Shown here piece after piece: positions 1-64,000 of a DNA stretch of 64,000 bases. Every line of letters begins with the position of its first letter. Position 1 is the first letter of the stretch. The notes beneath the pieces were generated by a model. The model saw only the letters and a list, made by a program, of their open reading frames with translations, had not been told where the DNA came from and did not search any database. A program made the position numbers and the translations under genes. This DNA comes from Megalonaias nervosa (taxonomy: Eukaryota; Mollusca; Bivalvia; Unionida; Unionidae): NCBI GenBank assembly GCA_016617855.1, contig JAECUM010000800.1:1-64000 (forward strand), written 5' to 3'.

Positions 1-2563
1 AAGCATTTCTCTACGTTGTGGTAAAGGTGGTTCGTTCGCTTCAACGAGTAGGCTTTCACACGGGGATATCTTAAATGCTCCCAAGGCAAGTCTTATTCCC
101 TGATGATGAATTGGGTCTAGCATCTTCAAATAGGACTTCCTAGCTGAACCATAGACAACGCAACCATAGTCTAGTTTCGAGCGAATAAATGTTCTGTATA
201 AACTGAGTAGGACTTTCTATCAGCACCCCAGTCAGTGTGCGCTATTACCTTAAGTAAGTCTAGAGACTTCAAGCATTTAGCTTTCAAATTCTTCAGGTGT
301 GGAATAAAGGTCAGTTTTCTGTCGAAGATAATACCTAAGAATTTTGCTTCCTCAACAACTGGAATAGGTGTTCCGTCCAGCGTGAGTTTAGGTCCATCAT
401 GATGTCTTCGTAGCTGACAGAAATGCATACATACAGTTTTTGATTTCGAGAATTTGAAACCGTTAGTATTGGCCCAATTTTGAATCTTGTTGATATTTTG
501 CTGCAATTGTCTTTCAATTGTATGCATGTGCTTGGATCGGTAACATATTAAAAAGTCGTCAACATATAGGGAGCAATCCACACCGGGAGTCAGACACTTG
601 GTGATGCTATTAATTTTTATGTTGAAAAGCGTCACCGATAAAATACTGCCCTGGGGCACACCCATCTCTTGATCGTGCATATCAGAGAGGGTGGAGCCCA
701 CTCGTACCTTGAATTCCCTGTCTGAGAGGAAGTTTGATATGAACGAGGGCAGTCGGCCTTTTAGACCCAGATCGTGCAGGTCATTTAGTATTCCGTACTT
801 CCACGTTGTGTCATAGGCCTTTTCCAGATCAAAGAAAACCGCTACTAAGTGTTCCTTCTTGATAAAAGCGTCGCGAATAAATGTTTCCAGTCTAACCAGA
901 TGATCATTGGTACTACGACCATAACGAAAGCCACTTTGGAAAGGAGATATTAAATTGTTGGTTTCCAAATACCATACAAGCCGAGAATTGATCATTCGTT
1001 CCATTGTTTTGCAAACGCAACTAGTTAATGATATAGGTCTATAGTTGCTGGGATCTGCGCTATCTTTGCCTGGTTTGGGAATTGGTATCACTGTTGCTTC
1101 CTTCCAAATTTTTGGTACATTACCAGTAATCCATAAATCATTGAAGATTTCCAGAAGAACTGTTAAGGATGGTTCTGGAAGGTGTTTCAAAAACTGGTAA
1201 TGTATATCGTCAGGCCCAGCAGATGTATCATGAGCCTTATTCAAAGATTCCATAAGCTCCGACAATGAAAACGGTTGGTTATAACTCTCGGAGTTATTCG
1301 ATGTGAATTTCAACCGTGTTTTTTCTTTATGAGCTTTCAATCTTCGGAAAGCTTCTGAATAATTAGACGATGAGGAATTTTTGGAGAAACAATCAGCAAG
1401 TACATTAGCTATTTCTTGTTTGGTATTGAAATTGTTATTATTTAGCTTCAGATGTCGGAATGAATTGTATTTTCCCTTTCCATTTATTTTGCGGATCGTG
1501 TCCCAAACTTTCTTTATTGAGGAACGAGAGTTTAAAGTTGAAACATATTTTTTCCATGATGCTCGTTTACTTTCTTTAATTATGCGGCGAGCTTTGGCCC
1601 GAACAATACGGTACTGAGTTAAGTTTTCGGGCGTTGGACGATTATTAAATTTTTTCAGTGCTTCTCAGCGTTGTCTAATGGCTTCTTTACATTCTTTAGT
1701 GAACCACGGTTTTTGGGTTCTTTTACAATTCGGCGAGGACTTAGGAATAGATTCTTCTGCAATCTCAATTAAGACGGATGTAAATTGTCGAATAGGATCA
1801 ATATCGTTTAGGACAGTATTCCTGTTAAGTCTAGCTGTACAAAGTGTTTCAAACTTGCCCCAGTCAGCTTTCTTTAAATTCCACTGTGGAATCGTGTCAT
1901 CAATTGTAACGTTGGTGTTCTTAAGAGAGATTGGAAAGTGATCACTGCTGTGAAGGTCATCAGCGACCTTCCAATTATAATCCAAAAGTAGTGAAGGAGA
2001 ACAAATTGTCAAGTCGATACATGTGTATGTACCAGTTCCTGGGTGCAAGTACGTCGGAGATTTGGTATTAAATAGACACAAGTCGTGTCTAGTAATAAAA
2101 TCTTCGACCCTTTTGCCCCTGTCGCTTATGTAATTTGATCCCCATAAAATATTATGGGCATTAAAATCACCGAGTAAAACAAATGGTGCGGGAAGTTGTT
2201 GAACAAGCGTGTCTAGTTCGTTTGGTAATAAGTTGGTGTTTGGTGGTATATAAATAGAACAAAATGTAATCACTCGATGTAGAGTGACACTCACAGCAAT
2301 GGCTTGCAAATTTGTGTTTAAAGGGATGACGCTATGTAGGGCTCTATTGTTCACAGCAATAGAAACCCCTCCCGAGGCCCTGTCAACGTTCTGTAAGTAG
2401 GTGTTAAACAGGGAGTAGTTTTTAAGTGTGATGTTGTCCTATCTTTTAAAAAGGTTTCCTGAAGGCATAGTATTGCAGGATCATATTCGTTTAAAAGCAG
2501 GAGAATATCATTGTAATTGGCTTTAAGTCCTCGACAATTCCATTGTATGATCGTGTTCTTCAT
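1..2563 (-). pseudogene. LINE ORF2 (endonuclease-reverse transcriptase), broken, copy 1
   Basis: From the start at 2,563 the protein begins IIQWNCRGLK, followed by the endonuclease motifs CLQETFLK, GDFNAHNILWGS, DLTICS and SDHFPI. The reverse transcriptase follows with FFDLEKAYDT (motif A), GVPQGS (motif B) and YVDD (motif C), so the catalytic aspartates are all present. Three lesions break it relative to the copy at 23-29 kb: a frameshift near 2,440, a CGA-to-TGA nonsense change at 1,665-1,667 (a C-to-T change at a CpG), and a one-base deletion near 211. The RNase H domain would lie beyond the left edge. The protein would nick target DNA and prime reverse transcription there; this copy can no longer make it. 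Confidence 0.9.
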
Positions 2564-2631
2564 TATAAGTTTAGATTGGAGATTTTGGAGCTAGGTTAGA
2601 CTTTTCGCGGAGAGAATCTATATGGTTATTT

Positions 2632-3930
2632 CTACGGAGGAAGTACGGGGATGATTTTTTTGTTAGGTCTGGAGCTACTTTGAGAACATGGAGCAGTATC
2701 TTCTGCATCCATGCTCTCAATGTCCCCAAACCTGTTATAGAGTTTGATGGGGTCTTCTGACCCCTTTTGCTGCCTATTTCCTTGTGATCTGTTTTTGTTC
2801 TTTGGTGATTTCTGTTGTTGAGTATTATTGAATGTTGTTTGGGTAGATGCCGTGGTTCTTTGTGCTTGGTAATGGGGGGTGTTAGTGCTTGATGTTGACT
2901 CGGGTGCATCTGTCTGCGTTTGAGCGTCCTTCGTTGCCTTGGGATTGTTCTTCACTACAGTGGAGAAGGATGGGCCAGGAAGAGATATTTTTGCCTGTAC
3001 AAGCTTTCTGGCCTCTGGATAGGGAATGTTGGATGTGTATTTAACCCTCTGTATTTCCTTCTCCTGTTTCCAGGTATCACAATCCTTGGAATTGGCGTGG
3101 TGCTCCTTTCCACAGTTGACACAATGCGGAGTGGCTCTACACTCAGATTCCTGGTGAGAGTGATCTCCGCATCGGCCACATATTTGGCTTCTTGAGCAGC
3201 GGTCTTCATGATGACCATATTTCTGACACTTATAACATCGAAGTGGATTTGGTATGTACACATCAACCTTCACTTGCAGAAAGCCAACTTTGACCACTCT
3301 GGGTACTGTTGGCTTGTTGAAGGTGAGTATAATGGTGTTGGTGTCCTGCAGGTTGTTGTTACGTTTAATACGTATTCTACGGACTGCAGTGACACCTTCG
3401 TTTTTCATCCCTTCAATGATATCCGTGTCGCTGACTCCAGCCAAGTCACGACAGCGAATCACGCCTTTGGACGAATTGAGTGTTGTGTGGGCGAACGAGG
3501 TCACTGGAATATCGAAAAATGTTCTCATTTTCTTGAGATTTTCTGTTTGACCTCGTCGCTCACACTCGACAAGTAGGCAGCCCGATTTTAACTTTTTAAC
3601 ACCTTTTGGTGTTCCAATCAGTCCCATAATTGTTTTCTCGATCACAAACGGAGAGAGTACATTAAGCGGTTTTGTGGCATCTTTAGACTGTATAACCATG
3701 AAGCGTGGAAATGAATCCACACCACATGGTTCGTCATCTGAGTCAGATAAAGTTTTGGTACGCTTGAGTTGATTTTTTTTGGATATATCCATGTTGGTGG
3801 ATTTAAAATTCAGCACCCGTGCTCCCCGCCCACCAAGGAGCCCAACAAGGGGACACTTTTCAAGTGTCAGGGATACACAGATGTTATACTCAGTAGGTAA
3901 ATTCACCTCCTGATTCATCCCATAAGACAT
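2632..3930 (-). CDS. LINE ORF1, gag-like zinc-knuckle protein (intact, copy 1)
   Basis: Open for 432 codons without interruption. The C-terminal half has three CCHC-type zinc knuckles at about residues 232-245 (CYKCQKYGHHEDRC), 251-264 (CGRCGDHSHQESEC) and 270-284 (CVNCGKEHHANSKDC). These are typical of LINE ORF1 proteins that bind element RNA and package it with the ORF2 protein. The upstream part holds a basic stretch and an RRM-like, weakly conserved region; the C-terminus is rich in Gln, Ser and Thr. The methionine at residue 47 (MDISKK) could be the true start, because the first 46 residues look like translated leader. ORF2 begins about 70 bases downstream. The sister ORF1 at 27,040-28,337 is frameshifted, so this is the better reference copy. 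Confidence 0.85.
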   Translation of the reverse strand: MSYGMNQEVNLPTEYNICVSLTLEKCPLVGLLGGRGARVLNFKSTNMDISKKNQLKRTKTLSDSDDEPCGVDSFPRFMVIQSKDATKPLNVLSPFVIEKTIMGLIGTPKGVKKLKSGCLLVECERRGQTENLKKMRTFFDIPVTSFAHTTLNSSKGVIRCRDLAGVSDTDIIEGMKNEGVTAVRRIRIKRNNNLQDTNTIILTFNKPTVPRVVKVGFLQVKVDVYIPNPLRCYKCQKYGHHEDRCSRSQICGRCGDHSHQESECRATPHCVNCGKEHHANSKDCDTWKQEKEIQRVKYTSNIPYPEARKLVQAKISLPGPSFSTVVKNNPKATKDAQTQTDAPESTSSTNTPHYQAQRTTASTQTTFNNTQQQKSPKNKNRSQGNRQQKGSEDPIKLYNRFGDIESMDAEDTAPCSQSSSRPNKKIIPVLPP

Positions 3931-4340
3931 ACTCAGTCGGTAAAATTACCTCCCAATTGACCCGTTGAGCCACCGCCTTCTAGGAAGTCTTCTAAGACTT
4001 GGAAAAGGGAAAGTTAAAGGGATGGAATGTAGGGGCAACGGTGGTATCAAGAGAGATACAACGAGAAAGATAAAGAAAGTGAGCGAGAAATAAAGACCTC
4101 CTAGGGCTCGGCGTGACCAACCGATTTGTCGAGACCGGGCCCATCCCGACAACCCGTCTAGAAGAAGTAGAGGCCAAAGTAGTGTATTGCATCGGAAAGC
4201 CTCTGCTCAACTACCAGGATCCTTTCCTCCTCCGACACGGGTCGCAAACCACGGCAAACAGGTTGCCTCTACTTAGTCGCCTTTTACGACACGTAGCGAG
4301 GCACGGCGGACCAATTCTACAACCCCGGACCCGCAGGGGG

Positions 4341-5410
4341 AAGTCACATTGGACTAGTGGTACCGATGACAGTGGGATTTGCCCACCGTTTGAAGTTGGT
4401 ATCCGGCGTTCAAGTGCTCACTTACGCCGCACACGTTTGAAAAATGGATATAACGCAAAGCAGCAACCTCGGTTTCACGCTCCAGAAGGTAGTCGCCGGT
4501 CGTTATGGAGACACGCCTTAATCAGTGAATTTGATTAACGAGGACAATGCATTGTTGGCGACGACAATGAGGCTTATTTAAGACTCAGCCAGGTCATGGA
4601 AGAGTTCATCGCGATATCCAAGAAAAGCTTCAACATCTGAATCAATAAAACCAAAAGGCATTAGTCAGAATCCGCTTTCCCAAAACCCCCACTTCTACAT
4701 TAACCCGTCTTCCCCAAGCTCTCCAGTTACCCCAAATTCCATCACTACAAATACCAAGCTCTGAGTCAATAGGGTTAAGATTAGTGCAAGTAGAGGACAC
4801 CATGACAGCTGGAAGTTTAACAGGAATGACAGCAGCATCGCTATCACCCGGCCCATCTAAACCAGTGATATCCTCAATGCTTGACCCATCTGGACTACTT
4901 CCATCAGTAGATGGACCATCCAGATTAATTTCAACAAGACGTGAATCGGATAACAAACGTCAGTTTTTCGACGCTTCAGATGAAGAATATCGTGGATTTG
5001 ACAAGACGTTCCCGTAAAGTCCGTTTACAGTTTGGATCCTGTTGTTGTGCTTAAACCGCCATTGCGTTCTTAGAGAAAAAGAGTGTCTACGTCCTCAGCA
5101 GACAGTGAATAAGATCTCCCGTTGTCCAGGTTGAAGCGCACAGCAAATACGGAATCTTCATCTGGATCCAATCTCGAAGCTCGTGCTTTGAATTAGAGGC
5201 ATGCTTTTAAACTGTCATGTCTGGGCGCGGTAAGCGACGACGGCATTGGAGGCACACACGCCACAGCGGGCGCCCAGGACGTCAAGGGCACAAGGTCTAA
5301 CAACGTCGCCTTGCAATTTTGAATATGCGACTGTGCTTTTTCAATGTTTAAGAAGCGATTGGCCTGTACTAAATAGTATTTATTTATAGGGATCGGGTGC
5401 CGAAGCATTA
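4341..5410. other. GC-richer flank of LINE copy 1, no recognised gene
   Basis: Base composition is more balanced than the surroundings. An open stretch on the plus strand (4,784-5,017) encodes a Ser/Pro- and acid-rich peptide with RRESDNKRQFFDASDEEYRG, and the acid/serine-rich character appears to continue, with stops, to about 5,200. It resembles the disordered N-terminus of a mobile-element protein, but I do not recognise the family. I see no splice sites or conserved catalytic motif. Confidence 0.35.
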
Positions 5411-7654
5411 GTGTTTATGTTAATTTGAGGCTCTGTCCTAATTGACTTTTGTTCCTTCTTATGAGGGGGTCATGATGATCTGGTCTTAGTCTCCTTATCA
5501 ATTAGGGGTCTACTTCTGTCTAGCTCCTCGTTGAAAATTGAGGTCACTGACCTGTAGTTCACGAGGCGCGGACGTGATGGAAAATATTGCATTTTCTTTT
5601 GTTTGTGTTTGTTTTAGCTGCGACAGAGTGAGACAGAATATCCTCCTTCTAGGTATCTCTTTAAAAGAGATGTATGTTCGTCCCTCTCTGTCTCTTTCCA
5701 AAGGTCATTTTAGTGGCCAGAGTTTCTGTAAATTCTCTTAGCTTCCTTCTCAGGTACCCATTTACAGTGGTTTGGCTATTCAGTTGAGATACTGAATGAT
5801 ATAAAGAGAATCTCAAATGGATAATGATTTAATATTTAATCATTACCTAACTGAGATTCTTTTTATCACATAATCTTTATTTCAGTGGAAATTATTTAGA
5901 TACAAATAAGAATGACTAATTTTGTTCATTCGGACAGACGATGCACCTCTCATTTGTTATGCATAATATATAGTCCCAAACAAAGTTGAACTAGAAGATT
6001 GTACTTTTTTTACAAGCTATGCGACAAAGATCAAGCATCGATCCGAATAAACAGAACATTTTCGAATTTCAAAATCATTTTTAAAAACAGAACGATCAAT
6101 GCGCGTTTTGTCACATTGTTTGATACGGTACACAGTAGGCCTGGCCTATTGTAGAGTACATGTTTACCCTAAAATGTCACTTTCACAACTAAACATTACA
6201 TTGTTCCGATTTTCATGTGAAATAGGATTATTGGATGCAGAAATTCCCATATTTACTGTAATGTATTTGTGACAGGATATTTACAGTATTTGATTTGGCA
6301 CAGCAGACTGTACAGAAGACATAAGCAAATTTCTTTTTGCATTGAATTTGCTTCACATATTTACTGCGTATATATGCTGTGGTTGGATAAAATTCTGTCA
6401 GTTGGGAAACCGGTTTATGTCCACATTCTTCTGTGAACAGGAGCTGATTTACTTCTATAAGTTAGCATTTAAACCACGTATATAGAATGGATTCTATTTC
6501 TATGCTACATGTTAATATTTACAGTGTAAATGTTTTATCTACTTTCCTTTATTTGGTTTTATTAGTTTTGTAAAAAAAAAATATAAAAAAAATAAAAAAA
6601 TAAAAAAAAAAAACGTCTTTCCAGGTGAAAATAGTTAAATCTTACTACTAGGTGTTGTTTATTATCCGTTTCTTGCATGCACATAGTGCATGTTGGGATT
6701 GTTTTCTTTTTGTATGCTGTTTCTCCCGGAAACCATGTATCATGTGTATAAAATGGTAATCTTGTCTTTACTTGGTTATTTTTATTCCTACTAATCTTGA
6801 CCATATGTCACAAGTTAACAGTAAAGTCTACAATTGTTAAAACTGCATCTACCAAAAAGTTTATCAAGCGATATAGCTGGCAGATGAATGCACATTTGTA
6901 TAGGTTTCTTATTTATATTATGCATTACAGATCATGCCCTGTAAGTAGTTGTGAAGTTACTCGAGTGCCCAATACGTGATATATTGTGCTACACGTGTTG
7001 TATGAACGAGTGTTAGTACGAACTTCTCATTTAAAGATCTTAACTTGTACAACCAGGCATTCTTGCTGCAGAATTGCCAGAGGTAAAAGCAGTATAAGCA
7101 TTTATCAATTTTTTTAAACACGTAGAGACGAACAATGGGCTAACTGAGAATACCTTCACATTTATTGTATTTAATTTCTTGCAAATTTAATACATAAATG
7201 TAACATATTCAAAGTCCTTCATTACGATAGTTTGTGTTAAGAAGTATCGTTACATGCGTGAGTGAATAACGTTTATCATGTAGAGTATTTCATACCTATG
7301 ATATACAAATTGCAAGATATTTTTAATGTATTGCTAATATATACAGTGAGTTGAAATCATTCGTTTCAATATCAGATTTTTATTGTACATATTTGTCACC
7401 TGAGAAATGAATTACCTTCGAATTGTAACGAATGATTCACATATTATATTAATGTTAAGTAGTGTGGGGTTCATTATGAGTTTGCACTTAGTGAAACTAA
7501 ATAGTTTATTCGTATGTGGCTTGCTAACTGTTATCAGAGGACCAGGATGCCACTCGTGTAAACCGGACAATCTAGCTGTTTAACTAAAACCATGTTAAAC
7601 TGCATAAGCAAGAGGTATAATCTAGTCCTGTTAGAACATGTATTTATTTTCACG
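5411..7654. other. Non-coding AT-rich DNA
   Basis: No supported gene. It contains an A/T-rich low-complexity run at 6,570-6,615 and short open stretches without recognisable motifs. Confidence 0.5.
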
Positions 7655-7865
7655 TGTGGATGCAAAAGTCCTGTGTGGGCAGACATATTCCAGTCGTGCG
7701 TGGACATGTAATTGTTCCGTGTGCGAGTGCAGACAATTAAACTCGTGTTGGCTTACATAATTACGTCCCGTGCGGACCAGTATTGTTATGCGAGAACAGA
7801 CATCCCTCCGGTGCAAACGTGTCATATTCCCTGTCCGGGTGAAGACTAGAATACGTGATAAACTT
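7655..7865. repeat. Degenerate minisatellite, units of about 22-26 bases
   Basis: Roughly nine diverged tandem units share a pattern close to TGTGxxxGxAxACATAATTxxTCCxG. Examples start near 7,674, 7,698, 7,721, 7,747, 7,771 and 7,801. Any open frame here is an effect of the repeat. Confidence 0.55.
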
Positions 7866-8229
7866 TTATGAGCATGTGATTCCTGACATATTTTCATAAC
7901 ATAGCTTGAATTTAGTAACGGCTTGATGTCTGTTTATTGAATGAAGTGTTAATGTGAATTTGTATATGATTTGATATAGACTCAATGATAGTTTAATATG
8001 TATTTATGAGCAGTTGTTGCTTACTCCCCTCGTACACAGGCACATAGACAGGCCTATTGTAAGTTGTAATAGTCAAGTTGTGACAAAGTTTTACCAGTCT
8101 TTGGGTGGGATTTGTGCTCTTTGTATTCTATCTAAAAGATTCATAAATCTATAGTTCAATATTTGTGTCTTAACGTTTTCATAATATTTAAGTAATTTAG
8201 GTGTTTAATATTCACTCCATAAGAGATTC
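7866..8229. other. Non-coding AT-rich DNA
   Basis: No supported gene or repeat was seen in this stretch. Confidence 0.45.
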
Positions 8230-9480
8230 CTACGGCTTTTTTTTTCTTTCTGGTGGTAGACCTGGGCGGTTTTCCCTCCAGTTTCCTATGATTATTCTAA
8301 AATCCTGAGGCTGAAAAGCTGATATATTATTTTAACGGTCTTTGTATAATTTTGAATCTTTCGCAAAGTTGGTGCAGTCATCAGCATATTAGGTCAACTT
8401 ACATTCTTCTTTCAGATTTGGGATTTTTTATTTCCTTCATTTCCGTTTTTTATTTATGTTACTGTTTAAAATTCCTATGCCTAATACATGTAACAACACT
8501 GATATTACACATCTTTATCTTACTGACTTTATATCAGGGTTTTTTGTGTTTTTGGACCATTTATTTGTACTTATTATTATTGTATAGAATCCTTATCCAT
8601 TTTTTTATTCTTTTCTATCAAGTCAACATTTCCTAACGCTTCCTGTATATAATTTTGCTCAATTGTATCAAAGACTTTTTCCTGATCTATTAGTTGGTTC
8701 CTGTTTCATTTTTCGTTTCCACTTGGTCAATTATAGCTTTTATTGATACGGTATTAATATATTTCTTTCCTCTTCCCCGCAGCCGATATTTATGATTTAT
8801 TTTGAATACATTAGCAAAAATTTTGCTTGGTATTTTGTAAAATACATTTAAGTGATTCTGGTCTATAAATGTTTTCTGTTTTTGAAAATCAGAGTGATTA
8901 CTCCCTCTTTCATGCTGGTAGACATTTCTCCCTTTATAAAAATGTAATTGAATAATAGGCTTAATATTGATGTCACCTCTTTAATAGAAAGACTGTAAAA
9001 TTCTGTAGTTAAATCATCATTTCATGGAGATTTTTTCCTATTAATTTCTTCAATTGCTTTTTCTATTTATGTCTCACCTATTGATTTTTCATTTTTGTAG
9101 TTTCTTCCTTAATCTTGCGGAAGGTTATTTTATGTAGATAATTATTTATAGTTTTCTAGGGAATGTTTTGTGAGGTGTATAAATCGTAAAATTTTTCTAC
9201 AATATTAAAGAACATCTTTCTTTTTTCATAAATAAGAATTACATCTTTCGATTGAGTTATGTTCATCTTTCAATTCGTCATGCTCCTTCAATTATATTTT
9301 TTTTGCATAGTCCCTTTGTTCTGTGCATTTATTTTCTAGAATGTACTGCAGTTTTTTTCTAGGAACGTCATTTAGTCTCTTCTCAGCCTGTCTCGCTGGT
9401 TAGGAGTTTGAAGTGATACCCTGTGTTCCAAAATGTGTTCTTTTTTTAAAGTGTTTTTCCATGTCCGCTCTTTAGGTGTT
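8230..9480 (-). pseudogene. Tx1/L1-like reverse transcriptase relic
   Basis: Read on the minus strand from about 9,150 down, with frameshifts and stops, the translation gives the classic LINE RT order. First comes AIEEINRKKSP with LTTEFY, then MKEGVITLIFKNRK, then a motif-A-like DQEKVFDTIEQNY near 8,690. A decayed YADD region (NMLMTAPTL) followed by KIQNYTKTVKIIYQL lies near 8,380. This order and wording match L1/Tx1-type RTs rather than the I-like elements elsewhere in the window. No intact frame longer than a few dozen codons remains, so it is an old, dead copy. Its outer limits are approximate. Confidence 0.7.
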
Positions 9481-10035
9481 GGTATATGAAAATAATAAAA
9501 TTAAAAAGTAGTATTTAGTCATGGCTGCTTTTTGCTCTGTTCTGTCAAATATAATACAGCTGGATTAAACCAAAAGCTCCGGTTGATACATGTACTTCAT
9601 TCCCTCTGCGTATAAAACAGTGGGTCTGGTTTCCATATCTCTTCCATTGCCAAAATCTCTCCCATATCCCCTGGTTTGTGATTAAAGGTTAGTAACATTT
9701 GCCATAGTCAGACTGTGTCCTTGTGTTGTACTTAGTTGTGTGCTTGGTTGTGTTACAACCCTGTATATTTCAGCACTGGCTCTATTTGGATCATATCAGA
9801 GTTTCGAAAACTTGTCTAATCCAAATTAAACGGAATTAAGAAAATTTATCAATTACGCCAAAAGAATTGTAAGTTAACAAAAACGGAATAAGGTGTGTAA
9901 GTGTATTTGTATATTTTCTCGTGCGTGTTCTTACTTTTAATTAAGTTACGGTTGTACGCCTTAACATACATAATGCTAACCAAAATAATTTTATCAGAAG
10001 GACTGAAATATGACTTTACTGGGACTGAAATTTGT
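9481..10035. other. Non-coding DNA
   Basis: No supported gene. Confidence 0.4.
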
Positions 10036-10160
10036 CATCACGCGAACGTGATGGAAAACCTGCTTGTTTTTGTTACTACTGTACACCTTAGCGTATGTTA
10101 CGTTGGTCATATCATTTATTTTGCAACAGGATTGAAAATTGGCATCACGCGAACGTGATG
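10036..10160. repeat. Two copies of an 18-base near-palindrome, 107 bases apart
   Basis: The sequence CATCACGCGAACGTGATG occurs at 10,036-10,053 and 10,143-10,160. It reads almost the same on both strands (7-base arms around a CGA-type centre). Each copy is preceded by a similar GGxxTGAAA(A/T)TT context, so this may be a diverged tandem duplication rather than two independent sites. Confidence 0.6.
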
Positions 10161-10375
10161 CAAAACACTCCCCTGATTGCACTGAGGCTAAGCAGGTGCC
10201 ATATGTCGTACATGCATCAGCTTCATTAGGCGGGACTAACTCCGCTCACCTCTATGTGCGCCTGTCAGTCTCTATAGAGGATGGATGGATATTAATGTAT
10301 ATAATGATAGCAGTACTGTGAAGGTGAACAAGCTAATAGGGGAAACGTAAAACTACTGGCTATTGTACCATATGA

Positions 10376-10815
10376 ACATAGAACACAATTAATTTTACTA
10401 TATGTTCTCTACATTTGTTTCTCAGTACTGAACTTTCCACTGTGTGACAATCAATGCAACTCATATGTTAATCTAAAATACCTTCAAAGATGACTTCACC
10501 GTGAAGTTCTTGTCAAAGGTTCAACGGCATTTTTGAGAGGATGGACTGTAAACAAAGCAGCATGCAATGGAACACAAATTTCACTTCCGGATCATCACCA
10601 AGGCCTTATTACTCACTGTGCAGTCACCGAAATACAGAAAACCACACCATAAGCTCATATCAAGAATAAACAATTACTTTTAAATCCCTACCAAACATGC
10701 ATAAATATAACTCTTCTATCACCACCAAAATGAGAGGGAAAAAAATGTTCTAAACATAGACAAGAACTACATTTCCTGGGCACTAAACTCGAAGTACTAA
10801 TTATGACCCGATTCC
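10376..10815 (+). repeat. 440-bp dispersed repeat, copy A
   Basis: It matches 14,330-14,769 along its whole length in the same orientation, with roughly 90 percent identity by eye. It also matches, in reverse, the interrupted copy at 22,692-22,988 plus 28,749-28,856. It starts ACATAGAACACAATTAATTTT and ends TGACCCGATTCC. It has no coding capacity and no TG...CA ends, so it is not a standard LTR. Confidence 0.85.
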
Positions 10816-11689
10816 TGACATGGTTAGACAATTTCACCACAATGAACAAAACTTCCATCCGTGATCAAATCAATGTCTCTTAAATACTGCTGCAAAGTTT
10901 TAAGGAATCTCATCCATGAATAGGACAGTTACAAGCTTATAGCTGACACCACTTAACACAAGCACAAGCCAATTCCAGATGGCCAAATGTCAAAAATGCA
11001 CAAAACTTAAAGTTTAATTGTGATTTTGCTAATCAAGATAAACACTTCAAACAAACTGATAGTTTAATTGTGATTTTGCTAATCAAGATAAACACTTCAA
11101 ACAAACTGAAATTAGTTTTTAGACCTAACACAAATATGTAAAGTACTAGAAATTAAACTTGATTGTTAAACTATCCTAGGGAATTAAATTTTAAAAAAAG
11201 ATACATATTTTTATATGAAAATTTAAATTTAACTTAAATTTTAATGAAATCTTAAAACCTGAAGTTGGCAAAGTATCTCCATTCCTTTATCATGAACATC
11301 AATGGTTTTCCTTATCAGGAGTGAAGCAATCAAACCAGGGCCTATCTATACAAGGTAACAGCTGAAATCTGGTAGCATCTAAATACGCTAGCTAGAAGTA
11401 CATGATATCATTGCCACCCATGAAGGGGAGGAGCCCTCGTATGTTTGGCTTCCAATAGTATTGAAGAGTTGATGTAGTTCTCTGAAACCAAGCTAGCATG
11501 CCTTTTCCTAGTTATATAAGTGCGAGAGAGAGAGAGAGGATACTTCTTGCATTTTACATGCAGTTGTAAATGAAACCATAAAAGGGTAAAAGATCAGGAA
11601 GACAACGTTTTCTAAACCTGGAAATATTCCAGTAACACAGGAGCAGATATCTGACTGATGATACTCTACCAAGTTCCAGTGCTGCATCT
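10816..11689. other. Non-coding DNA with a 50-base tandem duplication
   Basis: A 50-base unit is repeated back to back at 11,011-11,060 and 11,061-11,110 with one difference at the end. The rest is AT-rich, with a short (AG)n run at 11,523-11,539. No gene is seen. Confidence 0.6.
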
Positions 11690-13790
11690 GTTCCAGTGAC
11701 CAGAAGAATAAATGCAGACAAGTTCTTTCTCATAGCAGTGACAAAGCCGTCAAATGGGGGTCTCCAGTCAGTTCAGGTACCAGACTGTAATGGCACACCT
11801 GGGTATGCAAAAATTCTACGACCATCATCCAAAGCAAAACTGGACCTGAAAGAGACAAAATTGAATGAGCACGATGGGACACGTATTGTCTGCATGAAAA
11901 ATAAAAATGTTGAGATGTGGAATGATATCAATCATCGCCATGGTAATCAAGTCAACATATACGACAGACCAGACGACCAAATTGCTAATGGAAGAAAATG
12001 GTAACTTGCTTGGAAGCATACTATGATGTGTAAAAACTGCAACTTTAAGTCACCAGAGTACAAGTTGTATGAGGAAATAAAAACAAATAAACCTGGGCCA
12101 AATCCTGTTGCTGTAAATATGATGTTTCAAGCTGGACTACAAAATACACCAATGGACAACACCTGGGCTTGATACTTGCTTGCAGCCACTGACATTCCGC
12201 CACCTACCAGAACATCTATACAAAGGGCCTCCAATATGTAGGCAAAGCAACTGTGGAGCTCAATGAAATGGATATGACAAACAAGCTGAAACTTGTCGGA
12301 CAGGTTAATGTCATGCACGGTGTTCAGCATCCTGAGCAAATCTTGCTTTTGACGCAAGATACAATGCCATTAGCTTTGGACATGAAAAGAAACCTGGTCA
12401 AAGTTCATCGCAAGCTGTTGGAATTGCCTGTGAAACTGTTACAGAGAAGCAATACATTGTGGGGTCTACAAAAGAAAACAAGCTGTGTTGGATTGAAGCA
12501 TGGCTGAAGGGGAAAGGTTTTGATGTGCAATGTCCAGGAGGCCATGTTGACTGCACAGCAAATCTGTCACCTGTCGCACCACATTCAGAGTATGAAATGG
12601 CAAGAGGAATGTGAGAAAAGTTTGTCCTGCAAGAGATTCTCATTAGACATGCAACAACAGATGGAGATGCACAGACTGATGCTGGCTTCCAAGGTGCTTA
12701 CAACATTCTGCATCCAATGTGGGAAGTAGAACGACTATCGGACCCCGTCCATTTGGGTCGTTTACAGTTCAAACGGTGTAATTCTGCAATATTAGCGAAT
12801 ACATGTTTCCAAGAATAAGAACAAGAGATGGAAAACGGTTCAACAAGAAAATTGTCAGCTAAGACATTAAAGCACACTGCAGTTTCATCAAGCAATTGAT
12901 GGAGAACAATAGTTGTGAGGTTACAAAAATTAAATGTCAACTTCCCCAAGTACTGGATGCCACTCTGCGCTGTTGTTCAGGGGACTGCTCAAAATGCCGG
13001 CATTATTCAAAGGACTGTGGGAGAGGATGCACTAGCAGCTGGTGGATACGATCAGCATACCTGGGCCCTCATCAAGTGACTCATATAAACATGACAGAAA
13101 ATGATAAGAATATCCTGATAGAAGTTCTGAAAATGAAACTCTCCTGTGATGTTGTAGAAAGACTGCGACTGAACACAAACACAGAGAAATGTGAGACTGT
13201 GAACAGATCAGTCAGTGTTTCATTATCTAAAAATGTGAACTATTCCAGAAACTTTGAGGCAAGAGTGCATTCAACAATACACAGACTCAATTACAGACTG
13301 AGATCATCACTGAAAACAAAAGTGACACACTTGGGAGGTAAACTTTCAACAAGGACTCTGACATCACTGGAGACAATGGATAAAGACTGCACTTACCATC
13401 GGTTGTATCAAAAGCGTCCACAAACCAGGCAACGTATTCTAGCAAAACGAGGAAATATGATACAGGCCCATCTGAGGTACAGGACTCAGCAAGGCAATAT
13501 AAAGTCTTACTACTGCAAGGTACTGCCAGAAACCAAGGGCGATCACTCCTATGCACAGGTTTAGCTGGAGCCAATGGACACTGCAGATAGAAAAGATTAT
13601 TTTAATTCCATGTGCAAAATGACAGTGCCCAAAGACACCATGAAGAACACATGGTACAGAAGGGAAAACTAGTGGGGAAATCCGTAGGTAACACAACGCA
13701 TGTTATGTGCAGTTCTATTACTTACTACCACCTGGTGAGACCTATGGAGAGGTCGAAACAGTTTTCTCTAAATATCAAGACACAAATAAA
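11690..13790 (+). pseudogene. Mutator-like (MULE) transposase relic
   Basis: Several plus-strand frames join into one degraded protein. Near 12,245 is VGKATVELNEMDMTNKLKLV. At 12,640-12,790 is a stretch ATTDGDAQTDAGFQGAYN, then SDPVHLGRLQFKRCNSAI, which looks like the acidic catalytic region of Mutator-type transposases. At 12,950-13,070 there is a cysteine cluster (CCSGDCSKCRHYS) and SWWIRSAYL. At 13,080-13,520 comes a basic C-terminal part with NTEKCETVNRSVSVSLSKNV and NYSRNFEARVHSTIHRLN. Frameshifts and stops separate the pieces, so the copy is dead. The family call rests on my memory of similar invertebrate proteins annotated as Mutator-like. The element lies between two direct 440-bp repeats. 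Confidence 0.55.
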
Positions 13791-14329
13791 GAAATTAAAA
13801 AGCAAAATAAATAAATCTTAAAAAATTCTAAAATAAAATAACATGAAATGACTTACTAAGCGAGAGAATGAATGAATGAATGAAAGGAAGTAAGAAATGC
13901 ATTTAAGACAGCACTGTCATACCAGCATGGTTTAATAAAATAAAGACCACTTTTCTTCTTACTCAACACATCCATCCATCCATATTCTACAATCACTATT
14001 ATGTGCTGGCACTGAATTTAAAGATATTTTCGCTGACAGGCTTTGAAAAAGATCCTCCATTGCAACTTGTATATGGTGAAGAAATACATTGCTGCTAATA
14101 ATAATAAATGTCATCGCCAACAGATACCATTTCTGTGAATTTATAGGGAAAATTTTTTAACGTTTTTAATAAAAATAACTAAAATTTTTTAAATTAAATT
14201 TTTAAAAATCTAATTATATTTTCTACTTGTTACAGTCAATATACACAAGGTGTGAAAATTTCATGTGTCTATCTTTAATAATAAAAATTTTATACCAATT
14301 TAAAGTTTGCTCAATACTGCCCTAACGGG
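13791..14329. other. Non-coding AT-rich DNA
   Basis: It contains a (GAAT)n run near 13,868-13,885 and AT-rich sequence. No gene is seen. Confidence 0.5.
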
Positions 14330-14769
14330 ACATAGAACACAATTAATTTTGCTATATGTTCTCTACATTTGTTTCTCAGAACTGAACTTTCCACTGTGAC
14401 AATCAATACAAATCAAATGTTAATCTAAAATACCTTCAAAGATGACTACACCGTGAAATTCTTGTCAAAGATTCACTGGCATTTTTTTGAGAGGCTGGAC
14501 TGTAAACAAAGCAGCATGCAATGGAACACAGATTTCACTTCCGGATCATCACCAAGGCCTTATAACTCACTGTGCACTGTCGCCGAAATACACAAAGACA
14601 ACCACATCATAAGCTCATATTCTCGACAATAAACAATTACCTTTAAATCCCTACCAAAAATGCATAAATATAACTCTTCTATCACCACCAAATTGAGAGA
14701 GGAAAAAAAATGTTCTAAAAATAGACAAGAACTACATTCGTGGGTACTGAACTGGAATGACCCGATTCC
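14330..14769 (+). repeat. 440-bp dispersed repeat, copy B
   Basis: Same orientation and same length as copy A (10,376-10,815), with small indels such as an extra T run and a lost TG pair. It starts ACATAGAACACAATTAATTTT and ends TGACCCGATTCC. Confidence 0.85.
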
Positions 14770-15284
14770 ATAGAGATATAGCCTTTTTGATGGAGCCTAC
14801 TTAATGAGTTTAGCGGGATGAATAAACCACGTGACCGAAACGCATATAAAGTTCCAGGTAAACGTATTACTATCTTTCATTCTACAATGGATACAGTGGG
14901 ATTGTTATTTATGGGAAAGATTCCCCGCTCTCATTAAAAGCGTACATATCACTCGTCATAACGCTTAAGTCCCGAATTTGGGACGTCAAACGGAATTGCG
15001 TCAACATCAGATACGTGAAAAAGAAAATGACATAACAATAGAATTGGAATTGTTAAGGTTATGGAACTTAGCTAAGATGTTAATGCACTTGCATTCTACC
15101 CTAGTTTCTCTTATTTTCGCCCAAAATATCCCAATTAATCTCCAACCTAAGCTTAGGTTTTAACTTCTACTGGATGTCTGCATTTTCTGTTCCATAATGT
15201 TTTGGCAGATCTTTCTCTATCAAATTCCAAATTCCAGTTTTCCCTAACAAGCTTTAATTACTGAAGGAATTCTGTACAATTTGT
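14770..15284. other. Non-coding DNA
   Basis: No supported gene. Confidence 0.4.
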
Positions 15285-15299
15285 TTGGGGGTGTCAGTT

Positions 15300-17760
15300 T
15301 TCGTGGCTTTGTTGACTCTCGGTATATACTGTCAAGGCTGGATGTTATTCTGATGCCAAAGAAAGGTATGCATTTGGTTCGTTTTCATATAATGTTTGGT
15401 ATTTAGGTTTAAAAGAGCCCCAAAAGCTGGGTTCAGAGGGTTTGATCTTAATTTGAGAGTATAATGTATAGAAAGTATTTCTCTACGATGTGATAAAGGT
15501 GGCTCGTTCGCTTCAACGAGAAGGCTTTCATATGAGGATGTTTTAATGCTCCCAGAGCGAGTATTATTCCTTGATGATGAACCGAGTCAAGCATCAAGTA
15601 AGACTTTCTAGCTGAACCATACGCAACGCAACCATAGTCCAGTTTGGAGCGAGTAAACGTTCTATATAAATTCAGGATGATTTTCCAATCAGTACCTGAG
15701 TCAGCGTGCGCTACTACTTTAAGTAAATCCAAAGATTTCAAGCTTTTAGCTTTCAAGTTCTTGATGTGTGGAATGAAGGTCAATTTTATATCGAAGACAA
15801 TACTTATAAATGAATGCGTACTGTTTCTGACTTTGAGAATTTGAAATTGTTGGCACTGGCCCAATTTTGAATCTTGTTTATATTTTTTTATAATTGTCTT
15901 TCAGTTGTATGCATGTGTTTTGATCGATAGCATATTAAGAAATCATGAACGTATAAAGATCATTCCACACCAGGAGCCAAACACCTGGTGATGCTATTAA
16001 TCTTGATGTTGAAAAACGTTACAGATAAAATACTACCCTGGGGCACACCCATCTCTTGTTCGTACATATCAGAGAGGGTGGAACCCACTCGTACACTGAA
16101 TTCCCAGTTTGAAAGTTTGAAATAAAAAGAGCAGATGGCCTTTTAGACCCAGATCGTGCAGGTCATTCAGTATTCCGCACTTCTATGTCGTGTCATAGGC
16201 CTTTTCTAAATCAAAGTAAACCGCTACTAAATGTTCCTTCTTGATAAACGCGTTATGAATAAACGTTTCCAGTCTAACCAGATGATCATTGGTGCTAAGG
16301 CCATATTGAAACCCACTGCGAAAAGGAGATCATGTTAGTTTCCAAGTACCATACAAGCCGGGAATTGGTCATTCGTTCCATTGTTTTACACACACAGCTC
16401 GTCAGTAAAATGGCGCAATAGTTGGTAGGATCATCTGCTATCTTTACCTGGTTTGGGAATTGGTATTATTGATGCTTCTTTCTAATCTTTTGGTACATTA
16501 TCAGTAATCAACAAATCATTGACGATTTCCACAAATGATGTTAGTGATGGTTCTGGTAGTCGTTTAAAAAAGTCGTAATGTATTTCGTCAGGCGGATGTA
16601 TCATGGGTCTCGTTCAAAGCTTCCGTTAGCTCCAATAATGAAAACTGTTTATTATAACTTTCCGAGTTATCGGCTGTGAATTTCAATTTTTTCCTCTGAC
16701 TTTTTAATCTTCGGAATGCTTCTTAATAATTAGACGAGGAATTTATCTACAAGTATATTTGCGACGTCATGTTTGGAGTTGAAATTGTATGTTTAACTTC
16801 AGATTTCGGAAAGAATTGTTTTCCCTTTCCATTTATTTTGCGGATCGTGTCCCAACAATCCTTATAACGGAACGAGAGTTTAAAAGTAGAAACGTATTTT
16901 TTCCATGACGCTCTTTAATTTTCTTTGACGGTGCGGCGAGGTTTTAGCCCGGAGAATACGGTACTCATTTAAATTTTCGGGGGTCAGACGATAATTAAAT
17001 TTTCTCAGAGTTTTCGGCGTTGTCTAATGGCTTCTTTACATTCTTTAGTGAACTAAAGTTTTTGGGTTCTTTTACAGTTCGGTGAGGACTGGGAATGTAT
17101 TCTTCTTCAATGTTGATTAAAATGGAAGTAAAATGTTCAACAGGATCATTAACGTTTAAAACGGTATCCATATTAAGTCTAGTTTGATCGAGGCATTAGT
17201 GACCTTTCAATCATAGTCCAAAAGCAGCAAAGGAGAACAAATTGTCAAATCGATACACGTTTATGTACTCGTTCCTGGATGTAAATACGTCGGAGATCTG
17301 GTGTTATATAGACACAAATCGTGTCTAGAAATGAAGTCTTCTCCTTTTTGACTTCTGTCACTTATGTGATTTGATCCCCATAAAATGTGATGGCCATTAA
17401 AATCCCCGAATAGAACTAATGGCGTGGGCAGATGCTTAACAATGTTGTCTAATTTGTTTGGTAGCAGGTTGGTGTTTGATAGTATGTAAATAGAACAATT
17501 GTTAATACCCGATGTAGAGCGACGCTTACAGCAATGGCTTCCAAATCTGTATTTAAATGGATGACGCTATTATGGGCCCTATTGTTCAAAGGAACTGAAA
17601 CTGCTCCTGAGGCCCTGTCAACATTTTTAAAGTAGGTGTTAAAAAGGGAGTAGTTTTTAAGGGTGCTGGATCATGTTTGTTTAAAAGCAGAAGAATATCT
17701 CTGTAGTCGATGTTAAGTCCTCGACAGTTTTATTGTATGATAGTGTGCTTCACTGTGAAT
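15300..17760 (-). pseudogene. LINE ORF2 remnant, copy 3
   Basis: Pieces of the I-like ORF2 are recognisable on the minus strand. At 15,448-15,800 is the RT thumb region (FDIKLTFIPHIKNLKAK, LYRTFTRSKLDYGCVAYGSA). The motif-A region is at 16,190-16,215, motif B near 16,030-16,060, and endonuclease sequence is at 17,200-17,740. Many frameshifts and stops interrupt it; no product is expected. Confidence 0.8.
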
Positions 17761-17929
17761 ATAAACTTAAGAATCGTGCAATTAGGTTAGACCTTTCGCG
17801 AGGGAGATCTGTGTGCCTATTTATCGGGGGGGGGGGGGACAACAATGTTACATTGTTTGATGTTAGGTTTGGAACCACCCTGAGCACACTGAGCAGTTTC
17901 CTCTACATCCATGTCGCCAAACCGATTGT

Positions 17930-18520
17930 ACAGCTTTATAGGGTAATCGGATCCCTCTTTCTACTTGCTTGTGATCTGTCAGTTTGGTGACTTGTGGTGG
18001 CGTGTTGTTGAATGTTGTGGAGTTGCTCTACACTCGGATTCCTGACGAGAAAGGTCTCCGCATCGGCTACATATTTGGCTTTTCGAGCAACGGTCTTCAC
18101 GATGGTAGCATTTCTGACACCTGAAAAATCGATTAGGATTGGGTATGTATATCTCAATCTTGACGTGTAAAAATCCATCTTTGACCACTTCAGTTACTGT
18201 TGATTCGTTGAAGATAAGCATGATTGTGTTAGTGTCCTGCAAAGTGTTGTTACGTTTTATGCGAATTCTACGGACGGCAGTGACACGTTCCTTTTTCATC
18301 CCATTCGATCATTGCTGGTGTGAGGATCGGTCCCATTATTGTCTTTTCTATTAAGAATGAATAAAGTACCACAAGCGGTTTTGAAGCACCTTTTGATTGT
18401 ATCACGTTGACGCGTGGGAATGACTCCACGCCATATGCCTCGCCGTCCGAGTCATATAAAGGTTTTGTTCCTTTTGAGTTGATTTAGAAAAAAGAAAAAA
18501 AAAAATGCTCCATGTTGGTT
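17930..18520 (-). pseudogene. LINE ORF1 remnant, copy 3
   Basis: A 106-codon open piece at 17,979-18,299 contains VRRIRIKRNNTLQDTNTIML and two zinc knuckles, CRCGDLSRQESEC-like and a decayed FRCQKCYHREDRC. This is clearly related to ORF1 of copies 1 and 2. The third knuckle and part of the C-terminal region are deleted, and upstream codons are frameshifted. Confidence 0.8.
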
Positions 18521-19064
18521 TGGTTAAAATTCAGCACCCATTCTACCCGCCCGTCACGCAGCCCAACAAGGGGTCACTTTTCAAGTGCCAGGGATACACA
18601 CTATGTTATACTCAGCATGTAACATCACCTCCCGATTCATCCCGTAAGATATACTCATTCGGTAAAGTTACCTCCCGATTAACCCGTTAAGCCACCGCCT
18701 TCTAGGTATTCTTCTGAGAGTTAGGAAAAGGAAAGCTAAAGGTGTATACTATAGGGGCAACGGCGGTATCAACAGAGCAACAAGGAAAAAGATAAAGAAA
18801 ATGAGCGAGCAATGAAAAACCTCATAAGGTTCGGCGCGACCAGCCGATTTGTCGAGACCGGGTCAATCCCGACCACTCGTCTACAAGTAGAGGCCAAAAC
18901 AATGTATGGCACTGGAAAGTCTCTGCTCAACTACCAGGATCATTTCCTCCCCGACACAGGCCGCAACCCACGGCAAACAGATTGCCATTACTTAGTAGCC
19001 TCTTACAACTCGTAGTGAGGACACGTTGGACCAATTCTAAAATCCCCGACCTGCAGGTGGACTG

Positions 19065-20045
19065 GAGAGGAAGGAAGAACAACCAAAAACAACCCTATTC
19101 ATAAATCCAGTGTTGAACATATTGAAACACAAGATACGAAAGCAGCAATAATCTTCACAGATCAGGAGAAAGTCTTCAATCGTATGGAACATAACTTTTC
19201 AATGGAAATATTAACCAGATTCGCATTTGGAGACAGTTACGAATAATGGTTCAAAATCTTGTACACTAACATATCATTAGTACGGACCAATGGAGCCAAA
19301 AGGAACTATACAGTTCGATCTGGTACGAATTTGAAATCAGAGTTTGATTTAAGCTAAAAAAAAATTAAAAAAAAAATAGACGAAAAAAATATATATAATT
19401 TTATAAAGGATTTTTGCAAAACCCACGAAGTAGAAAAAAAATTCACTACAAAATGGCCAAGATGAGGCAGGCATAAATCTACCAAACCGGAGATATAACA
19501 AGGGGCAAACTATATTAACCGACTCTAGCAATTAAAAGATAAAATAGACGTCCCTAGAAAGACCTCTGTTTATACTGGTTTGGACTCTTATTACAAAACT
19601 ATCCAGAAATATATCGGGACAACAAAATTTTGAAAACCCAAACACCCTCAACTATATGCGATCGCTTCAATAGTTAACGATTGAAGAGCAAACGCAGAAA
19701 TTAACTAGATAAAGAAAAATCTATAATCGCATTCTATAACAAAAATCACTTTCGGACACATAACAGAGATCATTAACCCGAGAAAATTGGAAACCGATAT
19801 ACAAAAATTAGACGAAAATCAAAGAAACAAAAAATGCAATCAAAAATGTTCCCATAGGACACGTGGTGGACTCGACTTTTAAAAGAAAATTTACCAAACG
19901 AATCTCACCGTGCCCGATTTGCAAAAAGAAGTAGATTTTGAAAAGCACTTAATTCTGCAGTGCGAGAAAATAAAGACAAAGAGAACAAATCCAACGAAAA
20001 CTTAAAGACCACCAAGGATACCGTTATGATATAAATCTGTTACAC
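19065..20045 (+). pseudogene. L1/Tx1-like RT 3'-end relic
   Basis: On the plus strand, with stops, the translation gives AAIIFTDQEKVFNRMEHNFS (RT motif A region), WFKILYTNISLVRTNG, and much further on a C-terminal zinc-like CPICKK followed by KHLILQCEKIKTKR at about 19,910-19,985. The order and wording fit L1/Tx1-type LINEs. The middle of the RT, with motifs B and C, is missing, replaced by A-rich sequence at 19,355-19,400. It starts directly at the 5' end of LINE copy 3, which suggests that copy 3 inserted into or next to it. Confidence 0.65.
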
Positions 20046-20654
20046 ACAACATAAACAATACCTAGTTATGCAATGATTAAGTTGAATACATATATCTAGT
20101 GTTAGGTACAAGAAGAAAGAATATCTGGAACAAAGTTCGCGCATCGTTAATACCTTTTGATGTTATTGTGCTGAAGGATGGAGTGCTTATTTTCGTTGGT
20201 AGAGCCATCTATTCGAAACGTAATTACTTGTATGCAAATATACATCCCGGATATACTATTCCTTCCATCAGACCCAATAAATTTGTTGCAACAGTCGCGA
20301 ATACATTCAAATGACAACGATGATACGCAAAAATAATCTTAGCTGGAACCTAAATAAGTTTTAAAAAAAGCAATGACTGGGTAGTACAGCATGTTTTCTA
20401 CCTCACTTTGGTTTTGCACTCATCAAATAATCATGCGTTTCAACAATTTGTGTTGTGTAATTTCCTTCTACAAACTAACATGTCACTTGCCCGCACAAAG
20501 TATATCTACTACTGCAAATAATAATATTAATAATAACAGTAGCAACACGTAGTATAGGTCCACAAGGATAAAATGATCTAAATCAGTAAACCAGACACGT
20601 CTATCCTTGAATCCAAACAATTACAGTACAGCATTCATTTTTGAAATATACGTT

Positions 20655-20655
<1 letters not shown>
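20046..20655. other. Mostly non-coding, one unassigned short ORF
   Basis: A 71-codon plus-strand stretch at 20,099-20,314 has DGVLIFVGRAIYSKR, vaguely like a DM9 repeat, but the rest does not fit and I cannot assign it. No splice sites were identified. Confidence 0.3.
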
Positions 20656-20731
<76 letters not shown>

Positions 20732-20736
20732 CGTGC

Positions 20737-20772
<36 letters not shown>
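20656..20772. repeat. Compound microsatellite (AT)n-(GT)n
   Basis: An (AT) run from about 20,657 to 20,690 is followed by (GT) to 20,772 with an internal (GTGC) variant block. The open frames it creates are artefacts. Confidence 0.95.
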
Positions 20773-20773
<1 letters not shown>

Positions 20774-21599
20774 TAAACATATTGGACACAAGTTCTAACA
20801 ACTTAAATTAGCCCTCTCCCTACATGATACAAGTATTGCAACATATTCCACATGACAACATAGAAATGAATAATGATGAGAGAGAGAGAGAGAGATGCAA
20901 AATGATAGTAATCACGATTTAAGTAAGTTATTGAAATCGTCCAGTAGCCGTTATATATTTGCATACATGATGCAAAATTGCAAATACTTTAGCTATATTC
21001 TAAATATATCAAATACAGATCAATTAAATTTAGATAAAGTCAACATGTTAACACCTTAATACTGGACATCACATTACATTCCAGTGATCACAACGGTAAT
21101 CTAAAAATAGTGAGGCACACATACATTTATACACACTTGCCCATACACTTATATGTTTAAATGCATTATATATATATATATATATATATCTTAAATGTAC
21201 ATATTCCTGTAACTGAGTTGAATGACATTTATGTAAGTAGTGCATTACTCAGTTATAGCACGAGACACGGATGTAATACACACTGTGTGAACAATGTTAT
21301 CAAAGTCATTGATACAAGTTAAACATAATTAGCCACAGGTGCAGATGCGGCAAAATGACGGTTGGAATTGTGTAAGGAGTTCACAAAGATTGCAAAGTTT
21401 AAATATTGAAAATATTTAACTTGTGTGCACAATTTGTGAGCTGGAGATTAGAGATTTTAATTAATTGATGTACATTACGAAAATACTGGAATATCTCATT
21501 CTGACTTTACATAGAATATCTCACCTCCGTCTACTTCCCTGAATGAGATATTCCCATCTCTTGTCCAGAAACAATAGATTTTTTTTTTTCTTTTTATTA
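20773..21599. other. Non-coding DNA with short microsatellites
   Basis: (AG)n at 20,878-20,896 and (TA)n at 21,168-21,190. No gene is seen. Confidence 0.5.
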
Positions 21600-22545
21600 A
21601 CTTCTCTCAGTTTTCTTATTTGGTTATAGCTAGTTTTGGTTAAATCTACAATAATGAAGGTTCAATTTTCATTGTTTTCAGTTTCTTTTTCTCCTGCATA
21701 ATAATAGCTCGTGTACGATATGACACAAACTTCACAATTAATTGTACTCGACGCGATTTATCAACCGATCCAATAATATGGGAGCGGTCGATTTTATCAA
21801 GCGTCACATCAACTCCTAGATTTTCTTTAAAAAAGTAGTGACAACAGTATCTGTGTTAAACTCCGCTGGGTCTGCAATATTTATGATACGGAGGTTGTTC
21901 CGCCTCGTATACTGTCCAAAATTGTCTATTGAACGACTACTGGTCTCAAGATCTTTAACCTGCTTAAATATCGTCTGTTTCAATCTGTTAATCCTTTGGT
22001 CCTTCTCAGCCAACTTCTGACTTAGGGTTTTAGGTGATGTTGCATGGCAGCCTCAATTGCTGATGCAAATGCATCACCCACGACCACTTATCACTGGTTT
22101 CAGGGCCTCCACGATAGATGGAATAATAGTTTGTGTGTGTGATTTGGATTTTTAACGTAGCTTTAACAATTTTTCAGTCATGCTGCTACGATGTCTGCAG
22201 TGTGGCAGTTCACAGTGATGTCTAGCACTGTGGCATCATGCCGCAGACAGGTAGCATGATGTCTCACCCAGTCACATTATCCTGACACCAGGTCGACCAG
22301 TCCTAACACTAACATCTTAATGCTGAGCGCAGTAAGGATGGATTGCTCCATTATAGATACGTCATTTGTAGAATCAATATTTGATAAAGTACTGACAGCT
22401 AACACTGGGACAGCGAGATTTTTCTTTTGCTTAGGGTCAGGAAAGAGGTCAGGGGAGTCCGTGCTGCTTGTACTAAATGGTCGCTTACGATCTATATCAA
22501 ATTCTATGAACAGAGCGGAGTATGAAATAAATAAACTAATCAAAA
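21600..22545 (-). pseudogene. L1/Tx1-like ORF1 protein relic, interrupted by a SINE
   Basis: Read on the minus strand, the N-terminal part (22,545-22,330) holds RKRPFSTSSTDSPDLFPDPK and SIMEQSILTALS. After a SINE insertion the frame continues with a coiled-coil-like stretch AEKDQRINRLKQTIFKQVKD, then the signature SIDNFGQYTRRNNLRIINI that opens the RRM domain of L1-type ORF1 proteins. Further on come DKIDRSHIIG and VKFVSYRTRAIIMQEKKKL of the C-terminal domain (about 21,820-21,660). Such proteins trimerise and coat LINE RNA. Stops and frameshifts show that this copy is dead. It is unrelated to the zinc-knuckle ORF1 of the I-like elements. Confidence 0.7.
22124..22325 (-). mobile_element. tRNA-derived SINE, head-truncated copy
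   Basis: It matches the body and 3' part of the SINE at 51,521-51,838 in the same orientation (plus-strand landmark GCTACGATGTCTGCAGTGTGG). The tRNA-like head is missing; similarity ends near 22,325 at AATGCTGAGCGC. It lies inside the L1/Tx1-like ORF1 relic, so it inserted after that element. Confidence 0.8.
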
Positions 22546-22691
22546 GATAGCAAACCCAGTCAATATTGTTTCACATTTTTCAAGTTCCTTACAGACTGGT
22601 TTCAGACAAAAACCATACGCATTCAAAATTAACAATCTGAAAGCTGAATCACATCAAACCCGGTTGTATTCTCCCAGCGGTTTTCACACCT

Positions 22692-22988
22692 GGAATCAGA
22701 TCATAATTATTAGTTCCGGTTCAGTATCCACAAATATAGTCTCAGTCTATTTTTTGAGGATTTTTTGCCGTCTCCATTTGGTGGTGATACAAGAGTTATA
22801 TTTAGGTATTTTGGGTATGGATTTGCATGCATGTGTTTCGGCGACAGTGTACATTGAGTAATAAGGTCTTGGTGAAGTGAAATCCGTTTTCCATTGCACG
22901 TTGGTTTGTTTACAGTCCAACTTCTCAAAGAAATGCCGGTGAACTTCTGACAAGAACTTTACCCTGAAGTCATCTTTGAAGGTATTTG
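22692..22988 (-). repeat. 440-bp repeat, copy C, 3' part
   Basis: Reverse complement of about the last 290 bases of copies A and B. It is interrupted at TGAAGGTATTTG by the full-length I-like LINE and resumes at 28,749. Confidence 0.85.
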
Positions 22989-23291
22989 GTTGGTTGGTTG
23001 GTTGGTTAGTTGAATTTTTACGGCGCACCAGCACTATGAGGCTATTTAGCGCCATACAAAAGGTTATATCTTTCATCATTTAAAAGTGGTAAAAGGTTTC
23101 GTATCGACCAGCGATACGAAACCAAACAGTTGAAGGTAAAAAGATAAAATGGTAACGGTTATAAATAAATAAAGTTTCCCGATCAACGGGGAGTGCAAAT
23201 GATGTATGACAACGAAAACAGATGAAAGGTAATTAAAATCTACCGACGGTATATATAGCACATAAAACTGTTCAAGGTGATAGCATACAAG

Positions 23292-26200
23292 CTATAACTT
23301 ATGATAAATATTTACTTCCTTCAGGAAGTCTATAATATCAGAAACGCTAACTGTATCAAAGAGCTCCCTAATGTCATGCACATTGTAATAATGATTACGC
23401 GTAGGTTGGAGGTCGAAACACTCCAACATAAAGTGCTTAACGGTGAATGGTTCATTGCAAGCTACGCACTCTGGTGGGTCCTCTCCTTTTAGTATGTAGG
23501 AGTGGGTTAAATAAGTATGACCAATTCGAATTCTTGCAATGACTACCTCCTCCCTACGGACGGCTCTGTAGGAAGGAGTCCATTCTCCTAGGGTTGGCTT
23601 GATGGCATGAAGTTTGTTATTCGCGGCATCATTCCATGATGCCTGCCATTTCTGTCGTAAACATTCTTTGATACTACGTTTAAAATCAGTATACGGTGTA
23701 CTAAAATCAGATGGTTCTAGTGATAGGGCCATTTTAGCAGCGCGGTCTGCTTTGTCATTACCTTTAATTCCAATATGGCTGGGTAACCAACAGTATACTA
23801 TATTGTGGGAGGTACTCAGCTCAGTATGTTTAAGGAGAACATTAGCTAATAATGGATTCTCCAGTTTTCTATTATGTAGTGACTGAAGTACTGATAGTGA
23901 ATCGGAGAAGATGATGCTATTTAAAATCCGTTTGCTTTCAATATATTGCAATGCAAGATCTATTGCTCTGATTTCGGCTGAAAAAATTGATGTACCATTT
24001 GGCAAACGAACTTTTGTTGTGTATTTTCCACTAACGAAGACTGCAGCAGCCTTTTCCTCATCTTTTGATCTATCAGTATATATTCTTGTATAATTTTCAA
24101 ATTGGGCGAGGAGTTCATGGTAACAGTTGTGGAAGATGGAAGGGTTTGTCTCCGATTTTTTTCCATCGTGTAACGTGAAAAGTACCTTTGGTTGTTGAAG
24201 CAGCCAGGGAGGTGTTTCGGAGACGGCCGTTTTCAGAATTTTTGAAAGTTCAATTTTGGTACTGTCAAGGCATGGTAATATTCTAATGCCAAAGGTAGGT
24301 GTGACGTTTGGTTTATTGTCATATAAGGTTTTATATTTGGGTTCAAAAACAGCCGAAAAAGCAGGGTTCAGAGGGTTTGAGCTTAATTTGACAGCATACT
24401 GTGCGGAAAGCATTTCTCTACGTTGTGATAAAGGTGGTTCGTTCGCTTCAACGAGTAGGCTTTCACACGGGGATGTCTTAAATGCTCCCAAGGCAAGTCT
24501 TATTCCCTGATGATGAATTGGGTCTAGTATCTTCAAATAGGACTTCCTGGCTGAACCATAGACAACGCAACCATAGTCTAGTTTCGAGCGAATAAATGTT
24601 CTGTATAAACTGAGTATGACTTTCCTATCAGCACCCCAGTCAGTGTGCGCTTCTACTTTAAGTAAATCTAGAGATTTCAAGCATTTAGCTTTCAAATTCT
24701 TCAGGTGTGGAATAAAAGTCAGTTTTCTGTCGAAGACAATACCTAAAAATTTGCTTCCTCAACAACTGGAATAGGTGTTCCGTCCAGCGTGAGTTTAGGT
24801 CCATCGTGATGTCTTCGTAACTGACAGAAATGCATACATACAGTTTTTGATTTCGAGAATTTGAAACCGTTAGTATTGGCCCAATTTTGAATCTTGTTGA
24901 TATTTTGCTGTAATTGTCTTTCAATTGTATGCATGTGCTTGGATCGGTAACATATTAAAAAGTCATCAACATATAGAGAGCAATCCACACCTGGAGTCAG
25001 ACACTTGGTAATGCTATTAATTTTTATGTTGAAAAGCGTCACCGATAAAATACTGCCCTGGGGCACACCCATCTCTTGATCGTGCATATCAGAGAGGGTG
25101 GAACCCACTCGTACCTTGAATTCCCTGTCTGAGAGGAAGTTTGATATGAACGAGGGCAGTCGGCCTTTTAGACCCAGATCGTGTAGGTCATTTAGTATTC
25201 CGTACTTCCACGTTGTGTCATAGGCCTTTTCCAAATCAAAGAAAACTGCTACTAAGTGTTCTTTCTTGATGAAAGCGTCGCGAATAAATGTTTCCAGTCG
25301 AACCAGATGATCATTGGTACTACGACCATAACGAAAGCCACTTTGGAAAGGAGATATTAAATTGTTGGTTTCCAAATACCATACAAGCCGAGAATTGATC
25401 ATTCGCTCCATTGTTTTGCATACGCAGCTAGTTAATGATATAGGTCTATAGTTGGTAGGATCTGCGCTATCTTTGCCTGGTTTGGGAATTGGTATTACTG
25501 TTGCTTCTTTCCAAATTTTTGGTACATTACCAGTAATCCATAAATCATTGAAGATTTCCAGAAGAACTGTTAAGGATGGTTCTGGAAGGTGTTTCAAAAA
25601 CTGGTAATGTATATCGTCAGGCCCAGCGGATGTATCATGGGCCTTATTCAAAGATTCCATAAGCTCCGACAATGAAAACGGTTGGTTATAACTCTCTGAG
25701 TTATTCGATGTGAATTTCAACCGTGTTTTTTCTTTTTGAGCTTTTAATCTTCGGAAAGCTTCTGAATAATTGGACGATGAGGAATTTTTGGAGAAACAAT
25801 CAGCAAGTACATTAGCTATTTCTTGTTTGGTATTGAAATTGTTATTATTTAGCTTCAGATGTCGGAATGAATTGTGTTTTCCCTTTCCATTTATTTTGCG
25901 GATCGTGTCCCAAACTTTCTTTATTGAGGAACGAGAGTTTAAAGTTGAAACATATTTTTTCCATGATGCTCGTTTACTTTCTTTAACTATGCGGCGAGCT
26001 TTGGCCCGAGCAATACAGTACTGAGTTAAGTTATAGGGCGTTGGGCGATTATTAAATTTTTTCAGTGCTTCTCGGCGTTGTCTAATGGCTTCTTTACATT
26101 CTTTAGTGAACCAGGGTTTTGGGGTTCTTTTACAATTCGGCGAGGACTTAGGAATGGATTCTTGAGCAATCTCAATTAAGACGGATGTAAATTGTCGAAT

Positions 26201-26971
26201 AGGATCAATATCGTTTAGGACGGTATTCCTGTTAAGTCTAGCTGTACAAAGTGTTTCAAACTTGGCCCAGTCAGCTTTCTTTAAATTCCACTGTGGAAAC
26301 GTGTCATCAGTTGTAACTTTGGTGTTCTTAAGAGAGATTGGAAAGTGATCACTGCCGTGAAGGTCATCAGCGATCTTCCAATTATAATCCTAAAGTAGTG
26401 AAGGAGAACAAATTGTCAAGTCGATACAAGTGTATGTACCAGTTCCTGGGTGCAAGTACGTCGGAGATTTGGTATTAAATAGACACAAGTCGTGTCTAGT
26501 AATAAAATCTTCAACCTTTTTGCCCCTGTCGCTTATGTAATTTGATCCCCATAAAATATTATGGGCATTAAAATCACTGAGTAAAACAAATGGTGCAGGA
26601 AGTTGTTGAACAAGCGTGTCTAATTCGTTTGGTAATAAGTTGGTGTTTGGTGGTATGTAAATAGAACAAAAAGTAATCACTCGATGTAGAGTGACACTCA
26701 CAGCAATAGCTTGCAAATTTGTGTTTAAAGGAATGACGCTATGTGGGGCTCTATTGTTCACAGCAATAGAAACCCCTCCCGAGACCCTGTCAACGTTCTG
26801 TAAGTAGGTGTTAAACAGGGAGTAGTTTTTAAGTGTGATGTTGTCTGTTTCTTTTAAAAAGGTTTCCTGAAGGCATAGTATTGCAGGATCATATTCGTTT
26901 AAAAGCAGGAGAATATCATTGTAATTGGCTTTAAGTCCTCGACAATTCCATTGTATGATCGTGTTCTTCAT
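23292..26971 (-). pseudogene. LINE ORF2: endonuclease, reverse transcriptase, RNase H (copy 2)
   Basis: About 1,226 codons in order. The endonuclease (IIQWNCRGLK, CLQETFLKE, DFNAHNILWGS) spans about 26,971-26,390. The RT has FFDLEKAYDT near 25,230, MGVPQGS near 25,060 and YVDD near 24,965. The RNase H at 24,090-23,700 has IYTDRSKDEE, SAEIRAIDLALQYIE, IIFSDSLSVLQSL and SHIGIKGNDKADRAAK, the four-acid core of type I RNase H. A Cys/His-rich stretch CVACNEPFTVKHFMLEC follows near 23,450. Damage relative to copy 1 is a TTG-to-TAG stop at 26,390-26,392 and a one-base deletion near 24,750. RNase H would remove element RNA after first-strand synthesis. Confidence 0.92.
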
Positions 26972-27039
26972 TATAGGTTTAGATTGGAGATTTTGGAGCT
27001 AGGTTAGACTTTTCGCGGAGAGAATCTATATGGTTGTTT

Positions 27040-28337
27040 CTACGGAGGAAGTACGGGGATGATTTTTTTGTTAGGTCTGGAGCTACTTTGAGAACATGGA
27101 GCAGTATCTTCTGCATCCATGCTCTCAATGTCCCCAAACCTGTTATAGAGTTTGATGGGATCTTCTGACCCCTTTTGCTGCCTATTTCCTTGTGATCTGT
27201 TTTTGTTCTTAGGTGATTTCGGTTGTTGAGTATTATTGAATGTTGTTTGGGTAGATGCCGTGGTTTTTTGTGCTTGGTAATGGGGGGTGTTAGTGCTTGA
27301 TGTTGACTCGGGTGCATCTGTCTGCGTTTGAGCGTCCTTCGTTGCCTTGGGATTGTTCTTCACTACAGTGGAGAAGGATGGGCCAGGAAGAGATGTTTTT
27401 GCCTGTACAAGCTTTCTGGCCTCTGGATAGGGAATGTTGGATGTGTATTTAACTCTCTGTATTTCCTTCTCCTGTTTCCAGGTATCACAATCCTTGGAAT
27501 TGGCGTGGTGCTCCTTTCCACAGTTGACACAATGCGGAGTGGCTCTACACTCAGATTCCTGGTGAGAGTGATCTCCGCATCGGCCACATATTTGGCTTCT
27601 TGAGCAGCGGTCTTCATGATGACCATATTTCTGACACTTATAACATCGAAGTGGATTTGGTATGTACACATCAACCTTCACTTGCAGAAAGCCAACTTTG
27701 ACCACTCTGGGTACTGTTGGCTTGTTGAAGGTGAGTATAATGGTGTTGGTGTCCTGCAGGTTGTTGTTACGTTTAATACGTATTCTACGGACTGCAGTGA
27801 CACCTTCGTTTTTCATCCCTTCAATGATATCCGTGTCGTTGACTCCAGCCAAGTCACGACAGCGAATCACGCCTTTGGACGAATTGAGTGTTGTGTGGGC
27901 GAACGAGGTCACTGGAATATCGAAAAATGTTGTCATTTTCTTGAGGTTTTCTGTTTGACCTCGTCGCTCACACTCGACAAGTAGGCAGCCCGATTTTAAC
28001 TTTTTAACACCTTTTGGTGTTCCAATCAGTCCCATAATTGTTTTCTCGATCACAAACGGAGAGAGTACATTAAGCGGTTTTGTGGCATCTTTAGATTGTA
28101 TAACCATGAAGCGTGGAAATGAATCCACACCACATGGTTCGTCATCTGAGTCAGATAAGTTTTGGTACGCTTGAGTTGATTTTTTTTGGAAATATCCATG
28201 TTGGTGGATTTAAAATTCAGCACCCGTGCTCCCCGCCCACCAAGGAGCCCAACAAGGGGACACTTTTCAAGTGTCAGGGATACACAGATGTTATACTCAG
28301 TAGGTAAATTCACCTCCTGATTCATCCCATAAGACAT
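27040..28337 (-). pseudogene. LINE ORF1, zinc-knuckle protein (copy 2, one frameshift)
   Basis: Almost identical to the intact ORF1 of copy 1, but a one-base deletion in an A run near 28,157 splits it into an N-terminal piece (28,337-28,050) and a 362-codon piece (28,128-27,040). The latter keeps all three CCHC knuckles. If translation started at the internal methionine at 28,128, the RNA-binding half could still be made. The stop is about 70 bases before the ORF2 start, as in copy 1. Confidence 0.88.
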
Positions 28338-28748
28338 ACTCAGTCGGTAAAATTACCTCCCAATTGACCCGTTGAGCCACCGCCTTCTAGGAAGTCTTCT
28401 AAGACTTGGAAAAGGGAAAGTTAAAGGGATAGAATGTAGGGGCAACGGTGGTATCAAGAGAGATACAACGAGAAAGATAAAGAAAGTGAGCGAGAAATAA
28501 AGACCTCCTAGGGCTCGGCGTGACCAGCCGATTTGTCGAGACCGGGCCCATCCCGACCACCCGTCTAGAAGAAGTAGAGGCCAAAGTAGTGCATTGCATC
28601 GGAAAGCCTCTGCTCAACTACCAGGATCCTTTCCTCCTCCGACACGGGTCGCAACCCACGGCAAACAGGTTGCCTCTACTTAGTCGCCTCTTACGACACG
28701 TAGCGAGGCACGGCGGGCCAATTCTACAACCCCGGACCCGCAGGGGGA

Positions 28749-28856
28749 TGAAGGTATTTGAGATTAACATATGCTTTGTATTGATTGTCAGGCATTGTAA
28801 AGTTCACTACTGAGAAACGAAAATAGAAAACATACAGAAAAATTGTGTTCTGGGTC
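28749..28856 (-). repeat. 440-bp repeat, copy C, 5' part
   Basis: Reverse complement of the first 100 or so bases of copies A and B, continuing the copy interrupted at 22,988. The first 12 bases are the second half of the LINE target-site duplication. Confidence 0.8.
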
Positions 28857-28891
28857 CACCTGTTAGCCACGCCGCAACCATGTTGAATGTA

Positions 28892-28893
<2 letters not shown>

Positions 28894-28984
<91 letters not shown>
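28894..28984. repeat. Compound microsatellite (TA)n-(GA)n
   Basis: (TA) at 28,894-28,945 passes directly into (GA) at 28,946-28,984. Confidence 0.95.
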
Positions 28985-28988
<4 letters not shown>

Positions 28989-29719
28989 GCAACACGTAAT
29001 GATTCGCTTATTTACGTCTCAGACCTCTCCTTGCCACATATATTTTTATTTTATACTCGTATCCACTGTTCGTGTTTTGCAGTTTGCTGCCTCTTTGCCT
29101 TTTACTTTTTAAAGAAATCTTTCTAAACAAACTTCAGTGAGTTTTATTTTTGCAAGTTCTTTATTTTATCCTCTTGCTTATCAAACGTGTTGTGAGCCAA
29201 ATTGTTTTCAGCTGCATCTGCCATGATTTTGAACAATAAATAGAAGTATTTTTGTTTAAAAAATCGTCGCATGAAGTTTTTTTTTTGTTTTCTCATTTCA
29301 AAAGGTATTATATTACCTTAATCGTCAACTAAATCTTGGAGAAATTCAATGCAGGTTTGTTTCCAGGATTTGTATAAATAGAACATTCTAGGTGGACCAA
29401 AATCTTAAAAATTCAGGGATAGATTCACTTGTACTTTTCGGTTGCTCTTTCCATTTTGACACTGCTAACATGACCTCTCCAAAAACTGTTATAATCATCT
29501 TACCACATTCTTCTCATTTCTCGCTCCCTAATTTCCAAGTATTTTTTATATTTCTGAAAATAGTTGCATTGACTAGGTTCTGAAACGCTTCATCCTCGTT
29601 TCTCAATAATTTTTTTAACCCATCATATATATTTTAATGTAACTAACCAATGAATAAATGTGTATCAATTTTAATCCTTCATCATTCTCTGTGATATCAT
29701 ATATCACGTTTAATTCTCT
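28985..29719. other. Non-coding AT-rich DNA
   Basis: No supported gene. Confidence 0.45.
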
Positions 29720-30291
29720 CTACCTTATCACCCTATACAAACTTAATGTATGATTTAGTTCTGCTTCAATCTTTGCTGATGGATTTGGAAGGACTGAGTA
29801 AGGATGAATGAATATGAGCAGAACAAGTGCCTTTACAAGAACTATTTGACCTACTACTGAAAGATGTTTTTGACTCCAGATTGCCAGTATTATATTTGTC
29901 TTCGTTACTTTCTTCCGGGAATTAATTTCCACCATTTGTGGTAGGTCTGAAGACAACTCGATGATAAGGAGTGTTAAGTTCGAGAAAAACCAGTTTATAT
30001 CCATATCGGGACGTATTCTTCCATTGCAGAATTTCTTGTTTCCAATATAAATAACCTTTTTTTCTGTTATGTTATATTAAGTACAGAACAACAGAAAAGA
30101 AAGTCGTGCACGATATTAATAATTGTTTTAAGAAAACGTTGAGATCCAAAATCAAAAATAAAAGCGTCATCGGCATATTGTCCCAGTTTATATTCATTGA
30201 AATCAAAAATGGGTCCCCGTACATCCACATTTTGCTTTAAATTTATAGCCAAAATATCACCACCGGGGACTTTCTTGAAATCCTGTAGCAA
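29720..30291 (-). pseudogene. Tx1/L1-like reverse transcriptase relic (palm-thumb part)
   Basis: On the minus strand the piece at 30,291-30,067 contains LAINLKQNVDVRGPIFDFN followed by EYKLGQYADDAFIFDFGS. YADD is the RT motif C, and the context is that of Tx1/L1-type LINEs. After a break the next piece (30,004-29,720) gives NIILAIWSQKHLSVVGQIVL and a hydrophobic thumb-like segment with HPYSVLPNPSAKIEAEL. The fingers, motif A and the endonuclease are missing. Upstream it runs into a minisatellite. It is a dead fragment and distinct from the relic at 8.2-9.5 kb. Confidence 0.75.
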
Positions 30292-30610
30292 ATATGATCG
30301 TAGACGGACTTCCTATAATTTCGTGACAAATATGTAATCAAAGACAGACCTTCCAATTCCGTCGCAAAATAAGTTTAGACGGTCTTCTTATAATACCGTA
30401 AAGATATACTCGTAGGCAGACCTTCCTATGATTACGTAGCAAGAATATTCGTAGACGGACCTTCCTATGATTATGTAGCAAAGATAAGCGTAGACAGACT
30501 TTCATCACAAAAATAAACTTGGACCTTCCTATAATTCCGTGCAAATATAAGCGTAGACAGACCTTCCTATAATTCCGTAGTAAAAACAATATTCCTATAG
30601 TTCTTTGGTA
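30292..30610. repeat. Minisatellite, unit of about 40-50 bases
   Basis: About seven diverged units carry the core GTAGACxGACCTTCCTAT(A/G)ATT followed by CCGTxGCAAA. Clear starts are near 30,300, 30,339, 30,377, 30,413, 30,453, 30,489 and 30,551. The open frame on the minus strand (repeated KVCLR) is an artefact of the repeat. Confidence 0.75.
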
Positions 30611-33600
30611 ACAATAAGCTACAAGAATTGTTATTGTCTGCGACATTTTAATTAGAGACTCAATATCTCACACCGAAACATTTTTCTTTAGAATTTTCTC
30701 ACTACCAAAACTGCCTGCATACTTATCTACTTGTGTTTGATAGGAAATTAAGTTTAAATTACGACCAGTGAAACAAGATCAAAAAATAAAAATGTTCCTA
30801 TCGACCCCATTTTCATTAAGGATTTACAATAACTATTGTATTTTACAATTGGCATTAGTAAATTATTTGACTAACAGTAAGTGATGCAATGCCTATATGA
30901 TCTATGTTCGAATCTCTGTCGAATACGAAATTAAAATTCTCCAACCTGCAGGAAAATGCTATTTATTCGTATTTATATATAATAAAAAAAACTTACTATT
31001 ATCAAGCATTTTCTTGTAGAACCCAGGGACAGAATTTTACGTTCTGTGTGGTGTATATTTGTAACTCTCGCTGTGTAATTGAATAAACCCTATAGTTAAT
31101 CCCTCACTACGGCTAATCCTGTAATGGATAGGTCTAATTTTGAACGATAAGCTCCGCCCACTTAGTTACTGTTGCTGCGGCTCATACGGACTCGTGGTAC
31201 TAAATTAGTTCCCACAGTAAACCTATGGAAACATAATGATATTCAAAATTCAGTAACTGTACATTTCTGAGTGCTCATGATCAAACCTATATTTATCGAT
31301 AAAGATGAAACCTGGATGACAGCTTTTCTTTAGAGAAAAGGATATGCGCCGTGACATTTACTGGACCCATTTGTGATGGAAATATGTGCTTTCAATTCCG
31401 CACCAAAGAGTCGGGTGCTAATTTCAGTAATGAGTGTTCCAAACTCAAGACTGTTAAAGGACTGAAATTACATCAAGAAAATAATGTCTCTATTTTGTTT
31501 AAGTTACTACTAGGATAAGCTCTTAAAATATTCTTTTTCCTACAGAATAACTTCATTATCAACCAATGCTGGCCACCCAAACCCATATATACTCTATTTT
31601 GTGTTGACCCATTTCCAGGCTGGTTCCCATTTTTCCATACAATTAGTACCGTGTGTTCACAAGCTATCGTGAAAATGGCGGATCCAGTAGCATCAGCAAC
31701 AGATTCATTGGAGAATATTTTCGACAATATTTCTGAAACATTCTTACCTGATTGCAAGATTCTTTCAGTTCGTGCATTAAATAAAAGATTGAATTACTCC
31801 ACACAACGATTTAGTCATAAAATTAGTGTTTCGATGGCGGAAATCAGGTCAAAGTTATAACATATTCCTGGCGATCTATGGGGAAGAACGAACTTCCTTA
31901 CAAAGTAGAATATAACATTTTGCTAGAAAAGGACAAAATAACAAAATCTTTCTGTTCTTGCAAAGTTATGCATACTTATTAATTATCAGATTTTCTAGTA
32001 TGGCTTCAGTACTTTTTAAAAATTATAAATAAAATTTTTGTTTGTATCAGTTACATTTATATCATCTTGTGTAATTGTTACATAAGAATAAAACAAGTAT
32101 TTTTATATCTGCAATTAATAATGTCATTATGTTTAGGAAAACAGATATTAAAGTTAAATAAATAAATAAACACTTTATACCAAGTTGCCTGAGTGATTGA
32201 AGGAAATGTTTTACGTTCTTTAAGGCTCGCTAACATGTCTCCTCAGTTGAACGGATGAAACATTTCATAAGTGTATCATTTATAAACTAATAAATATAAA
32301 TTATATCAGCACATTTGCAAAAGGATCTTTTATAATCTCTTAAAAATGAAGGAAATAATAATGGCACATCGAAATAAGCAACAGCGTGCACGTTGACGGG
32401 ATATATTTTTATCCGCTTTGACCGTTGTTCGCTAATTAATGCGACTCGTTTCATCATTCTGATGTTATAACACTTTACAGGTGTTTTAAAATCATTAAAT
32501 TTGCAAGAAATTAGTTTTATTTGAAGTCAAAATGGCAAATATATATGGCAGGATATACCTGATTTATAGTCCTAAGCCTAATAAAGACAAAATAAATACT
32601 GTATTACTGTTTGACCTTTTCATGGGGTGGTGTTTTGTCAACTTGACACCAGTTACAGCAGTCAAGTTTAAAAATTTTAATAAAATCAGCACCAATGAAG
32701 CATGATGCAGGAATGAAATGTTCAAATTTAATTTTTGAAAGAAAAACAAACCGAAGTAATAAAAATACAAAAATAAACAGCACACATACACAAAGTTTCT
32801 CTATTGCATGTAATATTATGGTTCTAATAAGATATACAATTTGAACAGAAGCATACAATTAGCATAAAATTGTATTCATCATTTTCACAAGCACAACCAA
32901 ATACTATCATTATTTAAAAACAGTTTTGTGTATTTATATGAAATTTGATTATACATAATGCATCACTTCCAACACAGACATTTTTCCATGTTGGTGTTTG
33001 GTTTGAGATTGTTTTTAAAAATCTTTATTGAATCATTTCATAATAATGACAATCTGCATCTCATGTGTCCCAAGCACCACGGCGAATCATTTTTCCGATA
33101 AATTTTCAGTGATTTTCTGTGTAATCTTTTAAATTCGTCTGCAATGTAATACAAGAGTAATCAAGCGTAACTATACAGTGAAATCGATACCTACTTTCGA
33201 TTGGTCAATGTGCCCAGTTTGATTGACAGTCAGTACTATCCATTAGTTATTTATCCTGACAATACAAGAGTAATTGAAACATTCTGTCACACTTAAATAG
33301 AGGGATATACATGTAGCAGGATATTTTAGAATTTTATATATTTATGTTTTAATTAGGCAGAATTAGGTATTTTATTATTTTATATAACTACTGTTCATTG
33401 CTGGCTGAAATAAAATCACCAGTTGCAATTAATGTGTTGTTCTCACTTTACACACATTGTGCCAATTAGGCAACCCTGAACCGGGATTACTTGTTCGAGT
33501 TTTGTTCACTATGAGCAACGAGGCTACTCTGATTACAGTTCATTATAATTTGTTCCACTATAGTACAAGTAATAAGTAACTTACGGAATGATCAGTTTAC

Positions 33601-34027
33601 AACTTGTCTGTATAAACAACATGGAATGAACAACATATTAACTATAATTATATAGTCATTCCAGTAGATTGTTTCTGAAGTATGTTGTCACAGGACTGGA
33701 GTAAGGTTGGTAGTTTTACTTTTTGCACTTATTATTATGTCAGTTTTAGTGTGGCCTTTTGTAAAGTGTGCATTTTTTTTTTTTATCTAAGTTTATTTCT
33801 TAAATTCAGTTATAAGCTCTTGGGATGAAATGTATGATCATATTAAATTGCCACCTGTGATATTGTTTTCGTGACATCATTACAAGGTAGTATCTTGTGG
33901 AGAAGTTTTCACACAAGGAATAAAATGGAATGGAAATATCTATATTGTACATAGTATTTAATTGGATAGTTATCTTAAAATCTACGTCAGGCATTTGCGC
34001 AGTATAAAAACTGGTTAAGCAGAAAAG

Positions 34028-34029
<2 letters not shown>
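30611..34029. other. Non-coding AT-rich DNA, one unassigned small ORF
   Basis: A plus-strand ATG in good context (GTGAAAATGG) at 31,675 opens 61 codons, MADPVASATDSLENIFDNIS and onward to 31,860. I do not recognise it and see no splice donors. A poly-T run lies at 33,774-33,785. No other coding signal is seen. Confidence 0.35.

Positions 34030-34086
<57 letters not shown>
34030..34086. repeat. (TA)n microsatellite
   Basis: Uninterrupted TA dinucleotides. Confidence 0.95.
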
Positions 34087-34088
<2 letters not shown>

Positions 34089-34441
34089 TATTTTATTATG
34101 ATGACGGTATTGTTCTGCATATTTTTAGTAAATGTATTTTATTGTATTAGTGTGTGGAAGCAAGAAAAATACATGTCTTTATTTACCAACCTGATTCACA
34201 ATAAAATAAACCAAATTTCTTTCAGCAAAACGGGGATTGTCTTTTCTAGGCAAGTGCTGTAACATATTCATGAAACGAATATACAAATTCAAAGCAAATA
34301 GCAGCACAACTGCTACACCTAATTGCCATCTATGATAACAATATCCTTTGAAATAGCTTCCATGTAGCTTTCTCCAGCAGTGTGGCCTTTCTCAATATGT
34401 TGAATGAAAACCTCTAGTATAAGAGTTTGTTTTCTTATTTT

Positions 34442-34509
34442 TTATACTGTTGAAGTATTTAGGACGCTGCTATAGACGTGATTTCCAGATTCTGACTGTC
34501 TTTCGTACC
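34442..34509 (-). CDS. Candidate terminal exon of a receptor gene (cytoplasmic tail)
   Basis: On the minus strand a pyrimidine-rich acceptor (TTTTCTCTATATAG) precedes a 68-base coding end. Read in phase 1 it gives YERQSESGNHVYSSVLNTST plus a final V and stop at 34,442-34,444. Two tyrosines in the pattern YExx...HVYSSV resemble short tyrosine-based signalling tails that I recall from molluscan single-pass receptors, where pairs of YExL and HxYxxL-like motifs are common. It follows the exons at 38,748, 40,258 and 43,662 in the same orientation. If the exon at 40,258 is joined directly, the frame fits. With the 28-base exon at 38,748 an extra exon of length 3n+2 is needed; one weak candidate exists at 36,568. 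No transcript evidence is available. Confidence 0.45.
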
Positions 34510-34865
34510 CTATATAGAGAAAACATTATCTTTTGTTAACAACGGTGGCTTACCATACACGTGTGCGCAAATCATATGGAATACCATACACATACTGTGT
34601 AAAAAATTCATCCGAAGCAGTTTTTATTTGTGCAGATGCAACGGTATAACCACTAATAAATATCAATAACTCCGAAAACATATTACCGCTGTGCCCCATT
34701 ACAAAACTCTCTAGAAACTTTTGAAGACAAATAGTTGAAAATGTCATACATTTCACCATGTCATACGGTTCGACATTATATCACATTCCACTGGTCTGCA
34801 GCAGTATATTGTAATTTATACTGATGGAAGGTTTACTGACCAGCCATTCAAATTATGTTACTTAC

Positions 34866-35039
34866 TTACAAAAATACATATTGAATTTTTTTAGGTGGTG
34901 GTAGATAAATTTGCCATATTGCCTGTCGTGCTAACCACGCTGCAGCAACAGAACGTGAGACTTTTGCTGCTTCAGATAATTTAGTAATAGCTGATCTGCC
35001 TCTCCAAAATCCTCTTGGGCTATAATAAATGGATTCCAT
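34866..35039 (-). pseudogene. Adintovirus/Polinton-like integrase, N-terminal fragment
   Basis: An ATG at 35,039 opens 57 codons: it begins MESIYYSPRGFWRGRSAITK, continues with a helical segment (EAAKVSRSVAAAWLARQAIW) and QIYLPPPKKI, and stops at 34,866. The YYSPRGFWRG start and the WLxxQAxWQIYLPxPKKI block are the hallmark of the N-terminal domain of the retroviral-type integrases found in adintoviruses and related Polinton-like elements. The catalytic core with its DDE residues is absent: similarity ends right after KKI, at about 34,884, where a GTAAGTAAGT stretch follows. The start lies 16 bases after the stop of the PLA2 gene on the same strand, a virus-like tight packing. The fragment cannot be enzymatically active. 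Confidence 0.75.
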
Positions 35040-35055
35040 TATAATATTTATATAA

Positions 35056-35556
35056 TTAATTACCAGCCCCTAGCATTATTTTACTTTTCATGGCAGATTT
35101 TACTAGAAAACTAGCTAATTTATCTCTGACAGATTTATTAGGCATAGAATTTAATGCATGAATCAATTTTACATCTGCGAGATGCCTTTGTTGCAAATCT
35201 TTACTTTTATACGCAACATCATGAACATGACACGCTTTATCAATCTTATTTACTGGATGCTCTCCTGGTCTTGGTTGATCTTGATTATCAAATCGGATAT
35301 CAAGTCGAGTTCCGGGACCGCAATAATTATATCCTGGTAAGTGTTTTTCCCCCGGATATTTAGCCCACGGAGTTCCTGGTAATTTTCCTAATAAAGCGGC
35401 TATATCTCCACCTGTCTTTGTTTTGACAAATTTGTATTTTTTCGTGCCACATTTTACACATTTGCCCGTCAGAGCACGTCGTTTATTTTTTGTTGTTATT
35501 GTAGTTAATTCAGCAGTGGGTGTAGACGTCCTACACCGAACACAATATAGACTCAT
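35056..35556 (-). CDS. Viral DUF5679 + phospholipase A2 protein (adintovirus/Polinton-like), intact ORF
   Basis: The probable start is MSLYC at 35,556 (166 codons); the frame is open 22 codons further upstream. Residues 1-45 have two CxxC pairs (CVRC, CVKC) about 30 residues apart with KRRALTGKC between, the pattern of the small zinc-ribbon DUF5679 common in large DNA viruses. Residues 70-125 are a parvovirus-type PLA2 domain: YNYCGPGT for calcium binding and DKACHVHDVAY with the catalytic HD pair and distal Tyr. In parvoviruses this virion phospholipase opens the endosomal membrane; adintoviruses carry similar domains. No stop or frameshift interrupts it, unlike both neighbours. Its start codon is only 12 bases from that of the divergent ATPase. 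It lies within a proposed host intron. Confidence 0.8.
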   Translation of the reverse strand: MSLYCVRCRTSTPTAELTTITTKNKRRALTGKCVKCGTKKYKFVKTKTGGDIAALLGKLPGTPWAKYPGEKHLPGYNYCGPGTRLDIRFDNQDQPRPGEHPVNKIDKACHVHDVAYKSKDLQQRHLADVKLIHALNSMPNKSVRDKLASFLVKSAMKSKIMLGAGN

Positions 35557-35568
35557 ATTATTTATTAT

Positions 35569-36236
35569 ATGGATATAATTGACTTTTCGGCGACACGAAA
35601 ACAGGAGCCAGTGAAGCATCATCCAGCATTACCAAATTCGATAAGGATGATTATAATAGGTCCATCTGGATCGGGTAAAACACAACTACTATTAAATTTA
35701 ATAATGAGATGGTTAAATGGAGTAAATTGTATTTAGTAGCACCATCCGTAGATGATCAACAATGTTACGAAGTACTTAAAGATTTTAATGAAAATGCAAA
35801 ATTGCGGAATGAAGACGGTAATGATGTTGTTGATTTTATTACCGATATTGATGAAGCCCCATCTGTAGATGACCTAGATGGATTTATTAATAATTTAGTG
35901 GTGTACGATGACGTTATGTTGGACAGACAAACAAATCCAGCTAGAATATTTTCCAGAGGTAGACACAAGAATACAGATGTTATATACGTTACTCAGCGTT
36001 ATACACAAATACCTAAAGTGATCAGAGACAACTGCAATATTTTGGTTGTGTTTAATGGAGTAGATAATTATACTCTACAAAATATTTATTATACTTGGTG
36101 TTCAGGAGATATGGATATGATTAAGTTTAAAAACTTTTTTGCTCAAGCACAAGCTGTTCCGTTTGGATTTATTACAATAAATCTACATGATCCAAGATCC
36201 AGATATCGTGTAGGTCTAGATAAAATCTTTGGTTAA
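35569..36236 (+). pseudogene. Viral FtsK/HerA-type DNA-packaging ATPase, frameshifted
   Basis: The ATG at 35,569 opens MDIIDFSATRKQE and reaches a Walker A motif GPSGSGKT near 35,660, but this frame ends at a TAG at 35,734-35,736. The next frame (open from 35,709) begins KWSKLYLVAPSVDD and carries Walker B (LVVYDDVMLD), FSRGRHKNTDVIYVTQRYTQ and the C-terminal FNGVDNYTL to the stop at 36,234-36,236. The two frames differ by a single-base indel somewhere around 35,709-35,720. The size (about 220 residues) and motif set fit the A32-like packaging ATPases of adintoviruses, virophages and Polintons, which drive genome entry into capsids. The damage, and the lack of any neighbouring capsid or polymerase gene, mark this as an endogenous relic. 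Confidence 0.85.
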
Positions 36237-36240
36237 TTAC

Positions 36241-36507
36241 AGCAGCAGGCAGGGTGAATGACAAAAATTGAGCGACCCGCGAGTAAACTAAACGCACTAT
36301 AACAGAAAAAACAAAAAGTCAAAAATAAAATAACAAAAATGAGCTAACCCAAACGATTTATTATTCGTTTTTCAAACTATACGGTAATAATAAAAGTTAT
36401 GAGGTTCGGTTTAGTGTTATTGACCTTTTTTTTCAGCCTCTGTAGGAACCTTATGTTTTAGACAATTTGCTCGAAACCAATTTGTAGGGTTCACCCTGCC
36501 TGCTGCT
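36241..36507. repeat. 267-bp foldback with perfect 18-base arms
   Basis: AGCAGCAGGCAGGGTGAA at 36,241-36,258 is exactly complementary to TTCACCCTGCCTGCTGCT at 36,490-36,507. Inside, similarity between the arms continues patchily (ACAAA-AATTG, a CGAG...TAAA block, A-rich to T-rich), so the whole stretch can fold into one imperfect hairpin. It begins four bases after the ATPase stop codon. It could be a MITE-like insertion or an end structure of the viral element. I see no obvious target duplication. Confidence 0.8.
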
Positions 36508-36567
36508 AAAGTGTGTGAATATTTGTATCTATCATAAGGAAGGAAATTATTAGGCACGGAAATTTAC

Positions 36568-36599
36568 AGTTTTCTCGCCTTTGAGCCAGATTTGTGCAC
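36568..36599 (-). CDS. Weak candidate small exon of the receptor gene
   Basis: Thirty-two bases between a CGTCAG acceptor and a CT|GTAAAT donor on the minus strand. Entered in phase 2 and left in phase 1, it would connect the exon at 38,748 to the terminal exon at 34,442 without a stop. The acceptor has a poor pyrimidine tract, so this is only a hypothesis. Confidence 0.15.
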
Positions 36600-36663
36600 C
36601 TGACGCTAGAAGTCTTCCTGACAATCAAGGGGTATCAAATTTATGGTGTTGTAGCTATAGTCT

Positions 36664-37120
36664 ATTGTTACGTTTAGGCTCATTCAAAAGTAACAAAAGA
36701 AAAGAGTGAAACCAACAAGCTTTGTGAGTTTTAACAAAAATAATTTATTTCCCTAGAAAACACGGTGAAAAGGTGAAAATAGAAAATAGGACTTACAGTT
36801 TGTGAAGACAATCCAAACGTTTATTCTAGTACGGAAAAAATACAAGTCCTATCACTAAATAATTTTAACTGAATCCAGGTTCGAATCTTGATGACGTTCC
36901 AAGATGGAGGATGATGACGTTCCAAGATGGAGGATGATGACGTCAGGTGAAGTCTTTATACGAATCTCAAGAGTTCCACGTTGAACCACAACTTGTCATG
37001 TTTAAATTTAGAATAAATTTCTATCAAATGTCTTTGTCACTTGTATAGTTCTCCAGTGAATAAATTATTATATTCTAAAATATAGATTAACTTCTGAACA
37101 AGTTGTCATCTATGATAAAA
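36664..37120 (+). repeat. LTR-like dispersed repeat (TGTTACG family), solo copy
   Basis: It begins near TGTTACGTTTAGGCTCATTC and matches in part the start of 49,145-49,300 (shared AAACCAACAAG(C/T)TTTGT and a T/A-rich continuation). At 36,890-36,935 a 23-base unit GATGACGTTCCAAGATGGAGG is duplicated in tandem, followed by a TGACGTCA site that has the form of a CRE. The limits are approximate. A solo LTR of the Ty3-type element at 49 kb is possible. Confidence 0.4.
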
Positions 37121-38747
37121 CATCTCGAGCACCAAAAATAACGTTTAGGTGTGGTGTTTTTGTCGTTTCTTGTACTACATCTTGTCAAACCCATAAAGCA
37201 TGTGTGCATATAGAATGTTATCTAATATTTTCCAAGACTCGTCCCAGGGCTATGAAGCAGTGCTTGGTGTATAATTTGGCCGCAGAGATAGAGTCCTCAT
37301 TTAATTACTTAGGTGTAGGGGATCTAAATCGGTCAAAGTTGTGACCTTGAAGGAAATATCTCCATAACAAATTTGTATTGAATCTATGCAACCACCACTC
37401 TTTCTTGTAACTAATACATGTATCAGGCTTAGGCCGGAAATTCCTATACGTCAACAGATTGGCCCTGGAATGCATATTAGCTAAATTTGGTAAGGCATCT
37501 TTTCATAATTATTGCTGAAGAAAGCGGAAACACGTTATCATGCTTTGCAACTGTATATATTTTAAAGGAATGGGGATCTCAGTAGTTATACAATAACGAC
37601 CCTATCAGACCCATGACACATATTTTCACACGTAGTAGTAAATTGCAAAGTCCAGAAGTGTTGATTATGTACCCATTTTACCACTACTAATCCAAGGTTC
37701 ATGTATGAACGTAAATGTTTAGTGTCAATATCACACTTCTGTGATACAATACGGGAGAATAAAACGAACAAGAGTTCAAAAGGAAATGAACATTATGTTT
37801 CAAAACACAGAAAACAGTGCTTCAAACTGAAGATTTCTTTATTCTGGTTCAATATAACACGATGCTATTTTGGTCTTTTTAAGCATTTCTAAATATTGTT
37901 TTTCTTTGAGATGATTTAAAAGTAGGGTACAATTGAATCCAATTGAATATATCTAATGAACTGAACAATCATTGTATTTCTTTTAATCCTTGAATATGCC
38001 ACGCTAAATTAAGAAGTCTTGCACGTAATTACTCCATTAGCCTCTAAGAGACATTCTCTGATATTTCATCATAAACAGTTCATTAGAGATACTAGTTTAC
38101 TTCAAGTTTTGGCCAATTTTTCTTTTACACATTAGTTTATTTGTATATTTGCAAGATTTGTCCAAAATGGTGATGGAATGATGAAAAGATCAAAGGCACG
38201 TACTGGTGTATCCTGCATTTAACTTACAAGATGACATTGCTGAACCATGCTGTTACAAGCCGTGTGGACGGATGGACAGACAAATGGAAAATTTAATTAT
38301 CCGGATATCCAGCACATCGACGTGGACCCTAATCAGGGCAACCCAACAAGCATTGTTGTTATCAGACATCGTATATTGTTTAAAAATCCTTTCATATCAA
38401 ATGGACTTTTGTTTGATGTAAGACGTGTACAGTTTTATTACAGTCTGATGATAGCTGCTTTAATCTTGATTAAATTAATTATTACATATTGTATCTCAAA
38501 AGATGTGTAACAGACAAGGTTAACAACATTCTATTAATTACAAAACATCCTTCTTCAAATAACGATGTTCAAAACTACTGAAATTATGAAACTGTGTGGA
38601 ATATATGATGTTATTAACTAGGCATTCTTCTAGTAATGAAGAATTTATCTTTATCTCAGCTACCACTTCATAAAAGTTGCGGTGACTTTAAATTAGCATG
38701 TGATTTTACAGTTTAATAAAAATAGGAAAAAATTTAACCGTACTTAC
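37121..38747. other. Non-coding DNA (proposed intron)
   Basis: No supported gene. Open stretches such as 38,247-38,510 carry no recognisable motif. Confidence 0.4.
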
Positions 38748-38775
38748 TGAGTATTGGCTTGCGAATCTGATGAAC
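38748..38775 (-). CDS. Candidate microexon, receptor cytoplasmic tail
   Basis: Minus strand, 28 bases. The acceptor CAGTTATGCCTTGCAG and donor CTCA|GTAAGT are both close to consensus. In phase 1, following the exon at 40,258 (which ends GAT GAT G), it reads GSSDSQANT, giving a Ser/Asp-rich run typical of cytoplasmic tails. Because 28 is not a multiple of three, another exon must restore the phase before the terminal exon. The strength of both splice sites is the main support. Confidence 0.45.
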
Positions 38776-40257
38776 CTGCAAGGCATAACTGAATCAAATA
38801 CAATTGTTTTTTTTAAATACAAAAACCACATAAACAAATGAAATAGAATAGTTCGAACGAATTTAAGAAAGAAATAGTTACAGTACTTTTTCTTTAATAT
38901 CGAGAAGTTATGTTTAAAATAGTTTCATTCGTTTGATCAAAGAAAAGAAACTCCAACAGGCTTAAAACTTCAAATGTACTGACAACTGCATTGAAATAAA
39001 ATAGAACTAACAATCAATTTTGGAGCCCAATGAGCTTTGTGCACAAATCATCATGCGAATATTGGGTTGGTTAAAATTTCATGAAAATTAAAGGCTGCAG
39101 GCTGGAACTAAGCGAATCAATTAAGTTATTAATGGATGAGTTATTTAAGTTTACCTGCGCTCTGCCTAAATGTTACAAGATAATAATAATAATAATAATA
39201 ATAATTAATAATTAATAATAATAATAACTATATTCCTAATGCTTTCTGCAAATAACTGAGCATTCTCTATACTTTTGTCGGAATTTCGTGGACAGATTTC
39301 ATAATGTAGCGACGTGTATTTAATAGCAATTTGCATCCCTAGTGATCCACTCAATGACTTAAATTCAGAGGGAAAGAGAGACTAATATCGACAAACAAAA
39401 TCAAATGTATATAGGGTTATTTTTCTTGTATGTCTTCATGAGGAAATAATGGAATGGGTAATTTAATTTTTAATGATAATCGATAAGGGATAAAAAGTTT
39501 TTTTTACAGATAATGCCACATTTTAGTGCTCACTAGTTTCGATTTTACGAAATAACTAATCCCATAAAAGTAGCACGCACAAATCGACCATGGTTGGGCA
39601 GAAAAAGCGATCATGCTTAGTTTTTATCGAATGCATCATATTAGGATATGTGAGCTTTTTCGTTGCAATGATTACGGCTAGCTCGAAACTGTTTGCATTA
39701 CATGTTTGCTTTAAAAGGGATTTATCAAGAAGCACTAGGCGACTAATGTTCAGCGATAATATTGAACAAATATGCAATATATGTCGATGGACAAATCACC
39801 GCGCGAGAGAATTAGGCTACATCAATAATATTTTTTTCATCTAGATATAACGTTAAGCTCAAAACACACTTAACATAAACGACTATCCAACGAGAAATGA
39901 TAATTATTCAATGAATATAGGTTATATGGAATGGAAGGGGAGGTCAATAGCCATTTTTAAAATAAAGTATCCCACACTGTAATTGAAGCAACTCTACGTA
40001 ATGAGCTTCAGATGATCAAGATTTGCCCCAAACTATACAAATTGCATCTGACATCGTTGATATCACACACAAAAGATATAAGGCTACTTTTTAAGGAATA
40101 CAAATAACATTCTTACTGATTATCCAGGATATATATCGGGGTAATAGAGCAATTCATTAAAATTTGAAGTATATTCCTAAAAAATAATAAATCAAAAGAT
40201 AAAAAAGTAAAACATGGCGCAATTTGACATGTGATATAGTTTTCGAAAAGACATACC
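38776..40257. other. Proposed intron with (AAT)n microsatellite
   Basis: (AAT)n-type repeat at 39,180-39,228. Short open stretches near 39,590-39,844 on both strands look random. Confidence 0.45.
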
Positions 40258-40308
40258 ATCATCTTCCCTAGGTCCATAAGGTCCCATATCGTTCAGTGTC
40301 TGTTTCGC
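40258..40308 (-). CDS. Candidate exon, receptor cytoplasmic region
   Basis: Minus strand, 51 bases (17 codons), phase 1 at both ends. The acceptor ATATCTTTCTAACAG and donor GATG|GTATGT are good. Only one of the three frames is open and it reads KQTLNDMGPYGPREDD. That is the same phase in which the transmembrane exon at 43,662 ends and in which the 28-base exon at 38,748 reads well. Intron phase agreement across three independent exons is the best argument that this is real. Confidence 0.5.
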
Positions 40309-40834
40309 TGTTAGAAAGATATAAAGTGCATGAATTATGAATAATGCTAAGAAGAACACAATATGTTTATTTATTAGTCATAAAAGTCTATACACAACTG
40401 ACTGTATTTTATTTTTTAATTGCACGTGGGTCTATAATTATAAACAATGAGAGAGCGTTAAAATATTTCGCATTGTGAGTCAGTATTACATTTCATCATT
40501 GGTAGTGCATCTCGAATCACTTTTTGTCTTCTCTGGAAATATTTTGCTTTTCAATTTTAACGAGAGATTCCAATATAAATTGAAACTACTGGAGGTTTAA
40601 TTGTCGAAAAGTTTCCAGAAAAATCTTATTTATATTATTAAGAATCTTTTATTACACTTTATATTTTAATGCATTTTCCTTTTAGTAACCTACCTTTGAC
40701 AAACAAAGATTGCGCTTGATAGATAGGGATACAAATGATTTTAATACAATTATGCACGACTAGTAATTTCGAGAAAGCCACATCTGCTGAACGTGAATTG
40801 TAGAAATAAAGTTGGAAAATTTAAAGAGGCTTAC

Positions 40835-40885
40835 ATTCCTTCATCAATAATGCTTGTTCGTAGTCTATTTTTATGTTTGATATTT
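40835..40885 (-). CDS. Candidate exon, receptor cytoplasmic region (weaker)
   Basis: Minus strand, 51 bases, phase 1 at both ends, with acceptor GTGAATGTTTCTAG and donor GGAAT|GTAAGC. In phase 1 it reads ISNIKIDYEQALLMKE, with a tyrosine in an acidic context. A second frame is also open, and the acceptor is only moderate, so the evidence is modest. Confidence 0.3.
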
Positions 40886-43123
40886 CTAGAAACATTCACA
40901 TCGCATCTGTCATCTTAAGAAAGCACAAATATGGCTTCACTGATACAGCAGAGGTGACTTGAAGTTGAATGCTCGTCACGAAATTTCAGAATCGAATAAA
41001 GATTTTGAAAGAACCTTCTGATTGGTTTGTTATCATACATGTCTTGTGTAACGTCAAAAAGAATTTTACAGAGAAAAACAGGATTCATATGTTTTTGTAG
41101 CCTTATGTTTGAAGTTTGAAGCTAACTTTGATATGAACCTTACATCTGGAGATCACTACTCCCCAAAATATAACAAAATAAAACATTTAATAATAAAAAA
41201 ATATTCAGGTTACGAGACACCTGTAGTAGCAAAAGTAAAAAAGATGCTATATTATTCAATACTTGTTCATTTAAAACTTTCATAAAACCGGATGCAAATA
41301 TTAACAATAAATCTTACCTTTTGTCTTTCTTGCATCCTACAAAGAATAAAGAAAAGCAAGAATCAATGAATTAAGAGAAGACGTTGCAGATAATTACAGT
41401 GTAATGACTAAAATATTTTCACGTTTTAATGGTAAACAGACACAATATTTAGTGACTAGCAATTATAAACCATTGCACTAGAAACGGACAGTTCCGACTG
41501 AATTCTTTTGCATTCTTTATCGTGTATTGCGTTTTCTTTTGTGCAAAAAGATGCATGCTCAGCCTTTTTGTTTTTAAAAAACTAACAGAAGATAAATGCA
41601 GAAAAGCGAGAAAGATGTGGGAGATGATACGTGACCAAGCAACATGTTTTGAGACTGAGTAAATATGGATTTTCATTGACTGAAATTGGGCAAATATAAG
41701 AATATCTATGCTTTACAATTTCCAAGATAAGAAAGAACTTTTGTGGGCTTCCTTCAGTAGAAAACAAGGTTGTTCCTGGATATTTCCAGTTTAATGAACA
41801 TCTCTTGCAGAGTTAAATAATGACTTTAACTCATTTATATCCTTACTATTTTCCGAAACGAATGATTCAACAAATAATGAGCACCGAAGGTTTTCACAGA
41901 AGGTCGGTTAGTAAAGGAACATACCATTTCTTCGAGAACAGTGATACGTTGAGTCAATTGGTGGTTAGTAATTTTCGACAGTAGAGTAGAAGTGGTTTGT
42001 TTTGGGTTTTTTTAGGTGTTATTTTTGATTTTCCGATTAAATCGGGTTGTACTGACTAAAAATCCATTTTCTGATGGCATGGTGGAAGGCTGAGGGGACA
42101 TTTATTGTTGTTGTTGATGTTGTTGTTGTTGTAGGGTTTAACGCCATTTTTCAGCACACGATAGGCTATACATGGCAGCCAGTATTATTGGTGGAGGAAG
42201 AACACGGGAAAACCTGAGGGACATTTAAAATAAAAATTGAGTTTATTCTAGTCGTAATAGTGGCACCCAGTTAAGTTAATGGCGATGCATTGGATATTTA
42301 GTTGCAGCAGTGGTATTGGCGCATTTACCGAAAATCGTAGTAAAAGAAATACAGTAAAATATATTGAAATAATGGAAGACCTGTGAGTATTTATTGATGA
42401 TAATGCGCCAATATGCCAGTGCGGAGTGGAAAACAGAGACAACAAGCCCTCTATCATGGCCCTTTACACCAGCTGACATGAATATCAATGACGACATGTG
42501 AAGCGCATTAAAATTCCCGTCTCGATGCAGAAACAAAACCTTATAATACTAAAACTCAATATGACTTGTTACATAACGTATATTCCATTTTGGAACTCGA
42601 TTTCTCCTGAGGTCATTGGAAATTTATATCGTTCTTTCCCCAGAAGAATTCGTTGCACAAAAAAGTCTAAATTATATTCTTCAAACTATTAGTCAGATAT
42701 GTCAGTTGTCTTTTTTCCTACCTACATCGTCACTTTGGCATTTCGTAACGTTACAATATGAAATAATTACATCATAACACTGTATATATGATACACTAAA
42801 ATCCTTTGCAAATATACCACATTTACTCTGAATATATATTATTTCTATTCTGTGATATAAGCGTGCAGACTGTAAGTAGCATGTATTTAAACACAGATGT
42901 GCTTTTGGATGCTTTGATTGACGAAGTCATGGTTGTAATGTATGAATGCATGCATGCATGTATGTATGTATAGGTAGGTAGTTAGGTAGAAAAAGGCAGG
43001 ACATTTGGCAGGTATATCTGGTATCTTCTGCAAGAAAATTACGGAACATTTTATCTTCTCATATCATTATAGAAAACAGGTCATCTATGAAGAAATGCAG
43101 TTCAAGCAAATGTTTGTGCTTAC
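40886..43123. other. Proposed introns with scattered simple repeats
   Basis: It contains a (GTT)n-rich stretch at 42,105-42,137, followed by GGGTTTAACGCCATTTTTCAGC, which resembles the 3' ends of invertebrate SINE/LINE families. A GCAT/GTAT/GTAG tract lies at 42,945-42,990. No other exon is supported apart from the 19-base one listed separately. Confidence 0.4.
41318..41336 (-). CDS. Candidate 19-base microexon
   Basis: Minus strand. The acceptor CTTTATTCTTTGTAG and donor AAAAG|GTAAGA are both strong, enclosing GATGCAAGAAAGACAAAAG. In phase 1 it reads CKKDK, basic like a juxtamembrane segment. Its length is not a multiple of three, and inclusion would push the exon at 40,258 into a frame with an early TAG. 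It is therefore an alternative exon giving a short tail, or not an exon. Confidence 0.3.
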
Positions 43124-43138
43124 GTTGTATCGACCTGT
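43124..43138 (-). CDS. Candidate 15-base microexon
   Basis: Minus strand. The acceptor CTTCATTTCTTCACATATAG is rich in pyrimidines and the donor CAAC|GTAAGC is good. Fifteen bases, phase 1 to 1, encode a basic-polar stretch RSIQ between the transmembrane exon and the tail. The size makes chance occurrence likely enough to keep confidence low. Confidence 0.25.
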
Positions 43139-43661
43139 CTATATGTGAAGAAATGAAGCAATCGCAATGTTCTCTCTCTATCGCATAAATGCTTTTCCAA
43201 CCGACAAAAAATGCTTTTAAAATCTCTTTTAAAGATATAATACATTGCAGTATTGTTTCAATTAAACAATGTTTAAACTCTAGGTCGAGTAAATAGGGTA
43301 GAGTAATATTGAGTTGTTAATATCACATTGTGAGCCTTGAAGAAATGCAAAATCAATATACATGTTTACTCGTTATATTACAGAATGAACCTCATGTAAA
43401 ACAAATCATTTTTCTTTGTTCGAAACGTTTTCTTATTTCTTATTTGATTTTTATTAGTTACATTTTAACATAGTCAAGTTACGGAAAAGGAGCAATTTTA
43501 GGTGAAGAAAACAAAACAGATTTATTTCAAATAATGGTCAATGGATATGCAAGAAGTGTTAATATATGAACTACATTTTAGATTTTAAGATACTATTAGA
43601 GTACATAAACAGGTGCTTATGTAAAAGCAAATTTAAAAAAATAAAACATTGATTCATATAC

Positions 43662-43772
43662 CTTTTCTTGAACGGATAAATAACACTAGTGCAGCAACAA
43701 AGAGGCATACAGTAAGGCTAAATAGGATAGTAGATACTATCAGCGTTGATCCATTGGTATTTACCATTGTGT
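43662..43772 (-). CDS. Candidate transmembrane exon of a type I receptor
   Basis: Minus strand, 111 bases, phase 1 at both ends. The acceptor ACTGTCTTTTCTTTCAG and donor AAAAG|GTATAT are clear. The single sensible frame reads TMVNTNGSTLIVSTILFSLT and then VCLFVAALVLFIRSRK. This is a hydrophilic lead, about 23 hydrophobic residues (one helix) and a basic stop-transfer RSRK, the standard layout of a single-pass type I membrane protein. It is flanked downstream on the same strand by small exons in the same phase. It may belong with the EGF exon at 62,746-62,885, but about 19 kb of repeat-filled DNA separates them. Confidence 0.6.
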
Positions 43773-44674
43773 CTGAAAGAAAAGACAGTAAGTGTAACCA
43801 TAGACGAATTCATTCTTCATTCTCTCCTTTATTCTATATTAACCCAAATCAGTCTTCCATACTAAAGTTATTTTCTGGCAGTAGCTCATAAATTTTGACA
43901 AAGGGGAGATCAAATCCATATTAATTTGTTTCTATTAACGTTTGAATAAATAAATTAAACTCACTCCTATTATAGATTAATCATTGCTGTTTGCAAAAAG
44001 AACCACCAGTTAATTACAATGCAGTATGACAAATAATGTTCAACTCAGATTACATCTGTTTTAACAGAGAATACAAGCAATAAGCAGTATGAAGTCAGGC
44101 TGTGATATTAATTTGAATCATATTTAGTTACAATTTGAAGTTACAGCTACGTAACTGAAATAGGAAGTTGAAATTGATTTTAAAAGTCTAGTAAAAATAA
44201 TGGGATAAAAACTGCAAGTACGTATAGTTAAATGATAATTGCTGACTCATTCAAATATGATTTTATATTTATACATGCATTTATTTCACAATCTTATTTT
44301 GTCCATTGTGATACAAAGTCAAATGTCCCTTGTTAATCAGTGAGAAAAAATCAATTTATTGGAAAATAAATTTACACAATTCAATGCCTCTAAAATGTGA
44401 TTTAGCAGTAAAGTAACAAAACTAATCTACATCATATGAATGTGTTATTGGGAGAAGATATATGATGACTAGAGGAACAAAATCGCATGGTGGAGACCAA
44501 CTTCTCTCTGAAAATATTATTCTACACTTCTGACATGTAAGGTGAAAGACAATTAATGTAACAAAACATATATGGTTATAAAACTTAGTTGCACAATGTA
44601 TATTCTATTTTATTTCGTTGTGTTAAATAAAAGAGCCCTTCCTACTGCCTATGCTAAAAATAAGTACTTGCGGC

Positions 44675-44735
<61 letters not shown>

Positions 44736-45429
44736 GATGATAATATACAAATATAGTTGAACAAAAAATTAGGTGGAAAGTTCTTTTCATTTTCACACAC
44801 GATGTTTCAGAAAGACATATATGAACTAATAAAAGACATTCTTGCTATGTACAATCTACATATAGGGAAATTTGTCCTGACTTGTTCCTTTATTGACTAG
44901 GCACTTTAGAAAATAAGTAAAGTAATCTGGATATTATCGAGAAACTATTTCATCTAAGTTGCATATTAGATATGAAGGATTTTCGTTCCGTAAGTTTGTG
45001 CCAACCCTTTTCCTAAGAAGTCTCTTGAGCTGTACAATTTTTGTGTTACCTGTAATTATTCTGGTGTTCTTAAGTTGAGATTTTCAAGATTGTTATAATC
45101 CTTTATTAAGCAACTGTACCAAACAATATAATTATTTGAAAAATATGGAATTCGAAAGGAGATGCATATTCTACTTACATTCAAGATTATTGCTTTTAAT
45201 CAGCCAGTAATGTCAATACAGAGTTGTATCACATTTCAGGATGACTTGACAATGTTTCGTCAATACTATGGGTAATGCCTAAATTCGTATGGGTGCTTAC
45301 AAAAGCAATTAATTTTTATTACCATATATTAGTGTACAAGAGAAAAGCTGTTATTTGTGATAGTGAATACCATCGCCTATTTGTTTCTCAGGATTAGATT
45401 TGACCACTTGTTTGTACATTTAATTTGCA
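43773..45429. other. Non-coding DNA with (AG)n microsatellite
   Basis: (AG)n at 44,676-44,732. No exon is supported. Confidence 0.5.
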
Positions 45430-46200
45430 TTGTTTGTTAGTATGGTTTTTATTACTAAATTTTTGTAATTTCATTATATGCTATTGTAATGTAACATTGT
45501 ATGTTGGACTTAACCTTGTCCTATATCAAGTTTATTTTCTTCATGACCTGAATTATTGATTTTTTAAATATTTTAGTCCGTAAACAACTAATACATAGCT
45601 AAAATATTATCTATGTGTATAGCTTTAATATCAGGATAATTATTAATAGAAGCAAACATCTTTATTTGGGTCTGGGTCTAGGTTATTGGAATTCCCCTAC
45701 AATTTACTTGTTGTACCTGACATAGTAAAGGTTATATATAATAATTTTAGTAGCAGCCATTCTAATTAAATAATAATTTTAGTGACAGACTTTCTAATTA
45801 TAACTAAAAATTTATTCTGTAAACATTAAGAAGTTTCCTGAAGGTTGTTTTCCATTAGGTATCTTTTATTTTTAGAAAATCTTAATTGTGACCTGAGGTC
45901 AAGTAGAAGACTATATAATCTTGTTACTGGAAAGATTATTCATTCGTGCTTTAAGATCTAGCGGAATCAATTTTTATTAGTGTGTGATCAGAAGTTCATT
46001 TGGGCTGCGATTTTTTTCTATAAATTATTCATGTGATGTTTCTCTGGAAATAAAGAGTGCTCATAAAAATATTCTTGGACAGAGACATTCACTGGGATTT
46101 ATAGTGGATTCAAACCTGGGATCAATTTACTGTATTTTAATAAAAGAATGTTGGTACAACAACAATAAATTCCAGCCCAAATAAACTACTGGTCAAAATA
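45430..46200 (+). repeat. LTR-like unit, tandem copy 1
   Basis: It shares many blocks with 46,240-47,110 in the same order: TTCATTATATGCTAT, the GGACTT(A/T)ACCTTGTCC block, GTGACCTGA(G/A)GTCA(A/T)GTAGA(A/G)GACTATATAATCTTGT, and ATTCATTCGTGC. The ACTATATAATC block with following pyrimidines looks like a TATA-type promoter of an LTR. No internal retroelement genes lie between the two units. Limits are approximate. Confidence 0.55.
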
Positions 46201-46239
46201 ATAATACAAATTGATTGATTCTGCATAAATCTTTCTTTT

Positions 46240-47110
46240 CTTCACAAGGGCAGGTGTTACGTGTAATTAATTTGCATTGGGGCTTTTAATAATATTCATT
46301 ATATGCTATGGTTAAGTGTATTTTGGACTTTACCTTGTCCAAAATCAAATTTATTTTCTACCTGTTCTGAGTTATTCATTATTTTATTCTGTAAAATAAA
46401 CCTAATACATGCCTAATCTTTGTCTATAAATGTATCGGATAACTATTATGATTATCTTAGCCCGAGTCAAGGACAATGTTACTATGTTCGTTATTATAAT
46501 TTTAGTAATTGACGTTCTAATTATAACTAAGATTTTATTTTGTAAACATTTGGAACCTTCCAGATGTAAAAGTTTCCTTTAGGTAATAGTTATTTTTTTT
46601 TCTTAGAACGTGCTAATTGTGACCTGAAGTCATGTAGAGGACTATATAATCTTGTGTTTCTAGAAATTATTAATTCGTGCTATAACGCCTTGAGGCAGAA
46701 TCAATGTTGCATCCAACATTTTATTTCGGGCGGAACTTATTTATTCAAATTATTTATTAACTGGAAATACAAAGTGCTGATCAACTAAAATTATAGTCTT
46801 GGTATTAACTGGGAATTATAGTAAAATGCAAATAAGGATATCTTTTTGGATTGTATTATGGTGATTCAACAAAATATTGTTGACACATCACTACGACTCA
46901 AACCACTTCATGCAAATCAACACTTTTAGCGTTGGATTTTTTTCGGAATGCTAATAACGTTTTTTTCAGACCTTCAATCATTTGGACTTGTGTTAGAAAT
47001 TCTATGATTATTTGGGAGTTAATTTGCACTACCGTAAATTACTTTTTACATTTTATTTTGTATTCCAGGGAAATAAATTAATAAATTATTTCTTGAATGG
47101 TGACAAAGGT
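46240..47110 (+). repeat. LTR-like unit, tandem copy 2
   Basis: Second unit of the tandem pair, diverged from the first, again with GACTATATAATCTTGT. The 3' half (TTCATTTATTAACTGGAAATAC, TTTGGATTGTATTATGGTGA) also resembles 50,330-50,712 and 53,580-54,000. Confidence 0.55.
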
Positions 47111-47118
47111 TATTGCAT

Positions 47119-48300
<1,182 letters not shown>

Positions 48301-49136
48301 CAATCCAAGCAGAGTATGATTAAGTGAAACCAAAACAAAATTGAAAAAAGAGGGGAAAAGAGGTGGTCGCTTTAAAGAAACAGTTATGGCAGGCATTAAT
48401 ATATATTATACAAAGTAAAGCATATCTTTGGGACATATGCATTACTAAATATTAAGCATTATGAGCATTGCTGCATTAAGCATCGTGTCTTATCAATGCA
48501 CTATAAGAAAGCACGCATATGATATTCACTCACACTTTGCTTTTCCTGAGTACATTTTATTCACTAATAGTTTTGCAGACTTTTTAGTATGTACATACCA
48601 CTTTAACAGAGAACACTGTTGTGTAAATCATTGCAAAACTGATACAAGGTTACTGCAGTCTCAAGCAGTTTGAACTCATTTATGTAGAATGCGAAGTCCA
48701 TTTTGGATTTATTTGGACTCGAAGCACAGGTTGCCAATCTCTGTAGAGAAACACTGTTGTCTCTTTCTTTCACAGTTTTGTTTCTTTAGTTGGCAATTTG
48801 CACCTATTTTGTTCCTTTTTCCATTCTTGCTTCTACACTTCACAGCATTTACCGGATCACCTGAATTTCAACTTCGTTGATGACATTTAATGAGTCGATC
48901 GACGTTGATGTGCTCAGCGAAAAAGTTTTGCTGTAATACTTAAATTTTATTAAACTCCTCTTCTTCTTTACTGATTCTCCATTCTTCGGACATTGTTCTT
49001 CTACTCTTCTAATCCAGTTTATTTCTCTAAGATAATTCTTGCTTTTTGGGGGGGTTTAGTCTTCCCGCTACTTCTCTTCTCAGATCCAAGATGACGCTTC
49101 ACTTTTTGATGCCTACTATTAGCGTGTCTGGTTACA
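48301..49136. other. Non-coding DNA
   Basis: No supported gene. Confidence 0.45.
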
Positions 49137-49144
49137 TTCAAATG

Positions 49145-49920
49145 GTGTTACGACTCAATGGTCACAAACTAAGCAACAGAAAAAGGCAAAACCAACAAGT
49201 TTTGTAAAACTCGACAAACAATTTCATTATCAAAGTCATAAATGAAAATATGCCGAACTTACAGTATTATGAAGTGAATCCAAGCTATTCCTCATAAAGG
49301 TCTATGAAAGTCCTAAATGAAGGAAAAGTCCCTTTTAAATTTCAAAACCGGAAATATACTGGTCCTCCAAGAACTGTGACATTGTTCAGATGGCGTTATC
49401 CAGATTTTCTTCGAATAATATATAACCGTTCCAGAACAATATTATAGTCCAAATAATGAGCACTTGCCATTTCCACTGAACAATCCAAACAAATCTTTTT
49501 CATCTCGAATATATCTAAGTACAAAAAGAAACACAAAACTATTAATGACTCCAAAATCAGAATGAAAGTGATTGCATAATTCTCTTCTTATATACATCGT
49601 ATACTGCGACTGTATTTCACAATAGACCCCACATGACAGAATACACTACTGATTTTACGTCGATTTGGTCTATTCATGTGACCTAGCCCAACCAATGGGA
49701 AGTTATAGAATTATTCTAGAAACATTGGAACCCCAATAGCCACTGAGAAACTAAGCCATAATCGCCATTTAAGTCTTATTCTTAAGATTATTATTAATAA
49801 ATATCAACACATACGTAAACATCTATTTATAGATCTTATGCAACTACTACGCCCATAAGAAACTCAGGTCATGCAGGCATGAACTGAACACATAACAACA
49901 GCTGTTATGTGAATATGAAT
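49145..49920 (+). repeat. LTR-like region before a Ty3-type RT relic
   Basis: It starts with TGTTACGACTCAATGGTC and shares its first 100 or so bases with the repeat at 36,664. It is followed at once by Ty3-type RT sequence, so gag and protease would be deleted if this is the 5' LTR. The right limit is uncertain. Confidence 0.4.
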
Positions 49921-49923
49921 ACT

Positions 49924-50296
49924 TGCTTCCAGATGTGCCAACACAAACAAATAAAATCTACTATGACGTTGAAACTATATTCTTACAGATGAGTCCTCTC
50001 ATGTGAGAATGTCTGAAAACAGAAATTCAATATTTGCTTGAGAATGGCTTTTTAGAACCAAATAAAACTGACTGAAGTTCACAATGAACCAGATAATACT
50101 TTCCGTATGTGTGCTGATGATATTAAAGTCAACGGATTAATTTTCAATGCTAAGAATGAATGACTGATCGACAAAATTAGAAATGCAAAATATGTCACCA
50201 AGTTTGACCTTTTGAATGGATTCTGGCAAATTTCACTAACAGAAAGAGCAACAAAATTTCGGCATTTACAACTCCAGATGAATATTTTCAGTAATA
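49924..50296 (+). pseudogene. Ty3/gypsy-type reverse transcriptase relic
   Basis: On the plus strand, with stops and one frameshift, it reads LPDVPTQTNKIYYDVE, LKTEIQYLLENGFLEPNKTD, then PDNTFRMCADDIKVNG, IRNAKYVTKFDLLNGFWQIS and LTERATKF. The block order (LLENGFIEP, then a basic-free strand, then KFDLLxGFWQI) is that of the fingers and motif A of Ty3-type RTs. Motifs B and C and the later domains are absent. It is a dead fragment of a once complete LTR retrotransposon. Confidence 0.8.
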
Positions 50297-50329
50297 AAAA
50301 TTCTCCATCAACATTTTAGCATTCATTGA

Positions 50330-50712
50330 ACATGATAACAACAGTTATAGAAAATAATGGAATTATTAATTATTCTTTTCATTTATAATTCTAGAGGCAT
50401 TATTTAAATCATTCACTGGAAATACTAAAGTGCCCATTGACTGGATTAACACTATTTTGTTATTTTTTCCAACACATTCAAAGACATTCTGGATTATATT
50501 ATCGTGACACAACAACACTTTGGTACATCAGCACATTAATGAATGGAATTCAATAGGAACATTATACTTTTGGGTTTCTGATGGAATTAGCATTATTTGG
50601 GATTCAATACACATTACTGTAAGTTCCTTTTCAATTTGTATCTTGCTGATTTTACTAAACTTGTTGGTTTCTCTTCTTTCTGTTATTCAATTTAAGACCA
50701 TACGGTCATAAT
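50330..50712 (+). repeat. LTR-like unit, partial
   Basis: It matches 53,590-54,005: GAATTATT...TTCATTTATAATTCTAGAGG, CACTGGAAATACTAAAGTGCCCATTGACT, ACATTCAAAGACATTCTGGA, and the end TTTAAGACCATACGGTCATAA. It lies directly after the Ty3-type RT relic and may be its 3' LTR. Confidence 0.55.
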
Positions 50713-50713
50713 A

Positions 50714-50715
<2 letters not shown>

Positions 50716-50804
<89 letters not shown>
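50716..50804. repeat. (TA)n microsatellite
   Basis: About 89 bases of TA dinucleotides. Confidence 0.97.
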
Positions 50805-50809
<5 letters not shown>

Positions 50810-51260
50810 TGTAATCATATCATTACTTCTTCATGCTGTAATTTATCCCCTTTTTCCATCTTTAACATTCAAGAAAATCTCTGCATTCTAAATTTGCAAT
50901 ATTCCTTCTTAATGTTCTCTATATCCATGAAATTTAGTACGTTGAGTTTTTCTCTGGTTCATGGATGTTAAAAAATTCTTAATATCTTTTCCATTGCTCA
51001 AAATAAATAATATTTTGCACTTATTCCTGAAATCTCTTCACTTTTTATATTTTGCCCTGTTTGTTATACAGATATAAGTCTTCCAATGCACTTGCCTGAT
51101 TCTAAGTATTTATTCGGGTAAATGTAGGAATGTATCATTTCCAAATACTGCTTCGTACGTTTTGGACTTTGGATATCTGACTTTTTTTTACCTATTTAAA
51201 ATATGGTGGCATGTGGTAATGTCATGTAACAATTTATACCCCCAAATAAAATCAAAATCT

Positions 51261-51261
<1 letters not shown>

Positions 51262-51320
<59 letters not shown>
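51262..51320. repeat. (TC)n microsatellite
   Basis: Uninterrupted TC dinucleotides. Confidence 0.96.
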
Positions 51321-51322
<2 letters not shown>

Positions 51323-51520
51323 AAAGTTAAGTTATTTAAACATGTATACTGAATAAAGCATGTCAGGAATGTAAATCAGATAGAAAACTAGGCATATAAC
51401 AATGAAATCAATACAAAATAAATATATCTTTAAAGAATGAACTAACATTTACAAGGGAATAATGATAATAACAGTCTCATCATCACTGCATTAAAACCTT
51501 GTTTTTCCATTTTGTTTTAT

Positions 51521-51838
51521 GTGTGTGATTTGAAGTTTTAATGTAGCTTTAACAATTTGTCAGTCATATTGCAACAATGTATGCAGTGTGACAGTTTATA
51601 GTGATTTCTAGCACTTGGGGCATCATGCTGAAGACATGTAGCATCATGTCTCGTCAAGTCACATTATCCTGATACTAGGACGACCAGTCCTAGCACTAAC
51701 CTATTGATGCTGACCTCCAAGTAAAGCAGCTGCTAGTACCATTTTTATAAGTCTTTGGTATGACTCAGCCAGGGTTCGAACATGTGACCTCCCGCATTCA
51801 TAGCGGAAGTTCTAACTATTAGGCCACCGGGGTGGTCC
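51521..51838 (-). mobile_element. tRNA-derived SINE, full-length copy
   Basis: Read on the minus strand it begins with a tRNA-like head. An A-box-like TGGCCTAATAGTTAG lies at about 51,812-51,826 and a B-box-like GTTCGAACCC at about 51,770-51,782, the two internal promoter elements of RNA polymerase III. A body of about 230 bases shared with two other copies in this window (22,124 and 55,673) follows, then a tail ending AATCACACAC. TCCATTTT occurs on both sides (51,506 and 51,836) and may be the target duplication. It has no coding capacity and relies on a LINE for mobility. Confidence 0.8.
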
Positions 51839-53339
51839 ATTTTATTTTTATTGACTGAAAGTAAATATTGAAACAATTAGGCTTTAAATTCACCTTAGAC
51901 CAGATGCAGTGGTCCTGCTGCCATATATGACCGCATATTCTATAGTGAAAATGTGGCCTTGTATAAAGATTGACTTCTCATGAGGCGAGAACATAATTAA
52001 AATATATATTTTATTGTGTGACAAAATGGAATTTAAAATTGGTCGCCTCTTTTGGGAGGGGCTTCGCAATATAGGGATCACTGCACTCTGATCATATCAT
52101 TCCAATATTTCACATTAATTGCGATATGCTTTTGAATACTGCCATCAAAACTGCATAACCTTGCCTCATCAGCAGCAAGTACCTGTGTTGATAGAATATA
52201 CATGAAATTAGGTTCCTAATGTGTGTTAGTTACTTGAAAGCAGATCCAAATTTTCAGGTTATTATCCCTCTCAATTTATTAAAGTGTGTTTCACCTTAAA
52301 GCGGATCCCAATATTTACTTTATTGTACCCACCCATACTCTCAATCGCATTTTATATGTCCATATTAAGGTTAAATTCTTTTTGAAGACTTTTTGACATT
52401 TGTGCATTTGGAAGCTAGAATAGCCATTGCATATTTATCTACACAGCAATAATTTACACTGTTGGTATAGTTATTGTAATGTTCCAAGTTTTATTGCCGC
52501 AGGTACTGGGGATACTAAATTTGACTCTAAGACAACTGTTGGCTGCTATGTAGTATCCTTAGCCAATACACCTCGCTCCCATTTTCTATCTAGTAAAGCC
52601 ATTGGGCAGAGCAACTTAACCAAAGCAGAAATATTCTTGTGCACCGGGATGCATACAAATCACAAGGTTTACAAAAGGAAGCATTGTGTATTTACTGATA
52701 GGATAACATTCATGTTATTCGAGCCAATTATATGAATGTCAATCAGCGAATAATTTAACAAATGAGATTAAATATAGATATTTGGTAATAAAAGGAATGC
52801 AACTGAATAATAAATGAACATTGAACATCAAAAATACTCAACAGAAGTAAATTAGGAAAACTGATATGCCGATACAAATTCCATTTGACAAAAATTCCAG
52901 AATTTTTAAATGAAAAATTTATTTTTTTATAAATTTTCATCTATAATATCTATTCACACTTGATTGAAAACAGAAATTCTTCTGCTGTTGTGGCGTAACA
53001 AGAAAATATTACCTGATAATCTAATGAATGGAGGAAGTAAACGATATGAACGATATGATTGTGTTGGGCCTAGCATCATTTTGGCAAGGGTCACTTTTGG
53101 GTAGGTGGTTTAGCAATTCTGTAGGAAACACATGATTTGAAAGGGACAGCTAAATATTTATATTATAAATAATGAATACAAGTGCAAAATAATTGCCAAA
53201 CATGTGGGAATGGGGGACTAAAATCTACTGGGAACCCGGAATTCGTCATTTAATGTACAACACTGGATGCTCCAGTTGTCATGCACCTGGGATGGCTAAA
53301 CAATGGAAGTGCTATGTATATTTAATTTATATTGTGTGA
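51839..53339. other. Non-coding DNA
   Basis: No supported gene. Open stretches at 51,890-52,081 and 52,427-52,735 lack recognisable motifs or splice sites. Confidence 0.4.
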
Positions 53340-54005
53340 TTGGCTTTTGTCTATGACTGAAGGTAGAGGGCTTGCCTACCTGATTTATGCCATGTTGTTT
53401 GACGAGATTTACTAAAATTTAAGTTCAGGGCCTAACCTTGTTTACGAATTTGAAAGGTTCTGGAAATGAATTTGTTTACAACTCAATGGATTTTCCATTA
53501 GAAATGACTCACATCTAGGGAATTCTAGAACAGTCTATTCTTTTGTAGGTCAAGTAGGTCTTTGTATATAAAGGGGATATGTTAAACAATTATTCATTCC
53601 AGTTTCATATCAGTCTTGGCAATCTATGATCAGAGATTGTAGTTGTGCACAGATACACTTCTAGAGGAATTTTTATTTAAATTATTCATTGGAATTACTA
53701 AGTGCTCATTGACTTTCTGGACTAAAGCACTCCTTTGGGATTATAGAGAACTCATTCAAAGACATTCTGGAGTCTATAATTGTGGCACATCAAGACATTT
53801 AAAACTATTGGTAATCATTCAGAACATTCCATAAGTTTGGGCTTGTGATTTGACATTTAGGATTATTTGGAATTTAATCCCCAATACTGTTGGTGTCTTT
53901 TCAATTTTCATGTTGTATTTTTGGCAAATAAATTGTTGTTGAGTTTATCATGAATTGTTGGTTTCACTTCTTTTCTTTTTCATAGTTTAAGACCATGTAG
54001 TCCTA
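53340..54005 (+). repeat. LTR-like unit with TATA-type promoter
   Basis: It shares its second half with 50,330-50,712 and less closely with 46,700-47,080. A TATATAAAGGGG box at 53,566-53,577 is preceded by TTCTAGAACAGTCTATTC, as expected of an LTR promoter. It ends near TTTAAGACCATGTAGTCCTAAA. No internal genes are adjacent, so it is probably a solo LTR. Confidence 0.5.
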
Positions 54006-55661
54006 AATACCATGATGCATAAAACTGAGGTAAATCTTCAGAGCCAAATTTAATGTTAATGTGATAAAGACTGAAAATGTACAATGATGTTTTGGTGTAC
54101 AGGTTAAACACGTATTTTGCAGCATTATATGGATTGACTCATTCTTTTTTCTACTACATTAGCCGATGATGGAGAATTGCATTTTGTTTACGTTTTAAGC
54201 CATAATTGTCTTTATAATATCTGTATCTATTATTGTTTCAAAATATTGTTAGTATTTGAAAATTTTGCCAGCAGAGTTGGCGAATAATGGAAACATAACA
54301 TGAACAGCGGTACCTTGACATTTGGTGATATTTCTGCTGCTTTTTTATTGATTTCTTTTTACAGTGGTTGACATCTTTAATAATCTCCCGAGTAGTGGTG
54401 ACTCATTTTCTAAGGCCATACTCACATGGCACTAAAGAGCGTTTGTTAAAACGTAATTCTCTGAGATGCCCCCTCCCTTATAAAGCAGCAATCAGCTTGC
54501 ATATTAGTACATAAAATTATATTCAAAATATTCAAATATACCTATTGAAAGTAGCTATATAATCGTATTTGCAAATGGAAATCTCACTAATATTTTATTG
54601 ATTTTTAAATTCAACAAACAAATAAATTAACTTTATACAAAGAAGTAAGTTATACTGCTGTGTGTTCCTTACATGTTAGGTTTTGTCACTTTGATAATTA
54701 CTGTCCGTTATTACCACTAATAATTATCATGATTACAGAAGCTACCTGCTGAAAAGTCAGAATTGTACAGTTCATATCTGCATTATGTCCATAAGCTGGT
54801 AAGAAAAATGGCATGTTTGCCACTGTGACTTTTCGCTCTTAGTTATGACATATGCTTAGGAGAATATCAGACGTAAGTCAGTTGATCGCGTGACAAACTC
54901 ACTTCTTCTGTGAACATTGAAAATAAAACTTAATAATAAAAGAATAAGTTGTTGCAAAAAGTAAAAACTGTCATCAAAGATGTTCATTTTAGAATGAAAA
55001 GAGAAAGCAGTTCCACTATATAAAAAGAGGGAGAGTTTGCAGTTGGAAAGCGGAATCGATGGAGTGGGCTAGTTACTTCCAGATGTCTGTGTGCAGGTGT
55101 TATTGACAAGACGGTTTTTCATCACGATTAATGATTGTTCATACTTATTTTAAGAACACTGATATAACTTTTGCAACATTGATTCCACAACATTTCTGTG
55201 ACTGTGATATTAAAATACTAAATATTTAAAATTTAGTTATGTCTTTCATATTTCATATGAAATTATTACTCACATGTGTTATCCCCCCTCTATAAAGACC
55301 ACTGTCGTATAAGCCATTGTCTTGCTGCAGGAGTCATGACCTTATTAGAGGGGGACCACTGCATTGCCAGAACAACTGCAGTCTGAGGCAGGGCTGATTG
55401 CAAAATCCTAGACTAATCCTTTAATCTAAATTTCCTAAGATAATAAAGAACCTTTAACTGCATCATTTATGTGTCAATTACGGCAAGTCTATATTCCTTA
55501 ACGCAGCCCTTGATGTATTTTTGCACAAATTGTTTTCACAAAATTAAGGCTGAAAATACAGATTTTCCATTTAAACAGCATAACGAGCATTAATAAACTG
55601 TTTGTTTAATTCTGCTCTTGCGTGGGGAAACATAGTAGTGTTAAATGAAAACATTTAACAA
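54006..55661. other. Non-coding DNA
   Basis: No supported gene. A GC-richer stretch at 55,280-55,395 (GACCACTG occurs twice) looks like the end of an old DNA transposon, but I cannot assign it. Confidence 0.4.
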
Positions 55662-55672
55662 AGCAACAGCTG

Positions 55673-55944
55673 GTGAGTGTGATTTGGATTTTTTAACGTA
55701 ACATTAACAATTTTTCAGTCATATTGCTACGATGTCTGCAGTGTGGCAGTTTATAGTGATATCTAGCACTGGGGCATCATGCCGCAGACATGTAGCATCA
55801 TATTCAACACAGTCACATCATCCTGACACCAGGCTGACCAGTCCTAACACTAACCTCTTAATGCTGAGCGCCAAGCGAGGCAGCTGTTTGTATCATTTTT
55901 ATAAGTCTTTGGTATGACTCAGCTGGGGATCACTAGGCCACCGG
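55673..55944 (-). mobile_element. tRNA-derived SINE with target-site duplication, internal deletion
   Basis: Same family and orientation as 51,521-51,838. The perfect 11-base duplication AGCAACAGCTG at 55,662-55,672 and 55,945-55,955 bounds it. The head is present only in part: about 45 bases containing the B box are missing between CAGCTGGGG and ATCACTAGGCCACC, so it could not be transcribed as a full SINE. Confidence 0.88.
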
Positions 55945-55955
55945 AGCAACAGCTG

Positions 55956-57200
55956 ATCAAGAGAAACAATTAACGATGTCTTGACATAAAAGTCCCACTA
56001 GCAAACATAAGTATCCAATTTAAGTTTACATAAAGCTTCACAGTATATTAAGTATTTTGGTGACCTTGAAGGGCCTTATAAGGTACTTATAAGCAACGTA
56101 CAATTGCCATATGTAATGAAGTGAAATGACAGTCTTTGCAAATATCAGTACAATGCAAGTTTAAAATAATATTAATCCATGGTTCTCCTACATGTCACTT
56201 TTAAATGATTAAATCTTTAGTAGTTAAGAATAAATGAACTCTAAGTTCAAGAACACTCATTTGCTGCATAACAGATTACTTTAAAATGCAACATAGAGAT
56301 AACGAATGGTAGAATCAAGCATGCACAAGTCCTGCACATCCATTTTCTAAAGTAGATATAAGGAAATATTTCACGAGGTAAGTGGAATCATCTTGTCTTT
56401 GCATGAGTGGCGACGAGTGAAATGGAAACATGTTGCATTGTCTCTCACCGCTCGTGACAAAACAATGTTTCCACTTTACTCGTGAAATATTCATTATATC
56501 TACTCGGAACATAGATATCCTCTATGCATTATGTACATGCAGATAAACGTCTGTTTATTGTTGTACTCCTAGCAAAGTGCATATATCCATGTCTGCCAGC
56601 GCATTATGTATCAGCAGATCGGGGTGTCGGCAGTTAAGCAATATGACAATATGTATAGGTCAATACAACAGTACCTTACAAACTATTTCCCTGACACCAT
56701 ACCAAACCATCTACAATGACTTAAAATGTATTCATTCCAGATACAAGCGAAAATCTACATAAATATGGATATTAGAGGCAACAGCAGATTGTCAGCTATG
56801 AAATTGCATATGTTCAGGCATAAAGCTATTATGAACATTTACGTTTTATATACTTCACAGAATGCATTTCGTTTTAGATTCTTTCATAATTTTATTTACG
56901 ATTTGCCTAAAATAATTAAATTCACCTACCAGAAAATTCATTTGTAATCACTTTTATATTTATTTATGGCCAAATACCTGTAGATCATAAATACTAACTG
57001 ATTATGTTAATTTCATGCAAACAATTTCAACTTTTACATCAAATGTGATGCCAAACCTCCATGTCATGCATATAGGCAATGTTGGACTTTAATTGTTTAT
57101 CTAAATAGAAAATGTGTCCTTGGAACATACAGATCTATCTACAATTTGATGTATCTAATGCCTTTCGCGTCCTCTGAAGACTGGAAAAGTGCTGCATTTG
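55956..57200. other. Non-coding DNA
   Basis: No supported gene. Confidence 0.4.
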
Positions 57201-57548
57201 CTGTATCAGTATGTAAGAATCACCCCTGTATCCGTACGTCAGTATGACCACTGTATCTGTATGTAAGAATCACCCCCTGTATCTGTATGTCAGTATGACC
57301 CCTGTCTCTGTATGTATGTCAGTATAACAACTGTATCTGTATGTATGCCAGTATAACATCTGCATCTGTATGTCAGTATGACCATTGAATCTGTATATAA
57401 GAATCACTCTGTATCTTTATGTATGTCAGTATGACCTCTGTATCTGTATGTATGTTCGTATGACCCCTGTATCTGTATGTCAGTATGACTCCAGTATCTG
57501 TACATCAGTATGACTGCTGTATCTATATGTATGTCAATATGATCCCTG
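57201..57548. repeat. Minisatellite, units of about 24-28 bases (left part)
   Basis: Imperfect tandem units are built on CTGTATCTGTATGTCAGTATGACC, alternating with a variant ending AAGAATCACCCC. The array is split by the LINE at 57,549-61,598 and resumes at 61,599. Confidence 0.9.
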
Positions 57549-58330
57549 TGGGTTCCAAGGGTTGTTATCGCCGGGGGCGGATGTGGGAGATAAGCACCCA
57601 CTTCCGTTGGAAATCCCCCAATGGCTTGTGCCTGAGAGCGCCTCTGACAACCAAATCCAGCTCCAGGCATTCACGAGTAGCTTAACTACTAAGCCCAGCG
57701 GAACCTGTTTAAACTGACTGGAGAAGGGATGACAGGCGAGTTTTTGGCGCCTCAAAACCAGATGCTTCGGGCAGATGGAGCTCATTAATCTTGGGTGGTC
57801 GCCCATCAAGGAAAAGGTAAACTCTGACTTCAAACCTCTCCTGCCATTTGACTATACCTTCTCATGGAAAAAGCTAAGGGAGTAAACCCCAACAGAAAAT
57901 CTGGAGATGGAGGCCCTAAGGCAACATGGCATTGCTTTCAGTGTCACCTGGGCAACTCCTGCGACGTCGCTGGTGCCATGATGTATCGGCTTGTCCTTTC
58001 CCTTGGATCCATCAGCTGTGTGGAGAGAGGGAATCAGCTGCATGGGCAACAGCTGATTCTCCATATCACCCTGCCCAGGCTTGTGCCCTGGAGAGGACAC
58101 TCCAGCTTCGCCTCACAGCGTTGACACAACATGGAAAGCAACAGTTTACCGGTTATAAGTCACTGCTCGATTGGCGCAGAGTCAGACTCCAGGTGTTGCT
58201 CCCGACAGTGGGAGAGATCAACAGGTCTCAATGGACAGCTACCACCCACCTCAAGCTGGGTAGCCCCCAGCCAATAAGGTGCCATCCCGCCACAGTTCGC
58301 CAGCCTTGCTGGGTGCATAGGGCTTAAGGT

Positions 58331-59593
58331 ATGCGAGTACCTAACAAGCGGACTGCAACTACTGCACCAGAAAACAACAAAAGAGAACCAACAAGGAAAC
58401 CTCCAATCCTCAAGCTAGGTACCTGGAATGTCTGGGCCATGCTGACTGGGGTCTCAGATGACCTCCAGGCAATCAGCGATGTTCGAAAGACTTCAGTCAT
58501 CAACAACGAACTTGCAAGACTCCAGGTCAACATCGCCTCACTACAGAAGACACAGCTACCAGATTCTGGGTCCCTCAGAGAAAAGAACTGCAAATCCTTC
58601 TGGCAAGGAATGAGAGCCGACGAAGCCAGAGAGTATGGTGTTTGATTCGCCATCAGGAACTCTCTGCTTGGGATTATAGAACCCTGCCAATAAAGAAACG
58701 AAAGACTGCTATCTCTCCGTCTCCACACCACAACCGGGCCTGTCAACCTGATCAGCATTTACGCTCCCACACTCAGCGCCACCGCAGATATCAAGGATGA
58801 GTTTAACGACGAGTTAGACTCACTCATCGACAAAATTCTCAAGGAAGAGAACTTGATATTACTGGACAACTTCAATGCTAGGGTGGGTGCCGACCATGAC
58901 TCTTGCCCTTCCTGTCTTGGCAAGTTTGGCATTGGGAAGATGAATGAGAACGGGCAGCGGCTCCTAGAGATGTGCTCGTACCATGACCTCAGCATCGCCA
59001 ATTCATTCTTTCAGACAAAGCCATAGCACAAAGTGTCTTAGAGGCATCCCCAGTCCAAACACTGGCACCAGCTGGACTTGAACATCACGAGACGGTTTGC
59101 CATGAAGGGTGTGCTTCTTACCTGTACCTTGCATAGCGCTGACTGCGACATCGATCACTCGCTGGAGTGCTGCCAAATGAAGTTTCAGCCAAAGAAGATT
59201 CACCACTCTAGGCAAGAGGGTAAACCATGCATTGATGTGAGCAAGATGTCATATCCAGATAAGGAATTCACTTATGCCCTCTCCAAGGCGTTCGATTCAG
59301 AACCTCCCTACAGCAGTGCCAAAGAGAGACGGGATAACATCAGAGAGACCGTGTACAGCACAGCCACACGGATCTCTGGTAAGAAGCAGACAAAGAACAA
59401 CGACTGGTTTGAGGCCAACTCCGCCACACTCATGCCAGCCATAGAAGAGCGTCACAGTGCCCACCTGGAATACAAGTGTTCCCCCTGCCAGAGGACGCTA
59501 CAGGCATACAGGTCTACCAGAAGCAAAGTGCAGAGGTTAGTACGGCAGTGTGCCAATGAATATTGGCTTCAGCTCTGTCGGAGCATCCAGTAA
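58331..59593 (+). pseudogene. RTE-like ORF, endonuclease domain (inactivated)
   Basis: ILKLGTWNVWAMLTGVSDDL opens an exonuclease/endonuclease-fold domain. Then come INNELARLQVNIASLQKTQL, SIYAPTLSAT, LDNFNARVGADHD, MNENGQRLLEMC and SADCDIDHSLECC. The family has LQET and GDFNA at two catalytic positions. Here the Glu has become Lys (LQKT) and the first Asp is Asn (LDNFNA), so the nuclease would be inactive even if translated. A TGA near 58,643, a TAG near 59,023 and a frameshift near 59,070-59,090 break the frame. The linker (DVSKMSYPDKEFTYALSKAF, KNNDWFEANSATLMPAIEER) continues to a stop at 59,591. Confidence 0.85.
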
Positions 59594-61580
59594 GCAGTAG
59601 ATATCGGAAACATCAGAGACATGTACGATGGCATAAAGAAAGCAATGGGTCCCACAAAGAAAGTGACAGCACCACTGAAGTCTGCCACAGGCGATACCAT
59701 CCATGACAAGGGCAAGCAGATGGAGCATTGGGTGGAGTACTACTCTGAACTGTACTCCAGAGAGAACCACGTGACCAACGATGCCCTCAACGCCACTGAA
59801 AACCACCCTCTTATGGCTGAACTGGACAAGAAAACTACTGCAGCAGAACTAAAGAAGGCCTTAGAGAAACTGTCCTCTGGTAAAGCCCCAGAGAAGGATG
59901 GCATCAAAGCAGAAGTCATCAGTGCAGCAGCAATGTGCTGTTCACACACCTGCACAACCTCCTCTGCCAGTACTGGGATGAAGGTGCAGTGCCTCAGGAC
60001 AATATCGTAACCCTGTACAAGAACAAGGGTGACAGAAGTGACTGCAACAACTACAGGGGCATATCCCTTCTCAGCATCATGGGTAAAGTCTTCCCACGCG
60101 TCATCCTGAACAGACTGCAGATGATTGCTGACAGAGTGTATCCAGAGTCACAGTGCGGGTTCAGCGCAGAGAGGTCCACAATTGACATGATCTTCTCCAT
60201 CAGGCAACTGCAGAAGAAGTGCCGAGAACAACACAGACCCCTCTTCCTGGCATTTATAGACCTCACCAAGGCGTTTGATCTGGTCAGCAAAGACAGATTC
60301 TTCACAACCCTGGTGAAGACTGGATGCCCTCCAAAGCTGCTAAGCAATGGTCCAGTCCTTCCATGACGACATGAAAGGCACAGTGCAGTATGATGGCTCA
60401 ACGTTCGACCCCTTCGACATCCGCAGCAGAGTGAAACAAGGCTGTGTCCTTGCCCCACGCTCTTCGGCTTCTTCCTTGCTGTCCTGCTCAAATACACCTT
60501 TGGGACATCCACAGAAGGGATATACCTGTACACGCAATCCGATGGCAGACTGTTCAACCTGGCACGACTGAAGGCAAAGAGTAAAGTGTGAGAAGCAACC
60601 ATCAGGGACATGCTCTTTGTACACAATGTTGCTCTAGCCACTCACACAGAAGCTGAGCTACAGCACCTGATGGAATGCTTTGCTAAAGCATGCGATGAGT
60701 TCAGTTGACCATCAGCCTAAAGAAAACCAATGTGATGGCTCAGAACATGGATCCTCCCAGCATCATCATCAACAACCACGAACCAGAGGTAGTCAGTCAG
60801 TTCACATACCTCAGCTCTACCATCACCAACAACCTCTCGCTCGATGCTGAGCTGAACAAGTGGATTGGAAAGGCATCAACAACTCTCTCCAGGTTGTCGC
60901 AGAAAGTGTGAAACAACAGCATGCTGACCCTGAACACTAAGATCTCCGTGTACCATGCCTATGTGCTAAGCACTCTCTTGTACACCAGTGAAACCTGCGC
61001 CCTGTACGTCTCACAGGAGAAAAGACTGAGTGCCTTTCACATGCAATGCCTCTGACGCATACTCGGGATCACCTGGAGCAATCGAGTGACAAACAATGAG
61101 GTGCTTGAATTTGCCAAGATTCCCAGCATGGTCACACTCCTCCGCCAACATAACCTCAGATGGCTGGGCCATGTACGTTGGATGGATGATGGACAGATCC
61201 CCAAAGACCTTCTTTATTTGAAGCTTGCCTCTGGCAAAAGATCGATCGGACGGCCACATCTCCACTTCATTTCCACTTCAAGGATGTCTGCAAGTGCGAC
61301 ATGAAAGTCCTTGACATCGATGTCAACACCTGGGAAGAGCTTGCTCTAGACAGGTCCAGCTGGCAACATGCTCTGATCACCGGTCTGAAAGCCGGTGAGG
61401 ACAAACTACACTTGCTCACCAATGAAAAGTGATCTCAGAGGAAGAAGAAGCAGCTCCAACCCACACCAGACTCAACCTTCAAGTGTAGCAAGTGCAGCAA
61501 GGACTGCCACTTCCATGTTGGGCTCCGTAGCCACAGCAGACTCTGCACAACCACCAACCGGGACATCTCTCCAGACTAAC
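59594..61580 (+). pseudogene. RTE-like ORF, reverse transcriptase and C-terminal zinc finger (inactivated)
   Basis: The order is DMYDGIKKAMGP, LSSGKAPEKDGIKAEVI, DNIVTLYKNKGDRSDCNNYR, GISLLSIMGKVFPRVI, QCGFSAERSTIDMIFSIRQL, then motif A LAFIDLTKAFDLV near 60,250, VKQGCVLAP near 60,430, and the motif-C position reading MLFVHNVALATH near 60,610. There the aspartate pair expected in (F/Y)ADD is replaced by His-Asn. Frameshifts near 59,940, 60,355 and 60,470 and stops interrupt it. Thumb sequence continues (IVSQFTYLSSTITNNLSLDA-like, RWLGHVRWMDDGQIPKDLL). It ends with a CCHC/C2H2-like finger (CSKCSKDCHFHVGLRSHSRLC) at about 61,484-61,547. Confidence 0.88.
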
Positions 61581-61598
61581 GGATGCGAACACATACAC

Positions 61599-61675
61599 AT
61601 GATCCCTGCATCTGTATGTATTCATTATCACCCATTTATCTGCATGTATGTACAACCCTTGTATCTGAGTTTCAT
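61599..61675. repeat. Minisatellite, right remainder
   Basis: ATGATCCCTGCATCTGTATGTAT and two further units continue the array interrupted at 57,548. Confidence 0.75.
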
Positions 61676-62745
61676 AACCTTTCACACAAGGGCTTATGGC
61701 TAGCATTGCTGACCATGAGGCTTCAGTTGACAAAAGTGGCAAGACAGGAACTTCTCACAAATCAGTAACTTTAAAAGTCAGTAACATTAAAGTTTTAGAT
61801 GAATATAGAAAATGATACTGAAGATCAATGATATTCCAAACATGTACTATAAAACTTCAAAATTGCTCACAATGATAAAACATGCCTTTGGCTTAAGCAG
61901 GCAAGGCAGAAAATCCTAGCATATCAGCATATGAATGTTAGAACTATAGTAATATTATATCAAAGTGTCAGTTTCATGGAGCCAATGATGTTGTTAAATT
62001 GTGACATTAAAATCTTGAATGAGAAACTTCAACTTCATTTACTATATTGCTGATGCAGGTGTGACAAGCAAGACAGGTGTGACAGCAAGACTGCTACTTA
62101 TAGCAATATCATGGCATAAACTTTAGATTGCAATTATATTATCAAATAGTTTTACTTTGATGCAGCAGATATGTAAAAGCTATGGGACTTTCAAAAACTT
62201 CAATACAAAACTTAAACACTGTTGATTATAGTGCCATTACTGGAAAAGCTACAGCTATATTTCACCATGATTCAACAAAAAAGATATTACACAGTACATG
62301 ACAAGCATTTTTTATATAAATATTTTACCATAGCTTATTCAGAAATAACAATGAAAATTTTGTTGTCCAGTGGGTTTCATTATATCCAGAGTTTCCTAAC
62401 TTTTAAATGTCAGATAGACAAGTCACTCCATGGATTTATGTGGTATCAGACAGAAACTAAATCTGGGATGGAGTCTTTAAGTTAAAGAAGAAACAAACCA
62501 AGTTAAATTTACATTTTTTTATTCTGGAGATCACTGAGTTGCAATTTTATGCATTTGTATTACTACAGTAGTAAAAAAGGATGGGAAGTAACTGAAACAC
62601 ATTTTCTTTGGAATACTCAATGCACATAACTGATGCAGGAATCTGAAAATCTGGACTGATCAAAAAATTCTCATGCCTGGTATTTACGAGTCCAAATTCA
62701 AGTTTTGTTAAAATCTTTCCAAAATACACTTAAACAGTAGTGTAC
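61676..62745. other. Non-coding DNA
   Basis: No supported gene. Confidence 0.4.
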
Positions 62746-62885
62746 CTGACATAGCTCCCCATAAAATCCATCTGGGCAAGAACAGATAGCTGACCCAGGT
62801 GTGTTGAAGCAAGTACCATTTCCACAACGTTTCATTCCAACACTGCACTCATCAATATCCTGCTCACATCTACTACCATTGTATC
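62746..62885 (-). CDS. Exon with calcium-binding EGF-like domain
   Basis: Minus strand, 140 bases, between an acceptor GTTTTCACATAG and a donor TCAG|GTACAC. Entering in phase 1 it reads the tail of one EGF domain (YNGSRCEQ), then a complete cbEGF: DIDECSVGMKRCGNGTC, FNTPGSAICSC, PDGFYGELC. All six cysteines and the DxDE calcium signature are present. The beta-hydroxylation consensus lacks its aromatic residue, having Ala. EGF exons are usually phase 1 to 1, but the best donor here gives phase 0, so the 3' boundary may need correction. It is a piece of an extracellular or membrane protein. It has the same strand as the transmembrane exon at 43,662, which would be downstream. Confidence 0.75.
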
Positions 62886-63179
62886 CTATGTGAAAACAAA
62901 CCAAAGATGCATCAATAAATAAACTATTAATACTGGCAGTTAGAAACTCTTTCATTCCATACATGTATTCATATTCGGTTCACCTATGTGAAACAAACAT
63001 GTGGAATAAATAAATCTCACATGAGAGAGAGAGAAAGGAGTGAGTAATGCAAATTTATACACGAGACAAAACTTAGTTATACTATTTCTAAATTCCTCTC
63101 ACTTCTGTGCAAGCTTAGGTTTCTATATTTAATGTTCTTTCTTTGCCAATGCATTAATCCAGTGTCTTGATGATGTAAG
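62886..63179. other. Proposed intron
   Basis: Short (AG)n run at 63,023-63,034. No further exon is seen. Confidence 0.4.
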
Positions 63180-63445
63180 CATATATTCCAAGTTTGATCA
63201 AAATCAGATCAGAAATACAGCCTCCACTGTGGTAACAAGCTTAGCCAATCACATGGAAAGATCACCAATTAATATGCGTGGATTTTACTCATGATCAACC
63301 TCATCCAAGATCTTAATTGATTCAAGTACACACTCCAAGTTTGATCAAATTCTGATCTGAAATGCAGCCTACAGAGTTGTAATAAGGATAGCCAATCAGG
63401 TGCAAGATCATCTCATTAACATGCATGGATCTTGCTAATTATTGA
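63180..63445 (+). repeat. Tandem duplication, unit of about 135 bases
   Basis: TTCCAAGTTTGATCAAAATC...AATATGCGTGGATTTT (from 63,187) is followed by a diverged second copy, CTCCAAGTTTGATCAAATTC...AACATGCATGGATCTT (from 63,331). Inserted and lost bases make the spacing about 144. Confidence 0.75.
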
Positions 63446-63605
63446 TGTGGTCTGTGATTTTGACGATACAAGTCCATATGGATTCCAGAGTGCTAACAAT
63501 TAAGGAATTGCTGATGGATGGACATGTGACACAAAAAAGGATACACAATGGATTCAGGGCAATGCCATAAGCTTCCATTACCTATGGCCAGCTCAGTTAA
63601 TAGTA

Positions 63606-63619
63606 AGAATAATAATATC

Positions 63620-63674
<55 letters not shown>
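63606..63674. repeat. (AAT)n microsatellite
   Basis: Nearly perfect AAT trinucleotides. The Asn or Leu runs in open frames are artefacts. Confidence 0.97.
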
Positions 63675-64000
63675 GTCCTTGTGCTATCACACTAAGACGG
63701 TTCTGCAATGGATGCATGGATCTACAGATGTACAGACTCGTGGACATAAAGCAGGAAAGCAATATGTCCCACTTCTGCTGTTGCAATGGTGACATACAAA
63801 CTTTAATAGAATGAAAATATCTACAAATTATTTTAACAGGCTAAAAGAATCTTTCCAACAGTATACTATTATGTAAATTTAATACAAAACAAATGAAACA
63901 GAGAATTTAACACAAAACAAAAGAAACAGAGTGATATCTGTGAAATAGAAATGAAAATCAAAAATGCTGGTTCATATTTTTGTGAGCATTATTTTACTAA
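63675..64000. other. Non-coding DNA
   Basis: No supported gene up to the window edge. Confidence 0.4.

Follow-up and report, generated by a model that had tools for sequence, protein, structure and literature searches.

A 1.4 kb locus at positions 34866-36236 of the window (the whole 64,000-nucleotide stretch of DNA analysed here) is, with a probability of nearly 0.9, a relic of a Maverick/Polinton-type DNA virus integrated in an invertebrate, most likely mollusc, genome. This reading is well supported, because an A32-type ATPase adjoins a parvovirus-type PLA2 whose relatives are fused or joined with rve integrases, and because of the polymerase-like, protease-like and adenovirus core-protein genes on a related contig (L001) and the gene set published for insect Mavericks. 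Three reading frames were read directly, with gaps of exactly 16 and 12 bases. An intact gene of 166 aa encodes a DUF5679-PLA2 protein (35056..35556, minus strand). A 57-aa frame, the candidate integrase N-terminus (34866..35039, ATG at 35039, stop codon at 34866-34868), starts 16 bases behind the PLA2 stop codon on the same minus strand. On the other side, the ATG of a packaging ATPase gene (plus strand) lies 12 bases from the PLA2 ATG, the two genes being divergent. The tight packing of three frames within 1.4 kb, claimed in the original prediction, is thus borne out, and the motifs YYSPRGFWRG, GPSGSGKT and VVYDDV were found by direct reading where they had been placed.

The identities of the PLA2 and ATPase products are certain at the level of sequence. 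The PLA2 protein matched PF08398 at 6.8e-13 (49.1 bits, Pfam cut-off 23.9) and DUF5679 (PF18930) at 1.6e-11, also above the cut-off. Protein searches returned 76 relatives among 109 candidates, the best 82% identical (E 4.7e-91), so the predicted DUF5679-PLA2 identity holds. The DUF5679 zinc ribbon covers 35428-35547 and the parvovirus-type PLA2-like domain 35146-35346. Residues G80, P81, G82, H112, D113, Y116 and D128 are invariant in an alignment of 19 sequences; a calcium loop and a catalytic HD pair are present, and by domain score the putative enzyme would be of the parvovirus type. Parvovirus VP1 proteins head the list of PDB sequences matched by the PLA2 profile (best E 0.0035), as would be expected if the locus were a fragment of an endogenous parvovirus and its PLA2 a VP1 unique region. 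This origin is extremely improbable, since the gene ends without a capsid part behind its PLA2 domain, its product carries an N-terminal DUF5679, its relatives are fused to integrases, and the adjoining A32-type ATPase already contradicts it. Parvoviruses are not known to encode an ATPase or integrase of this kind.

The ATPase gene lies in two frames of the plus strand. The first part (35569..35733) contains the Walker A motif GPSGSGKT (35659-35682). The rest (35679..36236), with homology from 35712, contains the Walker-B-like VVYDDV (35898-35915) and has a natural end, its stop codon falling where the alignment to the closest relatives ends. The downstream piece (35712-36233) matched Pox_A32 at 2e-05, with 24.7 bits against a cut-off of 22.8. 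It also barely passed the cut-off of Zot, a related family (20.6, cut-off 20.3), while the Walker A piece alone scored slightly below the Pox_A32 cut-off (21.9 bits). Relatives numbered 49 of the 193 candidates, the best 89% identical (E 2.9e-100). The first 49 residues are 100% identical to residues 1-49 of the protein P0077 and the last 174 are 89% identical to its remainder. A single frame change near 35712-35715 separates the two parts, and the gene is therefore broken. Profile searches place the PLA2 in PF08398 and the ATPase in Pox_A32, both above the Pfam cut-off; the original prediction was right on the ATPase, and the unbroken frame that it implied is not there.

The 57-aa frame is probably an integrase N-terminus, judging from its position, from the motif YYSPRGFWRG, which we take to be a Maverick integrase motif, and from a gene model of the mussel Sinanodonta woodiana (ACJMK2_006905, P0067), in which DUF5679-PLA2 is followed by an integrase core piece. 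In the relatives of the PLA2 protein, too, PLA2 precedes rve integrases. Databases did not confirm the predicted integrase identity, a point against the Maverick/Polinton reading: the frame had no match in Pfam or PHROGs at E up to 1, or among NCBIfam families and PDB sequences when E values of up to 10 were allowed, no relative in IMG/VR, no match in plasmid records, and matches in phage records only at E of at least 3. Reading frames this long are common, the window holding 103 ATG frames of at least 57 aa, and a six-frame profile search of the window found no rve core. With a frameshifted ATPase and a candidate integrase that ends at 57 residues, the copy is dead as an element.

It is very unlikely that the host has kept the PLA2 as a working gene while its viral neighbours decayed. 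The intact PLA2 frame, with its catalytic and zinc residues conserved next to a frameshifted ATPase and a truncated candidate integrase, fits such a domestication. However, a single frame break plus a single truncation over 1.4 kb amount to young decay, under which an open PLA2 frame needs no selection; the simplest reason for its being open is that the copy is of no great age.

Comparison with relatives also supports the Maverick/Polinton-type origin. Against it, the closest relatives are metagenome proteins on short contigs, and in the DNA compared no molecule but the window carries both a PLA2 and an ATPase of this clade. A second Sinanodonta woodiana gene model (ACJMK2_002855, P0109) contains a matching ATPase piece; the mussel models, known from predicted proteins alone, are like the locus in DUF5679-PLA2 and ATPase. 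Fusion of PLA2 domains of this kind to an integrase is frequent in Polinton-type elements. One protein, P0238, combines DUF5679, PLA2, rve and a chromodomain, and it was the only one found by the DUF5679 profile among 119 proteins (P0126-P0244). The contig L001:1-7163 is a Polinton-type virus contig with PLA2-integrase, protease-like, Adeno_PX (adenovirus core-protein) and polymerase-like genes; it is filed in GTDB under an uncultured bacterial Muriicola MAG, presumably as a binning stray. L001 and the fusion elements like P0129 share with the locus the same PLA2 family directly ahead of the integrase (44% over 116 residues between the PLA2 of the locus and that of L001). Unlike the separate frames of the locus, their PLA2 and integrase form one fused protein, and they have no segment resembling the 57-aa frame; L001 also differs from the locus in being without an ATPase. 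In the integrases P0205, P0232 and P0240 the N-terminal part is other than PLA2. In the two that were scanned, P0205 and P0232, it resembles adenovirus protease, slightly under the Pfam cut-off. From these sequences, the slot ahead of the integrase core seems to be exchangeable. The tie between PLA2 and integrase takes several forms: the two are probably adjacent genes at the locus, they are joined in the gene model of the mussel, and in relatives a single fused protein recurs.

Several parts of a complete Maverick were not found. Profiles of the PLA2, the ATPase and the fusion protein, run over the six frames of the window, gave no other match below E 0.7. The L001 polymerase-like protein as query had no match in the window (best E 0.42); a 1.4 kb fragment need not contain a polymerase. 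A weak match of the L001 protease-like protein (34696-34812, plus strand, E 0.086) was taken as chance. No flanking long inverted repeat was present in 30000-42000 among the 25 longest of 53 pairs, and no 6-mer, as a 6-base duplication would leave, was shared by the two edges of the locus. That no TIRs, shared 6-base duplication, polymerase or protease were detected at the locus counts against the Maverick/Polinton reading. However, missing TIRs and 6-base duplication are expected for a truncated relic, so that the locus is derived from a Maverick rather than being one. The original prediction of a fragment agrees with this truncated, frame-broken state.

Near the right edge of the locus, 4 bases past the ATPase stop codon, starts a MITE-like unit of 267 bp (36241..36507, no strand assigned) with 18 perfect bases at its inverted ends, the only 18-base inverted pair of the window at up to 400 bases, simple repeats aside. 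Allowing up to 2 mismatches, no second copy of its end motif was found in the window, and no duplication of 2-10 bases flanks the unit. It is probably a separate insertion. A 23-bp unit is repeated in 2.4 perfect tandem copies at 36889-36943. Elsewhere the window contains three copies of a non-LTR retrotransposon (1-4341, 24408-28748 and 15327-19061); over 4.3 kb two of these share 97.7% identity, and the third matches in pieces at about 72-82%. Both near-identical copies, which were the two covered by the scan, contain a reverse transcriptase. An EGF_CA-like exon (62701-62976, minus strand) is the mark of an animal gene. No tRNA was found in the window, which by its retrotransposons and this exon is animal DNA.

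The gene set has published counterparts. Sf Maverick 1 and 2 of Spodoptera frugiperda are described with an A32-like ATPase, a retroviral-type integrase and a parvovirus-like PLA2 protein (PMC5803895). In these elements the PLA2 makes up the N-terminal part of a capsid-like protein, whereas that of the locus is a small DUF5679-PLA2 protein. They also have a chromodomain integrase and small genes in a tandem row that includes both ATPase and integrase, while the ATPase of the locus is divergent and the copy fragmentary; the tandem order of ATPase and integrase, unlike that of the locus, speaks against the Maverick/Polinton reading. In vertebrate Mavericks the integrase and ATPase modules are on different strands, as at the locus (PMC8097293). 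The word phospholipase is absent from that paper, and, on its side, the locus copy is without detectable TIRs or 6-base duplication. In 2015 parvovirus-like PLA2 was noted in Polintons, and it was proposed that the lipases are packed into virions and aid entry (PMC4642659). Mavericks, common in molluscs, were reported in every genome analysed in one study (PMC10294476), and the Maverick row of one published table has 7,091 and 6,453 in its two number columns (PMC8905726).

Whether the locus is a relic of an adintovirus specifically, as the original prediction also proposed, is evenly balanced. This animal family is defined by a PolB with an N-terminal OTU-like domain, a hexon recognisable by BLASTp and a C-terminal chromodomain of the integrase (PMC11071296). 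The gene set, the signs of an animal host (LINEs with reverse transcriptase and the EGF_CA exon), the single protein P0238 and the Adeno_PX gene of L001 are consistent with such an origin. Against it, no polymerase match was found at the locus, the candidate integrase ends ahead of any chromodomain, and PMC11071296 does not mention PLA2 and uses 'phospholipase' once, for a patatin-like domain. The original prediction therefore stands at the Maverick/Polinton level, through the ATPase-PLA2 pair, its relatives and the insect Mavericks, and is unproven at the adintovirus level.

The copy itself is an ordinary relic. It changes little, as PLA2-bearing Polintons have been published and Mavericks are common in molluscs, and its contribution to this known class of elements is a Maverick relic, likely from a mollusc, whose DUF5679-PLA2 gene is compact. 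The PLA2-integrase fusion of the relatives is the more interesting lead. No such fusion was found in the phospholipase passages of the Polinton/Maverick papers examined, which is not proof that it is unpublished, and no mention of DUF5679 was found in the literature searched. By analogy with the named families, in the living virus the ATPase would pump the genome into the capsid, the virion would carry the PLA2, which would open the endosomal membrane as the virus enters, and insertion of the linear DNA into the host would fall to the integrase. Tentatively, the window may sample a large, little-described Polinton branch of aquatic animals, in which a genetic link couples the virion PLA2 to the integrase and one polypeptide or transcript carries the membrane-breaching and the DNA-inserting activities. 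If this is true, the integrase would belong to the entry machinery and come into the cell together with the packaged genome, and the PLA2-integrase fusion, if it works as one protein, would connect the entry of the virus with its integration in a way that can be tested.
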